The translations under genes and the position numbers were made by a program. From positions 1 to 64,000 of IMG/VR virus record IMGVR_UViG_3300032309_002930: DNA of 64,000 nucleotides; one strand, written 5' to 3'. The stretch is from a virus. Shown here one piece after another: positions 1 through 64,000 of the stretch; positions within the stretch are counted from its first letter, which is position 1, and the number at the start of each line of letters is the position of its first letter. The notes under the pieces are model-generated. The model did not search any database. It saw only the letters and a list, made by a program, of their open reading frames with translations, and was not told the DNA's origin.

Positions 1-114
1 ATACAACTGATTACGAAGGATGTTAAAGATATAAGGAATTCCAGATTGTTTGATTCCGAAACTTACGGACTCAAAACTATCGGACTCGACTACATTGATT
101 GGTTTTTCGATTAA
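1..114 (+). CDS. C-terminal end of an unidentified protein (partial, cut by left window edge)
   Basis: Frame 1 is open from the first base to a TAA at 112-114, giving 37 residues with a mixed, globular-looking composition that ends in an aromatic and acidic stretch (YIDWFFD). It is the only open reading in this stretch and it converges on the minus-strand ligase gene 50 bases later. I do not recognise the family from this fragment. The rest of the gene lies outside the window. Confidence 0.55.
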   Translation: MQLITKDVKDIRNSRLFDSETYGLKTIGLDYIDWFFD

Positions 115-163
115 TTTCATATATTGAATTTAAATTAAATTTAAAATGATGTCAAATAATATT

Positions 164-1276
164 TTATTCGTAGCTATCTCTATCAATAGCAACAACATAA
201 GGGAATCTTGGCACTTCATCTGGTGTGTAATTGAAGAATTTAATAGTGGCTTTCTTGCCCACTAATTCGTTTCTTTGTTTGTAAAGCTCTTTGAGATAAC
301 CAAAATCACCTTTGATGTTGCTCTTAAAGTATCTACCTTTAGCATTTGCAAATTCCATATATCCAGCAGTTCCTTTGCGGTTGCCTTCGCCTTCTTGGAC
401 TCCTTTGATAATAAACTCTGCATCCATAAACTCTTTTCTTTTAAGAAGAAACTTACTACGCTTATTCTCGTAAGGTCTATTAAGTCTAACCATTTGACCT
501 TCATAACCATTTTCCATATACATTTCGTATGCTTGGGTAAGTTCTTCTTCATTACTAACTTTTAAAGTTGTAACAACAACTATACTGCTATACTTTCTTT
601 TAGATAGAGCATTTGAAACCGCTTCATATCTTTCATAGAATAAATCTTTTTCATTTAACATTCCGATTTTAGGTGCATCATAAACCCAATACTGAATACT
701 ATCTGCACTTTCTTCTAGTTCTTCATCAGTAGGTTTAGTTCTTTTTACAAGAGAACAAATCTTGTTAAAGTCGTTTGCAAACTTATCACAATATAACTCA
801 CCATCAAGAATTGCATTAGGATAATCTTTAAAGAATAAATCTAGATTCTGGCGAATATGTGGTGCAGAAATAATCTTCTTGCCGTTTCTGCTAAACATTC
901 CATCTTTTGTTACGATACAACGAATACCATCAAGTTTAGGTTGGCTATAAACTGGATAATTAATTTCGTGATCTTCATACTTTTGTGCAAGCATTGGCTC
1001 AAAGTATTGAACCTTGTTAATATCTTTGATAGATTCAAAGTAACCAGATTCTAATTTCTTTTTGCGTTTTGCTTCTGCTTCTTTGATTGCTTGTTCTTCT
1101 GGAGTAGTAGCATTTGATCTGCCAGCATTTTTAATATCACAATCGCTCCAGTTATTAGTAATCTTTTCACCATCTGTTTGACCAGAAATAGTGCGGTATT
1201 GATTTCCTTTAACTTCAATAGTCCACTCTTGGACTTTGCCAGTTTTAGTCTTTTTATAAATTGTAGGTAGTTTCAT
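164..1276 (-). CDS. ATP-dependent DNA ligase with N-terminal WGR-like region
   Basis: This is an ATP-dependent DNA ligase of 370 residues that would seal nicks during replication and repair in the cytoplasm. The adenylation motif KLDGIR lies near residue 114, with the lysine as the AMP acceptor. Further nucleotidyltransferase motifs follow (LDGELYC, a YEGQMVR segment, and LLKRK), then a short OB-like C-terminus. The first ~60 residues, with EWTIEV and TISGQTDGE, resemble a WGR domain, as seen on some phage and bacterial ligases. I start it at 1276 rather than at an upstream in-frame codon, because a TTGACG-N17-TATACT promoter ends six bases before this ATG. It is the last gene of the left minus-strand block and has its own promoter. 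Confidence 0.93.
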   Translation of the reverse strand: MKLPTIYKKTKTGKVQEWTIEVKGNQYRTISGQTDGEKITNNWSDCDIKNAGRSNATTPEEQAIKEAEAKRKKKLESGYFESIKDINKVQYFEPMLAQKYEDHEINYPVYSQPKLDGIRCIVTKDGMFSRNGKKIISAPHIRQNLDLFFKDYPNAILDGELYCDKFANDFNKICSLVKRTKPTDEELEESADSIQYWVYDAPKIGMLNEKDLFYERYEAVSNALSKRKYSSIVVVTTLKVSNEEELTQAYEMYMENGYEGQMVRLNRPYENKRSKFLLKRKEFMDAEFIIKGVQEGEGNRKGTAGYMEFANAKGRYFKSNIKGDFGYLKELYKQRNELVGKKATIKFFNYTPDEVPRFPYVVAIDRDSYE

Positions 1277-1282
1277 ACTTCC

Positions 1283-1311
1283 AGTATATACTGGACTAAC
1301 CAATTCGTCAA
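1283..1311 (-). promoter_or_regulatory. Sigma70-type promoter of the ligase gene
   Basis: On the minus strand TTGACG (1306-1311), 17 bases, TATACT (1283-1288), then six bases to the ATG at 1276. The transcript should start at or beside the start codon. Confidence 0.75.
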
Positions 1312-1496
1312 TTTTTGTTTTTTTTTGATTTAGAAGGACTTACAACTTTCAATAAACTCCAAGTGCCATCTTTGTTATCTTGCCAATCAATCGTATCACC
1401 GATTTTCCATCCCATCTTCTTCAAAAGAGAATCTGGTAATTCGATATATTGGTATCCATCTTGCTCTTTAACTTTGAGAATATGAGGTTTTTTCAT
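1308..1496 (-). CDS. Small AbrB/SpoVT-like DNA-binding protein
   Basis: A 62-residue protein with the swapped-hairpin AbrB pattern: a beta strand, then ELPDSLLKKMGWKIGDTIDW, then a short strand (WSLLKV). Proteins of this fold bind DNA as dimers and serve as transition-state regulators or antitoxins. The C-terminus is lysine-rich. No toxin-like partner is evident. Its ATG overlaps the stop of the upstream gene by four bases (ATGA), so the two are probably translated together. The regulatory target is unknown. Confidence 0.7.
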   Translation of the reverse strand: MKKPHILKVKEQDGYQYIELPDSLLKKMGWKIGDTIDWQDNKDGTWSLLKVVSPSKSKKNKN

Positions 1497-2140
1497 CTTG
1501 GTGTTAAAATCCTTATAACTTTTCTAATACCCTTCCATTGTAACCAATTCAAGAAATTAATAATTTTGACAATCCCAATAGAAAGTTTCCATTCGATAAG
1601 ATTCATATTCTTAACATAATATTTAAAGTAAAAACTATAAACTGGACACTTCATTTTTCTTTCGTGATCGTCTAAATCTTTTTGAAATTGTTCATCTAAT
1701 TCTATTCTTGTTCCAGATGATCTTTTTTCTATTGGGTTGATTAAAGACATTTCTGTTACTAAACCTTTTACCACAACGCATTTCCAGTCTGGAAAGTAAT
1801 CATAGCTTTCCTTTGTTTTACCAGAGATATAAGCACCAAAAGTAAATGTGCCAGTATAATCATCTCTAAAAACTTCTTCTTCGCTATCTTTTACCAATTT
1901 ATTCTTATTAAAAAATTCACCAAATCTACTACCATCTTTTATATAATCTGGATTATCTTCCCAATGGCTAGTTATTTTTAATTCAAATAATCTATAATCA
2001 CGGATAATATAAGTAGACATAAGGCTTTCTTCTAATTCTTTTGTTTGAAATTCTTCTTTCTTGAAATCAATATCAAGAGCTTTCAACTCATCATTAAGAG
2101 GTAAGTCTTGCTCGACTTTGATATAATTAAACATACCCAT
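1493..2140 (-). CDS. Conserved-type phage protein of unknown function
   Basis: The protein has 215 residues and starts MGMFNYIKVEQDLPL, a beginning seen in many small phage proteins of unknown role. The middle is rich in acidic and aromatic residues (YDYFPDWKCVVVKG). The last ~40 residues alternate hydrophobic and basic residues (IGIVKIINFLNWLQW) and could form an amphipathic or membrane-associated helix. It lies between the phosphoesterase and the AbrB-like gene, 19 bases and minus four bases away respectively, so it is probably part of one operon. No catalytic motif is visible. Confidence 0.75.
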   Translation of the reverse strand: MGMFNYIKVEQDLPLNDELKALDIDFKKEEFQTKELEESLMSTYIIRDYRLFELKITSHWEDNPDYIKDGSRFGEFFNKNKLVKDSEEEVFRDDYTGTFTFGAYISGKTKESYDYFPDWKCVVVKGLVTEMSLINPIEKRSSGTRIELDEQFQKDLDDHERKMKCPVYSFYFKYYVKNMNLIEWKLSIGIVKIINFLNWLQWKGIRKVIRILTPR

Positions 2141-2159
2141 ATACTATATATTCTATCTT

Positions 2160-2822
2160 TTATTTAATTTTTGTCAATCTTATTTGATCTTTTTTATCTA
2201 TAACAACATAACCACATTCTTTTTCACAAAAACTACCAGTATTTATATATTTATTATCATCTTCTGGAAGATGCGTGTGACCACAGATTATCTTATCATA
2301 TCCATTCATACTAATATAATTCAAGGCATTTTGTTTAATATCCGAACTTTTCTCTACAAAATCGTTTGTATGGTGTTTAAATAATTTAAAGAAATCATCT
2401 GCAAATGGGGTATAATGTCTGATAAGATAATATATCTTAATAATAAAATTAGTAATCCATTTGTATTTTGTAAAGTAAATATCAAATATATCTCCGTGAA
2501 CAACTAATACTTTACTATCTTTTAATTCTATGATATGTTCGTCTTTACAATTAAAGCCAAGAAGAATACTCATAAATTCTGCTTTAAGAAAACAATGATT
2601 GCCAATCAAATAAATTATCTTGCATTTTTTAGAAAGTTTGCGTAATTTAGATAATACCTTCCAATGGGTTTTGTTTAGTCTATGAAGATTGTGGTGGTCA
2701 AAAAGATCGCCAGCAATTATAATTGTTTTTGCTTTGTTTTCTTTTAACGCTTTTAAAACTAAATCTGCTCTGGAATGTTTATCTCCAAGATGAATGTCTG
2801 ATATTATCAAATATTTATTCAT
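2160..2822 (-). CDS. Calcineurin-like metallophosphoesterase
   Basis: A 220-residue metallophosphoesterase. The metal-binding motifs occur in order: SDIHLGD near the N-terminus (D-x-H), AGDLFDHHN (GD-x-x-D), IGNHC (GNH), VVHGDIFD, and ICGHTHLPE (GH-x-H). The order and size resemble UDP-2,3-diacylglucosamine pyrophosphatase (LpxH)-like and YfcE-like enzymes, but the substrate cannot be read from sequence. I chose the ATG at 2822, giving MNKYLIISDIHL. It overlaps the stop of a tiny upstream ORF in a TAATG arrangement, which is typical of translational coupling. Confidence 0.88.
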   Translation of the reverse strand: MNKYLIISDIHLGDKHSRADLVLKALKENKAKTIIIAGDLFDHHNLHRLNKTHWKVLSKLRKLSKKCKIIYLIGNHCFLKAEFMSILLGFNCKDEHIIELKDSKVLVVHGDIFDIYFTKYKWITNFIIKIYYLIRHYTPFADDFFKLFKHHTNDFVEKSSDIKQNALNYISMNGYDKIICGHTHLPEDDNKYINTGSFCEKECGYVVIDKKDQIRLTKIK

Positions 2823-2911
2823 TACCAATGATGTATTGCATTAATTATAAGCACTATATTAGCAATTACACCAAGGATAACTATGAACATTTCATATAAT
2901 TTATGTGTCAT
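2822..2911 (-). CDS. Tiny single-span membrane protein (29 aa)
   Basis: This small ORF begins MTHKLYEMF and continues as one hydrophobic helix (IVILGVIANIVLIINAI) before ending HHW. Its stop codon shares a base with the ATG of the phosphoesterase gene (TAATG), and its start lies four bases after the stop of the preceding gene. That tight packing is the main evidence that it is real. The function is unknown. Confidence 0.55.
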   Translation of the reverse strand: MTHKLYEMFIVILGVIANIVLIINAIHHW

Positions 2912-2914
2912 AAG

Positions 2915-3142
2915 TTATTTTCCGTAAAATATATTTGCTCTATTTTTAGATTTTATTTTCTTACCTAAAAATTTATTTTTCTTTTTAGGAACAAAGTAAT
3001 TTTTATTTTCTTTTTTTAAAATCCGTGATATTTCTTTATTGTAAAGTTCTGGATTTGTTTTTTTACAAAATTTCATCCAAGAATTGTTTTCATATCTTCT
3101 TTCGATAGATTCTCTTAAATCTTGTTTGAAGGATTTTTTCAT
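2915..3142 (-). CDS. Small highly basic protein
   Basis: A 75-residue lysine- and arginine-rich protein (for example KKKNKFLGKKIKSKNR) with a charged N-terminal helix. Its ATG overlaps the TGA of the UV endonuclease gene (ATGA), so it belongs to that operon. The strong positive charge suggests nucleic-acid binding, but no domain is recognised. Confidence 0.65.
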   Translation of the reverse strand: MKKSFKQDLRESIERRYENNSWMKFCKKTNPELYNKEISRILKKENKNYFVPKKKNKFLGKKIKSKNRANIFYGK

Positions 3143-4038
3143 AGTTTAGCGAAAGATTGTTCTTTCATTTTTAATTCAAAATCAACATCTATATTATCAT
3201 AACCATAAGTATTAGGCAAAGACTTTGCATAGTCAGCGTGTTTTCTAGGATTTTTATGACCATCAATACTTTCTGAATAATGAAATAGTGGAGTATGATT
3301 GCCCCAAGTAATTCGTGCAAGATGAAATGCTTGTTCCTCTGATAGATTATCTTGATGACATTTATGATGAAGATAATCAAAAGTAATTGGAATATTAGAA
3401 ACAGAATGAAAATACTTCATAAGTTTTTTAATTGACCAGCAAGTATCTTTATCATCATTCTCAATAACTAATCTAGACTTAACATCATTTGATAGCTTTT
3501 CAAAGTTACTCATAAACTTTTTAACTATATGATTTAAATTGCCCTTGGAATTATGTATGTGCATATTCATAGGTGCATCATAGTTTAGTGGGCAACCAAT
3601 TTGTGTCATAAACCAACCATAATGATTTAATTCTTTGATTGTTTTAGTTACTGCATTATCATTATCACTTGCAAGAACATTAAATTCAGAGGGATGGCAA
3701 GATACTCTAACATTCCTAGATTGTATTAGATTCTTGATACTATCAAATGATGCTAGTATTCTGGTATAATCTGGTAAATTTTCGAGCTTAACATCTGCTT
3801 TATCATAAGTAATAAGAGGAAATAAGTCTGATGAAATTCTATATGTATGATTATGGTCTGCACAATATTTGATATAGTGATATGTAGTAAGCATATTGTT
3901 TAATATTCTAGAAGATAAAGTAGAAAGAGCTTCTTTCCTATCCATAGATGAGAAACGAGCATAAGTCATAGTATTGAACTTGATAGGATTATCTTGTTCA
4001 GTTAGACTTAATACAATACAACAAACTCCTTTTCTCAT
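3139..4038 (-). CDS. uvsE: UV damage endonuclease (UvsE/UVDE family)
   Basis: A 299-residue protein of the UVDE family. These TIM-barrel, metal-dependent enzymes nick DNA 5' to UV photoproducts and other helix distortions. Visible family features are the N-terminal RKGVCCIVLSL strand, RISSDLFPLITYD, the VSCHPSEFNVLASDN segment with its metal-binding histidine, MNMHIHNSKGN, RLVIENDD, PITFDYLHHKCH and HYSESIDG. Full length for the family is about 300 residues, so it looks intact. It leads an operon with the basic 75-aa gene, the tiny membrane gene and the phosphoesterase. A clear promoter sits immediately upstream. Confidence 0.92.
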   Translation of the reverse strand: MRKGVCCIVLSLTEQDNPIKFNTMTYARFSSMDRKEALSTLSSRILNNMLTTYHYIKYCADHNHTYRISSDLFPLITYDKADVKLENLPDYTRILASFDSIKNLIQSRNVRVSCHPSEFNVLASDNDNAVTKTIKELNHYGWFMTQIGCPLNYDAPMNMHIHNSKGNLNHIVKKFMSNFEKLSNDVKSRLVIENDDKDTCWSIKKLMKYFHSVSNIPITFDYLHHKCHQDNLSEEQAFHLARITWGNHTPLFHYSESIDGHKNPRKHADYAKSLPNTYGYDNIDVDFELKMKEQSFAKL

Positions 4039-4044
4039 AGTAAA

Positions 4045-4073
4045 AGTATATTACTCTTTCTCAAATCTGTCAA
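4045..4073 (-). promoter_or_regulatory. Sigma70-type promoter of the uvsE operon
   Basis: TTGACA (4068-4073), 17 bases, TATACT (4045-4050), then six bases to the ATG at 4038. This is a near-consensus promoter with no room for a ribosome binding site. Confidence 0.8.
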
Positions 4074-4084
4074 TACTCTAGATA

Positions 4085-4261
4085 TTATCTGTAAATATAT
4101 GTAGCTGAACCATTATGGTTTTTTAATTCTTTTTTAATCAACGACTTACGATCTTTATTTTTCCATTGTATGCTGTCATAGTTTTTTCTAAACCTATCAG
4201 AGAAACAATTTCGAGGTTTATCACCTTTTCCAGCTCCTTTATTTGGCTGATTTGTGTTCAT
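4085..4261 (-). CDS. Small phage protein (58 aa)
   Basis: The short ORF begins MNTNQPNKGAGKGDKPR and carries NCFSDRFRKNYDSIQW. The glycine/lysine-rich 'KG.GDKPR' start followed by an aromatic 'F..NYD.I.W' segment is a layout I associate with small conserved phage proteins of unknown function. It fills the gap between the uvsE promoter and the repeats at 4262-4321. The function is unknown. Confidence 0.6.
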   Translation of the reverse strand: MNTNQPNKGAGKGDKPRNCFSDRFRKNYDSIQWKNKDRKSLIKKELKNHNGSATYIYR

Positions 4262-4287
4262 ATTTGGGATTTTTTCATTAGCAAATA
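4262..4287. repeat. 26-bp repeat, copy 1 of a three-copy family
   Basis: The sequence ATTTGGGA-T6-CATTAG-CAAATA has inverted ends (ATTTG/CAAAT). It differs from the copy at 4868-4893 at four positions and lies directly upstream of the ATG at 4261. It could be an operator. Confidence 0.45.
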
Positions 4288-4295
4288 GACTATAT

Positions 4296-4321
4296 ATTTG
4301 AGATTATTCTGTTCATAAATG
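4296..4321. repeat. 26-bp repeat, copy 2
   Basis: This copy starts ATTTGAGATT and ends TAAATG. It lies 34 bases (start to start) from copy 1 and differs from copy 3 at a handful of positions. Confidence 0.35.
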
Positions 4322-4352
4322 ACTCTTTATTTGCAAAAATCGCGTTCACAAA

Positions 4353-4646
4353 TTAACTTTTAAAATTTTTTGCAATTTCATTTACATGATTTTTAATATC
4401 ATTGTAAATATTTATTTCTTTTTGATTAGCTTTTCTTTCTACTTTTGATAAATCATTAAACTTATATTCTTTTAATTGGTGATGTTTAAAATGGTAAACT
4501 GGTTTATTTGAATAAATTTCATTCGTAAATCTAATATATCTAAAAGGAAAATCTTCTCCTTTAATCTTATAAAGAGTTCCTAAAGTTGGTTGCTCTTTTT
4601 CTTCTTGAAAAACTCCATCAATAAAGTTTAGGATTTTTTTTAACAT
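4353..4646 (-). CDS. Unidentified 97-aa protein
   Basis: A hydrophilic protein with LGTLYKIKGEDFPFRYIRF, a short beta-rich SH3-like looking stretch, then a charged helical C-terminus (NQKEINIYNDIKNHVNEI). Its start overlaps the end of the upstream 61-aa gene by seven bases, so the two form an operon. I do not recognise the family. Confidence 0.65.
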   Translation of the reverse strand: MLKKILNFIDGVFQEEKEQPTLGTLYKIKGEDFPFRYIRFTNEIYSNKPVYHFKHHQLKEYKFNDLSKVERKANQKEINIYNDIKNHVNEIAKNFKS

Positions 4647-4825
4647 TTTTTATTTTTCCTTTTAGGTTTAACATACTTCCAAATTCTGCCTTCTTTATCT
4701 AGATCAACGCTCCATAACATTATTTTATTATAAACTTTAAATCCATATCCATCGCCCCAATTCATGATGGTTATACTTAATATATCTCCTAAAATATATA
4801 AAAAATAAGACAATATATATCTCAT
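4640..4825 (-). CDS. Small membrane-associated phage protein (61 aa)
   Basis: The N-terminal ~20 residues are hydrophobic (YILSYFLYILGDILSITIM) and are followed by NWGDGYGFKVYNKIMLWS and a basic tail (KPKRKNKKC). This layout of a short hydrophobic helix and then a W/Y-rich segment is familiar from small phage proteins without assigned function. A strong promoter precedes it. Confidence 0.65.
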   Translation of the reverse strand: MRYILSYFLYILGDILSITIMNWGDGYGFKVYNKIMLWSVDLDKEGRIWKYVKPKRKNKKC

Positions 4826-4831
4826 AAAACT

Positions 4832-4859
4832 ATTATATAAAATATATAAACTATGTCAA
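4832..4859 (-). promoter_or_regulatory. Sigma70-type promoter of the 4825 operon
   Basis: TTGACA (4854-4859), 16 bases, TATAAT (4832-4837), then six bases to the ATG at 4825. The transcript is predicted to be leaderless. Confidence 0.75.
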
Positions 4860-4867
4860 GCTTATAT

Positions 4868-4893
4868 ATTTGAGATTTTTTTGTTAGTAAATA
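4868..4893. repeat. 26-bp repeat, copy 3
   Basis: The sequence ATTTGAGA-T7-GTTAG-TAAATA lies between the stop of the gene at 4894 and the -35 box of the promoter at 4832-4859. Copies 1 and 2 are at 4262 and 4296. Confidence 0.45.
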
Positions 4894-5187
4894 TTACTTC
4901 TTGAAATCGCCAAGATCGCGATCAAAAGAAAATTTTCCAGTCTTTTCTACAAGACCTTCGTAAGTTTCTTCTGTGCATCCAGCCATTTCAGTAAATGGTG
5001 CTACTACTGCAAAGATACCAAACGCACCGATTGTTGCTGCGGTTGAAATTGGACGAACAAACACTAGATCACCAGCAGATAAAAAACCATCAGCTACTGG
5101 AGTAGATTCGTCTTGAGTACCTGTATCAGCTAGCCCTAAAGAGGCCGAGAGTAATGCAATTAATGCTAATGTTTTAATTTTGTTCAT
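4894..5187 (-). CDS. Exported small protein with signal peptide
   Basis: The 97-residue protein starts with a clear signal peptide (MNKIKTLALIALLSASLGLA, cleavage expected near ADT) followed by an acidic linker and a second hydrophobic stretch (AATIGAFGIFAVVAPF). Two cysteines or a later anchor could hold it at the envelope. A TATAAT box (5195-5200) lies seven bases before the ATG, with only a weak -35 (TAGAGA). A phage gene for a secreted or periplasmic protein might act in lysis, exclusion or cell-surface change. The function is unknown. Confidence 0.7.
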   Translation of the reverse strand: MNKIKTLALIALLSASLGLADTGTQDESTPVADGFLSAGDLVFVRPISTAATIGAFGIFAVVAPFTEMAGCTEETYEGLVEKTGKFSFDRDLGDFKK

Positions 5188-5231
5188 ATTAATTATTATA
5201 TAAGAAACAATAAAAAATCTCTAATAAATTT

Positions 5232-5318
5232 CGGGGCGAGTAGGATTCGAACCTACGAATGGATTTCTCCATCGGCAGTTTAGTAAACTGCTGTTTTAAA
5301 CCGCTCAACCATCGCCCC
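5232..5318 (-). tRNA. tRNA-Ser, anticodon ACT
   Basis: This is a class II tRNA with a long variable arm. The acceptor stem pairs GGGGCGA with TCGCCCC, the D stem is GTT/AAC, and the T arm is GTAGG-TTCGAAT-CCTAC. The anticodon stem GCAGT/ACTGC encloses the loop TTACTAA, so the anticodon reads ACT, which would decode AGU. Bacteria normally use GCU for this codon pair, so A34 is unusual. CCA is not encoded. The next tRNA follows two bases away. Confidence 0.9.
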
Positions 5319-5320
5319 AT

Positions 5321-5392
5321 CTCCCAAACTAGGATTTGAACCTAGAACAGCCTCGTTAACAGCGAGGTGCTCTACCATTGAGCTATTTGGGA
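5321..5392 (-). tRNA. tRNA-Asn, anticodon GTT
   Basis: The acceptor stem pairs TCCCAAA with TTTGGGA, the D arm contains AGCTCAATGGTAGAGC, the anticodon stem CCTCG/CGAGG encloses CTGTTAA, and the T arm is CTAGG-TTCAAAT-CCTAG. The anticodon is GTT, reading AAC and AAU (asparagine), which are frequent in this AT-rich genome. CCA is not encoded. Confidence 0.95.
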
Positions 5393-5398
5393 ATAAAT

Positions 5399-5773
5399 TT
5401 AAATTAATTTCTGTTTATTTATAATAATAATATCGCTTTTCCATTTTTCAAGTATATTTTCCATTTTATCGTAATCAATATTATCCTCGCACATTAAAAT
5501 AAATTTATTTTTAGGATTATATATTTTACAGCAAATCCTATTAAGAATATCTTTTAGTTCTTCTATAGATGATGCGTTATAAGAATAATTTATGCTTTGT
5601 ATACGATCTTGATACTCTGTAATAAATTGAGTCATAATATATCCATTATCATATTTATTGCCAATTAAAAGTATATTATACTTAAACTCTGGATTAGGAT
5701 TTTCGTTTTTAAAATTTAAATCTGAACAATAAAAATAAATACCAAAAAACTTTATTTTATCTGATATGAGCAT
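5399..5773 (-). CDS. Unidentified 124-aa protein
   Basis: The protein has a mixed alpha/beta look with hydrophobic strands (YNILLIGNKY, FILMCEDN, DIIIINKQ) that could form a small Rossmann-like core. No catalytic motif is recognised. It has its own promoter and lies just after the tRNA pair in the direction of the minus strand. Confidence 0.65.
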   Translation of the reverse strand: MLISDKIKFFGIYFYCSDLNFKNENPNPEFKYNILLIGNKYDNGYIMTQFITEYQDRIQSINYSYNASSIEELKDILNRICCKIYNPKNKFILMCEDNIDYDKMENILEKWKSDIIIINKQKLI

Positions 5774-5783
5774 TATACAACAT

Positions 5784-5812
5784 ATAATATATAGTTATTA
5801 TAATAAAGTCAA
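5784..5812 (-). promoter_or_regulatory. Sigma70-type promoter of the 5773 gene
   Basis: TTGACT (5807-5812), 17 bases, TATTAT (5784-5789), then ten bases to the ATG at 5773. The leader would be at most a few bases. Transcription may read through into the tRNA genes, since only six bases separate the gene from them. Confidence 0.65.
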
Positions 5813-5818
5813 TATTTA

Positions 5819-6547
5819 TTATAAACTATAATAGTAATCAATTTGATCTTTAAAAAGTTTCTCTAAATCTTTTCTTCTATAATAGTTTCCAACATAAGAT
5901 TTTGTCTTAATTTGTTGTGGAAAATTGATATTTGTATTGAATATTTCACTCATTTTTTTATAACATTTATTTAAATTTGAAAGTGTGCCAATATAATTTA
6001 ATTGTTTAGGGTTGTATCCAAAAATTATTTCATCAATTATTTTATATTTTATTGAATCGCAGTAAATATTAATTACTTGTTCTTCTAAGAACAAATCAAT
6101 GAACTCTTTCTCAGATAGTATTTTGTTTTCTTTAGCGATTTTTATAGTTTCTTTTCCAAAAGAAGATTTGCATGTCCAATTATTAGGAATATAATTTTGG
6201 TTTATAATGTAGTTTTTATAATAATCATTATACTCTGAAATCAAACGACTTCTTCTTGCATAAAGCTCATATATATTATCTACTGGATGATTAATGATGG
6301 AAAAAATAAAATCATTTTCTTTTGTGTTTAGATGCTGGGAATCAAATGCTCCATATAAAAATCCATTAAATCTATTGTGTTTAAGATTAGGGGGCACTAT
6401 TTCTTCTATTAGTTTTTTATTATAATCAATATCTTTTTCTGGTTTTAATATAGACCAAAATTCTTGATTTTTAATATTTGTTGATGTTAGTATAGAATCA
6501 ATTAATATTGGATAAGACGTAAACGGCATTACTCTATATATTATCAC
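5819..6547 (-). CDS. Sulfotransferase-like protein (paralogue of 15689-16447)
   Basis: The 242-residue protein shares its layout with the gene at 15689-16447: MIIY/MIIH start, 'RFNGFLYGAF' near residue 80, 'FSIINHPVDNIYELY' and a C-terminal 'YIGTLSNLNKCYKKMSEIF' followed by a basic-tyrosine tail. The 'HPVDNIYELY' segment and the late 'xIGxxxxxxxxxxxxxxxxF' segment resemble the 3'-phosphate-binding and C-terminal motifs of sulfotransferases (RDPVERxxSxY and FVGxxE). The N-terminal PAPS loop is not convincing. The start is a GTG. The family assignment is tentative. Confidence 0.5.
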   Translation of the reverse strand: MIIYRVMPFTSYPILIDSILTSTNIKNQEFWSILKPEKDIDYNKKLIEEIVPPNLKHNRFNGFLYGAFDSQHLNTKENDFIFSIINHPVDNIYELYARRSRLISEYNDYYKNYIINQNYIPNNWTCKSSFGKETIKIAKENKILSEKEFIDLFLEEQVINIYCDSIKYKIIDEIIFGYNPKQLNYIGTLSNLNKCYKKMSEIFNTNINFPQQIKTKSYVGNYYRRKDLEKLFKDQIDYYYSL

Positions 6548-6583
6548 TGTATATAATATATACTGATTATAGTATATTCTATA

Positions 6584-7849
6584 TTATTTATTTTTCTTAT
6601 ATTCTTCTAAGCAAGATTTGAATTTAGCTTTGTCGTCACCTTGTTTTGTCGGAACACATTGCTTTAGGAAATCATTAAATTTTTGACCTTCAGTAGTCAT
6701 CATACCTTTATATTCTTCATCATTTTCCATCTCATATTTTTCATCTTCTGAAGCTTTACTTTTACAATGTTGCTTTTGACTAAAACCTTTTGGATTGTTG
6801 CAGTCTATGCTTCTTTTGTACTTCGTGCTCCATTCTGCTTCAATTTTTTGTAATTGAACTTCTGTTTTACCAAGCATATCACCTTTTTTCCAAGTAGCTC
6901 CATCATTTGTGCATTCATAAACTACTGCATAACCCATATCATCTGGAAGATCACGAATTTCTTTCACTATGCCTTCGCTACCATAATGTTTGCATTTAGC
7001 ATTAACGTTCTTGACTTTATCTCCAACTTTAAACATTGTAGAAGCTTCGTTTTCTTGCATGTCTTCTGATTCTTCATTTTCTTTATTAAACATTACATAG
7101 TTATGAATTGTAATCATATAATCTTCTGCAAGAATTGCCATTTGTTGTAAAAATGGTTCTGTAAGATTTTCTTTTACCATTGGATCATTTAATTTTTCAA
7201 CTACATTTTTTGAATGTTGATAGATAGAATTAATTGAACCAACTATCATTCCATAAAAATCTTCTTTATAATCTTCGAATTCATCTTCTACTTCTTCAAC
7301 TTGAGCTAAACTTTTATCTTCTAAAAATACAATTTGATCAAACTCTGTTTCGCCATCCCATTCATAACTCTCATTTTCATAATCTGAGCCTTGTGCTTTT
7401 TTAAGAGCTTCTTGAGTTGGTCTATCTTTTGATCCTGGTTTTGCTGGACGATAATTTTTGCCCATTCTTTTTTTCTTTTGTTGGATATTGTACCAAAGTC
7501 CTTTATTTTTAGCTTGAACTTCTGCTTCTAAGGTAACTTCTTCTTCACTTCCAGTAATTTTACTAACTGGTTTTGCGCTCCACATTTTGCAACTCCAATA
7601 ATTAGCTTTCCATTTTGGGCCAGGATTATCGCAACCATGTCTTGATCTATATGCTTTGCGTCTAGCTGGATCATCTCTTTTAATTGACATGTTTGGATCG
7701 CCAAAAGTGACCTTAACAATATTACCTTTATCATTTTTAACATAAACGCCAAATTTCTTTTTGCTTCCAGAAGGAAGACGAAATGGTTTATTAAGTGGCG
7801 CTTTGCCCTTTTTAGCTGCTAGTATATCTTTTGAAAAGTCGATTTCCAT
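6584..7849 (-). CDS. Probable virion-associated protein with Arg/Cys-rich N-terminal motif
   Basis: A 421-residue protein of several parts. Residues ~20-95 contain LPSGSKKKFGVYVKN, FGDPNMSIKRDDPARR and RHGCDNPGPKWKANYWSCKMW, which resembles the DUF5872-type arginine- and cysteine-rich segment of phage proteins. A long acidic helical middle follows, then VGDKVKNVNAKCKHYGSEGIVKEI, an SH3/KOW-like small domain, and a C-terminal cysteine pair region. The start is preceded at 14 bases by GTGTAA rather than by a sigma70 promoter, as expected for a late structural gene. A role in the head or prohead core is possible but not shown. Confidence 0.65.
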   Translation of the reverse strand: MEIDFSKDILAAKKGKAPLNKPFRLPSGSKKKFGVYVKNDKGNIVKVTFGDPNMSIKRDDPARRKAYRSRHGCDNPGPKWKANYWSCKMWSAKPVSKITGSEEEVTLEAEVQAKNKGLWYNIQQKKKRMGKNYRPAKPGSKDRPTQEALKKAQGSDYENESYEWDGETEFDQIVFLEDKSLAQVEEVEDEFEDYKEDFYGMIVGSINSIYQHSKNVVEKLNDPMVKENLTEPFLQQMAILAEDYMITIHNYVMFNKENEESEDMQENEASTMFKVGDKVKNVNAKCKHYGSEGIVKEIRDLPDDMGYAVVYECTNDGATWKKGDMLGKTEVQLQKIEAEWSTKYKRSIDCNNPKGFSQKQHCKSKASEDEKYEMENDEEYKGMMTTEGQKFNDFLKQCVPTKQGDDKAKFKSCLEEYKKNK

Positions 7850-7863
7850 ATTGTTTAATATAG

Positions 7864-7869
7864 TTACAC
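7864..7869 (-). promoter_or_regulatory. Putative late promoter element GTGTAA
   Basis: GTGTAA on the minus strand, 14 bases upstream of the ATG at 7849, without a TTGACA-like -35. Confidence 0.45.
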
Positions 7870-7896
7870 TATTTTACGCGGCGTGGTGGTGATTTA

Positions 7897-8328
7897 TTAC
7901 GGAGTTGTGCTGATGACTAGTGTTCCATTAACAGTAAAACCACTTCCTCCATATTGCCATCCAATTAAAGGAATTGATGATCCATTTGAAGCACAATATG
8001 CAGCCTGACCGTCATATGGAATCCAACTACCATACTCTTCATCATATACCTCCATATTAACTCTTAAAAGCCAATAGTTTTGGGAAAAAAAAAGCCTTCC
8101 AAATGATTGATTTTGCGCCCTCCATAAAGTATCGCTTTGCTTCTGATAAGGATTTATAAAATTACCATTTCTATATTGTTCATTTGGAACAAAGGTTAAT
8201 CCAGAAAAATAAAGATTAGGAGTAGAGAGGGGGAGTGTTGTTGGTGCAGCTGATATTCTTTTTCTAGGAACATATAAATTTATTCCTTTTTTAAAGTTTC
8301 CCAATTGGTTTGTTTTTTTGACTATCAT
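7897..8328 (-). CDS. Modular virion protein with shared N-terminal leader, unknown C-terminal domain
   Basis: The 143-residue protein opens with MIVKKTNQLGNFKKGINL, identical over these 18 residues to the next gene upstream (8341-8904). After residue ~30 the two differ completely. Here the C-terminal part is beta-rich (NYWLLRVNMEVYDEEYGSW, WQYGGSGFTVNGTLVIS), as expected for a fibre tip or receptor-contact domain. The shared leader suggests a common docking point in the virion. It is the last gene of this fibre cluster. Confidence 0.7.
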   Translation of the reverse strand: MIVKKTNQLGNFKKGINLYVPRKRISAAPTTLPLSTPNLYFSGLTFVPNEQYRNGNFINPYQKQSDTLWRAQNQSFGRLFFSQNYWLLRVNMEVYDEEYGSWIPYDGQAAYCASNGSSIPLIGWQYGGSGFTVNGTLVISTTP

Positions 8329-8331
8329 ATA
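8276..8331. repeat. 56-bp near-identical repeat, copy 1 (encodes the shared N-terminal leader)
   Basis: It matches 8852-8907 with one visible mismatch. Both copies lie at the 5' end of the genes at 7897-8328 and 8341-8904, including the ATG, so the repeat joins different C-terminal modules to one leader. Confidence 0.85.
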
Positions 8332-8340
8332 ATTATATAT

Positions 8341-8904
8341 TTAAAAACCATTTGTATTAGAGTTATAATAATAATATCCTAAACCGTTTGTTGTTTCTAC
8401 TATTGTTGGTGCTGAAAAACCAAGCGACATAACGTCATCGCCGCCACCCTCGCCATATTGTACTCTAATCGGATAATAAGTTCCAGCGACTAAACTTACT
8501 GGCTCTGAATCGACTCTATTCTCTGGATGACCATTGCCATTATTTATATTAGCGTTGGCAGTTGTAAAACCAGCAAGAGCATTTGCGCCAATCCAAAGAT
8601 AACTTGCATCATCAGAGCTTGTATAAAAAGTATAATTTTCAGTTGAACTTGCTTTGAAGTAGCCAAGCCATTGCCAACTATAATTCTCTGCAACATTAGT
8701 GAAACCATTTATACTAGTTAATTGATTAACGTCTCCATGAAGAGTCGCTGTATTAAACCAATTTACATTATCGTTAAAATACCCTTCGTATCTTTTACCA
8801 TACAATCCATTAGCATATGTGATTATAGATGCTCTCCTTTTTGGAGCATGTAAATTTATTCCTTTTTTAAAATTTCCCAATTGGTTTGTTTTTTTGACTA
8901 TCAT
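8341..8904 (-). CDS. PA14-domain virion protein with shared N-terminal leader
   Basis: The 187-residue protein has the 18-residue leader MIVKKTNQLGNFKKGINL followed by a PA14 domain. PA14 features visible are GLYGKRYEGYF, WQWLGYFKASSTENYTFY, SSDDASYLWIG and AGTYYPIRVQYGEGGGDDVMSL. PA14 is a carbohydrate-binding beta-barrel found in adhesins and glycosidases, so this protein may contact host glycans. It lies 12 bases upstream of the second leader-sharing gene. An external location on the tail or fibre is inferred. Confidence 0.82.
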   Translation of the reverse strand: MIVKKTNQLGNFKKGINLHAPKRRASIITYANGLYGKRYEGYFNDNVNWFNTATLHGDVNQLTSINGFTNVAENYSWQWLGYFKASSTENYTFYTSSDDASYLWIGANALAGFTTANANINNGNGHPENRVDSEPVSLVAGTYYPIRVQYGEGGGDDVMSLGFSAPTIVETTNGLGYYYYNSNTNGF

Positions 8905-8907
8905 ATA
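8852..8907. repeat. 56-bp near-identical repeat, copy 2
   Basis: This is the partner of 8276-8331 and covers the start codon and leader of the PA14 gene. Confidence 0.85.
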
Positions 8908-8924
8908 GTCAATATAAAGTTAAA

Positions 8925-9317
8925 TTAACTTCTTTCCCAGCAAATATAACTTGAATTTAATCCACTAACACTAACTATTCCTGTATAATTAAGATCACTT
9001 AAACTTCCGCCATCACCACCTCCAGAAGCAGTAGTTGATGCTAAAACGAAATTAAATGAATTAACAGCAGCAGAAGTTCCATATTTTACATAAAGATTAC
9101 CGCTTTGTAAATTTTGAATAAAAAGTTCTTCGCGATTAGCATTTGCTTGTAATACTGTTCCATTTGTTCCGCTTTGTGTAAAATTAGATATTGTTCCACC
9201 TTTTGATGTTAAATCGTCTACTGTTATAGCTTCTTGGGCTTTATAAGAGTCTGTGGTTGCATCATAAACTAATGATATGCGTTTTTCTGTAGGATCATTT
9301 AAATTAATATTAGGCAT
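8925..9317 (-). CDS. Small beta-rich virion protein with 'TEKRIxLVY' N-terminal module
   Basis: The 130-residue protein begins with NLNDPTEKRISLVYDATTDS, a module also found at the start of the 568-aa fibre protein (NTEKRIGLVYNSDFSGYQAL). The rest is rich in Ser, Thr, Gly and Asn, has a GGGDGG hinge, and ends in CWERS. Such composition is typical of phage decoration, fibre or neck-appendage proteins. The start is preceded by GTGTAA, as in other virion genes here. Confidence 0.7.
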   Translation of the reverse strand: MPNINLNDPTEKRISLVYDATTDSYKAQEAITVDDLTSKGGTISNFTQSGTNGTVLQANANREELFIQNLQSGNLYVKYGTSAAVNSFNFVLASTTASGGGDGGSLSDLNYTGIVSVSGLNSSYICWERS

Positions 9318-9328
9318 AGTACCTAATA

Positions 9329-9334
9329 TTACAC
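9329..9334 (-). promoter_or_regulatory. Putative late promoter element GTGTAA
   Basis: GTGTAA on the minus strand, 11 bases before the ATG at 9317. Confidence 0.5.
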
Positions 9335-9361
9335 ATTAAATATAAAAAATGATATTATAAA

Positions 9362-11068
9362 TTATAAATCTTCTACGCCATTGATTGAACAAATAACTGC
9401 TCCATTATTGTTGTTATCTATATTTGTAGCAGTAAGTATAAGCACTTCTCCAAATTCAACTGGAAATGGATCATCAAATACAATAACATTTTGTGTTGAT
9501 TTATTTGTTATAATATTTTGAACTAAAAATAAACTATCAAAAACTAATCTTGTTGCACTTGTATCTTTCCAAATTAAATTATAATTTGGAACTTGAGTAA
9601 ATCTTCCATCTTGTAAATTTCTAGGAGTACCAAGGTATAATTTCCAAAGAAACGCAGCTGCTGCATTTCCTTCTCCTATTATTTCAACGTTTGCCACATT
9701 TATGCTATCTATTAATAATCTTCTTCTATCAACAGTATTTAAATCAACATTAATTGGTGCAGCGCAAATTGATAAAATTGGAATTTCATCGCTAAAATTA
9801 CTTCCAGCACCATTATCTATTTGCCGTAAATTAGAAGCAATCGAAAATGGTGGAGCAAATTTAGTAACTTTTCCTTCTGTTGCGCCACAAACAGATGCTG
9901 TTTTAACTGTCGCAGTATCTAAACTAGTATCTCCTAAAGTTTTTTCTACTCTTATTCTAAATGGAAATCTTGGTTCATTAACCCAAGGTCTAATTGCTTT
10001 GTTGGTATTTGTCCAAGGTATTAAATGAATAGGATTAAATCCTTGAGCATCATCTTTCGCTATATTAAATTGAATTGGAAGAGATCCTAACCAACCAAAT
10101 TTAATATTATAAATATTAAATAATTGTGGATTAAAGTTCATTAAGCTAATTCCACTTCCATTCATTTTATCTATATTCCAATCAGGTTGCATATACCAAT
10201 CTTCTATTGCATTTTTACCAGCTCTAAAAGTAGAAAAAGATCCAGTTATTCCATTTCCACTTAATGTATAAGATCCAAGGACTGGTCCAGATTTTTGACG
10301 AACAAAATAAACAGAATTATCTAATTGATAACTTTTATAAAAAGTACCGCTATCTATGTAGCCAGTAAAATAATCAGCAAGTTCTTTACATAGTCCAGTT
10401 GTTGTATTTCCAGTTATACTTACTATATTATTATATCCATTTAATTTTACTGTAGCATTTCTAGTTCCAGCGTTTGATGCATTTGTTACTGTCAATTTTT
10501 GTAATTCTTGAGCGCCGTCATATCTGTGAAGAATACCGAAGTTAAGACCAGAGTATCCAAAAGCTAATCCTTCTTCATTATTTATAATTCCAACATATTG
10601 TAATATACCAGTTTTTGGAGTATCAAAAATTGCTGTAAATTTTGCATCGGCGCTAATTCCAGGTTGATAGCTAAGTACTGTTCTGCTTCTTAAATCAGCA
10701 TAAGCAATAGCTCCAGTCGAATTTGTAACTATAGCCATTCCAGAAGCGGTTCTTATATTATTTGCAACATTACCATTGTAAGAAATTTTTTGCCAAACTC
10801 TAGTGTCATAAACTCTATTTCCATAGGCTTGAACCATTGGTTCAGACTCTGTTACTAGTAATCTTCCAAAAGCGCTAGTAGATGTTCCACCAAGTTGTAC
10901 TTGTTGCACTACTGGGTTTGAGGCTATTTTTATTCCATTACCAGTTAAAATATCTTCTATACTATCTAATTTACTAAAATCAAGAGCTTGATAGCCACTA
11001 AAATCACTATTATAAACTAGCCCTATTCTTTTCTCTGTGTTGTCAAAATGTTGTTCGTTATTAATCAT
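9362..11068 (-). CDS. Tail fibre / receptor-binding-type structural protein
   Basis: The 568-residue protein has the N-terminal module 'TEKRIGLVYNSDFSGYQALDF' shared with the 130-aa protein downstream, then a long Gly/Asn/Thr/Ser-rich beta-structured body (LTGNGIKIASNPVVQQVQLG, NATVKLNGYNNIVSITGN). The C-terminal part is jelly-roll-like (DDPFPVEFGEVLILTATNID). There is no transmembrane segment and no recognised enzyme motif. Size, composition and position fit a fibre or tail appendage. Which receptor it binds cannot be read. Confidence 0.72.
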   Translation of the reverse strand: MINNEQHFDNTEKRIGLVYNSDFSGYQALDFSKLDSIEDILTGNGIKIASNPVVQQVQLGGTSTSAFGRLLVTESEPMVQAYGNRVYDTRVWQKISYNGNVANNIRTASGMAIVTNSTGAIAYADLRSRTVLSYQPGISADAKFTAIFDTPKTGILQYVGIINNEEGLAFGYSGLNFGILHRYDGAQELQKLTVTNASNAGTRNATVKLNGYNNIVSITGNTTTGLCKELADYFTGYIDSGTFYKSYQLDNSVYFVRQKSGPVLGSYTLSGNGITGSFSTFRAGKNAIEDWYMQPDWNIDKMNGSGISLMNFNPQLFNIYNIKFGWLGSLPIQFNIAKDDAQGFNPIHLIPWTNTNKAIRPWVNEPRFPFRIRVEKTLGDTSLDTATVKTASVCGATEGKVTKFAPPFSIASNLRQIDNGAGSNFSDEIPILSICAAPINVDLNTVDRRRLLIDSINVANVEIIGEGNAAAAFLWKLYLGTPRNLQDGRFTQVPNYNLIWKDTSATRLVFDSLFLVQNIITNKSTQNVIVFDDPFPVEFGEVLILTATNIDNNNNGAVICSINGVEDL

Positions 11069-11088
11069 ATATCTAACGGTAACTTAGG

Positions 11089-11094
11089 TTACAC
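11089..11094 (-). promoter_or_regulatory. Putative late promoter element GTGTAA (distant)
   Basis: GTGTAA on the minus strand, 20 bases before the ATG at 11068. The spacing is longer than in the other cases, so confidence is lower. Confidence 0.35.
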
Positions 11095-11108
11095 TTGAAA
11101 ATGATTAA

Positions 11109-11315
11109 TTAATGTACTTTATGTATTTTAACAAACTCGACTACAGTAGAGGTTCCTTGGTTAGTTTTGCTTATTACTTTATAGTTTAATTTATCTAATT
11201 GAGTTTTTAAATCTTCGAAGTATTTTTCATCAACTAAAACGAGTATGCTTTTTTCTGATTCTTTGTAATGAATCTTATTTGAGAACTCTTGACAAATTGC
11301 TATTTCTGCTTTCAC
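11109..11315 (-). CDS. Unidentified 68-aa protein
   Basis: A small alpha/beta protein (SILVLVDEKYFEDLKTQLDKLNYKVISK, then TSTVVEFVKIHKVH). The start is a GTG. The overlapping ATG two bases upstream runs straight into TGA. It is preceded by GTGTAA at eight bases, so it may be a late gene. The function is unknown. Confidence 0.6.
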   Translation of the reverse strand: MKAEIAICQEFSNKIHYKESEKSILVLVDEKYFEDLKTQLDKLNYKVISKTNQGTSTVVEFVKIHKVH

Positions 11316-11323
11316 ATAATAAT

Positions 11324-11329
11324 TTACAC
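11324..11329 (-). promoter_or_regulatory. Putative late promoter element GTGTAA
   Basis: GTGTAA on the minus strand, eight bases before the GTG start at 11315. This spacing also occurs at 23227, 27727 and 27772. Confidence 0.5.
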
Positions 11330-11346
11330 TATTGGGCTATATAATA

Positions 11347-11511
11347 TTATTTTTCTTGTATATAGAAATTTTTATGGTTTTTAGGTGAAATTTTCTGTAT
11401 GTAGGTTTTCGCCTCTTTATATCCTTCTTTTGATAATGGAAATACTCCATGAAGAAAATTATCGTTCTTTGATAAGATTGCGTAATATTTTTTTCTTTTG
11501 GTTTTGGGCAT
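11347..11511 (-). CDS. Small basic protein (54 aa)
   Basis: The short ORF begins MPKTKRKKYYAILSKNDNF and ends in YIQEK. Its ATG overlaps or abuts the stop of the 88-aa gene (TAATATG), so it continues the operon starting at 11918. It is lysine- and tyrosine-rich. The pattern 'YYAILSKNDN..HGVFPLSKEGYKEAKTYIQKI' looks like a small folded domain, but I do not recognise it. Confidence 0.6.
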   Translation of the reverse strand: MPKTKRKKYYAILSKNDNFLHGVFPLSKEGYKEAKTYIQKISPKNHKNFYIQEK

Positions 11512-11512
11512 A

Positions 11513-11779
11513 TTATTTTTTCTTTTGAAGGACTCTTAATTCTTTTTCTAGGTTATCCATTGTTTGCATTTCTTTGTCGCTTTTATTTAATAAGTATTTT
11601 AATTCTTTCATGTACTCTTCAAATTTTTTATTGTAAGATGAGCAAAATTTATCGTTATCTAGTTCATCTAGTTTAGACAAGATATTGAAAGCTTTATTGG
11701 CAATCCACTCACAAGTGGCAATACAATAATTCGATCTATCTGTAAAATCTTTTACTTTATGAGCTTTTTTCTTTTTCAT
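11513..11779 (-). CDS. Small helical protein (88 aa)
   Basis: Mostly charged helices, with a Cys-containing segment (YCIATCEWIANKAFNIL) and a coiled-coil-like C-terminus (MQTMDNLEKELRVLQKKK). It overlaps the preceding 53-aa gene by 23 bases and follows the same promoter. No function is recognised. Confidence 0.6.
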   Translation of the reverse strand: MKKKKAHKVKDFTDRSNYCIATCEWIANKAFNILSKLDELDNDKFCSSYNKKFEEYMKELKYLLNKSDKEMQTMDNLEKELRVLQKKK

Positions 11780-11918
11780 ATTGTTCTAATAAGGTTCTTA
11801 ATAATTTTAAATGATGCACATCCCAATTGTCGCCAGTAGCATCTTTATCTTTGCTCATATTATCTTCCCAAATATTTTTTTGAATAATTTGATCTAATAA
11901 AATATATATCTTTTCCAT
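11757..11918 (-). CDS. Small acidic/helical protein (53 aa)
   Basis: I place the start at 11918 (MEKIYILLDQ) because a consensus promoter ends six bases upstream of that ATG. The longer reading in the same frame would begin upstream of the transcription start. The protein contains 'DATGDNWDVHHLKLLRTLLEQYEKEK', here described in parts: an acidic turn followed by a helix. It leads an operon of three small genes. The function is unknown. Confidence 0.6.
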   Translation of the reverse strand: MEKIYILLDQIIQKNIWEDNMSKDKDATGDNWDVHHLKLLRTLLEQYEKEKSS

Positions 11919-11924
11919 ACTACT

Positions 11925-11953
11925 ATTATACATAAAATATTGATAAAAGTCAA
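11925..11953 (-). promoter_or_regulatory. Sigma70-type promoter of the 11918 operon
   Basis: TTGACT (11948-11953), 17 bases, TATAAT (11925-11930), then six bases to the ATG at 11918. It overlaps the divergent tmRNA promoter. Confidence 0.8.
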
Positions 11954-11968
11954 AATCTAATGTAATAT
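11940..11968 (+). promoter_or_regulatory. tmRNA promoter
   Basis: TTGATA (11940-11945), 17 bases, TAATAT (11963-11968) with a preceding TG. Transcription should begin around 11975, leaving a short 5' trailer before the mature end at 11990 that RNase P would remove. Confidence 0.75.
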
Positions 11969-11989
11969 ACATTATAGTTCTTTAACATT

Positions 11990-12375
11990 GGGCCCGTAAT
12001 GGTTTCGATTTTAAGAAAATAAATTGAAATGCAAGTGGAGGTTGAATCGAGGACTCCTTAAAAAGTTTCGCTTATATTAACTGCCAAAACAGCTAAATAT
12101 AAAGGTCATATTTCTGCAAGAGTTTCTCTTGTTGAGATGGCCGAATCTGTAGCCTAAGTTACAGCGTGATATCCACGATACATCTACTGGAATATTGCGT
12201 TATTAGATGTTTGAGTATTATAAGTTTTTTTATTCTTATAGTATTCAATATTCAAAATAAAATAGCTAAGTATGTTTGTTCTTTATCTATACAAGGCTAA
12301 AAATAAAAAGAACTAAACTTGTAGTGTTTTAATTTAAATTTTTAAAAGACAGAGGTTCAATTCCTCTCGGGTCCA
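11990..12375 (+). ncRNA. ssrA: tmRNA (SsrA) with a 24-residue tag
   Basis: tmRNA rescues ribosomes stalled on broken mRNA. The 5' end GGGCCCG pairs with 3' CGGGTCC (one G-U) to form the alanine-type acceptor stem. A T arm AGAGG-TTCAATT-CCTCT precedes it, and the conserved AAATGCAAGTGGAGGTTG and ACTCCTTAAAAAG segments mark the tRNA-like and first pseudoknot regions. The resume codon follows the usual UUAACU context: GCC at 12083. The tag frame then runs to TAA at 12155-12157. The tag starts AKTAKYKGHI and ends LVEMAESVA, longer than usual and not ending in LAA. CCA is not encoded. Confidence 0.93.
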
Positions 12376-12406
12376 AGCAAACGAATCCCTGTGTCCGCAT
12401 TTTTAC

Positions 12407-12435
12407 TAGACAATACAATAAGATTCATGTATGAT
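12407..12435 (+). promoter_or_regulatory. Sigma70-type promoter of the HNH gene
   Basis: TAGACA (12407-12412), 17 bases, TATGAT (12430-12435), then six bases to the ATG at 12442. Confidence 0.65.
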
Positions 12436-12441
12436 ACTTAT

Positions 12442-12996
12442 ATGAAGATAAAAAAGACAAAAATAATTTGCGCCGAATGTGGTAAAGAGCACGAAATAAG
12501 ACAAGGTGATTATAATAGAAAAATTAAAGCTGGCCAAGATAAATTTTATTGTAGTTTAAAATGCTCTGGAAAAGCTGATTACAAAAATAACCCAAGTAAA
12601 TTAGAAAAAAACAAAGGTAATATTAGTTTACTAAAGGGTTATGAAGCTAATAGATTAGATCAATATAGTCCTTTTAAGTATTCTTTAAATAAAGCTAGAT
12701 CAAGAAGTAAAAAAAGAGGAGAGGAGACGGATTTGACCTTGGAGTATCTTAAAGAACTATATGATAGTCAAAATGGTTTATGCACATATACAGAAATAAA
12801 AATGGAAATACCAAGAAGTTCTCAAGACGAAGATATTAAAAAAAGTCCAACAAAATTAAGTCTCGACAGAGTGCATTCTCATACTGGTTATTTCAAAGGA
12901 AATGTTGAATTCGTATGCTATTGTGTTAATGTAATGAAAAATGATTTCACTAAAGAAGAGATGGTTGATTTTATTAATTTAATTAAAAATAATTAA
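12442..12996 (+). CDS. HNH endonuclease with N-terminal zinc finger (homing-type candidate)
   Basis: The 184-residue protein starts MKIKKTKIICAECGKEHEIR. It carries a CxxC...CxxxC zinc-binding N-terminus (CAECGK, FYCSLKCSG), then a helical linker, then an HNH core: LCTYTEI, LSLDRVHSHTGYFKGNVEFVCY and NVMKND. The layout matches free-standing phage HNH endonucleases. The start at 12442 is set by the promoter six bases upstream, and earlier in-frame codons would lie outside the transcript. It sits 66 bases after the tmRNA, a common landing place for mobile genes. Its stop overlaps the convergent adenylosuccinate synthase gene by four bases. Confidence 0.83.
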   Translation: MKIKKTKIICAECGKEHEIRQGDYNRKIKAGQDKFYCSLKCSGKADYKNNPSKLEKNKGNISLLKGYEANRLDQYSPFKYSLNKARSRSKKRGEETDLTLEYLKELYDSQNGLCTYTEIKMEIPRSSQDEDIKKSPTKLSLDRVHSHTGYFKGNVEFVCYCVNVMKNDFTKEEMVDFINLIKNN

Positions 12997-13985
12997 ATTA
13001 TACTTTTGTCGCCAGAAAATACTACATCGCAATAATCTTTTAATTCTCTAGATATATACTCTTTCATATTATCAAAATCATTAAACTTAATAAAATTAGG
13101 TCCAAGTTCATTGTCTAGTCTTATTTTAAATATATTTAACTCTTGCAGGATATCGCATTTATTGATTATTAATTTAGTTGTTCCAGATATTCTTATCGCA
13201 TTTAATAATTTATTAAAATTAAGCCAGTTAACAAGTCTTTTTCTGCCAGTTGTTGTCCCGTACTCTTTACCTAAATGTATTATTTTATTTAATTCTTCAT
13301 CGAGCCACAATGATTCTGGAAATAATGGATCTACTCCACTTTTTGTATCGTAAATTTTTGCTACTCCAATTATCTCTCTTATTTTCTTTGGACTAAAGCC
13401 TAAAGAACAAGCAGAGTATGGTAGAGTCTCACTACTTGTAACATATGGGTAATCTCCATAATTTAAATCTAACCAAAAGCTTTGCGCCCCTTCGCAAAGA
13501 ATTTCTCCATAAAGCTCCCCATCCCAAAGATACTGTTTATCTAAATAATTTCCAGCAAGTTTACCAGTTCGTAAAGCTTTATCAGCATAAGCTGGAGCAA
13601 TTCCTTGTCCAGTAGTTCCAAGTTTAGGCTTTAAAAATTTAAGATCATATTGAATATGCTTTTCAGTAATAATATGAGCTTTGGGGCTTACTTTAATTAA
13701 GGATGTGTCGAATCCTTCCCTTTTTAAATATTCTATCTCATCAAAGAATTTATCAATATTGATAACGCAATTTGGGCCGATGACACTAAGTTTATTTTGA
13801 AAAACACCACAAGGAATGAGATGAGTTTTATATTTTTTATCATTAAGATAAACTGTGTGACCTGCATTGGGGCCACCATTCCAGCGACAAACAATATCAT
13901 AATTTTTAGATATTGCATTGCTTATCTTGCCTTTCCCTTCGTCACCCCAAGCTAATCCGAAAATAATATCAACTGCTTTGATCAT
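12993..13985 (-). CDS. Adenylosuccinate synthase family protein (PurA/PurZ-like, short form)
   Basis: A 330-residue member of the PurA family, about 100 residues shorter than host bacterial PurA and closer in size to archaeal and phage forms. Motifs in order: FGLAWGDEGKGK (P-loop with the general-base Asp retained), GGPNAGHTV (catalytic His retained), GTTGQGIAPAYADK, VTSSET, the aspartate-loop-like TKSGVDPLFPE, EYGTTTGRKR and a guanine-binding NKCD. PurA makes adenylosuccinate from IMP, Asp and GTP. Phage PurZ, which acts on dGMP for 2-aminoadenine DNA, usually has Ser at the Asp position as I recall it, so a PurA-like or PurZ0-like activity is more likely here. It shares an operon with two small genes. 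Confidence 0.88.
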   Translation of the reverse strand: MIKAVDIIFGLAWGDEGKGKISNAISKNYDIVCRWNGGPNAGHTVYLNDKKYKTHLIPCGVFQNKLSVIGPNCVINIDKFFDEIEYLKREGFDTSLIKVSPKAHIITEKHIQYDLKFLKPKLGTTGQGIAPAYADKALRTGKLAGNYLDKQYLWDGELYGEILCEGAQSFWLDLNYGDYPYVTSSETLPYSACSLGFSPKKIREIIGVAKIYDTKSGVDPLFPESLWLDEELNKIIHLGKEYGTTTGRKRLVNWLNFNKLLNAIRISGTTKLIINKCDILQELNIFKIRLDNELGPNFIKFNDFDNMKEYISRELKDYCDVVFSGDKSII

Positions 13986-14211
13986 TTTTTGTTAATTGTT
14001 CTTGAGCTTTTTGAAGTTCATTCAAATAATCACCAAGAAGTTTTTTACAAAAATTACTACCATCTGCACCGCAACATTTTTTAAATTTCTTATTATTGAT
14101 TTGACAAATATCATTTCTTTGCATTTTTGGTGCAAGTCTTCGGATTGGGCCTCTAAAATATGGTTGAACATATAGTCCAACTTCATTAAGTTCTTGCTTA
14201 TGCTCTTCCAT
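13969..14211 (-). CDS. Small SEC-C-like cysteine protein (80 aa)
   Basis: The middle contains QRNDICQINNKKFKKCCG, which resembles the SEC-C zinc motif (RNDxCxCGSGKKxKxCCG) with the central CxCGSG cysteine pair changed. The flanks are helical. It overlaps the adenylosuccinate synthase start by 17 bases and the upstream gene's stop by one base, so all three are co-translated. A role as a small zinc-binding adaptor is only a guess. Confidence 0.65.
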   Translation of the reverse strand: MEEHKQELNEVGLYVQPYFRGPIRRLAPKMQRNDICQINNKKFKKCCGADGSNFCKKLLGDYLNELQKAQEQLTKNDQSS

Positions 14212-14420
14212 TATAGTTCTTGAGCTGGGTTTCTAACATCAAAAATTGAAACTTTAGAATCTTCATTCTTATCATTTTTAACAATTATATTGCTTTCGTC
14301 AATAACTTCCGCTACTTCTCCATAAAAGTGCTCTAAAGTAGTATAGTTAGTTATTACTGCTACTCTTTTACCAAGCATTCTTTTTAAGACGTTTAATTTT
14401 TGAGTATTCTTTTGTTTCAT
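14211..14420 (-). CDS. Small beta-rich protein, possible SH3/KOW-like fold (69 aa)
   Basis: After a basic N-terminus, the sequence MLGKRVAVITNYTTLEHFYGEVAEVID and SNIIVKND shows alternating strands like an SH3-like or Sm-like small barrel. It is the first gene of the operon leading to adenylosuccinate synthase and follows a strong promoter. The family is not recognised. Confidence 0.6.
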   Translation of the reverse strand: MKQKNTQKLNVLKRMLGKRVAVITNYTTLEHFYGEVAEVIDESNIIVKNDKNEDSKVSIFDVRNPAQEL

Positions 14421-14426
14421 ATATTA

Positions 14427-14455
14427 AGTATATTATATATATTCTTTGGAGTCAA
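14427..14455 (-). promoter_or_regulatory. Sigma70-type promoter of the purA-like operon
   Basis: TTGACT (14450-14455), 17 bases, TATACT (14427-14432), then six bases to the ATG at 14420. Confidence 0.8.
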
Positions 14456-15686
14456 GTTTTTTTGCAGCTTTAGTTAAGATTTTTATACCTCTGTCACATG
14501 TTTTTTTATCTATAATTAATGGAGGTAATATTACTATACTTTTACCATCTCCAGAAAAATTAAAAATTAAACCCATTTTAATGCATTCAAAAAATAATCT
14601 TCCAAGTATATATACTTCTTTTACTGATGGCGATATAGAAATCATTAATCCTAAACCTCTTACTTTGAAATTGTATTTTTTTAAATATTTACTGAAAATT
14701 TTATCAAGTTCGTCTTTTAAGTACAATCCAGTCTTTTCAGCATTTTGCTTTAAATTTTGTCTTTCTATAATTTCTATATTTTTTTTAGCTATAGCGCAAG
14801 AATATGGTGTCCAAGCAAATGAAGCATTTATGTCTGTGAAATTATATTTATTTAAATGCTCTTGTTTTATTAAAACAGCTCCTAAAGATGAATATCCAGA
14901 AGTTATGCCTTTTCCGAAAGTTATTGCGTCTGGAAATATATCAAAATACTCCGCAGCAAACATTACGCCTAGTCTACTAAAACCAGTTAAAACTTCATCA
15001 AAAATTAAAAAAACTCCATATTTTTTACAAATTTCATAAAAATTCTTCCAATAATTTTTTTCTGGAATAAAAACTCCTCCAGAACAAATAATTGGTTCTG
15101 CAATAAATATTTTAATATTACTATTATTTTTAAGTATATCTTCTAATTGTCTTAAAGATTCTTTTTCATCTATATTGAGTTTTGTATGAGGGAAATCAAT
15201 TTTAATTGTTTCGTATTGTTTTTTGACTCTTGGCATTTTAAAACCTTCTATTTCTCCCATTCCAAGAGTAGCCTGACTCCATCCATGATAAGCATTTTTA
15301 AAAGTTGCTACATCACCATTTGTTAAATTATAAAATACTGATAATGCTACTTCATTTGCGTTTGCTCCTCCAGTAGCTTTTAAACATTTTAATTTCTGGT
15401 TTGGAAAAAATGATACTAATTTTTCGGCTAATTCATTAGCTTCTTGGGTTGGCATAGAGTATGGAGCAAAATTAGATTTTTTAATTTGCCTTATTTGTTC
15501 TTTTATAATTTCTTTATTTTGCCATCCTATCGCTGCTACTCCATACCCTCCAGAAAAATCAACATAAGAATTGTTTTCTACGTCTTTGATTATTGAATTT
15601 TTACCTGTTTTATAACTAAATTTTATAATATAAGATAGATCTATTAATCTTTTACTTTGTTGATATATTGATTTATTCGAAATCAT
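14433..15686 (-). CDS. PLP-dependent class III aminotransferase
   Basis: A 417-residue protein of aminotransferase class III, close in layout to glutamate-1-semialdehyde aminomutase-like enzymes. Visible features are DFSGGYGVAAIGW, the cofactor loop TGGANANEVAL, YHGWSQATLGM, AEPIICSGGVFIP, IFDEVLTGFSRLG (Asp holding the PLP pyridine nitrogen) and FGKGITSGYSSLGA with the PLP lysine. A substrate cannot be assigned. With two more sugar-modifying clusters in the genome, an amino-sugar or polyketide-like amine donor role is conceivable. It is the last gene of the operon beginning near 19383, with only two bases to the preceding gene. Confidence 0.87.
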   Translation of the reverse strand: MISNKSIYQQSKRLIDLSYIIKFSYKTGKNSIIKDVENNSYVDFSGGYGVAAIGWQNKEIIKEQIRQIKKSNFAPYSMPTQEANELAEKLVSFFPNQKLKCLKATGGANANEVALSVFYNLTNGDVATFKNAYHGWSQATLGMGEIEGFKMPRVKKQYETIKIDFPHTKLNIDEKESLRQLEDILKNNSNIKIFIAEPIICSGGVFIPEKNYWKNFYEICKKYGVFLIFDEVLTGFSRLGVMFAAEYFDIFPDAITFGKGITSGYSSLGAVLIKQEHLNKYNFTDINASFAWTPYSCAIAKKNIEIIERQNLKQNAEKTGLYLKDELDKIFSKYLKKYNFKVRGLGLMISISPSVKEVYILGRLFFECIKMGLIFNFSGDGKSIVILPPLIIDKKTCDRGIKILTKAAKKLDSKEYI

Positions 15687-15688
15687 TA

Positions 15689-16447
15689 TTAACTATTATA
15701 GTATAGACTTATTTGTTTATCCATTATATTCTCTAGTTCTTTTATTCTGTAATTTATATTAAAATTAAAATTTAAATCAAAATATTTAAAATCAATATTT
15801 TTTTTAAAAATATCAGATAAAAATATTTTGAATTCTTTTAAATTCTCTTTTTTGCCAATGAAAGAAAAATTTTTAAAATCAGAAACGCCATATATAAACT
15901 CTATTGGAGTTTTATAAGATACATCTTTATAGTTAAAAATAAAATCTTCATAATTTATAATTTTATCTACAAAATTTTCATATGTTATAGAAAATTTATT
16001 TTCATCAATTAAAACTAATTGAAGTAAATTAAAATCCCAAGCATCTTCTGAAATAGGCATTGTTGGATTGCCTTTTCTTTTTTTGTTTTTATAAAAAAAA
16101 TCATCAAAATTAGTTAATGTTTGATAGAATTTATAATAATTTTGTAACCAATGAAAATAATTATATATTTTAACAATAGGATGAAAAATAAAAGTAAACA
16201 TTGTATCTTCTTCACTATTAAAATTAGAATGACTTTCTTGAAATATACCATATAAGTACCCATTAAATCTTGGATGTTTAAAATTTTTCGACATTATTTT
16301 AAATATATTATTATTACTTGAAATAAAATTTTCATTTACTAATTCATATACATAATGGAATTGTAAATATGGTATTTCTATATTATATAATATTTTTTCG
16401 TTTATTATGGCATAAATATGAGACGGTTCGCCTTTATGTATTATCAT
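15689..16447 (-). CDS. Sulfotransferase-like protein (paralogue of 5819-6547)
   Basis: The 252-residue protein shares with 5819-6547 the MII(H/Y) start, the RFNGYLYGIF segment, the 'FTFIFHPIVKIYNYF' block and a C-terminal FIGKKENLKEFKIFLSDIF. These match in position the 3'-phosphate-binding and terminal motifs of sulfotransferases, but the defining PAPS loop is not clear. It overlaps the upstream JAB-NlpC gene by 14 bases, so the two are co-translated. The function remains open, and a divergent glycan-modifying transferase is one option. Confidence 0.5.
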   Translation of the reverse strand: MIIHKGEPSHIYAIINEKILYNIEIPYLQFHYVYELVNENFISSNNNIFKIMSKNFKHPRFNGYLYGIFQESHSNFNSEEDTMFTFIFHPIVKIYNYFHWLQNYYKFYQTLTNFDDFFYKNKKRKGNPTMPISEDAWDFNLLQLVLIDENKFSITYENFVDKIINYEDFIFNYKDVSYKTPIEFIYGVSDFKNFSFIGKKENLKEFKIFLSDIFKKNIDFKYFDLNFNFNINYRIKELENIMDKQISLYYNS

Positions 16448-17240
16448 AAAAATTTTTATTTCTAAGGATGAAATCGATCATCCTAAAATGAGCTGGAGAT
16501 AAAGAGCTAATTTTTGATGGTTTTTGATCTATATGTTGTAAAATCAAATCTCCTGGTGGCAATAAAATATTTCCATAAAATGGATATTTATCCCCAATAT
16601 GTTTAAAAAATAAAATATCATATGGATTTAAATCTGCTAATTTAGTTTTTTCTATTTTTATGAAATTATTTCTTTTGAAGAAATCTTTTCTCAATTCGTA
16701 ATCCATTCTAAATGGATCATATCCAAATTTTTCTTTATGTAGTTTTGCCCATAGATGTTCGTCTTCATAAATTTCTCTACCAGGTTCCATGTTTTCTATT
16801 TTTATATTTAATTCATTTTCATAAAAATAATTTAATATTGACCAACAATCTGTTATTCCATTTCTGTATGGTATATCTATATATTTTTCATAATACTTGT
16901 ATTTTATTGCATCAAAATAATAAAATTTATCTTGTTTTGTATTGTATAAAGCATATGGTATATCATTTTTTAAGCTTTCTCGTATGTCTTCTGGTGAAAA
17001 TCCTCGATTATTAATATGAGAATGAAAACAACATAAAATTTTTCCTTTGAAATTCCATTTTTCGTAATCTTCTGGATTTATCAAAAAATTATTCTTTCTA
17101 TCAAAAGATATATTACGACAAGGTGCAAATTTTTGTTTCAAATTATTTATATAAATAAAACCACAGACTTCTTCTTTTGTGTTATTTAAAGAATATTCTT
17201 TAATTTTTTTTAATATATCGTTATTTAAAAAACTATACAT
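16434..17240 (-). CDS. JAB (JAMM)-NlpC/P60 two-domain protein, copy 1
   Basis: The 268-residue protein pairs a JAMM metallopeptidase domain (TKEEVCGFIY; CFHSHINNRGFSPED, an HxH...SxxD pattern) with an NlpC/P60-like domain (GITDCWSILNYFY carrying the catalytic Cys). This order is that of lambda gpK, a tail-tip assembly factor and muramyl peptidase. In this copy the segment aligned to the NlpC catalytic His (THAALFIG in copy 2) reads FYGNILLP, so the second catalytic residue looks lost. It is a tandem duplicate of the next gene upstream and overlaps it by eight bases. Confidence 0.82.
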   Translation of the reverse strand: MYSFLNNDILKKIKEYSLNNTKEEVCGFIYINNLKQKFAPCRNISFDRKNNFLINPEDYEKWNFKGKILCCFHSHINNRGFSPEDIRESLKNDIPYALYNTKQDKFYYFDAIKYKYYEKYIDIPYRNGITDCWSILNYFYENELNIKIENMEPGREIYEDEHLWAKLHKEKFGYDPFRMDYELRKDFFKRNNFIKIEKTKLADLNPYDILFFKHIGDKYPFYGNILLPPGDLILQHIDQKPSKISSLSPAHFRMIDFILRNKNFYDNT

Positions 17241-18003
17241 ATTTTTTATGTCTTAATATATATGATATTTGTTTTAAATGACCTTTTCTAATTGATTCTA
17301 TTGAAGATATTGATTCATATCTTTGATGTAGAATTAAATCATCACCAATAAATAATGCTGCATGCGTTGGAACTCCTTTTTCAAGAGAAAAAATTATTAT
17401 ATCATAATTTTTAAAATCTTTTATATCTTTTAATGTAAATATTTGAAGTCCAACTCTATTATATTCGTCTTTATACTTTTCTAATGACCAAACGTGTTCT
17501 TTCGTATTTTTGAGATCATTGTATGATAAGCCTATTCTTCTTGGGCCATTTATATCTATATCTAAATTTAATTCATTTCTATAAAAATCTACAATTAATG
17601 TTCCGCAATCTTTAATTCCTAATTCATAAGGTCTATTTATATATTTTCTATAATTTTCTTTTTGTTTTGGGTCAAAAAAATAAAATTTATCTTTTTTGAT
17701 ACTGTATAAATAATAAGATAAATTATGTTTGAAACTATTAAAAATATCTTGAGCAGAAAAAGATGAACCTTTTATATGAGAATGAAAACATGCTAATATA
17801 TTACCATACGCCTTGGCTTTTATGTATTCTAACGGGTGAATTGTAAAAGAGTTTCTTGGATCTTTAGATTTATTCTCGCATTTTAAAAATTTTTTAGTAC
17901 CATTATCATCAATAATTAAACCGCATACTTCTGTAAATGGATTAAGTAAAGCATATTGTTTAGCTTCATCTAAGTATTCATTTTCCATGAGCAAAGCCTT
18001 CAT
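17233..18003 (-). CDS. JAB (JAMM)-NlpC/P60 two-domain protein, copy 2
   Basis: The 256-residue paralogue of copy 1 has FTEVCGLIIDD and CFHSHIKGSSFSAQD in the JAMM half, and IKDCGTLIVDFY (Cys) plus PTHAALFIGDDLILHQ (His) in the NlpC half, so both domains keep their key residues. A lambda gpK-like role at the tail tip is the family expectation: cleavage of cell-wall peptide bonds or of a tail assembly partner. However, this gene is far from the gpI/gpJ genes at the right edge and lies in an operon with a sigma70-type promoter. It overlaps the upstream IMPDH/GMP reductase gene by 26 bases. Confidence 0.87.
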   Translation of the reverse strand: MKALLMENEYLDEAKQYALLNPFTEVCGLIIDDNGTKKFLKCENKSKDPRNSFTIHPLEYIKAKAYGNILACFHSHIKGSSFSAQDIFNSFKHNLSYYLYSIKKDKFYFFDPKQKENYRKYINRPYELGIKDCGTLIVDFYRNELNLDIDINGPRRIGLSYNDLKNTKEHVWSLEKYKDEYNRVGLQIFTLKDIKDFKNYDIIIFSLEKGVPTHAALFIGDDLILHQRYESISSIESIRKGHLKQISYILRHKKYV

Positions 18004-19084
18004 ACATGCTATTAGGAGTATTTCTTACCGCTTTTATTTCTCCAGTCCATAATCCGCCCCTCATCTCGTCTATAGATCTAAATCCAAGATAACTCATAGC
18101 ACTTCTAAGTCCATTAGCAAAATCATAAAGTATATCTTCAAGGGATTTGTCTTCTATAATTGGTATGAGAGTATTGTCTCCTTCTATGAAAAGATTTTTT
18201 TTCGTTCCATCATATAATTCATAATCCTCAACTACATCTTGACTTGCCATTCCTCTATATTTGGCATAGGCTTTGCCACCTTTCTGAATAACATCTTCAT
18301 CTTCGATAACATCGGCTAGACCAGCAAAAATTCTTCCACAAATTACAGCATCACAACCACTAGCAATAGCTTTAACTAAATCTTTTGGATAACGAATACC
18401 ACCATCCGCAAGAATACTTGGTCTATGTTCTGGATTGGGTTTGTCTTGTTTAAATAGATCTACTTGAGATAACTCCCAATTTCTTATGGCTTTCCAAGCA
18501 TAATAGTTGCCAGTTAAACTTGGGCATCCAATTCCAGTTTTAACTTGAGTTAAGCACATAGATCCTGGACCGATCAAATGTCTAAATCCATCAGCTTTAA
18601 GATTGGCTAATCTATAAACACTTTCTTTAGTTAAAGTATTTCCTACAATAATATCTTGCTTGTATCCAGAGGTTTTATACCATCTTAGAAAATCTTCTAC
18701 ATTTTTAGCTAATCCATTAGCTGTATCTACAAAATAAATATCAGTATACAACGATGTATCTCTAATTCTTTCTACCGCGTCTTTTAATCCAATTGCCGTA
18801 ATACAAAAATTACTTTCGTCTCTAATAATCTTAGCTTTTTTTGTTTGATCTTGTACGGACATGAAACGATGTAAAACTCCAGCGCCTCCTATTTTATTTA
18901 TTTTAATGCAAGATTTTACAGAAGAAACTGTATCCATTGGAGAAAGAATAATTGGTATATCAATATATTTATTTCTACTTATTTTAGTTGTTGTATCTAC
19001 TTCTTTTCTTGATGAGATATCTGAAAAATTTGGTAAAAGTGAAATATCATCATAGCTTAGAGCTTCTTTAAAGAGGTTTTTCAT
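17978..19084 (-). CDS. IMP dehydrogenase / GMP reductase family enzyme, probably GMP reductase
   Basis: A 368-residue TIM-barrel enzyme without CBS domains. Family motifs: LSYDDISLLP, LSPMDTVSS, the catalytic loop GPGSMCLTQVKTGIGC with the nucleophilic Cys, ILADGGIRYPKDLVKA, CGRIFAG, KYRGMAS and GLRSAMSYLG. Two points favour GMP reductase (GMP + NADPH to IMP) over IMP dehydrogenase. The loop reads VKTG as in GMP reductases, and the mobile-flap Arg-Tyr pair (RYFQ) of IMP dehydrogenase is not seen. The phage PurA-like enzyme would use the IMP made. It follows the secreted repeat gene by six bases. Confidence 0.82.
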   Translation of the reverse strand: MKNLFKEALSYDDISLLPNFSDISSRKEVDTTTKISRNKYIDIPIILSPMDTVSSVKSCIKINKIGGAGVLHRFMSVQDQTKKAKIIRDESNFCITAIGLKDAVERIRDTSLYTDIYFVDTANGLAKNVEDFLRWYKTSGYKQDIIVGNTLTKESVYRLANLKADGFRHLIGPGSMCLTQVKTGIGCPSLTGNYYAWKAIRNWELSQVDLFKQDKPNPEHRPSILADGGIRYPKDLVKAIASGCDAVICGRIFAGLADVIEDEDVIQKGGKAYAKYRGMASQDVVEDYELYDGTKKNLFIEGDNTLIPIIEDKSLEDILYDFANGLRSAMSYLGFRSIDEMRGGLWTGEIKAVRNTPNSMYEGFAHGK

Positions 19085-19089
19085 TTTTA

Positions 19090-19383
19090 TTATTGAGGTA
19101 TACCATTAGCTACTGTACCAATTGGATAGGGCATTCTAACTATTGATTTATCATAATTTCTGTAAATATAGTCATTTTTAATAGTATATTGTGGATATGG
19201 AGTTCTTACGATTGATTTACTGTAATTTCTATAAATATAATTTCCTTGTACAACAAATTGCGGATATGGAGTTCGAACTATTGAATCAGAATAATTTCTG
19301 TAAATATATGTTCCTTGTTGAGTTTGTGCTTTTAAAGCTAATGGCATTAAAATTAATGCTAATGTATATATAATTTTATTCAT
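19090..19383 (-). CDS. Secreted protein with three tandem 'YIYRNYSxSIVRTPYPQ' repeats
   Basis: The 97-residue protein has a signal peptide (KIIYTLALILMPLALKAQ) followed by three tandem units of about 24 residues, each containing YIYRNYxxSIVRxPYP. The units differ only slightly. Tyr, Arg and Pro dominate, so the mature protein is basic and aromatic and may bind the cell surface or another envelope polymer. It starts an operon that continues with the IMPDH/GMP reductase family gene. I do not recognise the family. A role in superinfection exclusion or envelope change is only a guess. Confidence 0.75.
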   Translation of the reverse strand: MNKIIYTLALILMPLALKAQTQQGTYIYRNYSDSIVRTPYPQFVVQGNYIYRNYSKSIVRTPYPQYTIKNDYIYRNYDKSIVRMPYPIGTVANGIPQ

Positions 19384-19389
19384 TTATGT

Positions 19390-19418
19390 ATCTTACTATA
19401 TTAGAAATTAAAATGCAA
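19390..19418 (-). promoter_or_regulatory. Promoter of the 19383 operon
   Basis: TTGCAT (19413-19418), 17 bases, TAAGAT (19390-19395), then six bases to the ATG at 19383. The hexamers are weaker than elsewhere, but the geometry is the same. Confidence 0.6.
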
Positions 19419-19426
19419 GATTTTTT

Positions 19427-19837
19427 TTAGATTTTTATTATTTCTATATTATAGAACTTGAATATATCTAAAGCCCCTTTATCAAGTAAGTATTCTTCGT
19501 TATAGATAACTTTTTTAATTCCATATGAAACTATATTCGAAGCACAAGCTGAACATGGAAGTAAAGTTGTAGCTAAAATATATGGTTCTTCTTCTCTTTT
19601 AACTCTTGATAAAGCATTTATTTCTGCATGAATAACATATTTTCTTCTTAAATCTCTATCCGACCAAAATTGATAATCCATTGTAATTTTTGGTAATAAT
19701 CCATTATATCCAGTTGATAATATTCTTCCTTCTTTATTCATTATGCAACATCCAACTTTTTTATGTAAATCTTCTGATCTTTTGGCGCATTCTTTAGCTA
19801 CATTTATAGCTAATTCTGCAAATGATATTCTACTCAT
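19427..19837 (-). CDS. Deoxycytidylate (dCMP) deaminase
   Basis: The 136-residue protein belongs to the zinc-dependent cytidine/deoxycytidylate deaminase family. It has HAEINAL (zinc His and catalytic Glu) and PCSACASNI (PCxxC zinc ligands), and KKVGCCIMNKEGRILSTGYNG at the N-terminus. The enzyme converts dCMP to dUMP, the substrate of the phage thymidylate synthase ThyX (47557). Its ATG overlaps the TGA of a tiny upstream ORF. It should raise dTTP at the cost of dCTP. Confidence 0.9.
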   Translation of the reverse strand: MSRISFAELAINVAKECAKRSEDLHKKVGCCIMNKEGRILSTGYNGLLPKITMDYQFWSDRDLRRKYVIHAEINALSRVKREEEPYILATTLLPCSACASNIVSYGIKKVIYNEEYLLDKGALDIFKFYNIEIIKI

Positions 19838-19893
19838 AATTTATGAAATAAATATACAGAAAATAATATTGTTATAATAAAACTTAATTCCAT
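19834..19893 (-). CDS. Tiny hydrophobic peptide (19 aa) coupled to dCMP deaminase
   Basis: The ORF begins MELSFIITILFSVYLF and ends HKL with a TGA overlapping the deaminase ATG (ATGA). A promoter ends six bases before its ATG, and no promoter is seen closer to the deaminase. The small ORF therefore probably carries ribosomes to the deaminase start by coupling. It could also be a functional membrane peptide. Confidence 0.5.
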   Translation of the reverse strand: MELSFIITILFSVYLFHKL

Positions 19894-19899
19894 ATGTTC

Positions 19900-19928
19900 A
19901 TATTACCATATAATTAATAACTTGACAA
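19900..19928 (-). promoter_or_regulatory. Promoter of the dCMP deaminase unit (divergent)
   Basis: TTGTCA (19923-19928), 17 bases, TAATAT (19900-19905), then six bases to the ATG at 19893. Its -35 box overlaps the -35 box of the divergent promoter at 19922-19950. Confidence 0.65.
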
Positions 19929-19950
19929 GATATTTTATTTTTATTATAAT
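19922..19950 (+). promoter_or_regulatory. Sigma70-type promoter of the kinase-sigma unit
   Basis: TTGACA (19922-19927), 17 bases, TATAAT (19945-19950), then seven bases to the ATG at 19958. Both hexamers are perfect consensus. Confidence 0.85.
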
Positions 19951-19957
19951 GATTGTT

Positions 19958-20542
19958 ATGATTATAGGCATAACTGGTGTTGCTAGATGCGGTAAAGACA
20001 CTTTCTATTCTATACTTAAAAAATATTTAGAAGAAAAGCAATTGAAATCTCAAAGATTAGCCTTTGCAGATGATTTAAAAAAAGAATTAAATGATTTTAC
20101 TAAAGAAAAATTTAATATAGATTTATTTAAATGCGATGGCGCAGATAAAGAATTAGTTAGGCCATTAATGGTTGCTTATGGAAAATGCAGAAGAAGTCAA
20201 ACTGAAGGTAAGTATTGGACCTCTCAATTAGATGTAAAAGTGGAAAAATTATTAAAAGATAATATCGTTCCTATCGTGACCGATGTTAGATATATAGAAT
20301 ATAAAGACGATGAATATTCTTGGTTAAAATCTCGGAATGGCATCTTGATTCATTTATCTAGAAAACTAGATGATGGATCTATCATACCTCCAGCTAATAT
20401 TGAAGAAAAATCTAACGACAATAAATTAAAGGCTGTTGCTGATTTTTCTATATGCTGGGATACTTGTCAAGATACAAACTTCTTGTACGAACTTATGCAA
20501 AAAAATTTAAGGAATATATATGACAGACTTAGACTTAATTAA
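19958..20542 (+). CDS. Deoxynucleoside monophosphate kinase
   Basis: The 194-residue protein starts MIIGITGVARCGKDTF, with the P-loop GVARCGKD, and resembles T4 gp1-type dNMP kinases that make dNDPs from dNMPs. Further features are FADDLKKEL, VRPLMVAYGKCRR and IVTDVRY with a basic lid region. I start it at 19958 because an earlier in-frame ATG overlaps the -10 box, so it cannot be in the transcript. It sits next to dCMP deaminase and in an operon with a sigma factor, whose start it overlaps by 23 bases. Confidence 0.85.
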   Translation: MIIGITGVARCGKDTFYSILKKYLEEKQLKSQRLAFADDLKKELNDFTKEKFNIDLFKCDGADKELVRPLMVAYGKCRRSQTEGKYWTSQLDVKVEKLLKDNIVPIVTDVRYIEYKDDEYSWLKSRNGILIHLSRKLDDGSIIPPANIEEKSNDNKLKAVADFSICWDTCQDTNFLYELMQKNLRNIYDRLRLN

Positions 20543-21104
20543 AAATATAAGAAACAATCAAGACAATGAATCATTAAAATGCCTCATACATCGTCATAGT
20601 GGTATTTTTTGTGAGATTGTTAAAAGATATCAATCTTTTATAGTTCAAAAAGGACACGATCCAAAAGATCTCTACGAAGATAAAGATGTTATCGTATACC
20701 AATCTGCATTGTCATTTAATGAAGATAAAAATGTAAAATTCTCAACTTGGTTAGGAAATCAAGCTAGATATCATTGTCTAAATTTTCTAAACAAGAATGC
20801 AAAATTTTTACCCACTGACAATGAATATCTTCAAAATATGATAGAAAACTCTCAAGATCAAAAAGAGGATATGAAAAAAGAAAATTGCGAATATTTTCTT
20901 AATATTTTAAAATCTTTAAAAGATAAAAGAGTATATAAAATATTTAAAATGCGTTTTTACTCACCCAAGAAAAAAAATCGTTCTTGGAATGCTATTGGTA
21001 AAAAATTAAACATAAGCACTCAAACTGTTATCAATATATATAATAAACATATTAACTTCCTAAAAATTAAATCATTTAAAGATAATTTCAACGATCAGAT
21101 ATAA
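20520..21104 (+). CDS. Phage-encoded sigma factor (sigma70 family)
   Basis: A 194-residue protein with sigma region 2 features: DLIKNIRNNQDNESLKCLI, then a region 2.3-2.4-like block FNEDKNVKFSTWLGNQARY. At the C-terminus a region 4-like helix-turn-helix reads RSWNAIGKKLNISTQTVINI. Regions 1.1 and 3 are absent, as in small alternative and late phage sigma factors. It would redirect host RNA polymerase to phage late promoters, possibly the GTGTAA element found before virion genes. It is co-transcribed with dNMP kinase from a strong consensus promoter, so it should be made early or mid infection. Confidence 0.78.
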   Translation: MTDLDLIKNIRNNQDNESLKCLIHRHSGIFCEIVKRYQSFIVQKGHDPKDLYEDKDVIVYQSALSFNEDKNVKFSTWLGNQARYHCLNFLNKNAKFLPTDNEYLQNMIENSQDQKEDMKKENCEYFLNILKSLKDKRVYKIFKMRFYSPKKKNRSWNAIGKKLNISTQTVINIYNKHINFLKIKSFKDNFNDQI

Positions 21105-21108
21105 TTTC

Positions 21109-21137
21109 TTGACTTTTTATAATAAAAGTATTATAAT
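21109..21137 (+). promoter_or_regulatory. Sigma70-type promoter of the 21146 gene
   Basis: TTGACT (21109-21114), 17 bases, TATAAT (21132-21137), then eight bases to the ATG at 21146. Confidence 0.8.
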
Positions 21138-21145
21138 CATAAAAT

Positions 21146-21460
21146 ATGAATACAAATCAAACAAATACTAAGAATAATGAATGGTCTAAGAGGGATATTG
21201 GTGCTCTATGGAAAAGAGAAGGTAAGAGCGGAAAATATCTTTCTGGATACTTCAAGGATGAGCTTGGCGAGCAAGTAGAAATTGTAGTATTCACCAATAA
21301 ATTTAAAGGTGAAAATGCAAAAGCTCCAGATTTTAGAGTATATCTCTCTAAAGATACTAATGGATCTTCGACTGCTCCAAAAGCTACAGAAACTTCACAA
21401 CCAGTTAAAGCTAAGGCTCAAAAGCCTCAAGTTAAACAAGTAGAGGAAGACCTATTGTAA
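21146..21460 (+). CDS. DUF736-like small protein with acidic C-terminal tail
   Basis: The 104-residue protein contains DIGALWKREGKSGKYLSGYF and EQVEIVVFTNKF, closely similar in pattern to DUF736 proteins. After residue ~75 there is a low-complexity Ala/Lys/Pro/Thr linker and a short acidic-hydrophobic end, VEEDLL, reminiscent of single-stranded-DNA-binding protein tails. It may bind DNA or a replication partner, but this is inference. It has its own strong promoter. Confidence 0.7.
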   Translation: MNTNQTNTKNNEWSKRDIGALWKREGKSGKYLSGYFKDELGEQVEIVVFTNKFKGENAKAPDFRVYLSKDTNGSSTAPKATETSQPVKAKAQKPQVKQVEEDLL

Positions 21461-21461
21461 A

Positions 21462-22544
21462 ATGGATATAGCTTTAAATATTCCTTTAAATAATGTAAGT
21501 TTTGGGCAAACTTCTTTTGCTTTAATTAAAAATTTATATAAAAGAAATTTTAATGCTAAAATATTTCCAATAGGTAACGTAGATCTTTCTAGTCAGAAAG
21601 TTGATAATGATCTTGGTTTATGGATTAAAAATTCTATAGACCAATCATTATCTTCTTTCTCTAGGAAGGAAAAGATTTTTAAACTATGGCATTTAATGGG
21701 CAGTCTTGAAAGTTTTTCTGAAAAACAAGTTTTGATGTCATTTTATGAGTTAGATTCTCCTACTAAACAAGAAATAAATATAGTCAAAAATAATTATAAG
21801 ACTATATTTACTTCTAAATATACATGCGATATATTTAAATCTGTTGGATGTGATAACGTAGAGTATATACCATTATTCTTTGATAAAAATAATTTTAATG
21901 TAAAACAAAAACAATACTTTCAAGATGGCAGAATAACTTTCAATCTAGTTGGTAAACTAGAAAAAAGAAAAAATCATAAAATGGTTATTCAATCATGGCT
22001 TAAGAAATATGGAAATAATCCTAAATATTTTCTACAATGTGCAATTTTTAATCCTTTTTTAAAAGCAGAAGATCAGCAAAATTTAATTAATTCAATACTT
22101 GAAGGCAAAAGGTATTTTAATATATCATTTTTAGGCTTCATGGAAAGTAATGAAACTTATAATGATTACTTAAATAGTGGAGATATAATTATTGGAATGA
22201 GTGGTGGAGAAGGATGGGGATTACCAGAGTTTCATTCGTTGGCTATAGGAAAACATGGGGTTATATTAAATGCTCATGTATATAAAGATTGGGCGAATGA
22301 AGAAAATGCTTGTTTAGTTGATTCTTGCGGAAAAATTGAAGCATATGATAATATGTTTTTTCATAAAGGAGCAGTTACTAATCAAGGAAATATCTATATG
22401 TTCAAAGAAGAAGATTTTATTGATTCTTGTGAAAAAGCAATTAAAAAATTTGAATCTAATAAAATAAATGAAAATGGTTTAAAATTGCAAGAACAATATA
22501 CCTCAGATAATACTTTATCTCAAATATTAAAATTAATGGATTAA
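21462..22544 (+). CDS. Glycosyltransferase, GT-B fold (GT4-like)
   Basis: The 360-residue protein has a GT-B C-terminal half: NLVGKLEKRKNHKMVIQSWLKK (the typical start of the second Rossmann domain), LGFMESNETYNDYLNSGDIIIGMSGGEGWGLPEFHSLA (quoted here only as motif area residues ~225-262, with the E-x7-E-like donor site GEGWGLPEFHSL). The N-terminal half ends with FTSKYTCDIFKSVGCDNV. Donor and acceptor are unknown. It follows the DUF736-like gene with one base between, and may act on the same envelope or virion glycan as the island at 28919-43834. Confidence 0.82.
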   Translation: MDIALNIPLNNVSFGQTSFALIKNLYKRNFNAKIFPIGNVDLSSQKVDNDLGLWIKNSIDQSLSSFSRKEKIFKLWHLMGSLESFSEKQVLMSFYELDSPTKQEINIVKNNYKTIFTSKYTCDIFKSVGCDNVEYIPLFFDKNNFNVKQKQYFQDGRITFNLVGKLEKRKNHKMVIQSWLKKYGNNPKYFLQCAIFNPFLKAEDQQNLINSILEGKRYFNISFLGFMESNETYNDYLNSGDIIIGMSGGEGWGLPEFHSLAIGKHGVILNAHVYKDWANEENACLVDSCGKIEAYDNMFFHKGAVTNQGNIYMFKEEDFIDSCEKAIKKFESNKINENGLKLQEQYTSDNTLSQILKLMD

Positions 22545-22545
22545 T

Positions 22546-22896
22546 ATGCCAGAATATTTATATCAGCATCCTACTGATGGTAAAACTATTTGTTTGATAC
22601 AAAGAATTAATGATAAACATGAATATATTGATGCAAAAGGTGTTAAGTGGAATAGAATTTTTACTGCTCCACAGATAAATGCTCAAGAAAAACTATCAGT
22701 TAATTCTACTGAAAAAGACTTTGCAAGAGTTACTTCATCTCAAAGAGGTAATGTTGGCGATCTTTTTGATAGAAGCCAAGAGCTTTCAGATAAGAGAAAA
22801 AAAGTATATGGAAAAGATCCAATTAAAAATGAATATTTTAAAAATTGGAGTAAAAAAAGAGGTGGTAAAAAACACCCTAAATCATATGAGGATTGA
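22546..22896 (+). CDS. Small FmdB-like phage protein lacking zinc cysteines
   Basis: The 116-residue protein begins MPEYLYQHPTDGKTICLIQR and DKHEYIDAKGVKWNRIF. This resembles the FmdB/zinc-ribbon proteins common in phages, but the paired cysteines are absent. The C-terminal half is basic and helical. It is translated directly after the glycosyltransferase and ends one base from the convergent holin-like gene. The function is unknown. Confidence 0.65.
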   Translation: MPEYLYQHPTDGKTICLIQRINDKHEYIDAKGVKWNRIFTAPQINAQEKLSVNSTEKDFARVTSSQRGNVGDLFDRSQELSDKRKKVYGKDPIKNEYFKNWSKKRGGKKHPKSYED

Positions 22897-22897
22897 T

Positions 22898-23227
22898 TTA
22901 TTTTCTATTTAAATGGTTTTGTATTATATCAAAATTACGATCTAATTTAGCTTCGATTCTATCAAAATAAACTTCAAAAGATTCTTTAGTAACATATGTA
23001 GTACTTATTTTTAAGGCTAAATCTGCTATCTCTTGTTGATGTTTCCTTCCTTCTAATTCCATCTCTTTTCTTAAAGTAATAAAATCACTAAAGGTTTTAT
23101 CATTAATTTCTTTCATAAGATTCTCTTGCTTATCAAAAAGAGAGAATACTCTAGTGAATAACCATCCTCCAAGAAAGGATAAAGCTCCTAAAATAACATT
23201 AAATAGCATTGTAATATCTAAATTCAC
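22898..23227 (-). CDS. Holin-like membrane protein with coiled coil
   Basis: The 109-residue protein has one N-terminal transmembrane helix (MLFNVILGALSFLGGWLF) and a long charged coiled-coil tail (EINDKTFSDFITLRKEME, ESFEVYFDRIEAKLDRNFD). This is the layout of XhlA/haemolysin-like phage lysis accessory proteins. The start is a GTG, preceded at eight bases by GTGTAA, so late expression fits a lysis role. No endolysin lies next to it, so the holin role is not established. Confidence 0.62.
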   Translation of the reverse strand: MNLDITMLFNVILGALSFLGGWLFTRVFSLFDKQENLMKEINDKTFSDFITLRKEMELEGRKHQQEIADLALKISTTYVTKESFEVYFDRIEAKLDRNFDIIQNHLNRK

Positions 23228-23235
23228 ATAGATAA

Positions 23236-23241
23236 TTACAC
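23236..23241 (-). promoter_or_regulatory. Putative late promoter element GTGTAA
   Basis: GTGTAA on the minus strand, eight bases before the GTG start at 23227. Confidence 0.5.
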
Positions 23242-23256
23242 ATCAATTAATAGATA

Positions 23257-24321
23257 TTATAGCTTTAAATCTCCAAAATCTTTGTCTTCTATGTCTGTTT
23301 TTCTTGCGCCAACTTTATAGCTAGAAATCTCAGTTTCTTGAGGAGCAACTTGTACTTTGCTACTATCTAGATAACTATCATGCCATCCACCAATAGGGTT
23401 ATCTTTTTGGTTAAATATCTTCTTATAACCTAAGCTTCTTAGTCTGCTGTCACAAAGCCACTTAGAGTAACCGTCTAGAACCTCTGCATTTAATCCAAGT
23501 AAACTACCATTACTAAAAAGATACTTAGACCATTCACTTTCATTCTTGGCGGCTTGCTCATAAAAAGCATAGATTTTATCTTCGCTTTTCTTGACTATAC
23601 TTGTAAAACCTTCCTTATCTTCATCTCTTAATATTTTGAGTAAATTTTGGCTTACTGCAAAATGAAGAGCTTCATCACGTTGAATGAATTTAATAATTTT
23701 AGAATTGCCTTCCATCTTACCGCGATATCCAAAATAGAAAGAACAAGCAAAAGAAACGTAAAATACAAGACCTTCCATTACGTTGATAGAAAGAATAGCA
23801 TCAAAAATCTTTTGTTTAGGATCTTTCTTCTCGTCATCTCCAAGAATTTTATCAAAGTTATTTCTAATTAACTCTGCGCGACTTGTAATTTCTTTATCTT
23901 CCATAATACTATCAAAAAATTTAGTAGCATCTGGATATACATTATTCAAAAGATAAGAATAAGAATAACTATGAATGCCTTCAAATTGAGCCCATGTATT
24001 CATACAAATCTCAAGTTCTGGATTACTTACGTAGTCTTTAAGAGAATGGATACTTCTGGAAAGCATACTATCGCCAAGAGTTTGAAATCTTAAATTACTA
24101 TCAAAAACAAATCTTTCTGTTTCTGTTAGGTTATTATAATCACTACGATCTTTTCCTAAAGCTATTTCATGAGGCCACCAAAAATTTTCATTTTGTTTTT
24201 TAAATAACTCAAAGAATATTGGGTACTTAAACCGATCATATCTTTGAAGATTAAGATCTTCGCCAAGAAATAATGGTTGTTTAGTAGTATCTATATTTTT
24301 GAAATTTAATACTGTTTTCAT
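23257..24321 (-). CDS. nrdB: Ribonucleotide reductase class I, small (beta) subunit
   Basis: A 354-residue beta subunit that houses the di-iron tyrosyl-radical site. The ligand motif EGIHSYSY (ExxH with Tyr four residues on, matching the radical Tyr position of class Ia) and the second pair ERFVFDSNL / DEALHFAVSQN (ExxH-type) are visible. The C-terminal tail, which docks to the alpha subunit, ends DKDFGDLKL. It lies three bases after nrdA in the same operon. A GTGTAA that overlaps the nrdA stop region lies ten bases before its ATG, which may be chance. Confidence 0.93.
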   Translation of the reverse strand: MKTVLNFKNIDTTKQPLFLGEDLNLQRYDRFKYPIFFELFKKQNENFWWPHEIALGKDRSDYNNLTETERFVFDSNLRFQTLGDSMLSRSIHSLKDYVSNPELEICMNTWAQFEGIHSYSYSYLLNNVYPDATKFFDSIMEDKEITSRAELIRNNFDKILGDDEKKDPKQKIFDAILSINVMEGLVFYVSFACSFYFGYRGKMEGNSKIIKFIQRDEALHFAVSQNLLKILRDEDKEGFTSIVKKSEDKIYAFYEQAAKNESEWSKYLFSNGSLLGLNAEVLDGYSKWLCDSRLRSLGYKKIFNQKDNPIGGWHDSYLDSSKVQVAPQETEISSYKVGARKTDIEDKDFGDLKL

Positions 24322-24324
24322 AGA

Positions 24325-26586
24325 TTATAGTTTACACGCACCACTTGAACAGTCTCTATCTTCTTTTTGGTCTAGTGATTGTTCTCTATCTCCATCGTCT
24401 GTGTTATTATAATAAAGACTAATTAATCCAAGACTATATGCATACATGATTTCTTTCATCACTTTAGCGTCTGGTAATATATTGTTTTCATAATGACTAT
24501 AATTGTAGTATACGTTAGTTGATATAGCCATGTCAATATATTTTTGAATTATTGCATTGATTTTTAATAATCCACTATTATCTTTAAGATCATAAGCTAA
24601 TTCATAATTATCATCATACTTACCAATTCCTGGAACCATTACTGGAAGTTTACCCATTTTACTAGTTTTATAAGTGATAAGACTACGAATAGGTTCAACT
24701 CCATTTGTAGAGGATTGAATAACCGAACTACTTTCACAAGGCATACAGGAAGATAATGTCGAGTGTCTTAAACCATGTTCTTTAATTTGTTTTCTTAGCT
24801 TTTCCCAATCAAGAGATAGTTTTCTTTTACATATTTCGTCTACTTTATCTTTATAAGTATCAATTGGTAATATGCCTTTAGAGTATTTTGTATGATTGAA
24901 TTTTTCGCACTTACCTTTTTCTTTGGCTAATTCTAGACTACTCTTTAAAAGGTAATATTGAAAGTATTCCATCCATTCATCAATTACTGGTAATGACTTA
25001 TCTGAACTATATTTTAATTCATTTTTAGCAAGAAAAGCTGCAAGATTAGTAATACCAATTCCAAGACTTCTACGTTTTTTAGCAAAATTTTCAGCAGCAA
25101 TATTAAAGTAATCTTGAAGTTCAATGATTTCATCAAGAAATCTTACGATAAGATCGCAAGTCTTTTCAAGATCCTGCCAGTTTTTTATTTCTAGCATATT
25201 TACTGCCGAAAGAATACACATACCGATTTCGCCTTCTTTGTCATTGTAATCGTTTAATGGAATAGTTGGATGGATAACTTCTGTGCAAAGATTACTCATT
25301 GTGACTTTATCATACCAAGCTCCATGCTCATTAGCATGATCTACATTAAGAATATAAATACGACCAGTTTCAACTCTTTCTTTAATTATCAAAGAGAATA
25401 ATTTTCTAGCAGACACTTTCTTTTTTAGTTTTAATTTTTTAGATTCACATTCTTTATATACTTTATCAAAGTCTTTAGTTCCCCAAGCTTCGTAAAGCTC
25501 TGGAACTTCTGAATTATTGAATAATGTGATATCTTCATCTTTCAAAACTCTATCATAGAATAATTTACTCATACCAACAGTATAATCAAGCTTACGAACT
25601 CGATTGTCATCTGTTCCAGCGTTATTCTTTAATACAACAATATCTTCAATTTCGTAATGCCACCATTGAATATTGCAAGTTGCGCTACCACCTCTTAAGC
25701 CATTTTGTTGCCAAGCTTTTACGCTACTTTCATAAATTTTTAAAAATGGAATTAAACCAGTATGAACAACTTCTCCATTCTTGATTGGTGATCCAATAGC
25801 TCTAATCTTACTAACATCAATACCAATTCCACATCTATTAGCTGTAGCTATACTAACAGCAGTTGCACTAGCTGTAATACTTTCTCTTGTGTCATCTACG
25901 CCAATTAAACAACAACTAGCATAATTCCTACTAGAAGTTCTTACTCCAGCCATTACTGGCGTTGGTAAATTAATTTTATGCTTACTAATAGCATCATAGA
26001 ATTTTCTTACATAATTCAATCTTGAATCTAATGGATATTTTGCAAAAGCATAAGATGCAATTAATATATAAGCAAATTGTGGAGTTTCATAAATTTGACC
26101 AGTGGTTCTATTTTTAATTAAATATTTATCGCAAAGTTGTTTAATTCCAGCATAAGTAAAAGTAAAATCTCTTTCGTGATCAATGAACTCTCCGATCTTA
26201 TTTATTTCGTCTTCGGAATAATTTTCTAAAATTGAACTATCGTATACTTTATTCTTTATGCCTTGATTTAAAAACTCTAATAGTCTTGGAGCATGTTTTC
26301 CTTTCCAAACGTCTTTTCTTAATTGATAATTTAAAAGTCTAGCAGCAACAAATTGATAATTTGGTTTTTCAGTTGAAATAAGATTAGCTGCACTTTCAAT
26401 CAATAGGTTGTGTATCTCTTTGCTTGTGATACCATCATGTATGTTTATTTTTGCGTTTATCTCTATATCTGTTAGACTTACTCCAGTATAACCATCAATT
26501 GCCCAATTGATAACTTTATTTATTTTCTCTACATCAAATTTTTCTGTTGCACCATTTCTTTTTTTTATAATAACGTTCTTGCTCAT
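24325..26586 (-). CDS. nrdA: Ribonucleotide reductase class I, large (alpha) subunit
   Basis: A 753-residue alpha subunit reducing ribonucleoside diphosphates to deoxy forms. An N-terminal ATP cone (VIIKKRNGATEKFDVEKINK) is present, so activity should be allosterically regulated by dATP/ATP. Catalytic features are YASCCLIGVDD, TANRCGIGIDVS, RGGSATCNIQWWHYEIEDI, NLCTEVIHP (active-site Cys-x-Glu) and SSCMPCESSS. The C-terminal redox pair is in DCSSGACKL. It is full length. Upstream of its ATG no leaderless-type promoter is seen, and the structured RNA unit lies 115 bases or more upstream in the same direction, so read-through transcription is possible. Confidence 0.95.
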   Translation of the reverse strand: MSKNVIIKKRNGATEKFDVEKINKVINWAIDGYTGVSLTDIEINAKINIHDGITSKEIHNLLIESAANLISTEKPNYQFVAARLLNYQLRKDVWKGKHAPRLLEFLNQGIKNKVYDSSILENYSEDEINKIGEFIDHERDFTFTYAGIKQLCDKYLIKNRTTGQIYETPQFAYILIASYAFAKYPLDSRLNYVRKFYDAISKHKINLPTPVMAGVRTSSRNYASCCLIGVDDTRESITASATAVSIATANRCGIGIDVSKIRAIGSPIKNGEVVHTGLIPFLKIYESSVKAWQQNGLRGGSATCNIQWWHYEIEDIVVLKNNAGTDDNRVRKLDYTVGMSKLFYDRVLKDEDITLFNNSEVPELYEAWGTKDFDKVYKECESKKLKLKKKVSARKLFSLIIKERVETGRIYILNVDHANEHGAWYDKVTMSNLCTEVIHPTIPLNDYNDKEGEIGMCILSAVNMLEIKNWQDLEKTCDLIVRFLDEIIELQDYFNIAAENFAKKRRSLGIGITNLAAFLAKNELKYSSDKSLPVIDEWMEYFQYYLLKSSLELAKEKGKCEKFNHTKYSKGILPIDTYKDKVDEICKRKLSLDWEKLRKQIKEHGLRHSTLSSCMPCESSSVIQSSTNGVEPIRSLITYKTSKMGKLPVMVPGIGKYDDNYELAYDLKDNSGLLKINAIIQKYIDMAISTNVYYNYSHYENNILPDAKVMKEIMYAYSLGLISLYYNNTDDGDREQSLDQKEDRDCSSGACKL
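24332..24337 (-). promoter_or_regulatory. GTGTAA element upstream of nrdB (may be chance)
   Basis: GTGTAA ten bases before the nrdB ATG, but inside the last codons of nrdA (ACKL), where sequence is constrained by the protein. Confidence 0.25.
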
Positions 26587-26699
26587 ATTTTCTTTCTAGC
26601 GTAAAGAATAGTTTACAGTATTTTTAATTTTTATAAAAGAAAAATAACTATATTAATGTTAATAACTTCATATCTTAATAAACAAGTGTACTGATCTAA

Positions 26700-27004
26700 T
26701 ATCTTTTCCTAATAAATATTTCCCAATGAGCTCCTTCAAAGCAGAGCTTTCCCTGTGTTTTACCACAAGTTCGCTTGAGCCGTTAGTTCAATTTCCCAAT
26801 TGAGTCCATAAGCCTTTCGGCTCCCTAACACTTATCGGATGTCGGTAGGATCATCCATCGCGTGTTAGCCCTTTCACCTACACTCCCAGAATTTCTTCTG
26901 GTTTCTCAGGTCGCAAGCTCTGTTAGCGTTGCCTGACGTTAAGAACTAATCTAACTCACCATTTTAAGGAGTATGGCAAACCTTTTCGCCTTTCAGCGAG
27001 ATGT
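26700..27004 (-). ncRNA. Structured non-coding RNA of unrecognised class (about 300 nt)
   Basis: The 460-base gap between nrdA and the next gene is more GC-rich than its surroundings and has no ORF. It starts with a consensus promoter (27011-27039), giving a 5' end near 27004. Nested hairpins are visible: CCAGAA-TTTC-TTCTGG (26886-26901), CTAACAC/GTGTTAG (26825-26831 with 26862-26868) enclosing a GGATG/CATCC stem, TCAATT-TCCC-AATTGA (26788-26803), AGCC-GAAA-GGCT, and a long-range CTCCTT/AAGGAG pairing between 5' and 3' parts. I found no RNase P P4 core, SRP, 6S, group I or group II intron signature. The 3' end is approximate. Confidence 0.72.
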
Positions 27005-27010
27005 CGTATT

Positions 27011-27039
27011 ATAATACATCAATAAATATATTTTGTCAA
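27011..27039 (-). promoter_or_regulatory. Promoter of the structured RNA
   Basis: TTGACA (27034-27039), 17 bases, TATTAT (27011-27016). Transcription is expected to start near 27004, just before the first hairpin (TCGC-TGAAAG-GCGA). Confidence 0.78.
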
Positions 27040-27046
27040 ATAAAAT

Positions 27047-27727
27047 TTATTCAATCATTTTATAGTAATCATGATCAAAATGTGGATTTAAATTTATTAT
27101 TCCATTTTCTTTTATACAAAGTTTTTCAGCCCAATCATAGATTTCTTTATTAGTTCTATTTCCCATTCCAGAAACATGATAAGTATTCATTCCCCATCTA
27201 TATATCATAGTAGGATTTTTTAAAGATGTGAAGACTTTAGCATTATAATTACCAAAAGTTCTCATATCTTCAAGATAAGTTGTATCATTGCATACAAGTT
27301 TTTTTAAATATTTTTGAGTATAAATAACACCAGTGTTATAATTTCCGCTAGCACCCTTAAACTTATTATCTACAAAATAGTAATGAGCACTACTTCGATA
27401 TATATCATATCCAGGATTTTCTTTTATTGTTTCTTTTGATAAATTGACTGCATTACTAGCTAGCAAATCATCATCCTCCAACCTATAAATATAATCATTC
27501 TTACATTCTGTATAACCATAGTGATATTTACTCTCAATAGAGGCAAATCTTTCTTTTAAATTTACAATTTTAATATTTGGATGATTTAAAATATATTCTA
27601 CATTTTTATTATCATTAATAATAACCATCTCATCAGAATCATTTAAATTTTTTTGATTTAAAAAAGAATATATAGCTTCTTCTAATAGATGTTTCCTTTG
27701 ATATGTTATAGTAAGAAAGGAAATCAT
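27047..27727 (-). CDS. Glycosyltransferase family 2-like (GT-A fold)
   Basis: The 226-residue protein starts MISFLTITYQRKHLLEEAI, a GT2 nucleotide-binding strand, with MVIINDNKN, and a donor metal motif in YRLEDDDLLASNAVNLS (DDD). A C-terminal WAEKLC and a HFDHDYYKM tail complete it. The acceptor is unknown. The start is preceded by GTGTAA at eight bases, so unlike the sugar island it may be a late gene, and it could glycosylate a virion protein. Confidence 0.82.
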   Translation of the reverse strand: MISFLTITYQRKHLLEEAIYSFLNQKNLNDSDEMVIINDNKNVEYILNHPNIKIVNLKERFASIESKYHYGYTECKNDYIYRLEDDDLLASNAVNLSKETIKENPGYDIYRSSAHYYFVDNKFKGASGNYNTGVIYTQKYLKKLVCNDTTYLEDMRTFGNYNAKVFTSLKNPTMIYRWGMNTYHVSGMGNRTNKEIYDWAEKLCIKENGIINLNPHFDHDYYKMIE

Positions 27728-27735
27728 ACTATATT

Positions 27736-27741
27736 TTACAC
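27736..27741 (-). promoter_or_regulatory. Putative late promoter element GTGTAA (divergent pair)
   Basis: GTGTAA on the minus strand, eight bases before the ATG at 27727. The plus-strand partner is at 27758-27763. Confidence 0.5.
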
Positions 27742-27757
27742 ATATTTGTTGATTTTA

Positions 27758-27763
27758 GTGTAA
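27758..27763 (+). promoter_or_regulatory. Putative late promoter element GTGTAA (divergent pair)
   Basis: GTGTAA on the plus strand, eight bases before the ATG at 27772. Confidence 0.5.
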
Positions 27764-27771
27764 TGCTATAT

Positions 27772-28566
27772 ATGCCAATACCTCAACCAAACGACAATGA
27801 AAAACAAAACGATTATATGGGTCGTTGCATGCATTTTTTAAATAAAAAAGGCGAAACAAAAAGACCTCAAAATCAACAAGTTGCAATTTGCCTTAATACT
27901 TTTAAAGGACCAAAAAAGAAAAGTAAAGCAGAAGTTGAGATTGATTTTTCCGAACAAATTAAAAATCTGAAAAAAGAAGAAATCAAAACAGAAGAAGCTC
28001 CAAAAGTTGAAGCTAAAGTTGAAGAACCAATAAATACTGCTGTAACTGCACCAGCACCAGAAGTTAAAGCAAAAGAAGTAAAAATAGAAGAAGCATCAGC
28101 TTCTTGTGGTAAGCCAAATTGTGGTTCAGTTCAACAATTCGAAGAAATAAAAACCGAAGAAGTTAAAATTGATGAGACGAAAGCAGAAACTGATGGCAAG
28201 GGCGAATTGATTCAAACAACCCTTCTTCAAATGCAACATCAATATAAAATTCTTCATTGGCAAACTCAATCATTCTCACAGCATAAATCATTTGATGAAA
28301 TCGTAAGTAGCTTAATGGAAAATACTGATGAATTTATTGAAACTTACATGGGTAAATATAGTAGAGTAATTGCAGCTGGAACTTTTAATATTACTTTAGC
28401 TAATTATAAAGATACAGATTTCATGGCTCTTACAGATAAATATATTGAATTTTTAATTGGCTTATCTAATATACTTGACGCTTCAAAAGATTCAGATCTA
28501 TTAAATATTAGAGATGAAATTCTTGGTTCATTAAATCAATTAAAATATCTATTAACACTTCAATAA
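27772..28566 (+). CDS. Probable virion protein with C-terminal DUF5856-like four-helix domain
   Basis: The 264-residue protein starts MPIPQPNDNEKQNDYMGRCM and contains QNQQVAICLNTF, a short motif common in phage head-associated proteins. A Lys/Glu/Ala/Pro-rich linker (residues ~60-145) follows. The C-terminal ~120 residues (LLQMQHQYKILHWQTQSFSQ, SLMENTDEFIETYMGKYSR) resemble the DUF5856 ferritin-like helical bundle. I start it at 27772 because MPIPQP is a typical phage start and the GTGTAA element ends eight bases earlier, overlapping the alternative ATG at 27763. Confidence 0.72.
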   Translation: MPIPQPNDNEKQNDYMGRCMHFLNKKGETKRPQNQQVAICLNTFKGPKKKSKAEVEIDFSEQIKNLKKEEIKTEEAPKVEAKVEEPINTAVTAPAPEVKAKEVKIEEASASCGKPNCGSVQQFEEIKTEEVKIDETKAETDGKGELIQTTLLQMQHQYKILHWQTQSFSQHKSFDEIVSSLMENTDEFIETYMGKYSRVIAAGTFNITLANYKDTDFMALTDKYIEFLIGLSNILDASKDSDLLNIRDEILGSLNQLKYLLTLQ

Positions 28567-28567
28567 T

Positions 28568-28867
28568 ATGAGAAGAATCAAAGTCTTAGAATTTGACATT
28601 ACTCAAACTGAAGCTTATCAAAAAAACTATAAGGGTAAAAAAAGAAGCCAATTAAAAGATAGTGATTTTCTTTTTCCAGAAAAACGTTCATTTCCAATAG
28701 TATCTCCACAAGATGTAAGAGACGCAATTAATAATTACGGTCGCATGGGTGGAGGAATGAGTTATGACGCATTTATTAAAAAATTATATCAAAAAGCTAA
28801 AAGTAAAGGCCCAGAGTTCGTATCTGCTATTCCAGAAAAAACAAGAAAAGAACATAATTTAAGTTAA
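28568..28867 (+). CDS. Small virion-associated-type protein (99 aa)
   Basis: Contains LKDSDFLFPEKRSFPIVSPQDVRDAINN, here cited in two parts: LKDSDFLFPEKRSFPI and DVRDAINNYGRM. This pattern (DSDFLFPxxRxxPI...HxxxAxxxxGR) is that of the DUF6582-like phage domain often found next to prohead or structural genes. It is co-translated with the preceding protein, one base apart. Function in the virion is inferred from company only. Confidence 0.68.
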   Translation: MRRIKVLEFDITQTEAYQKNYKGKKRSQLKDSDFLFPEKRSFPIVSPQDVRDAINNYGRMGGGMSYDAFIKKLYQKAKSKGPEFVSAIPEKTRKEHNLS

Positions 28868-28874
28868 AATTATA

Positions 28875-28903
28875 TTGACTTTTTATTTTAATTAAACTAT
28901 CAT
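28875..28903 (+). promoter_or_regulatory. Sigma70-type promoter at the start of the glycan island
   Basis: TTGACT (28875-28880), 17 bases, TATCAT (28898-28903), then 15 bases to the ATG at 28919. The leader would be about eight bases. Confidence 0.7.
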
Positions 28904-28918
28904 ATAAATAACATTTAT

Positions 28919-29806
28919 ATGAATAAGAAGTATATATTGCTTGATGATCAATCAATAGAGATTGGCGGAACCAATTTAACCACATTGTCTATCCTAGAAG
29001 ACAGAAGTAATGAAGTGTTCACGTTAACTCCGAGTTCATTATCATTATATGATATTAATGACAATAAAGATAAATTATGGATAATTGGTAATATAATGAC
29101 TCTTTTAAATAATCCAAATAAAAATATAATTTTTGAATTATTTGAAAATATTAATTTTGTTAAATTAGAATTTGATTACAATTTCTGTCAATACAGAGGA
29201 GAAATTCCACATCAAAAATTAGCATCACAACCTTGTACTTGTCCACATGGTTTAACTGGAAATAAAGCCCTCTCTGATATCTATAATTTAATTACAACAA
29301 ATGCCAAACATTCGTTCTTTATGTCAGAAAGACAAAGAGCTATATATGCTAATCATATGCCTTTATTGAATTTTTCTAAAACAAGCATTCTTTCATCTTG
29401 TTTTTCAAAGAAAAATCTAGAAAACTTTATTTCATTAAGAGCAAATCCAAAAAATGAAAAATTTGCAATCTTAGAAGGTTTTGGTGGTTGGCACAGTACA
29501 GCTAAGGGTCTGGAAGAAGCAAAAAACTTCTGTACAATCAATAATATAGAGTTTGATATTTTGCCAGTTCAAGCTTACGATAAGCATATACAACTTTTAT
29601 CTACTTATAAAGGATTAGTTTTCTTACCTATTATTGATGATACTTGCCCTAGATGTATTATTGAAGCTAGGCTTTTAGGATTAGACGTTATAACAAACAT
29701 ACATTCACAACATGTAACTGAATGGTGGTGGAAAAAACCGCATTTAACTGAAGAGTATATAAAAGATAGACCTAAGCATTTTTGGAATATAATAGATTCT
29801 TTATAA
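28919..29806 (+). CDS. Putative glycosyltransferase, GT-B type
   Basis: The 295-residue protein has a C-terminal half like GT4 transferases: FAILEGFGGWHSTAKGLEEA, FDILPVQAYDKHIQLLSTYKG and PIIDDTCPRCIIEARLLGLD (acidic donor site with 'E-A-x-x-L-G'). The N-terminal half contains QPCTCPHGLTG, a CxC motif perhaps binding metal. It is the first gene of the sugar island. Donor and acceptor are unknown. Confidence 0.65.
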   Translation: MNKKYILLDDQSIEIGGTNLTTLSILEDRSNEVFTLTPSSLSLYDINDNKDKLWIIGNIMTLLNNPNKNIIFELFENINFVKLEFDYNFCQYRGEIPHQKLASQPCTCPHGLTGNKALSDIYNLITTNAKHSFFMSERQRAIYANHMPLLNFSKTSILSSCFSKKNLENFISLRANPKNEKFAILEGFGGWHSTAKGLEEAKNFCTINNIEFDILPVQAYDKHIQLLSTYKGLVFLPIIDDTCPRCIIEARLLGLDVITNIHSQHVTEWWWKKPHLTEEYIKDRPKHFWNIIDSL

Positions 29807-29843
29807 AAGTAATAATTATATTAAGAATATAATTAGCAAATAT

Positions 29844-30560
29844 ATGAAATTAGGAATTTTATTACCCATCAAAAATTCTGCAGATAGTATAGACGCATGT
29901 TTATCTAGTATACAAAATCAAACTAGTTTTTTAAATAATAATTTTGAATACGAAATAGTATTGATAGATAATAATTCCAAAGATAATTTAAAAGAAAAAA
30001 TACAGAAATATAAAAATATAAAGTATTTATCTTGTGATATTGATGGTATAGTTCCCACTTTAAATACTGGGTTATTTTATATATTAAATAATTCAAATAT
30101 AAAATATATAGCTAGAATTGACGCAGATGATGAATGGCTTTCAAGTAAAATAGAAAAACAAATGACTTTTTTATTAAATAATAAGCATATACACATCTGT
30201 GGAACTCAAATGAATTTTATAAAAGCTAATGAAGATGTTAATCTACCATTTAAAATAACTCCATACCCAATTGATGATGCATCAATAAAAACCTCCTTAA
30301 TTAATGGAATGAATCCAATTGGTCATCCAAGTGTCATCTATAATAAAGAAATTTTTTTAAAATTTGGCGGATATGATGAAACATATAAACATGCAGAAGA
30401 TTTAGACTTATGGTTAAAATGTTTAAAATTTTTTAATTTTGCAAATATTAACGAACCACTAGTTAATTATAAATTTGGAAAAAAATGGTATAACGAAATT
30501 CAAAACAAAAACTGCAAACTTTTAAATAAAAGAACTGGGGATTTATATTTTAGTATATGA
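29844..30560 (+). CDS. Glycosyltransferase family 2
   Basis: The 238-residue GT2 protein starts LGILLPIKNSADSIDACLSS and has EIVLIDNNSKDN and the metal-binding DADDEWL (DxD type), followed by IKTSLINGMNPIGHPSVIY and GGYDETYKHAEDLDLWLK, whose acidic ED is the family's catalytic base area. It transfers a sugar from a nucleotide donor to an unknown acceptor. Its stop overlaps the next gene by four bases. Confidence 0.88.
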   Translation: MKLGILLPIKNSADSIDACLSSIQNQTSFLNNNFEYEIVLIDNNSKDNLKEKIQKYKNIKYLSCDIDGIVPTLNTGLFYILNNSNIKYIARIDADDEWLSSKIEKQMTFLLNNKHIHICGTQMNFIKANEDVNLPFKITPYPIDDASIKTSLINGMNPIGHPSVIYNKEIFLKFGGYDETYKHAEDLDLWLKCLKFFNFANINEPLVNYKFGKKWYNEIQNKNCKLLNKRTGDLYFSI

Positions 30561-31342
30561 TTATTTCTAAAATTCAAGGAGGACTAGGAAATCAATTATT
30601 TCAATGGGCAATAGCAGAAAATTTAGCCAATTTAAGTAATACAAATTATTCATTCGATATATCTTTTTATTTAAATCAAAATCATAGAAAGTTTGAACTT
30701 TATAAATTTAAAAATATTCCAATAAATATTAGTCAAGTTAAAGATATAAATATGTCAATGTTAAATATAATTAATGAATCTTCTATCTCATTCAATGAAA
30801 TATACTATAAAGATCCAACATATTTACATGGATATTGGCAAAATGAAATCTTTTTCAGAAAATCTAAAGATTTAATAAAATCAAAATTAAAAATAGATAA
30901 TAATTTAGATATTTATATTAAAAATAAATACCCTATACTTAACGAAAATACAGTATCAATGCACATAAGAAGAACTGATTATCTATCTCTTTCGGACTAT
31001 CATTATAATCAATCTTTAAATTATTATAATAATGCATATGATATTTTAAATGATAAAAATATAAACGTCATAGTATTCTCAGACGATATCAACTGGTGCA
31101 AAGAAAATATGAAATTCAATAATATTCATTATATTGAGAACGAAGATAATATTGTTGATCTTTATATTATGTCAAAATGTAAAAATAATATTATAGCAAA
31201 TAGCACATTTAGTTGGTGGGCAGCATGGCTAAATGAAAATACAGAAAAAAAAGTTTTTGCTCCTAAAAACTGGTTTAGCCACAAAGGTCCAGAAAAAACA
31301 AATTTACTTTTAGATCAATGGATTATTATTGACAATAATTGA
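30557..31342 (+). CDS. Alpha-1,2-fucosyltransferase-like (GT11)
   Basis: The 261-residue protein begins ISKIQGGLGNQLFQWAIAEN, the GT11 signature, and carries SMHIRRTDYL (GDP-fucose-binding HxRRxDY) and NSTFSWWAAWL. This family adds L-fucose to galactose from GDP-fucose. GDP-mannose 4,6-dehydratase at 41688 makes the first GDP-fucose precursor, so the island may supply part of the donor pathway. A second distant GT11-like gene lies at 35975. Confidence 0.88.
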   Translation: MIISKIQGGLGNQLFQWAIAENLANLSNTNYSFDISFYLNQNHRKFELYKFKNIPINISQVKDINMSMLNIINESSISFNEIYYKDPTYLHGYWQNEIFFRKSKDLIKSKLKIDNNLDIYIKNKYPILNENTVSMHIRRTDYLSLSDYHYNQSLNYYNNAYDILNDKNINVIVFSDDINWCKENMKFNNIHYIENEDNIVDLYIMSKCKNNIIANSTFSWWAAWLNENTEKKVFAPKNWFSHKGPEKTNLLLDQWIIIDNN

Positions 31343-31357
31343 TTATTATAATATAAT
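31329..31357 (+). promoter_or_regulatory. Sigma70-type promoter of the 31364 unit
   Basis: TTGACA (31329-31334), 17 bases, TATAAT (31352-31357), then six bases to the ATG at 31364. Both hexamers are perfect. It lies in the 3' end of the preceding gene. Confidence 0.85.
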
Positions 31358-31363
31358 AACAAA

Positions 31364-32665
31364 ATGCAAGATTTAAATTCAATTCTTTCTTCTTTAGAAG
31401 ATTATTTAAAGAACAATAAACCCAAATATCTTTACAATAAATCATTTATTCCTGGAAAAAGCACTGTATTATACTCTGGACCATACTGGGATGAAAAAGA
31501 AATTATGGCTGCAATCAGTACTTTCGTCACAGGAAAATGGGTTGTAGCTGGAGAGAATGTTCATAAGTTTGAAAGTGAATTTGCAAAAATGTTTGGAGTT
31601 AAGTACGCGCAGATGGTTAATTCTGGAAGTTCTGCAAATTTAGTTATGGTTGCATCGCTTAAAAAACATTTCAATTGGGAAGATAATTCAGAAATAATAG
31701 TTTCCCCAGTAGGTTTTCCAACCACAATTTCTACTATTATCCAAAATAATTTAAAACCAGTATTTGTAGATATAGAATACAAAACATTAAATTTTGATAT
31801 TTCTAAAATAAAAGAAAAAATTACAGACAAAACTAGAGCTATTTTTGTATCACCAGTTCTCGCAAATCCACCAGATATGGATGAATTAACTATATTATGT
31901 AATGAACATAATATTAAATTAATTGGTGATAGTTGTGATAGCATTGGTTCAAAATGGGATGGAAAAGATTTGAGTAGCTATTACACTGCTTGGTCATGTT
32001 CATTTTATCCTGCCCATCATATCTCGACTGGAGAAGGAGGTATGGTTTGTACCGATATATTAGAATTAAAAAAATTATTTACTAGTTTTTCTTGGTGGGG
32101 TCGCGATTGTTATTGTATTGGTTCGGCTAATTTACTAGCATGTGGAACATGTGGAAATCGTTTTGATAAATGGTTAGAATCATACGACGGAACAATTGAC
32201 CATAAATATGTTTTTACAAATATGGGATACAATCTTAAACCAATGGATTTGCAAGGCTCAATTGGGTTAGTTCAATTAACTCGATTCAAAGAAATAGATA
32301 GAAAAAGAAAAGAAAGTAAATTAAGAATTGAGTCAATTCTTCTTAAATATGTATCTGGACTCAAAGGAGTTCAAACTCTAGAAAAAGCTGATACTTGTTG
32401 GTTTGGTACTCCATTTATTTGTGAAAATAAAACTTTAAAAAATAAATTGGTGACATTTTTAGAAGAAAATAAAATTCAAACTAGAAATTATTTTGCTGGA
32501 AATGTTTTAATGCATCCAGCGTATAAACATCTTGATGATTTAACTAAATATCCAAATGCAAATCAAGTTTTAGATAAAGTATTTTTTTTAGGAGCAGCTC
32601 CACATTATGATGAAAATGTTTTCAATTACGTAGAAAATATTTTTAAAGAAAAATGGATTAATTAA
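31364..32665 (+). CDS. rfbH: CDP-4-keto-6-deoxyglucose-3-dehydrase-like enzyme (E1/RfbH type)
   Basis: The 433-residue protein is of the DegT/DnrJ/EryC1 fold but has SFYPAHHISTGEGGM, where a His stands in for the usual PLP lysine. That change marks the E1/RfbH/ColD group, which uses PMP to remove the C3 hydroxyl of 4-keto sugars. The block GRDCYCIGSANLLACGTCGNRF carries clustered cysteines like those of the [2Fe-2S] site of E1. The product would be a 3,6-dideoxyhexose precursor. It leads its own transcription unit with a perfect promoter and is followed by an RmlC-type epimerase. Confidence 0.88.
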   Translation: MQDLNSILSSLEDYLKNNKPKYLYNKSFIPGKSTVLYSGPYWDEKEIMAAISTFVTGKWVVAGENVHKFESEFAKMFGVKYAQMVNSGSSANLVMVASLKKHFNWEDNSEIIVSPVGFPTTISTIIQNNLKPVFVDIEYKTLNFDISKIKEKITDKTRAIFVSPVLANPPDMDELTILCNEHNIKLIGDSCDSIGSKWDGKDLSSYYTAWSCSFYPAHHISTGEGGMVCTDILELKKLFTSFSWWGRDCYCIGSANLLACGTCGNRFDKWLESYDGTIDHKYVFTNMGYNLKPMDLQGSIGLVQLTRFKEIDRKRKESKLRIESILLKYVSGLKGVQTLEKADTCWFGTPFICENKTLKNKLVTFLEENKIQTRNYFAGNVLMHPAYKHLDDLTKYPNANQVLDKVFFLGAAPHYDENVFNYVENIFKEKWIN

Positions 32666-32666
32666 A

Positions 32667-33200
32667 ATGAATATTATTAAAACTCCATTAGATGGATTGT
32701 TTGTTATTGAACCAAAAATTTTTGAAGATGTCAGGGGTTATTTTTTTGAATCTTATAATGCAAATGATTTTAAAAAATATGGTATACATACAAATTTTGT
32801 TCAAGAGAACCAGTCTAATTCATCCAAAGGTGTTTTAAGAGGTTTACATTTTCAATTTCCTCCATATGCTCAAGCTAAATTAGTTAAAGCAGTTACTGGA
32901 TCTGTTTTAGACGTAGCTGTAGACATAAGAAAAGATTCAAAAACATATGGAAAATACCATTCAGTTGTTTTGACTGGAAAAAATAAAAAAATGCTCTATA
33001 TTCCAGAAGGATTCGCTCATGGTTTTTTAGCCTTAGAAGATGACACGACAATTCAATACAAGTGCTCAAATTTTTATAACAAAGAGTGCGATGCTAGTAT
33101 CATTTGGAATGATTCAACTATTAATATTGATTGGGGTATAGATTATGAACCAATTATTTCTGAAAAAGATAAATTAGGAATGAAATTAGCTAATTTTTAA
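32667..33200 (+). CDS. rmlC: dTDP-4-dehydrorhamnose 3,5-epimerase
   Basis: The 177-residue protein matches RmlC throughout: FEDVRGYFFESYN, FVQENQSNSSKGVLRGLHFQ (catalytic His), AKLVKAVTGSVLDVAVDIR, MLYIPEGFAHGFLAL and YKCSNFY. It epimerises dTDP-4-keto-6-deoxyglucose made by the RmlB-like enzyme at 42857. It lies one base after the dehydrase gene. The size is normal for the family. Confidence 0.94.
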   Translation: MNIIKTPLDGLFVIEPKIFEDVRGYFFESYNANDFKKYGIHTNFVQENQSNSSKGVLRGLHFQFPPYAQAKLVKAVTGSVLDVAVDIRKDSKTYGKYHSVVLTGKNKKMLYIPEGFAHGFLALEDDTTIQYKCSNFYNKECDASIIWNDSTINIDWGIDYEPIISEKDKLGMKLANF

Positions 33201-33213
33201 TCATTATTTTAAT

Positions 33214-33897
33214 ATGAAAAAAATACTTGTTCTTGGGGATGGATTGCTAGGCAAAGAAATAGTCAAACAGACTGGATGGCAATATGTATCCAGAAGATGT
33301 AAGAATTTTGATATAAACAGAATTGAAGAGTCTTTAAAAGATTTTGATATTAATATTATTGTTAACTGTATTGCAAATACGCAAACTTATTCCAAAGAAA
33401 AAGAATCTCATTGGGATGTCAATTGTAAATTTTTATCTAATCTAATTAATTACTGTAATCAAAAATCTATTAAATTAGTTCATATATCAACAGATGCTGT
33501 ATATTTTAATTCTGTAAATAACGCTTCAGAAGAGGATATTCCAATACATGGTAATAATTGGTATGGATATACAAAATTAATTGGAGATGCGCTAGTGCAA
33601 CTACAATGTAATAATTATTTATTAATTAGATGCCAACATAAACCAACTCCATTTCCATACGAAGCAGCTTGGATGAATCAAATAGGTAATTTTGATTATG
33701 TAGATATAATATCTAATTTAATATGCAAATTAATTAATAGCGAACAATCTGGATTATTTAATTTAGGAACCCAAATAAAAACAATGCATGAATTAGCAAA
33801 ATCAACCAATCCCTTAGTAAACAAATCGTTCACTCCACCTTATGTACCATCTAATACAAGCATGAATATTGATAAACTAAAAAATATTATAAAATAA
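33214..33897 (+). CDS. RmlD-like NAD(P)-dependent sugar reductase (short)
   Basis: The 227-residue SDR protein starts KILVLGDGLLGKEIVKQ (dinucleotide-binding Gly pattern), with ISTDAVYF and the catalytic YGYTK (YxxxK). It is shorter than the ~290-residue RmlD. With RmlB and RmlC it could complete dTDP-rhamnose synthesis, as could the longer RmlD-like protein at 39101. Its stop overlaps the start of the next gene. Confidence 0.78.
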   Translation: MKKILVLGDGLLGKEIVKQTGWQYVSRRCKNFDINRIEESLKDFDINIIVNCIANTQTYSKEKESHWDVNCKFLSNLINYCNQKSIKLVHISTDAVYFNSVNNASEEDIPIHGNNWYGYTKLIGDALVQLQCNNYLLIRCQHKPTPFPYEAAWMNQIGNFDYVDIISNLICKLINSEQSGLFNLGTQIKTMHELAKSTNPLVNKSFTPPYVPSNTSMNIDKLKNIIK

Positions 33898-34613
33898 TGC
33901 AAACTCAAACTATTTCTCCTTTTTTCTCTATTGCAATCCCAGCTTATGGATACAATGGTAAAGGTGTAGAATTTTTACAATATAATTTAGATATACTTAT
34001 AAAACAAAAATTTAAAAATTTTGAAGTTATTATAGCTGATCATAGCTCAGATGATACAATTAAAGAAGTTTTTAATCAATACGAATTTAAGCAAAATTTA
34101 TCAATTTATTATCACAGAACTAATTATGGACACGGATTCACTGCGCCTAATTTAAATAACGCCATAAGAAATTCTAATGGGAAATGGATTAAAGTATTAT
34201 TTCAAGATGATTTTTTATTTGACGAAAATTCTCTTCAATTTCAATATGAAAAATTAAAATCTAATTCAAACATAAAATGGTTAATTACAACATTTTGCCA
34301 TAGCAATGATGGAATTAATTTTTATAAATTATACAAACCATTTTTAAGTCCAAATATTTGGTCTGGAGCAAATACTCTAGGAAATCTTAGCAACTTAACT
34401 TTTGTAAACAATGACGTAATTTATTGTGACGAACAATTAAATTGGTTAATTGATTGTGATTACTATTATAAATTATTTTTAAAGTATGGAGAGCCAGAGA
34501 TATTAAATGAAATAACGGTAGTCAATAGAACTCATGGAAATGGATTATCAAACACTATTTCCACAGATCTAAAAATGCGAGAATTTGAAATGTTAAAAAA
34601 ACGATATGCTTAA
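33897..34613 (+). CDS. Glycosyltransferase family 2
   Basis: The 238-residue GT-A protein has FFSIAIPAYGYNG, FEVIIADHSSDDT, NGKWIKVLFQDDF (acidic donor site) and ends with NRTHGNGLSN. The polypeptide lacks membrane segments, so it is a soluble enzyme of the island. The donor is unknown. It overlaps both neighbours by a few bases. Confidence 0.83.
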   Translation: MQTQTISPFFSIAIPAYGYNGKGVEFLQYNLDILIKQKFKNFEVIIADHSSDDTIKEVFNQYEFKQNLSIYYHRTNYGHGFTAPNLNNAIRNSNGKWIKVLFQDDFLFDENSLQFQYEKLKSNSNIKWLITTFCHSNDGINFYKLYKPFLSPNIWSGANTLGNLSNLTFVNNDVIYCDEQLNWLIDCDYYYKLFLKYGEPEILNEITVVNRTHGNGLSNTISTDLKMREFEMLKKRYA

Positions 34614-35265
34614 TTTAGATAATATAACACTAGTAGCTTTAACTTCTGTAAAATTAGAAAATACAGTAAAAGCTTTAATGCATAGTTGTAAAGATATTAA
34701 TTTTAATTCTATAAAATTAATTTCACATGAAATTCCAAAAAATTTACCATCTAAAATACAACATGAATTTTGTTCAAAAATGTCAAATATTGATGAATGG
34801 AATTATGCTGCAATTTATGAATTGCCAAAATACATAAATACAAAGTTTTGTATATTGATTCATGATGATGGGTTTATTGTAAATCCAGATTCTTGGAGAT
34901 CAGAATTTTTAGAATACGATTACATTGGTGCTCCATGGCCATTACCAAAAGATGATTTTTCATTCAAAACAATAGACGGTGAAATTATTCGAGTAGGAAA
35001 TAGCGTTTCTCTAAGAAGTAAAAAGCTATTAGATTTACCAATTAAATTAAATATGAAATGGGAGTCTTTTCATGGATATTATAATGAAGATGGTTATATT
35101 TGTGTTAATAATAGACATATATATAAAGAACATGGATGTAAATTTGCAGATATAAATGTAGCAAAATATTTTTCACATGAGACAATGATACCAGAAATTG
35201 AGGGGATAAAACCATTTGCTTTCCATAGGCATAATGGAACAAATTCAATTTATCCAAAATTTTAA
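34606..35265 (+). CDS. DUF5672-like putative glycosyltransferase
   Basis: The 219-residue protein contains ITLVALTSVKLENTVKAL, CILIHDDGFIVNPDSW, EYDYIGAPWPL and NEDGYICVNNRHIY. These segments fit DUF5672, a GT-A-like family often found in glycan clusters. The HDDGF motif would hold the metal and the nucleotide sugar. The activity is unproven. Confidence 0.78.
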   Translation: MLNLDNITLVALTSVKLENTVKALMHSCKDINFNSIKLISHEIPKNLPSKIQHEFCSKMSNIDEWNYAAIYELPKYINTKFCILIHDDGFIVNPDSWRSEFLEYDYIGAPWPLPKDDFSFKTIDGEIIRVGNSVSLRSKKLLDLPIKLNMKWESFHGYYNEDGYICVNNRHIYKEHGCKFADINVAKYFSHETMIPEIEGIKPFAFHRHNGTNSIYPKF

Positions 35266-35266
35266 A

Positions 35267-35929
35267 ATGACTAAAGAAATTATTGTTGCGGCATACGACA
35301 AACCATTAGACTGGATATCAAATATTAATAAAGATGTAAAAATAACAATATATCGCAAAGGAAATATTCTTAATTCTTCTTTTGATGAAATTAAGATTGA
35401 ACCTAATGTAGGAAGATGCGTTCATACATTTTTTAATCATATATATACAAATTACAATTCTCTCGCAGATTATACTTATTTTTGTCAGGATTTCCCATTC
35501 GATCATTGGGGAAATATAATAGATATTATAAATAATGATCCTAATTTTTTAAATAAAACAGCATCATTAAATATTGGTGGGTATTATGGTTATCATAATA
35601 ATTTCTTTGGATCAGCATGGAATATGTTAAATTCTAATCAATTTGGTACAGGTAAAGTTTTAACTTGTTTAAGTAATGGATATCCACAAGATACAAATCC
35701 ACAAATAGATGTTAATAAATATTGGGAAATTCTATTTGAAGGTTGTCCACCTCAAACTTATGAATTTATTCCTGGAGGACATTTTTGCATTACTAGCGAG
35801 CATGTTAAACTAAGACCTTTGTATTTTTATTCTAAAATTACTGACTTATTAGAAAAAAATCCAATAGCTCCATGGTTAATTGAAAGATTAGAATGCTATA
35901 TATTCAACCCCAATTTTACAATTAAATAA
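35267..35929 (+). CDS. DUF3431-like protein of the glycan island
   Basis: I start it at 35267 (MTKEIIVAAYDKPLDWI), directly after the upstream stop. The 220-residue protein has EPNVGRCVHTFFNHIYTNY, YTYFCQDFPFDHWG and PGGHFCITSEHVKLRP, typical of DUF3431, which is found beside glycosyltransferases and has a GT-A-like 'EPNVGR' motif. It probably acts on the same glycan, but no reaction is known to me. Confidence 0.75.
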   Translation: MTKEIIVAAYDKPLDWISNINKDVKITIYRKGNILNSSFDEIKIEPNVGRCVHTFFNHIYTNYNSLADYTYFCQDFPFDHWGNIIDIINNDPNFLNKTASLNIGGYYGYHNNFFGSAWNMLNSNQFGTGKVLTCLSNGYPQDTNPQIDVNKYWEILFEGCPPQTYEFIPGGHFCITSEHVKLRPLYFYSKITDLLEKNPIAPWLIERLECYIFNPNFTIK

Positions 35930-35974
35930 TTATTTGATTTTAATATAAAAATAATTATAATATCTTAAGATAAA

Positions 35975-36787
35975 ATGATAACTACAGAAATATATAATGG
36001 ACAAGGCCCTGGAGATCAATTATGGGTTTATTTAACGACTAGATATATAGCTTATAAAAATGGTTATGATTTTGGCATAGGTCATCCAGAAAGATGGAAA
36101 TTAAAAAATTTGAATATTAATTTTGGATTACCAGTAGTTGGTGGAAGCAATGTTAAAGAAGGTGGACCATACATCTCTCTACCAGATGGAATATCTAAAT
36201 ATTATAAAGAAAAACATACTTGGAATATGAATTTTGATGATTGTAATGTTAGCGATGTTGATTGGGATTCATTTAAAGTAGAAGACTCTACAAAATTAGA
36301 AGGTTTATTTCATTATTCTTTTTTAATTAAAGAAAATGCAGAACTTTTTAAGGATTGGTTAGACTTTAATTCTATCATAGCTAGAAATCCAGTTGTACCT
36401 GGAAAAGTCATAGCTAATATTCGTGGTGGAGAATATAGGGGCGTTAGCGATTTAATTTTACCAAAAAGATATTGGGATATGGCTCTAGATCGTTTAGGAA
36501 ATCCTCCAGTAGAAATAGTTACTGATGATCCTATTTATGCATTAACCTTAATACCTAGTGCAAAAATATTCGAAGGCAATATGATTGATCATTTTGAAAG
36601 ATTATTTACTGCTGATAAACTAATATTATCTAATTCAGCTTTTGGTTTTTTTCCAGCAGCTTTAGGAAAAGCGTCAGAAGTTATTGCTCCAAAATACTGG
36701 AGTAGATGGAATGTATCTGATGGTTTTTGGGCCATGGAATGCGACAGATATGATGGATTTACATATATTGACAGAGACGGAAAATAA
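35975..36787 (+). CDS. Distant GT11-like fucosyltransferase-type protein
   Basis: The 270-residue protein starts TTEIYNGQGPGDQLWVYLT, a degenerate version of the GT11 'GGLGNQLFQ' loop. It has VIANIRGGEYRGVSDLILP, in place of the HxRRxD motif, and LSNSAFGFFPAALGKASE, in place of STFSWW. It may be a related GT-B enzyme of changed specificity. A TTGATT-N16-TATAAT sequence lies about 13 bases upstream, so it may start a small transcription unit. Confidence 0.6.
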   Translation: MITTEIYNGQGPGDQLWVYLTTRYIAYKNGYDFGIGHPERWKLKNLNINFGLPVVGGSNVKEGGPYISLPDGISKYYKEKHTWNMNFDDCNVSDVDWDSFKVEDSTKLEGLFHYSFLIKENAELFKDWLDFNSIIARNPVVPGKVIANIRGGEYRGVSDLILPKRYWDMALDRLGNPPVEIVTDDPIYALTLIPSAKIFEGNMIDHFERLFTADKLILSNSAFGFFPAALGKASEVIAPKYWSRWNVSDGFWAMECDRYDGFTYIDRDGK

Positions 36788-36793
36788 CAGCTA

Positions 36794-37612
36794 ATGAATA
36801 TGAAGAAAAAAATAGCATTAGTAACAATGGCAAAAGAAGAAGATCTATATTTACAAGAATGGATTGATTATCATCTTAAATTAGGATTTGATGCAATTTA
36901 TATATATCAAAATAACTGGAGATTTAAAAATCAAATACCCAATGATAGAGTCCATTTTCTTGAATGGGATTTAGATTCATTGCCACAAAGTAATCCTAAC
37001 GCTCCATGGGAATGGAACAGGCATGCTATATGTTATAGTACATTTGGTAAAGATTATCATAATGAATACGAATGGGCTGCATTTTTTGATGTTGATTGTT
37101 TTTTAGATCTTAAAAAGACAGATAATGTAAAATCATTTATATCGGAATATGATAATATTAAAGAAAGCCATCTAGTAATTGATTTTGCAATTTTTGGAGA
37201 TAATGGGCATTCTGATTTTAGCCTAGATAATACGAGCGTCTTAGAAAGATTTACAAAACGTTGGGGTAAACCTTATAATCATTCATATTATGGATTTTTA
37301 CCAATTTGTAAGCTACATTCAAACTTTGGAAAACATGCTATACATTTTATCGATGGAGAAGAATGGTCAGATGTGAATTTCGTTATAGGTTCTGGTTTTG
37401 GATCAGTTTTAAATCATAATAGAATCATAACTTATGAAAAAGCTCAATTAAATCATTATTTTTGTAAGACATTACCAGAATGGATGATGAAAATGCAAAA
37501 AACTAGAGCTGAAGGAGATTCTTTTAAAAACTCAATGGAGGCATTTCATCAACATAATTTTAATGATATTGAAGATGCGCATGCTTTAGATTTTTTTAAA
37601 AAAAATATCTAA
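36794..37612 (+). CDS. Glycosyltransferase (GT2_4/GT92-like)
   Basis: The 272-residue protein has KKIALVTMAKEEDLYLQEWI and DYHLKLGFDAIYIYQNN, the hallmark start of GT2_4/GT92 transferases ('NEx.yl.eWi.yH...G'). WAAFFDVDCFLDL provides the DxD metal site and LNHYFCKTLPEW the later conserved His. It is followed by a methyltransferase. Confidence 0.83.
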   Translation: MNMKKKIALVTMAKEEDLYLQEWIDYHLKLGFDAIYIYQNNWRFKNQIPNDRVHFLEWDLDSLPQSNPNAPWEWNRHAICYSTFGKDYHNEYEWAAFFDVDCFLDLKKTDNVKSFISEYDNIKESHLVIDFAIFGDNGHSDFSLDNTSVLERFTKRWGKPYNHSYYGFLPICKLHSNFGKHAIHFIDGEEWSDVNFVIGSGFGSVLNHNRIITYEKAQLNHYFCKTLPEWMMKMQKTRAEGDSFKNSMEAFHQHNFNDIEDAHALDFFKKNI

Positions 37613-37621
37613 AATAAATTT

Positions 37622-38188
37622 ATGAAACCAATACACTTAAGAAATATACCGCCTCCAGGCGAAACATTCAATCATGTGGTTTTTTTAGATGGATTATTGC
37701 AATGGATTAAGCCAGAGCTTTATCTAGAATTAGGAGTTAGAGATGGTAGAAATTTTATTACAGCTGCAAAACATTGTACAAAAGCAATTGGTGTTGATAT
37801 TTCTGCTCCGCCATTTCAATTACAGCCAAACATGGAATATCATGTTTTAACTACCGATGAATATTTTAAAAATTTAAATCCAGAGATTAAATTTGACGTC
37901 GTGTTTATAGATGCTGATCATTCACACGAACAATCACTTATAGATTTTATGAATGTTAAGGATAAAGTAATTGAAGATGGTTTTATATTTCTTCATGATA
38001 CATATCCGTATGATCCAATTTTTTTTGATAAACATGCTTGTAATGATGTCTACAAAACAGCATTATATATAAAACAAAATTTAATTGATGATTTTGAAAT
38101 AGTAACTTTACCAATTAATCCTGGAGTTACAATCGTTAAAAAGATCAAAAGAAATAAACAACTCATCTATATTAATAATGAAAAATGA
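37622..38188 (+). CDS. Class I SAM-dependent methyltransferase
   Basis: The 188-residue protein has a Rossmann core with YLELGVRDGRNFITAA (SAM-binding motif I), AIGVDISAP and FDVVFIDADHSHEQSL, as in Methyltransf_24 proteins associated with sugar clusters. It probably O- or N-methylates a sugar in the island. The stop overlaps the next gene by 11 bases. Confidence 0.83.
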   Translation: MKPIHLRNIPPPGETFNHVVFLDGLLQWIKPELYLELGVRDGRNFITAAKHCTKAIGVDISAPPFQLQPNMEYHVLTTDEYFKNLNPEIKFDVVFIDADHSHEQSLIDFMNVKDKVIEDGFIFLHDTYPYDPIFFDKHACNDVYKTALYIKQNLIDDFEIVTLPINPGVTIVKKIKRNKQLIYINNEK

Positions 38189-39104
38189 AAAAATTTTTAT
38201 AACAGGTGGAGCTGGATTTTTAGGTAAAAATTTAATAAAATTATTATATAACGAAAATGAAATAACTGTATATTCAAGAGACGAATCTAAACATTATTTT
38301 TTAAAAAAACAATTTCCATCCGTAAATTTTATTATTGGAGACATAAGAAATAAAGACCTTTTAATTAGAAAATCTAAAAATCATACAGTAGGAATATTTG
38401 CGGCTTCATTAAAACAAATAGAAGCTTGTGATGAAAATTACGAAGAAGCGGCTAAAATAATAATAGATGGAGCTTTTAATTCTAGACTAGCTGCGGAAGA
38501 AAATAAATTTAAATCTGCATGCTTTATATCATCTGATAAAAGCAGAGCAGCTACAACTATTTATGGCGCCATGAAATATGTTGCTGGTGAAGGTTTTATA
38601 TCTGGAAGTTCTAACGTTAAATTAACTACAGCGATTTATGGAAACGTTATGAACTCAACAGGATCTATTATACCATTAATTTGGAATTTTATAAATAATA
38701 ATAAATGTTTAACTTTGTATGGAGAAAATATGACTAGATTTTTACTGGATGTAGAAGACGCTATTAATTTAATACTTAAATCTAGCAAATATGAAAATTG
38801 TAGTTTAATTCCTACTGCTAATTCATTTAAAATACAAGATTTATTTGAAATATACTCTAAAGAGTTTAAATTAAAATATAAAATATCTAAACCCAGAACA
38901 GGTGAAAAAATACACGAAATAATGTCATCAGCAGAAGAGATTAGAAGACTAGAATTTATACAAAATGATAATTTATATTTATTGCATCCTAAAAAAGAAA
39001 TCAATACAGTTTCATTTCAGAATGATGAATATTCTTCAAGAGATAGATGTTTAAGCAAAGACGAACTTTACGATTACTTAAAAAGTAAAAATTTTTATAA
39101 ATGA
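38178..39104 (+). CDS. Nucleotide-sugar 4,6-dehydratase/epimerase (CapD/FlaA1-like)
   Basis: The 308-residue extended SDR has TGGAGFLGKNLI (NAD-binding), FAASLKQIEACDENYEE, STDK-like SSDKSRAATTIYGAMK with the YxxxK-type lysine, and GNVMNSTGSIIPLIWNF plus MTRFLLDVEDAINLIL. These are features of Polysacc_synt_2 enzymes such as UDP-GlcNAc inverting 4,6-dehydratase. It overlaps the next gene, an RmlD-like reductase, by four bases, as do the WbjB and WbjC genes in UDP-N-acetylfucosamine-type pathways. Confidence 0.83.
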   Translation: MKNEKIFITGGAGFLGKNLIKLLYNENEITVYSRDESKHYFLKKQFPSVNFIIGDIRNKDLLIRKSKNHTVGIFAASLKQIEACDENYEEAAKIIIDGAFNSRLAAEENKFKSACFISSDKSRAATTIYGAMKYVAGEGFISGSSNVKLTTAIYGNVMNSTGSIIPLIWNFINNNKCLTLYGENMTRFLLDVEDAINLILKSSKYENCSLIPTANSFKIQDLFEIYSKEFKLKYKISKPRTGEKIHEIMSSAEEIRRLEFIQNDNLYLLHPKKEINTVSFQNDEYSSRDRCLSKDELYDYLKSKNFYK

Positions 39105-39910
39105 AATTAATATTATTTGGTTCAAATGGTATGCTTGGAAACTATTTAAAATCTTATCTTTCGGATAAATATCATACTTTAGCTTTAACTAGAAAAGATA
39201 TAGATTTAGCTCACGCTAGCGAATCTGAACTATTAATTTTTTTACAAAATAATGTAAAAAAAAATGATATTATTGTGAACGCGGCTGGAGTTATAAAACA
39301 AAGAGAATACGACGCAAAGGATATGATAATGGTTAACGCAATATTTCCTAATATATTAGCTAAATTTAAAGATGAAATTGGTTGTGAAATTATACATATA
39401 ACAACTGATTGCGTTTATAGCGGAAACAAAGGATCATATGATGAATCTAGTTTACATGATTGTACAGATGACTATGGCAAAAGTAAGTCTTTGGGTGAAA
39501 ATATAAAATTAACAAACATTAGAACTTCAATTATTGGCGAAGAAAAATTAAATAAAAAATCTTTACTAGAATGGCTCAGATCTAATAAAAATAAAACAAT
39601 AAATGGTTATGACAATCATTTATGGAATGGTATCACTTGTTTAGAATTATCTAAATTAGTTAATGATATAATTAAAACGAATTCTTATTGGCATGGTATA
39701 AGACATGTATTCTCACCAAATACTGTAAGTAAATACGAATTAACGAATATGATCAATGAAATTTATGATCTAAATATAAAAATTAATAAAATAACGACAA
39801 ATATAAATTGCTATAGGAATTTAAGTTCAAAATTTCCTAAATTAATAACAAAAATACTATACGAACAAATATTAGAATTAAAAAATTATAGCGATTATAA
39901 TATAATATGA
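39101..39910 (+). CDS. RmlD-like NAD(P)-dependent sugar reductase
   Basis: The 269-residue protein has LFGSNGMLGNYLKSYL (GxxGxxG-type binding loop), VNAAGVIKQRE, ITTDCVYSG and DDYGKSKSLGE (YxxxK catalytic). This is the normal RmlD/WbjC fold and size. Paired with the CapD-like gene it may reduce a 4-keto sugar. It could alternatively complete dTDP-rhamnose synthesis with RmlB and RmlC. Confidence 0.85.
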   Translation: MKLILFGSNGMLGNYLKSYLSDKYHTLALTRKDIDLAHASESELLIFLQNNVKKNDIIVNAAGVIKQREYDAKDMIMVNAIFPNILAKFKDEIGCEIIHITTDCVYSGNKGSYDESSLHDCTDDYGKSKSLGENIKLTNIRTSIIGEEKLNKKSLLEWLRSNKNKTINGYDNHLWNGITCLELSKLVNDIIKTNSYWHGIRHVFSPNTVSKYELTNMINEIYDLNIKINKITTNINCYRNLSSKFPKLITKILYEQILELKNYSDYNII

Positions 39911-40761
39911 GAAAATTATACGACTGTTTTAATTTTTTTAATGAGTTGGATATTCTTGAGTTAAGATTAAATATTTTATACGACGTAGTTGATTTTTTTA
40001 TAATAGTTGAATCTGACTTAACTCATAGTGGACAAAAAAAACCTTTTTATTTTGAAGAAAATAAACATAGATTTTCTAAATTTTTGGATAAGATTATATC
40101 ATATAAAATATATGACAATCCTTCTGATTTTGTAAATTTACCTAATACACAAGATGTGGAATTGCAAAAGATTTATGATTTTATGAAAATTACAAAAAAA
40201 TTTAATCCATATTTTCAACCTGATTATGGTAGAGATTTTTTTCAAAAAGAAAGCGTCAGAAGAGCTTTGCAGAATTGCGATGAAAATGATATAATTATTA
40301 TTTCAGATGCTGATGAAATACCAGATCCTAAAGTACTTAAAGATATAGAAAAATTAGATCTAGATAATACCATATACTCTTTAAATCAACCCATGTATTG
40401 TTTTTATTTAAATGTTTTAAAAGAAAACGAATGGTGTGGTTCAAAAATTGGTATTTATAAGAATATGAAAAAATATTCATTTAATGAAATCCGAGGAGAT
40501 CATTCTTTAAGTTCTATTATACCCAAAGCTGGTTGGCATTTTAGTTTTATGGGTGGAGAAGAAATGGTTAAAAATAAAATACTATCTTATTCAGCCAGAG
40601 ATATGGTAGATAACAATGTTTTATCATCAATTAAAAATAATATGATTAATAATATTGACCCATATTTTAGATCTACCCTCACTAAAGTAGATATTCAATC
40701 TACGCACCCAAAATATATTTTAGATAATATTGAAAAATATAAAGATATGATAAAACTATAA
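39907..40761 (+). CDS. Glycosyltransferase family 17-like (beta-1,4-N-acetylglucosaminyltransferase type)
   Basis: The 284-residue protein starts KLYDCFNFFNELDILELRLN and goes on with FFIIVESDLTHSGQKKP, ISDADEIPDP (DxD) and GWHFSFMGG. These match GT17 (N-acetylglucosaminyltransferase III-like) proteins, which occur in many phage and bacterial glycan clusters. It would add GlcNAc or a related sugar. Confidence 0.87.
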   Translation: MRKLYDCFNFFNELDILELRLNILYDVVDFFIIVESDLTHSGQKKPFYFEENKHRFSKFLDKIISYKIYDNPSDFVNLPNTQDVELQKIYDFMKITKKFNPYFQPDYGRDFFQKESVRRALQNCDENDIIIISDADEIPDPKVLKDIEKLDLDNTIYSLNQPMYCFYLNVLKENEWCGSKIGIYKNMKKYSFNEIRGDHSLSSIIPKAGWHFSFMGGEEMVKNKILSYSARDMVDNNVLSSIKNNMINNIDPYFRSTLTKVDIQSTHPKYILDNIEKYKDMIKL

Positions 40762-40762
40762 A

Positions 40763-41665
40763 ATGTTAAATAAATACAAAGTAATAATTTGGGGACATAA
40801 ACTCCATTCGCACACCCATTCTTATATTCATAATGCTTACTACAAAGCTTTTAAATTTTTAGGATTTGAAACATATTGGCTTGATAATAGTGATGATATA
40901 TCCAATTTAAATTTTGATAATTGTATATTTTTTACAGAAGATCAAGTTCAACATAGCATACCATTAAACAAAAATTCATTCTATATTTTGCATCATTGTA
41001 AACTAGATAAATATATTGATAATGGACTTAGATATATAAATTTATGCAATTATGTAAATGATTGTCAATTAGGCAAATCTTATAATTATGAAAATTCAAA
41101 TGTAGAAAAAATAAATTATTATACATATTACGATTCAGTAAATAAAGCTTTATATCAACCTTGGGCTACAGATTTATTTCCAGAACAAATGGCTGATAAT
41201 TTTGTAAAACTAAATAAAAGTTTAAATAATATATATTATATAGGTTCTATTTGGGAAGAAAATATAAAAGAAATTCAAGATTTTAATAAAGCTTGTGTTG
41301 AAAATAACAAACAAATAGTTTCTATAAGAAACGTTGATGATGAAACAAATAAAAAATTAATAAATGAATCATACATATCTCCAGATATAAGATGCAAAGG
41401 ACATAGAGAAGTAGGATATATCCCATGTAGAATTTTTAAAAATTTAAGTTACGGACATATTCCAGCTACGAATTCTATTTATGTAAGAGATTTTTTTGGA
41501 ATAAATTCTCTCCCATATGCATCAAACTGTTATGATTTATTTAAAGTTAATGAAAATTTTATTAATAGTGATGAAAATTTAGAAAATTCAAAATTTCTCT
41601 TATCTGAAATAAAAAATAATCATACCTATATTACTAGAGTAAATTCTTTATTGAATTTTGTATAA
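40763..41665 (+). CDS. Putative glycosyltransferase of the GT-B fold (unassigned)
   Basis: The 300-residue protein has two Rossmann-like halves with YKVIIWGHKLHSHTHSYIHN at the start, YIGSIWEENIKEIQDF at the start of the second half, and PCRIFKNLSYGHIPATNS in the position of the donor site. It probably transfers a sugar, but I do not recognise the family. It lies one base after the GT17-like gene. Confidence 0.6.
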   Translation: MLNKYKVIIWGHKLHSHTHSYIHNAYYKAFKFLGFETYWLDNSDDISNLNFDNCIFFTEDQVQHSIPLNKNSFYILHHCKLDKYIDNGLRYINLCNYVNDCQLGKSYNYENSNVEKINYYTYYDSVNKALYQPWATDLFPEQMADNFVKLNKSLNNIYYIGSIWEENIKEIQDFNKACVENNKQIVSIRNVDDETNKKLINESYISPDIRCKGHREVGYIPCRIFKNLSYGHIPATNSIYVRDFFGINSLPYASNCYDLFKVNENFINSDENLENSKFLLSEIKNNHTYITRVNSLLNFV

Positions 41666-41679
41666 TAAAATCATACAAT
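41651..41679 (+). promoter_or_regulatory. Promoter of the GDP-mannose dehydratase unit
   Basis: TTGAAT (41651-41656), 17 bases, TACAAT (41674-41679), then eight bases to the ATG at 41688. It overlaps the end of the preceding gene. Confidence 0.65.
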
Positions 41680-41687
41680 CAATAGTT

Positions 41688-42860
41688 ATGAACGCAAATA
41701 TAAAAGATACTTATTACGGTAAAAAAATAGATACAGCTAATATCTTAAACATTGAAGACGCAAGTAAACTAATTAATAATAGGAAAACAATTATTGTAAC
41801 TGGAGTCACTGGTCAAGATGGCAGTCATATGGTGGATTTCCTACTTAAAAATACTGATTATCTTATTTTTGGTGGAGTCAGAAGATTAAGCGTATATAAT
41901 CATGAAAATATTAAGCATATTAATTCTGATAGATTTTATCTTATTAATTTTGATTTAACTGATGCTCATGCGATATCAAGGACAATAGAGAAGCTACAGC
42001 CAGATTATTTTGTTAATTTTGCTGCTCAAAGTTTTGTTGCAAGTAGTTGGGATTTTTCTAGACAAACTTGGCACACTAATTCAACGGCTGTTCTAGATAT
42101 ACTTGAAGCAATTAGATTGTATAAACCATCTTGTAGATTATATCAAGCTGGCTCTAGTGAAGAATTTGGAAATGTAAAATACTCTCCACAAGATGAAGAT
42201 CACCCATTAAAACCAAGAAGTCCATATGGAGCAAGTAAAGCTGCCTCTAGACAACTAGTAAAAGTATATAGAGAATCTTATGGCATATATGCAATTCAAG
42301 GTTGGCTATTTAATCACGAAGGGACAAGAAGAGGCGAAGAATTTGTCACAAGAAAAATTAGTAAAAATGTAGCGCGTATTTATAATGCAATTAAAAATAA
42401 TGAAGATTTTCAACCACTTGAATTAGGAAATATTGAAGCCAAAAGAGATTGGAGTGATGCAGAAGATTTTGTAGAAGGAGTCTGGATGATGTTGAATCAA
42501 GATAAATATAATAAAAATTATTCTGGCGAACCAAAGGAGTATATATTTTCATCAAATGAAACTCATACTATTAGAGAGTTTGTTGAAAAAGCTTTTCGAT
42601 ACGCGGATATTAATGGATCTTGGATTTACTTAGATCCAGACTGCAAAGCAGAAGATGAAATTTTTTGCACAAAAAAAGATAATGGTGAATACAAAGTACT
42701 AGTAAGAATTAATCCTAAATTCTATAGACCAGCAGAAGTAGAATTACTTCTAGGAGACTCAAATAAAGCAAGAGAAGAATTAAATTGGAAACCTAAAATT
42801 TCTTTTGATAATTTAGTCAAAAAAATGGTAGATTGGGATATACAGAAATCTAAAGAGTGA
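41688..42860 (+). CDS. gmd: GDP-mannose 4,6-dehydratase
   Basis: The 390-residue protein has TGVTGQDGSHMVDFLL (NADP-binding), FVNFAAQSFVASSW, AGSSEEFGNV (catalytic Ser/Glu area), SPYGASKAASRQLV (YxxxK) and NHEGTRRGEEFVTRKI, all diagnostic of GMD. It converts GDP-mannose to GDP-4-keto-6-deoxymannose, the precursor of GDP-fucose, GDP-rhamnose and GDP-perosamine. I chose 41688 over an earlier in-frame ATG because of the promoter just upstream. Its stop overlaps the next start (GTGA). Confidence 0.93.
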   Translation: MNANIKDTYYGKKIDTANILNIEDASKLINNRKTIIVTGVTGQDGSHMVDFLLKNTDYLIFGGVRRLSVYNHENIKHINSDRFYLINFDLTDAHAISRTIEKLQPDYFVNFAAQSFVASSWDFSRQTWHTNSTAVLDILEAIRLYKPSCRLYQAGSSEEFGNVKYSPQDEDHPLKPRSPYGASKAASRQLVKVYRESYGIYAIQGWLFNHEGTRRGEEFVTRKISKNVARIYNAIKNNEDFQPLELGNIEAKRDWSDAEDFVEGVWMMLNQDKYNKNYSGEPKEYIFSSNETHTIREFVEKAFRYADINGSWIYLDPDCKAEDEIFCTKKDNGEYKVLVRINPKFYRPAEVELLLGDSNKAREELNWKPKISFDNLVKKMVDWDIQKSKE

Positions 42861-43834
42861 ATATACTAGTAACTGGTGGGCTGGGTTTTATTGGTTCTAA
42901 TTTTATTAAATTTATAATTAATAAAAAAGAAACAAATATTATCATAAATATAGACACGACAACAAAACAACATTCTGCAGCCAATGAAAAAAACGTAAAA
43001 GATTTTAAAGATAACCCTAAATATAAATTTTATGATTTTTGGTTAGAGATGCTAGACAATGCTTTTATTAAAGATCAATTTAAACAATTGATCAAAGATC
43101 ATAATATAACTCATATAGTTCATTTCGCAGCCGAATCACATGTAGATAATTCAATATCTGATCCCAAACGATTTATTCAATCGAATATATTAGGTACATT
43201 TAATCTCTTAGAAATTATTAGAGATTTTCCAGAAATTAGATTTCATCATATATCTACTGATGAAGTTTATGGCAGTTTAGGAGATGAAGGAAAATTTACA
43301 GAAACAACAGCTTACGCTCCAAATTCTCCATACTCCGCTTCAAAAGCTTCTAGTGATATGTTGGTAAGAGCATATCACCATACATTTAAAGCTTTAGTTA
43401 CAATTTCTAATTGTTCAAATAATTATGGACCAAATCAACATAATGAAAAATTTATTCCAGTTGTCATAAATTCTATATTAAACAATAAAAAAATACCAGT
43501 TTATGGTAATGGAAAAAATGTAAGAGATTGGATTTTTGTTGATGATCATTGTGAGGCCATATGGTTTGTACTTAATAATGGCAGGATTGGAGAAACTTAT
43601 AATATAGGTGGAAATTGCGAAAAGACAAATCTAGATATCATTAATGATATTTGCAAAGTTTTAAATTTAAATCCTCAAGATCATATATCTTTCGTAGAGG
43701 ACAGAAAAGGCCATGATTTTAGATACGCAATTGATAATTCAAAAATTAATAAAGAATTAAATTGGTTTCCAACAACATCATTTGAAGATGGAATATTAAA
43801 GACTATAGATTATTATAAAAATAAAACTTGCTAA
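42857..43834 (+). CDS. rmlB: dTDP-glucose 4,6-dehydratase
   Basis: The 325-residue protein has VTGGLGFIGSNFIKFI (NAD-binding), IVHFAAESHVDNSI, HISTDEVYGSLG, PNSPYSASKASSDM (YxxxK), NNYGPNQHNEKFIP and VRDWIFVDDHCEAI, all specific to RmlB. It dehydrates dTDP-glucose, feeding RmlC (32667). The nucleotidyltransferase RmlA is not in the window and may come from the host. The start is GTG. Confidence 0.94.
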   Translation: MNILVTGGLGFIGSNFIKFIINKKETNIIINIDTTTKQHSAANEKNVKDFKDNPKYKFYDFWLEMLDNAFIKDQFKQLIKDHNITHIVHFAAESHVDNSISDPKRFIQSNILGTFNLLEIIRDFPEIRFHHISTDEVYGSLGDEGKFTETTAYAPNSPYSASKASSDMLVRAYHHTFKALVTISNCSNNYGPNQHNEKFIPVVINSILNNKKIPVYGNGKNVRDWIFVDDHCEAIWFVLNNGRIGETYNIGGNCEKTNLDIINDICKVLNLNPQDHISFVEDRKGHDFRYAIDNSKINKELNWFPTTSFEDGILKTIDYYKNKTC

Positions 43835-43856
43835 TATTATAAACTTATATTATAAA
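43828..43856 (+). promoter_or_regulatory. Promoter at the start of the replication block
   Basis: TTGCTA (43828-43833), 17 bases, TATAAA (43851-43856), then six bases to the ATG at 43863. The hexamers are imperfect, but the spacing and the ATG distance match the other promoters. Confidence 0.65.
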
Positions 43857-43862
43857 TATAGC

Positions 43863-44216
43863 ATGTCTAGTAGTAAATTTACTCCCCATAAACTGTGTCA
43901 ATTTATAGTTAAAAAATATATTAAGAATAATGTAAATTGGCCTAGAGAAATAAAGATCGCTAAAACTTTAATCAAAACTAATAAAGGATACTCTTTTTGG
44001 AATAGTTTAAAGGAATTAAAATTACCTAGTTTGGCTTGGTTTTTAACAGATCAAGGAAAAGCTTTTCTAGCCATAGAACATAAAAAGAATGAATTATGTT
44101 TAGATAATAAACAAGAAAAAATAGTACTTAATGAAAATAAAGTGGGAGAAGATAAAAAAGTTTGTCAAAAACCTAAAAGTCTGTTAGAATTTATTACATA
44201 TGGCAAAAAAATCTAA
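43863..44216 (+). CDS. Unidentified 117-aa protein
   Basis: The N-terminal part (KFTPHKLCQFIVKKYIKNNVNWPREIKIAKT, cited in pieces HKLCQFIVKKYIKNN and WPREIKIAKTLI) looks helical, with basic residues that could contact DNA. The C-terminus is charged and low in complexity. It overlaps the RecA-like gene by 17 bases, so a partner role in recombination is plausible but not shown. Confidence 0.6.
   Translation: MSSSKFTPHKLCQFIVKKYIKNNVNWPREIKIAKTLIKTNKGYSFWNSLKELKLPSLAWFLTDQGKAFLAIEHKKNELCLDNKQEKIVLNENKVGEDKKVCQKPKSLLEFITYGKKI
44162..44190 (+). promoter_or_regulatory. Internal promoter upstream of the RecA-like gene
   Basis: TTGTCA (44162-44167), 17 bases, TAGAAT (44185-44190), then nine bases to the ATG at 44200, all inside the preceding gene. 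Confidence 0.5.
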
Positions 44217-45342
44217 AGAAGAAATTATTGAAGCATCTGGTCCAAGTGCATCAGATAGATTATTATCGTTTTTAAAAGACAACAAAGAGGATCATTATAA
44301 TTTTGAAGATGAGATATATTATAAGGTATCTACTGGTAGTTTAAATTTGGATATCGCTACGGGTGGTGGTTTATGTCCAGGTTTACATAGATTTATTGGA
44401 ATGAATGAGGGTGGTAAAACCTCAGAAGCATTAGAAGTAACAAAGAACTTTCTTAAATCAGTAGAAAACTCTAGAGCTTTACTATTCAAAGCAGAGGGTA
44501 GATTAAGCAAAGAAATTAAAGAGCGTTCTGGAATTAAATTCGTAACTGATCCCAAAGAATGGGTTGATGGAACTTGCTTTGTATTTGAATGTAATATTTT
44601 TGAAACTGTTTCAGAATTGATGAAGGATCTTATTCAATCTAATGATGAAAATAAAAGATATATGTTTATTCTTGATTCAGTTGACGGCTTGATGACAAAA
44701 GGTGATGCTCAAAAAAGCATGACAGAAGCAACAAAAGTTGCTGGTGGAGCAGTTATTTCATCAATGCTAATGAAGAAGATTTCCCTCGCTCTTTCTAAAC
44801 GTGGTCACATGGCAATCTTTATTAGTCAAGTTAGATCAGATATTAAACTTGACCCTTATGCAGCAAATAAGGATATTCGTCAAACTACTGCAACTGGTGG
44901 AAATGCATTATTACATTTTGCTAATTGGATTCTAGAATTCGAACCAAAGTTTAACAAGGATCTTATTCTTGAAAAACCAAATGACAGATATGACCCAGTA
45001 AAGAATAAGATAATTGGACATAATGTAAAAATTGCAATTAAGAAATCAACTAATGAATCCACAAATTCAAAAGTTCAATATCCAATTAAATATGGTCGCA
45101 AAGATGGTTCGTCAGTTTGGAAAGAATATGAAGTAATTGATCAAATTCTTTCTTGGGAATTTGCATCAGCTAAAGGGGCATGGGTAACATTCTCAGATGA
45201 AATTATCGCCGAACTAAAAGAACAAAATTTAGAACTAAAAAAGCAACACCAAGGTATAGATAATCTAAGATCTTATCTAGAAGAAAATAAACCAATTGTT
45301 GATTATTTTTATAATAAATTTATTCAAACCCTTGCTTCATGA
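44200..45342 (+). CDS. RecA/UvsX-like recombinase
   Basis: A 380-residue recombinase of the RecA fold. After a short N-terminus it has VSTGSLNLDIATGGGLCPG, a Walker A GMNEGGKT, the Walker B strand RYMFILDSVDGLM, LSKRGHMAIFISQVR and TATGGNALLHFANW (loop 2-like). It would form filaments on ssDNA for strand exchange and for recombination-dependent replication, with the Cas4-like nuclease and the possible annealing protein at 58442. It overlaps a DUF559-type gene by four bases. Confidence 0.88.
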   Translation: MAKKSKEEIIEASGPSASDRLLSFLKDNKEDHYNFEDEIYYKVSTGSLNLDIATGGGLCPGLHRFIGMNEGGKTSEALEVTKNFLKSVENSRALLFKAEGRLSKEIKERSGIKFVTDPKEWVDGTCFVFECNIFETVSELMKDLIQSNDENKRYMFILDSVDGLMTKGDAQKSMTEATKVAGGAVISSMLMKKISLALSKRGHMAIFISQVRSDIKLDPYAANKDIRQTTATGGNALLHFANWILEFEPKFNKDLILEKPNDRYDPVKNKIIGHNVKIAIKKSTNESTNSKVQYPIKYGRKDGSSVWKEYEVIDQILSWEFASAKGAWVTFSDEIIAELKEQNLELKKQHQGIDNLRSYLEENKPIVDYFYNKFIQTLAS

Positions 45343-45758
45343 GATTATTAAATGTTAACGGAACTCTCGTTAACAAAAATGTAAGGAAATATCTAGTAAA
45401 TTGGGATGGCAAATGCAGAAGCAAACTGCAATTTAAATTCAAACAATTCTTTTATCCTTACTGGAAAAATCACATTGTATACGAAGAGTTTCCAGTTTAT
45501 GGAAGCATGCTTAAAGTTGATTTATTAAATGCAACAAAAAAGATAGCAGTTGAGATACAGGGTGACCAGCATGAATCTTTTAATAAATTCTTTCATGATA
45601 ATTCTAGATTAAAATACCTTCAAAGCATCAAAAGAGATGTTAAAAAAGAAAAATGGCTTGAAATAAATGAATTTAAATTCCTTCAACTCTATGAATCTGA
45701 TTTAAAAACTTTATCACCACAATACATAGAAGAAAAGTGTGGAATTTTAATTATTTAA
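45339..45758 (+). CDS. Vsr/DUF559-like nuclease-fold protein
   Basis: The 139-residue protein has YPYWKNHIVYEEFPVYGSML, KVDLLNATKKIAVEIQGDQH and WLEINEFKFLQLYESDL. The 'D...AVEIQG.QH' arrangement is that of PD-(D/E)XK nucleases of the Vsr/DUF559 group, which nick DNA. It is co-translated with the RecA-like gene. Whether it acts in repair, recombination or host DNA breakdown is unknown. Confidence 0.78.
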   Translation: MRLLNVNGTLVNKNVRKYLVNWDGKCRSKLQFKFKQFFYPYWKNHIVYEEFPVYGSMLKVDLLNATKKIAVEIQGDQHESFNKFFHDNSRLKYLQSIKRDVKKEKWLEINEFKFLQLYESDLKTLSPQYIEEKCGILII

Positions 45759-45764
45759 GTGTAA
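45759..45764 (+). promoter_or_regulatory. Putative late element GTGTAA inside the replication block
   Basis: GTGTAA on the plus strand, six bases before the GTG start at 45771. It differs from the other sites in that the neighbouring genes are replication genes. Confidence 0.35.
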
Positions 45765-45770
45765 AATTAG

Positions 45771-46037
45771 GTGGTGACTAATAAGAAAAAATTCAATTTT
45801 CCAGATGCACTTTTAAAGCAAATTGATGAATGCAGTTTCGGTGGATATGTTCTTTTTAATTTCTCAAATAAAGGCGAGCCTCAAGTATTCACAAAGTTTG
45901 ATAATCAAATAAATGCTATGGCGCTTTTATATTATTTAAATACTTGGAGCCAAAGCGTAGATCAACTTAATTTAGAAGCCACAACAGATTTAATTGCTAG
46001 AAAAAATGACGAAGAAGACCAAGAAGACGAAGATTAA
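45771..46037 (+). CDS. Small acidic-tailed protein (88 aa)
   Basis: The protein has a compact N-terminal part (FPDALLKQIDECSFGGYVLFNFSN in two parts: FPDALLKQIDECSFGG, YVLFNFSN) with GEPQVFTKFDNQINAMALLYYL, then an acidic tail (KNDEEDQEDED). Two consecutive GTG codons offer the start. The amino-acid pattern is of a small protein-interaction or DNA-mimic type, but no family is recognised. It is preceded by GTGTAA and followed by the dnaB promoter. Confidence 0.65.
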   Translation: MVTNKKKFNFPDALLKQIDECSFGGYVLFNFSNKGEPQVFTKFDNQINAMALLYYLNTWSQSVDQLNLEATTDLIARKNDEEDQEDED

Positions 46038-46038
46038 C

Positions 46039-46067
46039 TTGACTTTTAATTTTTAATATAGTATCAT
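46039..46067 (+). promoter_or_regulatory. Sigma70-type promoter of dnaB
   Basis: TTGACT (46039-46044), 17 bases, TATCAT (46062-46067), then eight bases to the ATG at 46076. Confidence 0.8.
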
Positions 46068-46075
46068 AATTGTTG

Positions 46076-47560
46076 ATGATTTATTCTATTCAAGTAGAAA
46101 GACATGTTTTAAGTGGTTTAATTAAATATCAAAATTTATTTGCAGAAGTAGATATTTTCTTAAATGATACTGATTTCTTTAATGAAGTTCATTCCACGAT
46201 ATATTCTGTTTACAAAAGCATAGCTCATAAAGGTGAAAAAGTAGATAAAGTACTTTTAGCGGAAAAGATTAAAAATCTTGGGATATCTTTTAAAGATGAT
46301 ATTAATATATTTGATTATATTGAGAATTTAGTTTTCTCACAAATCACAGAAGAAGCTACTATGAACGCTTGTAAAGAACTAATGAAATTAAGAATCCGCA
46401 GAGAGATAGTCCAAACAGCAGATAAACTAAAATCTTTTGTCACAAAAAATGGCGAAGATGCAATTGACAAGATCATCGCGGAAGCAGATTCTATTTATAA
46501 TAATAAAATTTCATCTTATATTTCGAAAGATGAACCAATTAATTTATTTGAAGGAGTTGAAGATATAATTGAGGAGTTAGGAAATAATCCTAGAGAAGAC
46601 TCTGGTTTGATTACTGGTTATCCAGAGTTTAATAGACTTTATGGTGGTTTAAAGAATGGAAACATTTACGCAATCGTAAGTCGTCCAGGCCAAGGAAAAT
46701 CTACTTGGATAAATGATATATGTTTTAATGTAGCGAAGAACCCAAAGAATAAAGTTAAAACGTTAATTCTAGATACCGAAATGCAGACCTTTGATATTCA
46801 ATTAAGAATGGTATCTTCTATATCAGACGTACCAATGTGGTATCTCGAAACTGGAAATTGGCGCAAAAATGAAGATATGACTAAAAAAGTTAGAGCAGCT
46901 TGGGCTCATGTTAAAAATTACGAACATTACCATTATCACGTTGGAAGTAAAAATATTGATCAAATCTGTTCTATGATTCGTAGATGGTACTTATCAAAAG
47001 TAGGAAGAGGAAACCAAGCTTTGATTGCTTATGATTACATTAAACTAACTGGAGAAAAGGTTGGGCAAAATTGGGCAGAACATCAAGCTATTGGAGACAA
47101 GATTGATAAACTTAAAAGAATTTCAGAAGAAATTAATTGCCCAATCGTAACCGCTATGCAACTTAATAGAACTGGAGAAAACTTTAATAGAAATGCTTCA
47201 GCAGTTGTTGATGATAGTTCTGCGATTTCTTTGTCAGATAGACTACAATGGTTTGCTTCATTTGTAGCGATTTTCAGAAGAAAAACATTAGATGAATTAG
47301 CTTTGGATGGCCAACAATTTGGAACTCATAAATTAATTCCAACCAAAACTAGATTTCAAGGTAGAGAAGCAGCTGGACATCAAGACTTGGTTAGAAGACT
47401 AGACGCTACTGGTAAAGAGACTTGGGCACAAAATTATTTAAATTATAATGTACAAAATTTTAAGATTGAAGAACGAGGATCTTTACATGATATCGCTACA
47501 AGACAAAGAGAGCAATATCAATTAAATGATCAAAGCGCAAATGACGGAGAATTATTGTGA
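46076..47560 (+). CDS. dnaB: Replicative DNA helicase, DnaB family
   Basis: The 494-residue helicase has the DnaB N-terminal domain (IQVERHVLSGLIKYQNLF, FFNEVHSTIYSVY) and the RecA-like C-terminal motor: ITGYPEFNRLYGGLKNGNI, Walker A RPGQGKST, TLILDTEMQ (motif H1a with E), ALIAYDYIKLTG (Walker B) and CPIVTAMQLNR, with an Arg-finger region near SDRLQWFASF. It opens the fork for the split Pol III enzyme. I start at 46076 (MIYSIQVERH), the first ATG after the promoter. The C-terminus ends ANDGELL, like the end of the protein at 54775. Its stop overlaps ThyX. Confidence 0.93.
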   Translation: MIYSIQVERHVLSGLIKYQNLFAEVDIFLNDTDFFNEVHSTIYSVYKSIAHKGEKVDKVLLAEKIKNLGISFKDDINIFDYIENLVFSQITEEATMNACKELMKLRIRREIVQTADKLKSFVTKNGEDAIDKIIAEADSIYNNKISSYISKDEPINLFEGVEDIIEELGNNPREDSGLITGYPEFNRLYGGLKNGNIYAIVSRPGQGKSTWINDICFNVAKNPKNKVKTLILDTEMQTFDIQLRMVSSISDVPMWYLETGNWRKNEDMTKKVRAAWAHVKNYEHYHYHVGSKNIDQICSMIRRWYLSKVGRGNQALIAYDYIKLTGEKVGQNWAEHQAIGDKIDKLKRISEEINCPIVTAMQLNRTGENFNRNASAVVDDSSAISLSDRLQWFASFVAIFRRKTLDELALDGQQFGTHKLIPTKTRFQGREAAGHQDLVRRLDATGKETWAQNYLNYNVQNFKIEERGSLHDIATRQREQYQLNDQSANDGELL

Positions 47561-48216
47561 ATGTAAAATTAGTATCTATAACGAAACCAGATATTGAAGG
47601 ATTACAAAATGCAGAAGATCTAGTAGCTTATTGTGCCAGAGTAAGCAATCCATCTAATCAAATGAATTCTGAAACCGCTCCAAAATTACTTGGATTTCTA
47701 ATTAAGCATAAACATTGGAGCCCATTTGAAATGGTTGATATGACAGTGGAAATTAAAACAAGCAGAGCAATTGCAACCCAAATTTTAAGGCATAGATCAT
47801 TTAGTTTTCAAGAATTTAGTCAAAGATATAGCGCGGCAACAGATTTTGAAGATATTGAATTTAGATTGCAAGGAGATAAAAATCGTCAAGTAGGAGAGAA
47901 TTTATTAGATCCAACAGATTTAAGATATGCAGATTTATATACTTCAGTTAAAGAAGCTATGGAAGCTTCAATTATTGCTTATAATAAAATGATCCACAAT
48001 GGAATAGCAAAAGAAGTAGCGCGAATGATTCTTCCACTAACAACCGAAACAACAATGTACATGAAAGGCTCGCTTAGAAGCTGGGTTCATTATCTTGAGT
48101 TAAGAACAGAGAAAAATACTCAAAAAGAACATAGACTGATTGCGGATGAATGTAAAAATATTTTTATTAAAAATTTTCCAACAATAAGCGAGGCATTACA
48201 ATGGAAAGCGGAATAA
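47557..48216 (+). CDS. thyX: Flavin-dependent thymidylate synthase
   Basis: The 219-residue protein has the ThyX signature RHRSFSFQEFSQRYS and the FAD/dUMP-binding SPFEMVDMTVEI and LRSWVHYLELRT motifs. It makes dTMP from dUMP using methylene-tetrahydrofolate, NADPH and FAD. It works with the phage dCMP deaminase (19427) and ribonucleotide reductase. The start is GTG, overlapping the dnaB stop. Confidence 0.95.
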   Translation: MNVKLVSITKPDIEGLQNAEDLVAYCARVSNPSNQMNSETAPKLLGFLIKHKHWSPFEMVDMTVEIKTSRAIATQILRHRSFSFQEFSQRYSAATDFEDIEFRLQGDKNRQVGENLLDPTDLRYADLYTSVKEAMEASIIAYNKMIHNGIAKEVARMILPLTTETTMYMKGSLRSWVHYLELRTEKNTQKEHRLIADECKNIFIKNFPTISEALQWKAE

Positions 48217-49115
48217 ATATTCACGAAGTGTTAACCAATATAGGTTATTCACTTAAGGATTGCGGAAAAGAATATAGAACAAGACCAATCTATAGAGATA
48301 GCGACAATGATTCTGTTTTAAGAATTTATAAAGACTCTGGAAATTGGGTTGATTTCAAAGAGAATATAAGTGGCGATTTCGCTAGTTTAATTAAACTTAG
48401 TTTAAAATTAGAAACTCAAGATCAAGCAAAAACATGGTTAAAAGAAAAGAACTTCGTAGGAACTACAGTTCTTAAAGATGAAAAACCAAAGATTAAATCT
48501 GCAAAAACTTTTGATAAAGATTTACTTTTGAAACTTAAAAAAGATCATTCTTATTGGATTAATAGAGGAGTATCACAAGAAACTTTAAACTTGTTTTTAG
48601 GTGGAGTAGCCGATAATGGAAAGATGAAGAATAGATATGTATTTCCAATTCTTAATAGCAAAAAAGATATTGTGGGATTTTCTGGAAGAGATTTGAATTC
48701 TCAAAGCAAAATTAAATGGAAACATTTGGGAGAAAAAATTAATTGGTGTTATCCTTTATTTTTGAATATTGATGAAATTCAAACTTCTAAAGAAGTATTC
48801 TTAGTAGAAAGTATTGGTGATTGTTTATCTTTATGGGAATCTGGAATTAAAAATACTATAGTCACTTTTGGGTTAGAAGTTAGCGTATCAATTTTAAATG
48901 TTTTACTAAAAGTAGATCCTACTAAAATTTATATATCATTTAACAATGATCAAGAAAAGAATAGCGCTGGTAATATTGCAGCAGATAAAGCTTATAATAA
49001 ATTATTAAGATATTTTGATTCAAAACAATTAGAAATTAAATTACCATCCAAGAAAGATTTCGGGGAAATGAATACCGAAGAAATATTACAATGGCAGAAG
49101 AAACCAAAAATTTAA
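48201..49115 (+). CDS. DNA primase with Toprim domain, zinc finger degenerate
   Basis: The 304-residue protein has an N-terminal CHC2-like module where the usual zinc cysteines are replaced (YRTRPIYRDSDNDSVLRIY, NWVDFKENISGDFASLIKL). RYVFPILNSKKDIVGFSGRD and the Toprim core FLVESIGDCLSLW (Glu), TIVTFGLEVS and IYISFNND (D-x-D replaced by N-N-D) follow. It lacks a separate helicase-binding domain, so it would work with DnaB 16 bases upstream of thyX's neighbour. The length fits a phage primase. It overlaps the Cas4-like gene by 25 bases. Confidence 0.83.
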   Translation: MESGINIHEVLTNIGYSLKDCGKEYRTRPIYRDSDNDSVLRIYKDSGNWVDFKENISGDFASLIKLSLKLETQDQAKTWLKEKNFVGTTVLKDEKPKIKSAKTFDKDLLLKLKKDHSYWINRGVSQETLNLFLGGVADNGKMKNRYVFPILNSKKDIVGFSGRDLNSQSKIKWKHLGEKINWCYPLFLNIDEIQTSKEVFLVESIGDCLSLWESGIKNTIVTFGLEVSVSILNVLLKVDPTKIYISFNNDQEKNSAGNIAADKAYNKLLRYFDSKQLEIKLPSKKDFGEMNTEEILQWQKKPKI

Positions 49116-50053
49116 AAGTTCTTTCAGCTTCTAGAATCAAAACTCTTGAAACCTGTTCTTGGGTTTACTGGAATAACTATCATACTAAAGTTCCACAATC
49201 TCAAAATGATGGAGCTTTAAGAGGAACTATTTGTCATACAGTTTTCGAATTACTTTTAAACAAAAGACATCTTAATAATTACAAAAGAATAATAAAAAAG
49301 AACGCAATTAATGGAGATAAAGGTGTTGATGCACTAGTTAAGAAATTAGCGAAAAAAGTTAAGCTAGATGATAGTAATTATAAATTATTAAATGATATGA
49401 TTTTGGTAGGTTTAAAGCATGATTTCTTTGGTGAAGCTGGAGATATAGTTAAACCAGAATATCCATTTGATATTGAAAGTCAAGAGCCTAAATATCGTAT
49501 CCGAGGTTTTATAGATAAGCCAATTAAAACCAAAAAAGAAATGCATATAATCGACTACAAGAGCTCCAAATATAAATTCAGGGGTGATGACCTTGAGGCT
49601 AATATTCAAGCTATGATGTATAGTCTAGCGAGTAAAAAATTATGGCCAAAATTAAAGCCTATTGTAAAGTTCTTATTTCTTAGATTTCCAAAGCAACCTA
49701 TTCAAGAATTAACTTTTACTGATGAGCAAATTACTGGATTTGAGCACTATTTAGAGCATATCAATGACTATGTTGATAAGTTTGATGAAAATTCTGCGAA
49801 AGCAAATTTTGCAATAGATAATGAAAAAAATAAATGGATGTGCAAAATAGGTGGCTGGAAATGTCCATATAAAGATCCTTATGAATATTATGTTAAATTA
49901 AATGACAAAGGCGAAGTAGTTGAAACAAGTTTAGAGGATAACTTTAAAGATGTTAAAGGATTTAAAGTAGAAACTAGAAAATATGAAGGTTGTCCAAAAT
50001 GGCCACAGCTTAAACAAGGTGAGAATCATGATGCTTTTGCTGATTTAAATTAG
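49091..50053 (+). CDS. Cas4/RecB-like PD-(D/E)XK nuclease with probable Fe-S cluster
   Basis: The 320-residue protein has SASRIKTLETCSWVYWNNY (first Cys), GALRGTICHTVFELLL (nuclease His), RIRGFIDKPI (Asp) and MHIIDYKSSKYKF (E/D-x-K core), then WMCKIGGWKCPYKD and YEGCPKW carrying the C-terminal Cys trio. This Cys-nuclease-Cys3 pattern is that of Cas4 and AddB-type nucleases. No CRISPR array or cas gene is present, so a DNA end-processing role in replication-recombination is likely. It ends DAFADLN. Confidence 0.85.
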   Translation: MAEETKNLKVLSASRIKTLETCSWVYWNNYHTKVPQSQNDGALRGTICHTVFELLLNKRHLNNYKRIIKKNAINGDKGVDALVKKLAKKVKLDDSNYKLLNDMILVGLKHDFFGEAGDIVKPEYPFDIESQEPKYRIRGFIDKPIKTKKEMHIIDYKSSKYKFRGDDLEANIQAMMYSLASKKLWPKLKPIVKFLFLRFPKQPIQELTFTDEQITGFEHYLEHINDYVDKFDENSAKANFAIDNEKNKWMCKIGGWKCPYKDPYEYYVKLNDKGEVVETSLEDNFKDVKGFKVETRKYEGCPKWPQLKQGENHDAFADLN

Positions 50054-50056
50054 CTA

Positions 50057-50085
50057 TTGACACTATAATATATATTAATTATAAT
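50057..50085 (+). promoter_or_regulatory. Sigma70-type promoter of the polymerase unit
   Basis: TTGACA (50057-50062), 17 bases, TATAAT (50080-50085), then six bases to the ATG at 50092. Both hexamers are perfect. Confidence 0.87.
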
Positions 50086-50091
50086 ACCCAA

Positions 50092-50844
50092 ATGGAAGTA
50101 TTGCCATTATTTAAGTCTCATTTTAGTATTGGAAGATCTATTCTTACTCTTGAAGATGAAGAGAAAGAAGAAAATCAACCAGATTCTATTATAGATATAG
50201 CTAAAGATAATAATTTAAAAGAAGTTAATTTAGTTGAAGATAATATGACTTCGTTTTTGCAAGCTTATACTAATACTAAGAAGTATAATATTAACTTAAG
50301 ATATGGATTAAGAATTTCTATAAATGATGATATGAACGAAAGGTCAGAAGAGTCTCGCCAAAAAACTTCTAAAGTAGTTATATTTTTTAAAAATGAACAA
50401 GGCTACAAAGATTTAATTAAAATATTTTCAACCGCTGCAAAAGATGGTTTTTATTATGAACCAAGAATAGACTTCAAAACTTTAAAATCATTATGGAGCG
50501 ACAAGAATTTGCTATTATGTATTCCATTTTATGATTCTTTTATTTTTAACAATACATTAAGGAGTATGGTTTGTGTACCAGACTTAGAATTCACCAAACC
50601 AATATTATTTATTGAAAATAATAGCCTTCCATTTGATCATATTATTAAGAATAAAGTTTTAGCTTACGCCAAAGCTAATAAATTAGAAATGTTAAATACT
50701 AAAAGCATCTACTATAAAAATGGCAAGGATTTTAAAGCGTATTTAACCTTCAGATGTATTAATAATCGAACCACTTTAAATAAACCAGAATTATCACATA
50801 TGACCAGCAATCGATTTTCTTTTGAAAGCCTAAATATTAAATGA
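50092..50844 (+). CDS. DNA polymerase III alpha, N-terminal PHP-like domain as a separate protein
   Basis: The 250-residue protein matches the PHP region of DnaE by order of segments: FKSHFSIG near the start, IAKDNNLKEVNLVEDN, NLRYGLRI, then NEQGYKDLIKIFSTAAKDG and FYYEPRIDFKTL, which correspond to the DnaE 'NExGYxNLxxLxSxAxxxGFYxxPRID' segment. The PHP metal ligands (HxHxxxSxxDG and TDHG) are not conserved, so it is probably not an active phosphoesterase. It is encoded apart from the catalytic core at 52182. Its stop overlaps the next gene (ATGA). Confidence 0.82.
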   Translation: MEVLPLFKSHFSIGRSILTLEDEEKEENQPDSIIDIAKDNNLKEVNLVEDNMTSFLQAYTNTKKYNINLRYGLRISINDDMNERSEESRQKTSKVVIFFKNEQGYKDLIKIFSTAAKDGFYYEPRIDFKTLKSLWSDKNLLLCIPFYDSFIFNNTLRSMVCVPDLEFTKPILFIENNSLPFDHIIKNKVLAYAKANKLEMLNTKSIYYKNGKDFKAYLTFRCINNRTTLNKPELSHMTSNRFSFESLNIK

Positions 50845-51329
50845 ATAAAAAAGTAAATGAGTATGGCACTAAATGCCGACAAAGAGAAGATACAGAAGAT
50901 CGTCTTATAGACTATAGAAACTGGAAGTATAAACAAAAATATTTATGGACTACAGATTTAGACCAAATAGAATGGACCAAACAAAATGGCGAAGATATTC
51001 CAGTAGCAATTTTAGAAATGACCAGAATAGATAATGATTATTCAATACCACCAAATTCATATTTTGATAGCATAATAGAAAGAATGTTCACTAGAGATAC
51101 TCAAGGAAGAAAAGCCGTTATTTTAGCCGATAAATTAAATGTGCCAGCTTTTATTGTAGCTTATTTAAAAAATATGACTTACTTTATAATGTATGATATG
51201 AAAAAAAGAGATGGATGGAAAGTTTTAAATGAAGATGAATACATAGACTGGCATTATAAAATTAGAAATATAGAAAGACCTATTCAGAAAACTCAAATAG
51301 AAGAAGATCCTTTCGCGGATATAATTTAA
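50841..51329 (+). CDS. Unidentified protein between polymerase modules (162 aa)
   Basis: The protein has YRNWKYKQKYLWTTDLDQIEW, IPVAILEMTRIDNDYSIPP and LADKLNVPAFIVAYLKNMTYF. The 'DLDQIEW...VAILEMT' arrangement hints at a restriction-endonuclease-like fold, but the evidence is weak. It ends with the acidic tail EEDPFADII, similar in character to the tails of replication partners. It is co-translated with the PHP-like gene and sits where a single polymerase gene would have an internal region. Confidence 0.65.
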   Translation: MNKKVNEYGTKCRQREDTEDRLIDYRNWKYKQKYLWTTDLDQIEWTKQNGEDIPVAILEMTRIDNDYSIPPNSYFDSIIERMFTRDTQGRKAVILADKLNVPAFIVAYLKNMTYFIMYDMKKRDGWKVLNEDEYIDWHYKIRNIERPIQKTQIEEDPFADII

Positions 51330-51330
51330 T

Positions 51331-51969
51331 ATGGACGAGCATTTATTAAGATACGATAAAAGTAAAACTTTTGTTTTTATTGATTTAGAAACATTTAATC
51401 TTTGTTTGAATTTCTGCCATAATCTACCTTGGCAAATTGGAATGATAAAAGCTAAAGGTGATTTTAAAATTGATAGCAAGAATTTTTATATTAAATGGAA
51501 TACTGATTTAAAGATCAGTGATGATGCAGCGAGAATAACAAGATACGACCACAAGAAAGTGCAAAGAGAAGGTCTTGATATTAAAGAAGCGTTTCCCACA
51601 ATAAAAGATTGGTTAGATCATGCGGATTATATTGTTGGACATAATATTCTTGGTTTTGATATTTTCTTAATTAAAGAACTATATGAATCCATGGGTTGTC
51701 ATTGGGATCATTTAATGAATAAGATAATTGATACTAATTGCATGGCTAGAGGAATAAAATATGGAACTCCATATAAACCTAATACTGATTTATTAGAATA
51801 TCAATATAAAACGTATCATACAAAACGAAAAGATGTAAAAAGTAGCTTGACATTCCTTGGTAAAGAGAATAGTATAGATCATGACTATGATAAATTGCAT
51901 GATGCAATTAACGATCTTGACCTTAATTTAAAAGTTTGGAATAAATTAAAGTGGCAAATTGAGTTATAA
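51331..51969 (+). CDS. DEDD 3'-5' exonuclease (DnaQ-like proofreader)
   Basis: The 212-residue protein has FVFIDLETFN (Exo I, D-x-E), IVGHNILGFDIFLIKEL (Exo II, D) and HDAINDLDLNLKVWNKL (Exo III-type). It would proofread for the separate polymerase core, as DnaQ does for DnaE in bacteria. In PolC this domain is inserted within PHP, whereas here it is an independent gene in the middle of the polymerase operon. Confidence 0.86.
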   Translation: MDEHLLRYDKSKTFVFIDLETFNLCLNFCHNLPWQIGMIKAKGDFKIDSKNFYIKWNTDLKISDDAARITRYDHKKVQREGLDIKEAFPTIKDWLDHADYIVGHNILGFDIFLIKELYESMGCHWDHLMNKIIDTNCMARGIKYGTPYKPNTDLLEYQYKTYHTKRKDVKSSLTFLGKENSIDHDYDKLHDAINDLDLNLKVWNKLKWQIEL

Positions 51970-51970
51970 T

Positions 51971-52192
51971 ATGGGATCTTTAGATGATGTATATGATTTG
52001 ACGCAAAAGCTAGAAGATAATGGCATAGAGTATCTTCTTATAACTGTTCAAAAGGGCAAAAAGCAAGGCAAAGCAGATGTATTCTTTCATTTAAAAGATA
52101 AGTCCTCTATGAGAATTCTGGCTACTGGATTATCGGCTTTTGACAAAGAAATAGATAAAATACAAAAAGAAGAGGAAGAAGATGACGAATAA
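51971..52192 (+). CDS. Small acidic protein of the polymerase operon (73 aa)
   Basis: I start it at 51971 (MGSLDDVYDLTQKLEDNGIE), directly after the exonuclease stop. The sequence YLLITVQKGKKQGKADVFFHL followed by the acidic end QKEEEEDDE suggests a small folded domain with a tail. It overlaps the polymerase core start by 11 bases. The function is unknown. Confidence 0.7.
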   Translation: MGSLDDVYDLTQKLEDNGIEYLLITVQKGKKQGKADVFFHLKDKSSMRILATGLSAFDKEIDKIQKEEEEDDE

Positions 52193-54743
52193 AGATTTTA
52201 ATAGTTTATTTGATCAAGTAGATTTAGCTCTTTATGGAGTAAGACTTCCAGAGTTTAAAATTGATAATGAATACAAGCATGACTTAGAAGTAAGTGAAGA
52301 TGTATCAAATTACGAATTTCTTAGAGCATTAGCTTTAAAAGGTTTTAAAAAATTAAATCTTAAGAAAGACTCAGATTTATATAAAAAATATATTGAAAGA
52401 GCAAAGTACGAATTAGAAACTCTTAAAGAACTAGAGTTTATTGATTATATTATTTTGGTTTGGAGTGTTATTGATTATTGTAATAAGAACAATATTCCAG
52501 TTGGATTAGGTAGAGGTTCAGCAGCGGGTTCTCTGATATTATATCTAATCGGGGTTACTCAAATTGATCCAGTTAAATATGATCTTTATTTCGAAAGATT
52601 TATATCCAAGATTAGAGCTAAAAAGCAAGTCGTTGATGGAGTAACCTATTTGGATGGCAGTTTAATGTGTGACGTAGATTTGGATATTTGTTATTATAAT
52701 AGACATAAAGTTCTACAATACCTAGAAGAACAATTCAAAGGTAAGACTAGCAAGATTTTAACATTAAATACATTAAGCGGAAAATTATTGATTAAAGAGT
52801 GCGGAAAAATTGTTGGAGAAAAATCAGAACAAGAGATGACGGAAGTATCATCTTTGATTCCTAAAATCTTCGGACAAGTTAAAGATATCACTACAGCTTA
52901 TGACGATGTACCTAAATTTAAAGAATGGTGCGACAATAATAAAGATATTTATGCTATTGCTCTTAGACTAAGGAACTTAATTAAAAATAAAGGTGTTCAT
53001 CCATCTGGAGTTTTGTTGTCTTATAATGATCTAGAGAATTCTTGTCCAACTGAATTATCTGGAGATAAAGAAGCAGTATCAAGTTTTGACATGAGCTGGG
53101 TTTCATTATTTAATATTAAACTTGACATTCTAGGTTTAAGAAGCGTTTCTGTAGTAGATGACGTTTGTAAAAGTATTGGTAAAAAAATAACGGACATTGA
53201 TTTAAATGATGAATCGATCTATAGAAATCTACAAGATTTAAGAAATCCTCATGGTCTATTCCAGATTGAAGCGGAAACTAATTTTAAAGTTTGTCAAAAA
53301 GTTAAGCCCAAGAATCTAGAAGAATTAAGCGGAGTTTTAGCTTTAGCTAGACCTGGAGCTTTGCAATTTGCAGATAAATATGCTGCTCATACTAATTTTC
53401 AACAATCAGAAAGTATTCATCCATTCTTTGATGATATATTAAAAGATACTGGTGGAGTAGCTTTATACCAAGAGCAATTAATGAAGATGGCTAATAAGAT
53501 TGGATTCACGCTGGATGAAGCAGAAATCTTAAGAAGAATTGTAGGTAAAAAGAAAACAGAAGAAATTAAAGCTTGGAAGAAGAAGATTGAAGATAAGATT
53601 AAACAAAATAAACTTCCAAAAGAAGTAGGAGAAATCTTATGGAAAATCTTGGAGGATTCAGCAAACTATTCATTTAATAAATCGCATTCAATTGCTTATG
53701 CAGCTTTAGCCGCGATTACTATTTATTTGAAGTTTAATTATCCTCAACAATTCTTTTTGTCTCTATTAAAGATGACCAGAAACGAACCAGATCCAATTGG
53801 TGAAATATCTAAGATTCAAAAAGAAATGGGACATTTTGATATTAAATTATTAAAACCCCATATTATTAAATCTGAAATGGATTTCTCTATAGAAGGTTCA
53901 GATATCAGATTTGGACTATTATCAATTAAAGGCATTTCAGATAAATCAATTGAAAAGCTAAACGGATTTAGAAATAAGTATTCTAATAAGTTTGAAATTT
54001 TTCAAGCAGCAGAAGAAGCAGATCTTAATATTGGAGTATTGTGCTCCTTAATTCAAGCTGGAGCTTTAACTGGATTTAAACAATCTAGAAGTAAAATAGT
54101 ACTAGAAGCACAACTTTGGAATATATTAACAGCAAAAGAAAAGAAGTATTCGATTTCATTTGCAGAGCAATTTGATTATGATCTTATTAGAATTATTAAA
54201 CATTTAAATACATTTACTGATGAAAAAAATAAAGTTATAATTAAGAGTTCTAGATTAGATACAATTAAATCTAAATATGAACCTTACCTTAAAATCTACA
54301 ATCAAAATAGTAAAAGTGAAAGTTTCGCTAATTGGTATTATGAAAAGAGACTTTTAGGTTATACTTACGAAAGAACATTAAAAGATATTTTTCACGAAAA
54401 GAGAGAAGACTTATTGAGTATTAACGAAATACTTGATTCACCAGTTAATACAAAAATAGCATTGGTCGGAGAGATAACAGATGTATACTCTGGAACATCA
54501 AAGAATGAAAAGAAAACAAAATACTTAAGACTTAAAGTATCCGATGAAACTGGAGATATTACTGTATTATTATTTAACGATAAGATAGAAAATTGTAAAA
54601 CTCTTAATGGTAATAAAAATCCAGATGAAAAGAATATTGTAATAGTTAAGGGCATCAAAAAAGAAGATTGTATATTTGCTGATTTAGTGGCAATTCAAGA
54701 TCATGAAATATATATGAAATTAAGCGAAATTAAAAAGATTTGA
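52182..54743 (+). CDS. dnaE: DNA polymerase III alpha subunit, catalytic core (DnaE-type)
   Basis: The 853-residue protein starts past the PHP domain. Pol III family features are in order: YELETLKELEFIDYIILVW, PVGLGRGSAAGSL, QIDPVKYDLYFERF, and the catalytic MCDVDLDICYYNRHKV (two Asp in D-x-D), then LNTLSGKLLIKECGK. Later come GVHPSGVLLSYNDL, SFDMSWVSLFNIKLDILGLRSV, LARPGALQFADKYA, GVALYQEQLMKMA, FNKSHSIAYAALAAITIYLK and a C-terminal OB fold (IALVGEITDVYSG, TGDITVLLFNDK). It copies the phage genome. The absent N-terminus is supplied by 50092-50844. Confidence 0.94.
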   Translation: MTNKDFNSLFDQVDLALYGVRLPEFKIDNEYKHDLEVSEDVSNYEFLRALALKGFKKLNLKKDSDLYKKYIERAKYELETLKELEFIDYIILVWSVIDYCNKNNIPVGLGRGSAAGSLILYLIGVTQIDPVKYDLYFERFISKIRAKKQVVDGVTYLDGSLMCDVDLDICYYNRHKVLQYLEEQFKGKTSKILTLNTLSGKLLIKECGKIVGEKSEQEMTEVSSLIPKIFGQVKDITTAYDDVPKFKEWCDNNKDIYAIALRLRNLIKNKGVHPSGVLLSYNDLENSCPTELSGDKEAVSSFDMSWVSLFNIKLDILGLRSVSVVDDVCKSIGKKITDIDLNDESIYRNLQDLRNPHGLFQIEAETNFKVCQKVKPKNLEELSGVLALARPGALQFADKYAAHTNFQQSESIHPFFDDILKDTGGVALYQEQLMKMANKIGFTLDEAEILRRIVGKKKTEEIKAWKKKIEDKIKQNKLPKEVGEILWKILEDSANYSFNKSHSIAYAALAAITIYLKFNYPQQFFLSLLKMTRNEPDPIGEISKIQKEMGHFDIKLLKPHIIKSEMDFSIEGSDIRFGLLSIKGISDKSIEKLNGFRNKYSNKFEIFQAAEEADLNIGVLCSLIQAGALTGFKQSRSKIVLEAQLWNILTAKEKKYSISFAEQFDYDLIRIIKHLNTFTDEKNKVIIKSSRLDTIKSKYEPYLKIYNQNSKSESFANWYYEKRLLGYTYERTLKDIFHEKREDLLSINEILDSPVNTKIALVGEITDVYSGTSKNEKKTKYLRLKVSDETGDITVLLFNDKIENCKTLNGNKNPDEKNIVIVKGIKKEDCIFADLVAIQDHEIYMKLSEIKKI

Positions 54744-54768
54744 CATTTTATTAAACATAATATATTAT
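54740..54768 (+). promoter_or_regulatory. Sigma70-type promoter of the 54775 gene
   Basis: TTGACA (54740-54745), 17 bases, TATTAT (54763-54768), then six bases to the ATG at 54775. The -35 box overlaps the stop of the polymerase gene. Confidence 0.83.
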
Positions 54769-54774
54769 CACTAT

Positions 54775-55323
54775 ATGATATCATTCTACAAACCTAATAG
54801 TAAAAATACTGGAACTGCTTGCAGCTTTACAGTAAACTCAAAAGATGCTTCAATTTGGAGTTCATTAATTAAACAGTCTTCTTGGAATGAAGCCAAGAAA
54901 ATTGGTTCATTTTCTGAAAATCAAAATAACCCAAATAAAAGTGTTAAAATTAAATTTTCTCTAACAGAAGCCGCTGGCCTTTTAGATGCTCTAGAAAGAA
55001 ATAGTGAATTTTCAGCATACCATACATCAGAAAAACAATCCACACAAATTAAATTATCTCCTTATCTTCGAGATGATAAGCAAGTTGGATTCTCTTATAT
55101 GGTATCTAAAACAGATAAGCAAAATAGTGAAAATAAACAGTCATATCTAATTGGTTTTTATTTTAATGAAGCACGTTTATTGAAACAGTTTTTATCTTAC
55201 GCATTGGATTCTGTATTTGAATCTCAAAGAATAGAAACAATTAAAAAACTTAAAAATTCTAAAAAAGATAATGACGAAGATCAAAATGATACCAAAGTTG
55301 ATAATGATGGCGAGCTTTGGTAA
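54775..55323 (+). CDS. Putative ssDNA-binding protein
   Basis: The 182-residue protein begins FYKPNSKNTGTACSFTVNSK and alternates strands and basic/aromatic residues (NPNKSVKIKFSLTEAAGLLD, QVGFSYMVSKTD, SYLIGFYFNEARLLKQFL). It then has a Lys/Asp-rich linker and ends DNDGELW. The mix of beta-rich core plus acidic hydrophobic tail, its position right after the polymerase and its strong promoter fit an SSB. No OB-fold motif can be proved by eye. The tail NDGELW resembles the DnaB tail NDGELL. Confidence 0.55.
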   Translation: MISFYKPNSKNTGTACSFTVNSKDASIWSSLIKQSSWNEAKKIGSFSENQNNPNKSVKIKFSLTEAAGLLDALERNSEFSAYHTSEKQSTQIKLSPYLRDDKQVGFSYMVSKTDKQNSENKQSYLIGFYFNEARLLKQFLSYALDSVFESQRIETIKKLKNSKKDNDEDQNDTKVDNDGELW

Positions 55324-57245
55324 TGTCTAGAAAAAAGAAATTTTTATATCATTCTGATTTTGCTTTAGCTAAAACTGGCTTTGGCAGAGTATCGAAATCT
55401 CTTTTAACTTACTTATATAAAACTGGTAAATATGATATCGTACATTATTGCTGTGGTATGCAAGAAGGTAATGCTGATCTATCAAAAACACCTTGGAAAT
55501 CTTTAGGAACATTACCAAATTCTCAAGCCGAAATAGAGCAGCTAAACAAAGATCCTAATCAAGCTAGAATGGCTAGTTATGGATCTTATTATATAGATAA
55601 AATTATTGAAACTGAAAAACCAGATGTTTATGTTGCTGCTCAAGATATTTGGGGAGTAGATTATAGCATAGCAAAACCTTGGTTTAGCAAAATTAAATCA
55701 GCGATTTGGACAACTCTTGACTCTTTGCCAATATTACCATCAGCAGTTTCATGCGCTTCAAAATTAAAAAACTACTGGATTTGGAGCGATTTTGCTACAA
55801 AAGCCTTACATGATTTAGGTCATAAAGATGTAAAAACGATGCATGGTCCAATTGATATAAATAATTTTTATAGATTATCTGAGGATGAAAGAAAAAATTT
55901 AAGAATTAAAAATAATATTAATCCAAACGCTTTTATTATTGGTTTTGTTTTTAGAAATCAATTAAGGAAAAGTGTTCCAAATCTATTAGAAGGTTACGCC
56001 ATGTGGAAGGCAAGAAATCCAGAAGTTAAAAATACTTATTTGCTTTTACACACTCATTGGGGTGAAGGATGGAATATTTATAAATTAGCAGAGGAATATA
56101 ATATACCAAAACAAGAAATATTAACAACCTACGTTTGCAGAACTTGTGGTAATTATGAAATAAAAAATTTTACTGGACAAGAACTTAATTGCAAATTTTG
56201 TAAAGCTGAAAAATCTCAAATAACTACTAATGTAGGAATTGGAATTAGTGAAAAGCAACTTAATGAAGTTTATAATTTAATGGATGTATATTGCCATCCA
56301 TTTACAAGTGGTGGACAAGAAATACCAATTCAAGAAGCCAAATTGACAGAACTTATTACTTTAGTTACAAATTATAGTTGTGGAGAAGAAATGTGTCTAG
56401 AGGAAGCTAATTCGCTACCTTTAGATTGGGCAGAATATAGAGAACATGGTACAGAATTTAGGAAGGCTTCAACTTTACCAAGTTCTATAGCTAAACAATT
56501 ACAAAAAGTATGGAAAATGCCGATAGAAAAAAGAAGAGAAATAGGCAAAGAAGCGAGAGAATGGACAATAGATAATTATTCATCCGAAGTCATTGGTGAA
56601 AAATTTGAAGAATTTATAGATTCAGCGGATTTTGCTGATTATAGTGATATATCAGTACAGCCAGAACAGCAAGATCCTTTATGCAAAATTCCACTAATAC
56701 AAGATAATTCTGAATGGTTAAAAGCTTTATATGCTAAAATCTTAAAAAGACCAGAAGTAGATGAAAATGATGATGGCCATAAATATTGGATGCAAGAATT
56801 ATCAAAAGGACAAAAGCGAGAAGATATTGAAAATTACTTTAGACAAGTAGCTTGGCAAGAAAATCAAAAGAATAAAAAAATAGAGTTCAAAGATCTTTTA
56901 GATAAAGATGATGATGGCAAAAGAATTTTGTATGTTATACCAGAAGATGAATCTGATGTATTTATTAGTACTAGTTTATTTCCATCAATTAAAAGATTAT
57001 ATCCAGATTATAATTTATATGTTGCTACTAAAAATGAATATTTTGATATTTTAGATGGCAATAATAATGTTCATAAAGTTATACCTTTCGTTCCTCAAAT
57101 GGAAAATCAGATATGGTGTGAAGGTAATAAAGATTTCAAAGGCTATTTTGAAATTGCATTTTTACCTTATTTTGGAACACAAAAAATATTAAATTATCTT
57201 CATAATGGAAAAGATAAAATTGAATTTGATATAAAGAATTTTTAA
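55323..57245 (+). CDS. Multi-domain glycosyltransferase: GT-B with zinc ribbon, DUF4214-like and start of a GT9-like domain
   Basis: The 640-residue protein starts MSRKKKFLYHSDFALAKTGF, a GT4-type N-terminus. The second Rossmann part has AFIIGFVFRNQLRKSVPNLL and GISEKQLNEVYNLMDVYCHP, QEIPIQEAKLTE. Between them is an unusual zinc ribbon (YVCRTCGNYE, LNCKFCKAEK). At ~470-530 a helical DUF4214-like part (EWLKALYAKILKRPEVDEND) follows, then RILYVIPEDESDVFISTSLF, which begins a GT9-like fold. The gene stops in the middle of that fold, and the next gene continues it. The start is the ATG in TAATG. Confidence 0.78.
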   Translation: MSRKKKFLYHSDFALAKTGFGRVSKSLLTYLYKTGKYDIVHYCCGMQEGNADLSKTPWKSLGTLPNSQAEIEQLNKDPNQARMASYGSYYIDKIIETEKPDVYVAAQDIWGVDYSIAKPWFSKIKSAIWTTLDSLPILPSAVSCASKLKNYWIWSDFATKALHDLGHKDVKTMHGPIDINNFYRLSEDERKNLRIKNNINPNAFIIGFVFRNQLRKSVPNLLEGYAMWKARNPEVKNTYLLLHTHWGEGWNIYKLAEEYNIPKQEILTTYVCRTCGNYEIKNFTGQELNCKFCKAEKSQITTNVGIGISEKQLNEVYNLMDVYCHPFTSGGQEIPIQEAKLTELITLVTNYSCGEEMCLEEANSLPLDWAEYREHGTEFRKASTLPSSIAKQLQKVWKMPIEKRREIGKEAREWTIDNYSSEVIGEKFEEFIDSADFADYSDISVQPEQQDPLCKIPLIQDNSEWLKALYAKILKRPEVDENDDGHKYWMQELSKGQKREDIENYFRQVAWQENQKNKKIEFKDLLDKDDDGKRILYVIPEDESDVFISTSLFPSIKRLYPDYNLYVATKNEYFDILDGNNNVHKVIPFVPQMENQIWCEGNKDFKGYFEIAFLPYFGTQKILNYLHNGKDKIEFDIKNF

Positions 57246-57252
57246 TATATAT

Positions 57253-58413
57253 ATGCATGTTTTAGAAGCATTCGCTACATCTTCTGGTTTAAAAATATCA
57301 AAGCCATATATTTATGATAAATATTATCCTTTAAATTTTGAAAAATATATAATAATTGAAACAAATGATGCGAAATATCAATCTAGAAACTATGATTATT
57401 GGCAAGAAGTAATAAATTTAATTCTACCCAAATTAAGAGAAAACAATATAAATATTTTACAATTTTGTGGGCAAAATGATCCTAGATTAATCAATACTTA
57501 TACTATAGTTGGCTGTACTATTAACCAAAAAGCATATTTAATTAAAAACTCGATAGTTTATATAGGATCTAACTCACTTGGTTTACAATTAGCTTCAAAT
57601 TATAACAAAAAAATTGTAGGTTTATATGGTAATATTTACGCATCTCAAAATAAACCTTATTGGAGTAAAGAAGAAGATTTAACATTAATTCAAGCTTTTG
57701 ATGAAAAATCAAAACCATCATATGCTCCTCAAGAAAATCCAAAAGTTATAAATAATATAAAACCAGATGTTTTAGCTAGAGCAATTTTAAATAATTTAAA
57801 TATAAATTATAATATTAAAACTAAATTTTCTTCTATAGGTTTTGGATATATGAATAAAACAATAGAACTTGTACCAAATATGGTAGTTAATCCATCTTCT
57901 TTTGGCGCACCAAGTATCATCGTAAGAATGGACATCGAATTTAATGAAAACGCTTTACAAGCTCAATTGACACAAAGTAAATGCTTGATTATAACAAATA
58001 AAGTTATTTCAGAAAATTTAATAAAAAATTATAAATCAAACATTACTCAAATAGTTTATAAAATTGAAAAAGAAAATAATCCTTCATTTGTGAGTTTTCT
58101 TAAAAGTGAAAATATTAGTTTTGTATTAATTTCAGATTTATCAGAAGAAGAAATAAATAATATTAAAATTAATTATATGGATTTAGGTTTAATATTAAAA
58201 TTAAATCATAAAAATAAAAATGATTATGATTATAAAAATATAAAATACTATAAAAGTAATCATTTCATATTAAGCAGCAATAAATTATACATGAGCGAAG
58301 CTGCGGTGGAAAAAGATTTGCCAATCAAAGATTTTGATCAAAACACTCAAGAAATTATAGATACTGATAAATTTTGGAAATACGCAGATAATTATGCTTT
58401 TTTAGTTGACTAG
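57253..58413 (+). CDS. GT9/heptosyltransferase-like second half plus C-terminal domain
   Basis: The 386-residue protein starts MHVLEAFATSSGLKISKPY, which reads as an internal segment of GT9 (the 'H..E.f....G' stretch). It continues with IIIETNDAKYQSRNYDYW, LQFCGQNDPRLIN, IVYIGSNSLGLQLASNYNKK and VGLYGNIYASQNKPYW. The last ~150 residues hold another alpha/beta unit. It lies seven bases after the previous stop in another frame, with a TATATATA run between. This could be a natural split into two chains or a frameshift in a once single gene. Confidence 0.72.
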   Translation: MHVLEAFATSSGLKISKPYIYDKYYPLNFEKYIIIETNDAKYQSRNYDYWQEVINLILPKLRENNINILQFCGQNDPRLINTYTIVGCTINQKAYLIKNSIVYIGSNSLGLQLASNYNKKIVGLYGNIYASQNKPYWSKEEDLTLIQAFDEKSKPSYAPQENPKVINNIKPDVLARAILNNLNINYNIKTKFSSIGFGYMNKTIELVPNMVVNPSSFGAPSIIVRMDIEFNENALQAQLTQSKCLIITNKVISENLIKNYKSNITQIVYKIEKENNPSFVSFLKSENISFVLISDLSEEEINNIKINYMDLGLILKLNHKNKNDYDYKNIKYYKSNHFILSSNKLYMSEAAVEKDLPIKDFDQNTQEIIDTDKFWKYADNYAFLVD

Positions 58414-58434
58414 TTTATATAAATAGATTATCAT
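58406..58434 (+). promoter_or_regulatory. Sigma70-type promoter of the 58442 gene
   Basis: TTGACT (58406-58411), 17 bases, TATCAT (58429-58434), then seven bases to the ATG at 58442. Confidence 0.8.
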
Positions 58435-58441
58435 ACTAATA

Positions 58442-59248
58442 ATGAGTCCAAAAATTAAACAACAAGATCAAACAGCTTCAATTGGAAGCTCTGCGCTTTT
58501 CGATACCAATATTGCACAGGAATTAAATGAATCATTACTAGAAGTTGTTCCTCCAAAACTTATCACTAGAAATAAATATGGTCTAATTGAAGATAAAAAT
58601 ACTAATTATACATATAATGATGATGGAACTATTAATTGGCGCAAAATGGTTAAACAAGAATATCTTGTACCAAATAGACAAAAAACTCAAGAGACAGATG
58701 TATCTAAATTAGAAGATAAGGATCTACTTATTCTTTTGGGTGGTATTAAAGAACTTGCTCAAATTAGAGGTTATACTAGCGTTGAATATAAAGTAGTTGC
58801 TGCCAGTGAAAATTATTTCGCTACATCTTGTAAAATTACATGGATTCCTAATTATGAAACCAACGAAAGAGTTATTGAATTTGAAGCACTTGCAGATGCT
58901 ACTTTAAATAATACAAAGAGTTTTGCTAGATATTTTTTAGCTGCAATCGCAGAAAATAGAGCATTCGTAAGATGTGTTCGTAATTTCTTGAAGATTAATA
59001 TCGTCTCCCAAGAAGAATTGGGAGATGCTAAACTTCTTGAAGAAGCAGTAGCCTCAAATGAGAATCCAACTTCTCCACAAGTTCTACTAGAGAAAGTAAT
59101 GAAAGACAAAGGCGTTTCTTTTGATTATCTTAAAGAAAAATTAATTAAAGAAAAATTTGAAGGCGCAGAGAATCTTAGCACCGTTCAAGATATACCTAAA
59201 TCAAAGATATTTGAATTAATTGATAGAATTAAAAAAATTAAAAAATAA
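58442..59248 (+). CDS. Possible single-strand annealing protein (Rad52/ERF-like)
   Basis: The 268-residue protein has LLGGIKELAQIRGYTSVEYK, YFATSCKITWIPNYETNERV and FARYFLAAIAENRAFVRCVRNFL. The 'G...LA..RGY....Y......GV.....' and 'A.NRA.VRA.R..L' rhythm resembles Rad52-, ERF- and Rad52-like annealing proteins of phages. A helical C-terminus (PQVLLEKVMKDKGVSFDYLK) follows. It has its own strong promoter and ends the replication block, facing the tail gene. The assignment is tentative. Confidence 0.5.
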   Translation: MSPKIKQQDQTASIGSSALFDTNIAQELNESLLEVVPPKLITRNKYGLIEDKNTNYTYNDDGTINWRKMVKQEYLVPNRQKTQETDVSKLEDKDLLILLGGIKELAQIRGYTSVEYKVVAASENYFATSCKITWIPNYETNERVIEFEALADATLNNTKSFARYFLAAIAENRAFVRCVRNFLKINIVSQEELGDAKLLEEAVASNENPTSPQVLLEKVMKDKGVSFDYLKEKLIKEKFEGAENLSTVQDIPKSKIFELIDRIKKIKK

Positions 59249-59254
59249 AATTAT

Positions 59255-62200
59255 TTACGCAAACCAAATTCCACTAGCTCCAGAGAAACCAAAAACAAAA
59301 TTTCTATTAGCTAAATTATTTAGTCCAAGAGAAATACTTGATAGCAATAAATTTCCATTACTATTATCAAGTATTCTATTTGTTCCAGTTGCATAAATAA
59401 CTAATGATTGATTAGATCTATTTCTTATTTCTATTTCTGCACCATGTATTCCAGTTGGAAGAACTAGTGCACCACCAGCTACAGCTCCAGTTACTATAAC
59501 TTTATCAGAATTTATTACTGTGGCAGAGAGTTGTGTTGTATTAGGCGCATTATAAGATTTTATACCTCTTAAAAATTTTCCAGTTATTAGAATCGTATTG
59601 TCATAATCTTTTCCAAGAGTTGCATTTCCATTTAAATTTAAATTTCCAGAAAGCACATTTATATTATAACCATTAGCTAAAGTTAAATTACCACTATTAA
59701 CTGCATTTAAAACAAAAGCATCTGCGGATGTTGTTAAATCTATACCATTACTTGTACCAAAAAGCGGCTCTGGATTTATTTGATCTAAAAACATTAAATT
59801 ATTTGCAGCATTTCTATTTTTTGGTGGGGTAGCAGTAGCAGTAAATATAAAATTTTGAGTTATTCCGCTTGGAAGACTTCCATAATTAATACTAGCAACA
59901 GAAGTAGATGTTCCATAAACAGTTGCACTTCCATTTGCAAAATCCTTACTATAAGAATTAATTAAATTTTGATCAAAATTTGTTCCAGCGCGAATTGCGA
60001 AATATCCACTTTTTACTATTCCTCCACCAACAGTATTTTTAAAACCTTCTTCAGTTAGAAAAACATTACCATTTTGAAATGCTTCTCTTAATTGTATACC
60101 GCTTGCGGCCAAGTTACTTATAAAATTAGCATATGGACTTGAATATTGAAGTTGCATAATTCTATTCAAATTACTTTCAGTTAAAAATCCAGTTCTAGAA
60201 ATAGAATTTGTAAAAAATAAATAAAGACTTCCCATGTTAGCTGGAACACTATTTAATATAATTTTAGCATTTCCATTTAAATCTATAAATCCATCACTAA
60301 TTTTAGTTTCATCAAAAGATAATTTTTCATTTTGAAAATTTCCTAAAAGATAACCATCTGTTCTGTCATATTCTGGTGAAGCTAATGTTGTTTGAGAGGT
60401 ATATTTTCCATTTCCATTTCTAATTTTTGCATCAACTGCAAAGAAAAATTTATCTATAACTTTATTTCCTAGTATTGATCTAAGATTATCTGAACTATAA
60501 CCAGTGCTTACTACAAAATCTCCTGCAGTTGCCTCTGGTTCATAATACTGTGTATCAATAAAAGCTTTATCATTCCAATTTCCAGTACCTAATCTAACTC
60601 TAAAAATAAGATCTTTAGCTTTAAGAATTTTTATTACAGGAGCTAGATTTGTTATCGACCATTCATAATCTATTTCATTATCATGAATTAAATTGTAATT
60701 ATTTAAATCTGCAAATGTTTTACTATCACTAGATGTTTGATATGATAAATTATTTAATTGCAATAAATTTGTATATTCACTTGCATAAATTGAGTTATAG
60801 TAAAAACTTCCAGTGACTACCCCAGCAGAATAATAATCTTTTTCATTAACTCCATAAACTCTAAAATAATAGGTCGTGTCATTTATTGTTGGAATAGTTC
60901 TGCCACTAATAAATGGATTAGTTACAGTTAAATTATCCACAAGATAAATTCCAGATGGAACTGATACGGTTGCACCATTTGAATTAATATATTGCAATTC
61001 ATAATCTTGGTTATTAAAATTAGTTCCACTTTTCATGTATACTCTCCAACTAGATGTTTGATAATTAACTGTATCTACTGCTCCACTTACTCTATATTGT
61101 ATATATATATTTTCATTTAAAGCTAAACTTAAACCACTTGGATAACTTGCATCTTTATATACTATTGGAGTTAAAACTGGAGAATCACTAAATGTAAATC
61201 CAGACTCTACAAATGCATATTTACTTGGATTATATTCCATTGCACTTACGCTAAATCTATTTGGGTCTATTTCGTTTATTGCTATTACCCTGTATAATTC
61301 AGTTTCTGTATTTAATCCATAACCAACGCCAGTTGTTTGACATGCCCAAATTGCTCCAGTTAATAAATTATAATTAGTGGTATCAAATACTTTATTGCAA
61401 TTTATTTTAGTCAATACTTTATCTTCATTATAACCCACTGCAGCTTGTAAAGAGTTTAAATTAAAATATCCAGATTGAATATCACTTTTATCATATCCAG
61501 TCAAAAAATCACTATAAGCATTACCTGTTACTCTATATCTTGGAGTATAGATTTCTAATTTATAAGTTTGATTTGGAAAATTATCATTAAAATATCCAGT
61601 TATATTTGAAAACTCTTCGTCTAAAATAAAATTATGTACGCCGCCTACACCAGTGCTTATATTTAAAATTCTACCACCCAAACGATTTAAAATCCTATTA
61701 GAGTCTTGTATTTTTATTACATCACCTGGTTTTAAATATAAAGAATCATAGCCCGCTACAAAATCTACAATTTCCGTTTCTAATTGTTCACTAGCTAGTG
61801 CCCATTTTCCGAGTCTATAAGCTTGACCACGACTTGTGCATCCAAATGCACCTAATTCAATTTTTCTAATTCCATATTTTCTAATACCCTCTGGATCCTC
61901 TACATGTTCTACTACTGGTTTATAAAAATTATTATTATCATTAAATCTAACTACCGCAATAGTATTTCTAGTTTTCTTACTACTACTTCCATAGCTAAAA
62001 TCACCATTTTCAACATTAGAATTAGTAAAAAGAATCATTGGATTTTTTGGCATATCAGCAATTGCAAAAATTGATCCATTTGCATAATATGACATTCCCC
62101 TGAATATACTAGTAAAATCATTTAGCATACTATAAGCATCAGAAAAATCATTTATTATAGCGTTACAAGTAAATCTTGGTTCTTTATCACCATACCCATC

Positions 62201-63472
62201 ATCAACAATTGTATCACAATATTGAGCAATTTGATATAAACTCCATTTATCAACTTGTTGATTTTTTATATACTTTCCTAAACCATACCTTTTATTTGTT
62301 AAAAGATCGTAATAACACCAAGCTGGATTATCTGTCCAATACAATCCTACTCCAGATGGATGATAAACATCAGAAAATCGACCATCCCAATCTCCAGCGT
62401 ATGTTTTGCTAATTGGATTATAATTACTTGGAATTTTTACTTTTAATAGTTTAACATCATATGATCTATCTGGAGCATTTGAAAAATATTCAGAAGTAAA
62501 CAAACTTTTAAAAATTGCACATTTTGGATATATATACTCTTCTTGAAAAACTTCTGTTAAAGCATGTACAGTAATGGAATCCCTAGCGTTTAAAGTTGTA
62601 CTCTCTTGGCTTCCTCTCTCTATTTCTATTCTCCATCCTAAATGAGATGTATCATTCGAGTCAAAATAATTTGTCAATGCAAATTCATGTTTTTCTATCA
62701 TTCCACTTGAAATTTTACCAGTTGTTGTAATATTTTTAGTTAAATTTGGCACAGAAATAATTCCATTTTTTGTTATTTTAGATACATATATAGTATATCC
62801 AATAGATCTGTCTCTTGTATCTCCAGCTGTTGTAGACATTTTTACTCTAACGCCACAACCTAAATTATAAGTTACCCTGTCTACATTCGGATCATTTTGT
62901 TGAAAAAACAAATTTTCAATTTTCATTGAAACAATTAAACTATTTATATTTGTGGTTCTAAAATCATAAACTTTTTTAAAAGTACTACCATATCTTAAAA
63001 TATCTCCAACTGATCTTGTTCTAGATGATTGCGGTAGAGAATTACCACCTATTTGACTAGTTAATCCGACTGCTGTTTTTTGAGTTCCATAATCTGCTTT
63101 AAAATTGATAGATGTAAAATTATATTGTCCAGCAGAATTCAATAATGGAACATTTTTCCAATAAACAGATCTCAAGTATGGATAAACTCCTGGATAAGGA
63201 ATAAAATTAGTATTAGTCCATCCAATATTTCCTACGGTTCCTATATAATTATATTTTCCAGATACTAAGCCTTCTATTGGTCCTTCTGAAATTAAATCAG
63301 TTATTTCTGTTTCTGTTCTTGATAATTTTTTAACTCCATTTATTATTAATCCTTCGGCAGCTTCTACTGGAGTATGAGGATCTGGAGGCGCTCCAGGAGT
63401 ACAGCTGTCACCTCCTCCTCCTCCTGCTCCTCGAATTATTTTAGGATATATTTTTTTTATTTCTGTAGGCAT
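59255..63472 (-). CDS. Tail tip / central tail fibre protein (lambda gpJ-like)
   Basis: The 1405-residue protein begins PTEIKKIYPKIIRGAGGGGG and has NGVKKLSRTETEITDLISEG followed by PIEGLVSGKYNYI, the classic gpJ start. Later parts include the gpJ tail-attachment domain (WCYYDLLTNKRYGLGKY, AIINDFSDAYSMLNDFTSIF), YLKPGDVIKIQDSNR, several fibronectin-type beta domains (residues ~830-1000) and a C-terminal variable part with beta-helix-like NGNATLGKDYD. The C-terminal region contacts the receptor in lambda. Its start overlaps the gpI-like gene end (TAATG). Confidence 0.9.
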   Translation of the reverse strand: MPTEIKKIYPKIIRGAGGGGGDSCTPGAPPDPHTPVEAAEGLIINGVKKLSRTETEITDLISEGPIEGLVSGKYNYIGTVGNIGWTNTNFIPYPGVYPYLRSVYWKNVPLLNSAGQYNFTSINFKADYGTQKTAVGLTSQIGGNSLPQSSRTRSVGDILRYGSTFKKVYDFRTTNINSLIVSMKIENLFFQQNDPNVDRVTYNLGCGVRVKMSTTAGDTRDRSIGYTIYVSKITKNGIISVPNLTKNITTTGKISSGMIEKHEFALTNYFDSNDTSHLGWRIEIERGSQESTTLNARDSITVHALTEVFQEEYIYPKCAIFKSLFTSEYFSNAPDRSYDVKLLKVKIPSNYNPISKTYAGDWDGRFSDVYHPSGVGLYWTDNPAWCYYDLLTNKRYGLGKYIKNQQVDKWSLYQIAQYCDTIVDDGYGDKEPRFTCNAIINDFSDAYSMLNDFTSIFRGMSYYANGSIFAIADMPKNPMILFTNSNVENGDFSYGSSSKKTRNTIAVVRFNDNNNFYKPVVEHVEDPEGIRKYGIRKIELGAFGCTSRGQAYRLGKWALASEQLETEIVDFVAGYDSLYLKPGDVIKIQDSNRILNRLGGRILNISTGVGGVHNFILDEEFSNITGYFNDNFPNQTYKLEIYTPRYRVTGNAYSDFLTGYDKSDIQSGYFNLNSLQAAVGYNEDKVLTKINCNKVFDTTNYNLLTGAIWACQTTGVGYGLNTETELYRVIAINEIDPNRFSVSAMEYNPSKYAFVESGFTFSDSPVLTPIVYKDASYPSGLSLALNENIYIQYRVSGAVDTVNYQTSSWRVYMKSGTNFNNQDYELQYINSNGATVSVPSGIYLVDNLTVTNPFISGRTIPTINDTTYYFRVYGVNEKDYYSAGVVTGSFYYNSIYASEYTNLLQLNNLSYQTSSDSKTFADLNNYNLIHDNEIDYEWSITNLAPVIKILKAKDLIFRVRLGTGNWNDKAFIDTQYYEPEATAGDFVVSTGYSSDNLRSILGNKVIDKFFFAVDAKIRNGNGKYTSQTTLASPEYDRTDGYLLGNFQNEKLSFDETKISDGFIDLNGNAKIILNSVPANMGSLYLFFTNSISRTGFLTESNLNRIMQLQYSSPYANFISNLAASGIQLREAFQNGNVFLTEEGFKNTVGGGIVKSGYFAIRAGTNFDQNLINSYSKDFANGSATVYGTSTSVASINYGSLPSGITQNFIFTATATPPKNRNAANNLMFLDQINPEPLFGTSNGIDLTTSADAFVLNAVNSGNLTLANGYNINVLSGNLNLNGNATLGKDYDNTILITGKFLRGIKSYNAPNTTQLSATVINSDKVIVTGAVAGGALVLPTGIHGAEIEIRNRSNQSLVIYATGTNRILDNSNGNLLLSSISLGLNNLANRNFVFGFSGASGIWFA

Positions 63473-64000
63473 TACGAAGTCCTTGTTGAAGAATTGTCAA
63501 CATAATTAGTATTAAATGTAGCGCTTATACTTTTTGATCCGACTAGTACTGTTCCATAACCAATTGGAATTGGACCACCTTCACCATTAACATTAGTTGG
63601 TCCATCAAAAAGATATGATTTATTTCCTCCAGCCTTACTTTGAGTATTGGGCGAAGCAAATTCTGGAGCAACAAAAGGTGGAGGAGATGATAAAAGTGAT
63701 AAAAAACCTGCTGCAGCCAATCCAATACCAGCTACAACTAAACTTGCAGCAAGTGTAAATCCAATAATACCAGTAAGAGCTAATCCAACTCCAGTGGCGG
63801 CTAAAGCTACGCCTGCAATAAGAGCGCCAATTGCTAAAAAATTTCCACCACAACCTTCTAATATTGGAACAATATCGATACTTTGTAAATCATTATCTTT
63901 ATAAATAGTAGATAAATTTGAATATACAACTTTTTCAAAATCATTTTTTATATCTTCTTGATTTTTAAAAATTTTAAAATCTTTTTTATTAATTAATACT
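63472..64000 (-). CDS. Tail assembly protein (lambda gpI-like), partial at right edge
   Basis: The minus-strand frame stays open from the right edge to the TAA at 63472, at least 175 residues. The start lies beyond the window. The frame shows a hydrophobic Gly/Ala-rich segment (IAGVALAATGVGLALTGIIG, FTLAASLVVAGIGLAAAGFL) and a C-terminal part with SSPPPFVAPEFASPNTQSKA, GPTNVNGEGGPIPIGYGTVL and SKSISATFN. This is the layout of lambda gpI-type tail assembly proteins. It overlaps the gpJ-like gene by one base pair in a TAATG junction, the classic order I-J. Confidence 0.85.
   Translation of the reverse strand, partial: VLINKKDFKIFKNQEDIKNDFEKVVYSNLSTIYKDNDLQSIDIVPILEGCGGNFLAIGALIAGVALAATGVGLALTGIIGFTLAASLVVAGIGLAAAGFLSLLSSPPPFVAPEFASPNTQSKAGGNKSYLFDGPTNVNGEGGPIPIGYGTVLVGSKSISATFNTNYVDNSSTRTS

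Follow-up and report, generated by a model that had tools for sequence, protein, structure and literature searches.

A double-pseudoknot RNA of freshwater phages that carries two identical, jointly changing sequence tags

The 64,000-nucleotide stretch of DNA analyzed here (the window) derives from an uncultivated virus record of 86,885 bases and encodes, on its minus strand, a structured non-coding RNA of ~290 nt (26715-27004; the 3' boundary is inferred from the point at which conservation stops). The RNA represents a previously unlisted class, of a broad kind, structured phage RNA, that is already known. It shows covariation above controls, lacks a conserved ORF when homologues are compared and has its own promoter, as expected for a structured non-coding RNA gene. 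We consider it probable that this is a stand-alone phage RNA that acts in trans, with a scaffold that displays a pair of identical recognition elements to a partner in trans that co-evolves with them. The class is large and well supported; it is missing from Rfam and from the phage genomes on deposit, and all of the sizeable, closely related records that were examined contain it. A conserved RNA gene of lake phages has thus escaped annotation.

The same record encodes a tailed-phage tail protein, a DnaE-type polymerase, a class I ribonucleotide reductase, tRNAs and a tmRNA. As noted in an initial sequence-only reading, the RNA gene occupies a 460-base gap; this gap (26587-27046) is located between a glycosyltransferase gene and nrdA (24325-26586, minus strand; PHROG phrog_84, E 1.9e-288, and Pfam). 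The latter, downstream of and outside the RNA, was the gene used to find relatives; nrdB, also a class I ribonucleotide reductase gene, is at 23257-24321. The gap is not, as that reading had it, the only one over 300 bases, there being four more between ORFs of at least 80 aa, one of which contains the tmRNA. The region is indeed GC-rich, with 45% GC in 26715-27004 versus 28% in the window and 14-19% in the remainder of the gap. The interval between the RNA and nrdA (26590-26700, minus strand) contains an AT-rich element common to two groups of relatives, subfamilies A and B (GTACAC..GTTAATAAC..TTTTTCTTTT..AAAAATACTGTAA), that is perhaps an nrdA promoter or regulator site.

All features of the RNA and its promoter are given below by their window positions on the minus strand. 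The RNA has its own sigma-70-type promoter, with a -35 box (TTGACA, 27034-27039) and a -10 box (TATTAT, 27011-27016) at 17-bp spacing, and transcription is predicted to start at ~27004-27005. To call this promoter perfect, as was originally done, is a slight overstatement given one mismatch in the -10 box, but TTGACA-N17-TAnTAT is kept in ~39 of the 41 homologue clusters described below. The minus strand folds better than its shuffled versions (z -2.5, with 0 of 100 shuffles equally good) but, as the plus strand likewise folds well (z -3.5), folding alone does not decide the strand. That the RNA is read from the minus strand is settled by the promoter, together with an excess of G-U over A-C cells in the aligned clusters (157 versus 89).

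A search with nrdA identified 80 related viral contigs, and these loci were then used for profile searches and to derive patterns from conserved positions. Homologues, ~290-325 bases in length, were recovered at ~125 loci in uncultivated freshwater phages, with 73 distinct full sequences that form 41 clusters at 90% identity. The core pattern had 73 matches in 2.9 million viral contigs, all at loci also recognized by the profiles. The RNA is present in the window and in all 18 related records of at least 60 kb with nrdA identities of at least 87%, and was not detected by the same test in four records with nrdA at 77-79% identity. Covariance-model matches in more distant phages (nrdA at most 81% identical; Pelagibacter phages) were weak, and those linked to nrdA that were inspected proved to be coding sequence after nrdA. 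Searches with blastn gave nothing significant in deposited phages and no match in plasmids, and the five core-pattern matches in bacterial and archaeal sequence (GTDB genomes, 257 Gb) were all attributable to chance.

The homologues form five subfamilies, A (which includes the window), B, C, D and L063, which are distinguished by sequence and by genomic position. The RNA of subfamilies A, B and L063 is encoded immediately upstream of nrdA and in the same orientation, an arrangement that might suggest a cis-regulatory leader or attenuator of nrdA. We disfavor this explanation as very improbable, since in subfamilies C and D the RNA lies behind nrdAB on the opposite strand, adjoining the tmRNA gene, and, even within subfamily A, a 371-aa ORF (L054 4768-6000) separates the RNA from nrdA in L054, a shift of ~1.2 kb. 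The RNA also has its own promoter nearly everywhere. As its location changes and no fixed protein neighbor was found across the loci compared, the RNA most likely stands alone and acts in trans.

Covariation was evaluated for the 41 aligned clusters with a structure of 55 pairs, using shuffled and slid-partner controls. Of the cells in these pairs, 84.3% are paired, compared with 69.3% when shuffled and 31-48% with slid partners, 364 cells are double-changed versus 133.6 in shuffles, and the covariation score is 0.426 versus 0.189 for shuffled and at most 0.10 for slid alignments. The fold of each subfamily has a large covariation term. Ten helices are defined by covariation and give, at the computational level, a compact fold that helix H3 closes and that a pair of pseudoknots, H5 and PK2, lock in place. 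The individual hairpins proposed from the window sequence were largely right. The proposed long-range CTCCTT/AAGGAG closure, however, is not conserved in the alignment, AAGGAG being missing from L033, for example; the long-range contacts of H3, H5 and PK2 take its place.

Helix H3 is 8 bp in length and forms between ATTAGTTC (26943-26950) and GAACTAAC (26782-26789), with seven of its eight pairs double-changed. H3 strands pair over 8.1 bp with their own partner versus 4.4 bp with a swapped partner; the window pair, AUUAGUUC/GAACUAAC, is represented in other phages by UAUCAAUCC/GGAUUGAUA, UUUGUCU/AGACAAA and UUUAUACC/GGUAUAAA. Pseudoknot H5 joins the loop of hairpin H4 (CAGAGCTT, 26915-26922) to AAGCTCTG near the 3' end (26742-26749). 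Six of its eight pairs are double-changed and 92% of the cells are paired, with at least six Watson-Crick bp in 41/41 clusters and a mean of 7.4 bp that falls to 4.05 bp when partners are swapped between dissimilar sequences. Its strand variants include CAGAGCUU/AAGCUCUG, AAGGGCU/AGCCCUU, GAAGACUU/AAGUCUUC and CGCAAGCUUU/AAAGCUUGCG. The second pseudoknot, PK2, pairs GTAGG (26877-26881) with CCTAC inside the H9 loop (26845-26849); 96% of the cells are paired and the variants are GUAGG/CCUAC, GUAGC/GCUAC and GUGG/CCAC. H4 itself (CAGG-CAA-CGC..GCG-A-CCTG, 26907-26935) has 97-98% of its cells paired, five of seven pairs double-changed and a near-invariant CAA/A internal loop.

Of the remaining hairpins, H2 (GCCAU..AUGGU, 26958-26977) has three of five pairs double-changed and 83% of its cells paired, H6 (26886-26901) has five of six pairs double-changed, and the H8/H9 stem-loops (26825-26868) have double changes in four of seven and four of five pairs, respectively. 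H1 (TCGC..GCGA, 26990-26999, with a 3' strand extending to ~26986) has a 4-bp stem in most clusters, formed alternatively by UCGC/GCGA, CCGC/GCGG, GUGC/GCAC or GCCU/AGGC. It aligns poorly across subfamilies and is the weakest helix, with 38% of its cells paired, parts of H8 also being among the weakest. H10 (GCCGAAAGGC, 26812-26821) is predicted, and gives way to longer hairpins in subfamilies B-D. H11 (26752-26769) is part of the predicted fold and was left out of the covariation count.

Outside every covarying helix there are two copies of a 10-nt tag, ATTGGGAAAT in the window. One, R1 (26791-26800), is directly 5' of the H3 3' strand and the second, R2 (26718-26727), is at the 3' end of the conserved RNA. 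R1 and R2 are identical to each other in 41/41 clusters, even though there are eight variants of the tag, with AUUGGGAAGU, AUUGGGAAGA, AUUGGGAAUU, AUUGGAAAGU, ACUGGGAAGU, AAAGAAAAGU and AGGGAAAAAG present in other phages. The tag consensus is UYA..ANNGRRAANN, the repeat is only ~13 nt and the copies are 65-75 nt apart. When changes were counted by parsimony on a tree from which the tags had been left out, each copy had undergone 13 core site changes, plus three at the Y of the UYA that precedes it, and every one of them had its counterpart in the other copy. The alignment has no column that compensates in cis for the tag changes. L064 differs from the rest of its subfamily in both tags with the core otherwise almost unchanged, which argues that nothing inside the RNA compensates for tag changes. 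Gene conversion could in principle maintain the identity of the tags, although their flanking sequences differ and the repeat is so short. A GNRA hairpin within the tag (AUU-GGGA-AAU) fits the window sequence but fails in subfamilies B-D. The loop of H2 partly resembles the start of the tag (ACUC in subfamily A, GUCAAA in B and D, UUAUAGAAAA in C) and is possibly a third, degenerate copy; it does not change in concert with the tags.

Conservation ends 6-10 nt past R2, with no intrinsic terminator seen in the sequence there, and the 3' end of the RNA is therefore placed, by sequence conservation, near R2. Such an end would be consistent with the tags being sites at which a co-evolving endoribonuclease, of phage or host, cuts the RNA, with cleavage at R2 generating the mature 3' terminus and R1 being a second cut; two sites recognized by one nuclease would also need to be identical. 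Cleavage at R1 would, however, part the strands of H3 and separate off a strand of H5, and no nuclease gene accompanies the RNA across the loci. We regard this explanation as improbable.

Searches with 10- and 11-mers for a target of the tag in the DNA or mRNA of the phages, covering the 86.9-kb genome, the fetched loci and 27 related records, revealed nothing conserved. The tag is absent elsewhere in 10/10 subfamily-A records and there is no conserved extra tag site in 17 subfamily-B and -D records, although in both sets the records are often fragments and a missing piece could hold a site. A 13-nt tag match at the start of two virion genes (8298 and 8872) is a coincidence, as L012 retains the match despite having different tags, and complementarity of the tag to the phage tmRNA is at chance level. 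Two neighboring genes have nearly identical first 26 codons (MIVKKTNQLGNFKKGINL..; 8251-8328 and 8827-8904, minus strand) and diverge thereafter, and L012 has the same pair.

As the tags change together, with no compensation in cis and no conserved site in the phage, the simplest inference suggested by these sequence comparisons is that a partner acting in trans recognizes both tags and changes with them. One candidate is a host, rather than phage, transcript with which R1 and R2 would pair as antisense guides, the tags then tracking the sequence of the host target. The presence of identical tags outside covarying helices is consistent with this, several of the tag changes are transitions, which G-U pairing would tolerate, and the failure of the phage searches to find a target leaves the host. 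On the other side, tag positions A1, G4, A7 and A8, which could constitute a structural motif, are invariant across families, a constraint that free antisense evolution would not need, and as an explanation of the RNA as a whole we consider the antisense guide unlikely. Because these four positions never change, a protein is the likelier partner. With a little better than even probability, the trans partner is an RNA-binding protein, either encoded by the phage or a host target such as a defense factor; a host transcript paired by antisense is the next likeliest, as a substantial minority possibility, and otherwise the partner would be a processing nuclease or the RNA would participate in an RNA-only assembly.

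Under the preferred explanation, a stand-alone RNA with a co-evolving trans partner, host RNA polymerase would synthesize the RNA, presumably early in infection, from the strong host-type sigma-70 promoter. The rigid scaffold would display R1 and R2 together as a bivalent surface for recognition. Both tags would bind the same sequence-specific partner in trans, with this partner co-evolving with the tags, and the RNA would so recruit a dimer or two separate copies of the partner, or else sequester them. The more specific proposal, that the double-pseudoknot scaffold is a bivalent address with tags co-evolving base for base with a factor from host or phage that acts in trans, seems to us to have an even chance of being correct, and no description of such a design among known phage RNAs was found in the literature searched. 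The concerted twin tags provide a direct handle on function and a built-in probe for pull-down of the partner, and the eight natural tag variants are ready-made specificity tests.

The initial reading had suggested a structured non-coding RNA of unknown class, a description upheld by the strong covariation among homologues and by comparisons with Rfam 15. Searches of the window and of divergent homologues with the Rfam 15 covariance models, at the gathering threshold and at permissive E-values, matched no family to the RNA, and otherwise gave just the tmRNA and tRNAs elsewhere and chance-level matches. The curated scores were not reached for RNase P, SRP, 6S and group I or II introns, as had been surmised, nor for OLE. 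Likewise, a description of such an RNA was not found in the literature searched. The RNA antitoxins of type III toxin-antitoxin systems, ToxI and phage-borne mimics, are likewise pseudoknotted and contain direct repeats that match one particular protein, but consist of whole ~35-nt pseudoknot units in tandem beside a toxin gene. The RNA described here repeats not a whole pseudoknot unit but just ~13 nt, and no adjacent toxin gene, nor any other constant protein neighbor, is present at the loci.

The phi29 pRNA, a short two-domain RNA of small podoviruses, is also a small, structured, trans-acting phage RNA but has no twin tag, and the RNA reported here has no Rfam sequence match to it. A packaging or self-assembling RNA, resembling pRNA or the GOLLD and ROOL cages, with the tags as inter-subunit contacts, would account for an RNA that is phage-only, ornate, pseudoknotted and universal in its lineage. 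We nevertheless give this only a slender chance, as complementarity to the two identical, non-palindromic tags is found neither between them nor in any segment of the RNA that co-varies. Both GOLLD and ROOL are phage RNAs known to form multimers composed of RNA alone (PMC12286853). GOLLD was originally named for samples from lakes and is also a large and ornate RNA of phages, of unknown function (PMC12286853). It has many members >800 nt, a conserved 3' half and a location near tRNA islands, whereas the RNA here is 290-325 nt and has a twin tag. ROOL is similarly pseudoknotted and phage-encoded, with no protein partner known for it (PMC12286853), but differs in size and layout. The resemblance to GOLLD and ROOL goes no further than being an ornate phage RNA of unknown function, and none of the features defining those two families that were assessed here is present. 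There is no covariance-model match to either, in agreement with the earlier view that there was no basis for assigning the RNA to one of them. Nor is the RNA near phage tRNA islands, as is typical of GOLLD and ROOL; it adjoins nrdA or tmRNA, and the tRNAs of the window are ~21 kb away. These are adjacent tRNA-Ser (anticodon ACT according to ARAGORN) and tRNA-Asn genes (5231-5393, minus strand).

The tmRNA is encoded by the same phages, and is adjacent in subfamilies C and D, yet it is a separate gene. The RNA was not detected as a tmRNA, by ARAGORN or RF00023 or by a tag ORF, and the phage tmRNA was found separately. In the window, the tmRNA (11990-12376, plus strand) has an unusual 24-residue tag, AKTAKYKGHISARVSLVEMAESVA. 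Related phages also encode a tmRNA, and a second group of these has tags like AKSAKLKGSFSLRVSHNKKHLIAA.

Follow-up and report, generated by a model that had tools for sequence, protein, structure and literature searches.

A phage DnaE-type DNA polymerase encoded as separate PHP, exonuclease and core genes

The window analysed in this work is a stretch of 64,000 nucleotides, positions 1-64,000 of the IMG/VR virus record IMGVR_UViG_3300032309_002930, and the locus that we describe lies at 50092-54743. An initial annotation had proposed that five proteins are encoded here as separate open reading frames in one operon: a PHP-like protein of 250 aa, a 162-aa protein, a DEDD exonuclease, a 73-aa protein and a polymerase core of 853 aa. 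All five reading frames, their coordinates included, are confirmed (Table 1). The two polymerase pieces also align in order with one DnaE, as had been claimed, the PHP protein covering positions 19-235 of a fused DnaE profile and the core positions 276-1039 of 1099.

Table 1. Genes of the polymerase locus and of its replication context in the window
Feature	Position	Strand	Remarks
UvsX-like recombinase (context)	44200..45342	+	phrog_97 3.6e-32
DnaB-like replicative helicase (context)	46070..47560	+	Pfam DnaB_C 9.9e-26, DnaB 7.5e-12
DnaG-like primase with Toprim (context)	48201..49115	+	Toprim_2 4.5e-7, DNAG_N 8.8e-7; phrog_47 2.8e-31
PD-(D/E)XK exonuclease (context)	49091..50053	+	PDDEXK_1 8.9e-17
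Stand-alone PHP subunit, 250 aa	50092..50844	+	DnaE-type PHP fold, metal site lost; Pfam PHP E 1.1e-12
p162, 162 aa, optional accessory protein	50841..51329	+	occupies the slot between PHP and exonuclease
DEDDh 3'-5' exonuclease (epsilon-like), 212 aa	51331..51969	+	RNase_T E 8.7e-11
p77, small accessory protein, acidic tail	51959..52192	+	77 aa from TTG; 73 aa from in-frame ATG
DnaE catalytic core, 853 aa	52182..54743	+	palm-thumb-fingers, HhH, OB
p182, 182 aa, Whirly-fold single-strand DNA-binding candidate	54775..55323	+	AF2 fold and acidic tip

The first gene of the locus encodes a complete DnaE-type PHP domain. Pfam PHP is found in it, and its AF2 model (mean pLDDT 85) matches the PHP domain of DnaE in the PDB with a Z of 20.4 (rmsd 3.6, 228 aligned) and a Foldseek E-value of 2.1e-11. 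The model also matches other PHP phosphoesterases in the PDB (3o0f, Z 11.8) and, with lower scores, generic barrels. The metal ligands are lost, as the initial annotation had stated: across 212 PHP proteins just 1 of the 1886 ligand cells is kept. Four ligands are replaced by conserved basic residues, Lys8, Arg15, Arg74 and Lys94, at the places of two His, an Asp and the Glu ligand. Despite the lost metal site the protein is under strong constraint, with a median dN/dS of 0.055 (40 pairs).

The core matches the Pfam families DNA_pol3_alpha (E 5e-54), DNA_pol3_finger (4.7e-33) and HHH_6 (1.5e-15), while the OB domain, placed after the HhH as in DnaE, gives a weak match below the cut-off (tRNA_anti-codon, E 0.0031). 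Its catalytic residues D164, D166 and D315 correspond to E. coli D401, D403 and D555; they are found in 223/223 non-gapped sequences and in 22/22 aligned rows, and the median dN/dS is 0.030 (40 pairs). Two NCBIfam DnaE models are matched, NF004226 with 448 bits and TIGR00594 with 426 bits, and none of the NCBIfam PolC models. The DnaE match extends only to position 1043 of 1146: the core ends after the OB domain, with no recognisable tau-binding C-terminal domain, a domain that is poorly conserved (PMC3919608).

The exonuclease has its DEDDh residues intact, D18, E20 and D110 in all 217 non-gapped sequences and H190 and D195 in all 219. Its profile matches the PolC exonuclease 2p1j (E 1.2e-5), its median dN/dS is 0.030 (40 pairs), and it would presumably proofread for this core in trans. 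E. coli epsilon binds PHP through a C-terminal tail, which is absent from the 212-aa protein here. Since the latter stops 17 residues past D195, its last catalytic Asp, it has no epsilon-like PHP-binding tail and any contact with PHP would need another route.

The split arrangement is not a peculiarity of one record. We collapsed 329 loci to 227 distinct contigs, 210 of which carry PHP, exonuclease and core; in every one of these the gene order is PHP-exonuclease-core, as three reading frames, and in none are they fused. Of the 17 contigs without the full trio, 16 are cut by the contig end and one (L194) has PHP and exonuclease on the same strand, about 0.5 kb apart, with the core a further 8.3 kb or so from the exonuclease. 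Frameshift-fragmented polymerase genes are known from genome data (PMC3919608), and in principle this phage alone could show such a picture through a frameshift, a misassembly or gene decay. The chance of this is negligible, and the survey rules out a recent break or artefact, as all 210 contigs are split alike, the exonuclease gene between the halves is intact, and dN/dS is far below 1 in all three genes.

Another explanation is that PHP and core are rejoined into one chain, by an intron, an intein, or a programmed frameshift or hop. The split-intein DnaE of cyanobacteria (PMC3919608) and an HNH gene between two DnaE pieces in Bacillus phage KLEB27-3 speak for this, but we find it highly improbable here. 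The sequence between PHP and core is a conserved exonuclease reading frame with intact catalytic residues, the offset between the palm and PHP frames is spread across contigs (77/69/64), Rfam gives no intron match at 49500-55500, and in L194 exonuclease and core are kilobases apart. Furthermore, on a reading of the alignment only, neither PHP nor core has extra terminal sequence at intein-half sites.

In the isolate genomes searched, this group of phages has no close relative. The best core identities are about 25-32%, in a search that may omit records very near the window's own, and relatives of the exonuclease are found only at 22% coverage, in 5 cyanophage records. No relative of p182 or of a presumed structural protein was found among the isolate genomes, where again the records nearest the window may be omitted. 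Three of the best core matches, although filed as 'phage' records, are bacterial-looking contigs with an ordinary dnaE.

The conserved trio is PHP, exonuclease and core, often beside the Whirly-fold candidate p182; p162 and p77 are optional. p162 has no Pfam or PDB match and PHROG matches only at E 0.13, and an Imm33 match was disregarded (1/13, at E 0.075). The DUF3801 match of p77 is weak and below the cut-off (E 0.0022). It is quite unlikely that these two proteins are part of a five-subunit replicase. All five genes share one operon with overlapping reading frame ends, and a p77-like protein sits between exonuclease and core in 92 of 123 close relatives, both of which would fit such a complex. 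However, p162-like proteins occur in just 31 of the 210 contigs and p77-like proteins in 94 (elsewhere in the locus in three), the trio is directly contiguous in 48, and in other contigs the p162 slot carries unrelated cargo; glycosyltransferases, cupins, a radical-SAM protein and an IMPDH-like one are found in the slots of the two proteins there. What holds of the multi-subunit replicase in the initial annotation is an operon for a DnaE in pieces, namely a dead PHP subunit, the exonuclease and the core; its count of five subunits is not supported.

The product of the next gene, p182, gives an AF2 model (mean pLDDT 87) that matches WHY2 (PDB 4kop; Z 16.7, rmsd 2.2, 136 aligned) and six Whirly-family chains (E 1.4e-6 to 2.4e-5). 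It has an acidic tip, which ends DGELW here and is EDVPF-like in more distant relatives; 115/137 p182 proteins pass our rule for such a tip, compared with 62/2217 other reading frames. Fold, place and acidic tip together make p182 a candidate single-strand DNA-binding protein. In this sub-clade the DnaB-like helicase has an acidic tip, NDGELL, in common with p182. We set this likeness aside as evidence, as the stricter rule is passed by only 23/140 helicases.

The split DnaE is the only recognisable polymerase in the records searched: PF07733 occurs exactly once in 12/12 large records and in the window's own record, and no A- or B-family polymerase is found in 21/21 records. We found no beta clamp (PF02768 in 32/32 large records, PF00712 in the window's own record) and no clamp loader (PF13177 in 20 of the large records), although these records may be fragments, so that absence is not proof. 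A further difference from single-chain DnaE is that a QxxLF-like clamp-binding motif after the HhH is not recognisable at the E. coli-aligned place, in 22 family rows inspected by eye; it may lie elsewhere. That no clamp, clamp loader or E. coli-like clamp motif was found counts against the replicase reading given below, since it leaves processivity unaccounted for.

In a tree with a PolC outgroup, the split enzymes form one clade (100/100) that is nested in DnaE beside single-chain phage enzymes. Its stem is long (0.89), and deep branches nearby are of mixed support (82/56, 86/37). An 'ancestral PolC/DnaE-like' enzyme, as first suggested, does not agree with this nesting, with the OB domain after the HhH, or with a core that matches the models of DnaE and not those of PolC. 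Judged from these comparisons, the enzyme is of the DnaE type and its fission is derived, not ancestral; fission is also the simpler history because PolC and DnaE alike have PHP and palm on one chain. It is very unlikely that the three-gene state is instead the ancestral one, with C-family polymerases beginning as separate proteins and DnaE and PolC arising as fusions. Iyer et al. proposed this for the minimal split Pol III of jumbo phages (PMC7824862), and the long stem and the lack of any fused clade member (0/210) would agree with it. The clade nevertheless nests next to fused phage DnaEs, the fusion of PHP and palm is common to PolC and DnaE, and PolC places the exonuclease differently (PMC3919608).

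We consider it probable that the locus encodes the phage's own replicase, a DnaE-type enzyme held together non-covalently, in which a dead PHP acts as scaffold and a separate exonuclease proofreads; its physical assembly we infer. The core would polymerise DNA. The separate PHP would be a pseudo-enzyme in place of the PHP domain of a one-chain DnaE, packing against palm and thumb to stabilise the core, and would hold the DEDDh exonuclease, which would proofread in trans. PHP, exonuclease and core would thus bind one another, and replication would need all three. The split probably goes back to a single event, in which a phage DnaE broke where PHP meets palm and the exonuclease gene came to lie between the two halves; a large and old clade of phages would have retained it since.

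In E. coli Pol III, PHP serves as a structural element and not as an enzyme; it binds epsilon, and the loss of its metal ligands correlates with the presence of epsilon (PMC3666897). It is unlikely, in our opinion, that the phage PHP protein has left the polymerase for another role, with only chance or co-regulation keeping its gene in the operon. That all metal ligands are replaced, four of them by conserved Lys or Arg, could be read in this way, as could L194, where PHP remains near the exonuclease and the core does not. Yet the fold is still a close match to the PHP of DnaE, PHP and core co-occur wherever the contig is long enough, and in E. coli mutations in PHP make the entire polymerase less stable and less active (PMC3666897). 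A speculative and doubtful extension of the scaffold model is that the freed PHP is a hub. Its metal site would be rebuilt as a basic pocket for an acidic partner. The likeliest partner would be the tip of the Whirly-fold protein, and PHP would thereby link single-strand DNA-binding protein, exonuclease and core in one replisome that has no recognised clamp gene of its own.

The proposed replicase resembles several known systems. Single-chain DnaEs of bacteria and phages have the same PHP fold, palm DxD + D, GRGSAAGS motif, fingers, HhH and C-terminal OB, but here PHP is dead and on its own chain, with an exonuclease gene between. E. coli Pol III likewise combines an inactive PHP with a separate DEDDh exonuclease, epsilon, which docks on PHP (PMC3666897); there PHP is covalently part of alpha and here it is separate. 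In PolC, too, PHP, exonuclease and palm work as a unit (PMC3919608), although its exonuclease is inserted inside PHP and its OB precedes PHP, compared with separate PHP, exonuclease and core-HhH-OB genes here. Bacteroidetes DnaE1 has its own exonuclease and a disrupted PHP metal site (PMC3919608), but the exonuclease is N-terminal, fused before PHP on one chain, and the DnaEs of two flavobacterial bins (L251 and L252) are not close to the split clade in the tree.

Because the surveyed bacterial replicases have PHP and palm on one chain, the contribution of PHP has so far been studied by within-chain mutation. In more than 200 phage contigs PHP, exonuclease and core are separate, so each can be omitted, swapped or pulled down, and the question of why inactive PHP domains are kept becomes directly testable. 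The locus also offers a small C-family replisome in which no clamp gene is recognised, and the phages that carry it are a large uncultured group.

We found no PHP/exonuclease/core three-gene form in the literature searched, which included Krampusvirus and did not extend to the 2011 viral replicase survey of Kazlauskas and Venclovas. The type of break itself is already known. Microbacterium phages of the Krampusvirus kind have DnaE in two genes (Sparcetus gp61 and gp63; JingleBells gp56 and gp57), with a near-identical PHP/palm break (profile 286/300 in Sparcetus). In contrast to our phages, the Sparcetus PHP retains its metal ligands, and between the genes there is nothing or a 63-aa reading frame, and no exonuclease. 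Their split falls on a separate branch of the tree, with Belfort (98/95), which indicates that the break arose there independently and makes the phages described here a second lineage broken at the same boundary. The split minimal Pol III of jumbo phages is likewise a phage Pol III alpha in separate proteins, but it is broken inside the catalytic domain, lacks other Pol III domains and occurs beside a B-family polymerase (PMC7824862), for which our 21 records gave no match. Other two-gene phage DnaEs, those of Cellulophaga phi13:1/phiST, Mycobacterium Fowlmouth, Lysinibacillus LC76P1 and Bacillus KLEB27-3, differ in being broken within the palm or fingers (profile 404/405, 579/586, 408/423 and 613/624).

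The window lies in a virus record of 86,885 bases, and the five ORFs that the initial annotation proposed as a DNA polymerase III alpha subunit divided among separate products were located where it had put them. The first of these does contain a PHP domain (Pfam PHP, E 1.1e-12), the exonuclease matches RNase_T (Pfam, E 8.7e-11), and the core matches DNA_pol3_alpha (5e-54), DNA_pol3_finger (4.7e-33) and HHH_6 (1.5e-15), with the OB domain matched below the Pfam cut-off only. A DUF3801 match to p77 is likewise below the cut-off, and the Pfam scan gave no match to p162. The pieces also follow, as had been suggested, the order of one DnaE. A fused profile of 1099 positions made of 16 one-chain DnaEs is matched at 19-235 by the PHP protein and at 276-1039 by the core; for phrog_405 (PHROG; DNA polymerase, 1190 positions) the two matches are at 60-289 and 324-1083. 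The alignment of the core to Taq DnaE starts at core residue 70 and spans Taq positions 383-953.

Features of the split-polymerase locus and of the rest of the window
Feature	Position	Strand	Remarks
tmRNA gene	11990-12376	+	complete; Rfam RF00023, 102.8 bits
Adenylosuccinate-synthase-like protein	12993-13985	-	purA models 3e-77; PurZ model only 3e-29
IMP-dehydrogenase/GMP-reductase-like protein	17978-19084	-	
Long ORF run	29844-43834	+	by eye, resemble glycosyltransferases and sugar-nucleotide enzymes
88-aa protein	45771-46037	+	acidic tail; upstream of helicase; p77-like by eye
ThyX-like protein	47557-48216		by eye
PHP protein	50092-50844		250 aa
p162	50841-51329		162 aa
Exonuclease	51331-51969		212 aa
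p77	51959-52192		77 aa
Core	52182-54743		853 aa
p182	54775-55323	+	182 aa; candidate Whirly-fold SSB

The split is old and fixed. Relatives were gathered from viral contigs in five scans: in four the query was a core protein (once the window's own), and in the fifth it was the PHP protein of the window. These scans would also have caught a fused gene whose core is similar. In three of them, which confirmed 384, 197 and 391 relatives, the best 80 of each were taken. A sixth scan, on genome contigs from bacteria and archaea, contributed 10 loci, mostly from metagenome-assembled bins of unsure host. The 329 loci, window included, were merged on any shared identical 1.5-kb stretch into 227 contigs, and PHP, exonuclease and core are all present in 210. 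No single frame was found among these (0/210 fused), and all 210 have three ORFs on one strand in the order PHP-exonuclease-core. Sixteen of the other 17 contigs are truncated by the contig end; in the last, L194, about 8.3 kb lie between exonuclease and core, with strand and order unchanged. A few cores are unusual in form. That of contig L230 is two ORFs (7974-9752 and 9777-10955) whose profile matches, 20-570 and 501-849, overlap as if a stretch had been duplicated. The core match in L291 (6001-9027) is about 480 nt longer than usual and the core ORF of L321 (216-3263) has 1015 aa; inserts such as an intein are possible.

The spacing of the three genes varies. The PHP-exonuclease gap is 30 nt or less in 104/210 contigs and at least 200 nt in 101/210, the exonuclease-core gap is 30 nt or less in 94/210, and both are this short in 48/210. 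The five-product set of the initial annotation did not prove general, with p162-like proteins in 31 and p77-like proteins in 94 of the 210 contigs. Of ten ORFs from the PHP-exonuclease and exonuclease-core slots in other contigs, four matched glycosyltransferase families, two are cupins, one is a radical-SAM/SPASM protein, one is IMPDH-like and two gave no match. The slots thus accommodate cargo, which is also the best interpretation of p162.

The PHP protein has kept its fold and lost its metal site. Its structure model (19 relatives in the alignment) has a mean pLDDT of 85, and the other four product models of the operon 73-78. The top PDB matches are DnaE PHP domains (5fkw, Foldseek E 2.1e-11), and residues 5-257 of 4iqj_A give a VIA Z of 20.4 (rmsd 3.6, 228 aligned); PolC PHP domains score lower, at Z 16-17, and other PHP enzymes 12 or less. 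Because the model matches a whole DnaE PHP domain, the break falls at the PHP/palm boundary. Loss of the metal ligands, whose motif is HHDHEH[C/H]DH (PMC12926913), is borne out: at the nine positions of a bacterial DnaE, 1 of 1886 ligand cells is kept in 212 sequences. Four former ligand positions are now basic in nearly all sequences, namely K8 (K/R, 202/208), R15 (205/208), R74 (202/209) and K94 (209/210), where an alignment shift is possible, as position 93, one residue ahead, is His in 49 sequences. Over 40 pairs the median dN/dS of the PHP protein is 0.055 (0.026-0.149), indicating strong purifying selection; exonuclease and core have 0.030 each. A dead yet tightly conserved domain is consistent with a scaffold role. 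The PHP domain of E. coli Pol III is described as structural and epsilon-binding, and loss of its metal site as accompanying the presence of epsilon (PMC3666897); inactive PHP domains are known (PMC3919608, PMC3666897).

The catalytic residues of the other two parts are intact. Among non-gapped sequences, exonuclease D18, E20 and D110 are kept in 217/217 and H190 and D195 in 219/219, and core D164, D166 and D315, which correspond to E. coli D401, D403 and D555 in 22/22 aligned rows, in 223/223. The best reading, which we consider probable, is a non-covalent DnaE replicase in which the dead PHP protein would serve as scaffold and the exonuclease would supply proofreading in trans, binding between the parts being putative.

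The initial annotation had proposed an ancestral PolC/DnaE-like enzyme, and scores and the PolC-rooted tree speak against this. NCBIfam DnaE models match the core with 426-448 bits and PolC models do not match it; for the PHP protein the DnaE score is 59.5 bits and the PolC score 34.5. All 22 family rows form one clade in an unrooted tree of 53 cores (SH-aLRT 100). With three PolC rows as outgroup, a 46-row tree nests the clade (100/100) within DnaE, where it groups, at 97/86 support, with one-chain DnaEs of Streptomyces and Bacillus phages; the clade's stem is long (0.89) and support for its precise neighbours is mixed. Scores and rooted tree together indicate that the enzyme that split was a DnaE and that this happened within a phage lineage. 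Six phage-named records with bacterial-looking dnaE or polC (L163, L164, L167, L266, L268, L269) look like host contigs, the dnaE ones having chromosomal-looking neighbours.

Broken phage DnaEs are already known, and a split minimal Pol III is described for jumbo phages in PMC7824862. In Krampusvirus, examined in Sparcetus (gp61/gp63) and JingleBells (gp56/gp57), the break almost coincides in position with the family's; the branch is a different one, no exonuclease gene lies between the halves, and the Sparcetus PHP retains the metal ligands that the family has lost. Sparcetus gp61 has at least 60% identity in 38 of 915 matching phage records. Other broken phage DnaEs are interrupted inside the palm or fingers, unlike the family. 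In the literature searched we found no large phage clade with a stable PHP/exonuclease/core trio as its sole recognised polymerase.

Around the locus are genes for a DnaB-like helicase, a primase, a PD-(D/E)XK exonuclease and a UvsX-like recombinase. No A- or B-family polymerase was found in 21/21 records, and 12/12 large records have one PF07733 each. Neither a beta clamp (32/32 records) nor a clamp loader (20/20) was found, and at the aligned position of the core 22 family rows show, by eye, no clamp-binding motif of the E. coli type. The confident model of p182 (mean pLDDT 87) matches 4kop (Z 16.7, rmsd 2.2, 136 aligned), making it a candidate Whirly-fold SSB. BFVD holds further phage proteins of this fold, one titled Whirly transcription factor. 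Proteins like p182 occur in 126/210 contigs (fetched flanks). The acidic, hydrophobic-ended tip of p182 is found in 115/137 p182-like proteins vs 62/2217 other ORFs. Several more distant relatives, L336, L339 and L344 among them, have p182-like tips ending EDVPF, EDAPF or EDPPF, which resemble the bacterial SSB tip DDDIPF; L295, L351 and others among the listed p182-like proteins are without such an end. A bolder reading, in which the pocket of the PHP protein has been remodelled into a basic site where an acidic tip docks, seems to us unlikely.

Start regions across 50092-55323 show little Shine-Dalgarno, except inside p77 ahead of the core, and 5/10 genome-collection loci are in bins titled Flavobacteriaceae, Flavobacteriales or Saprospiraceae; from these two observations our guess for the host is Bacteroidota. 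The adenylosuccinate-synthase-like and IMP-dehydrogenase/GMP-reductase-like proteins may, from their sequences, represent phage purine metabolism. The tmRNA has an odd predicted tag, with ESVA as its last residues.
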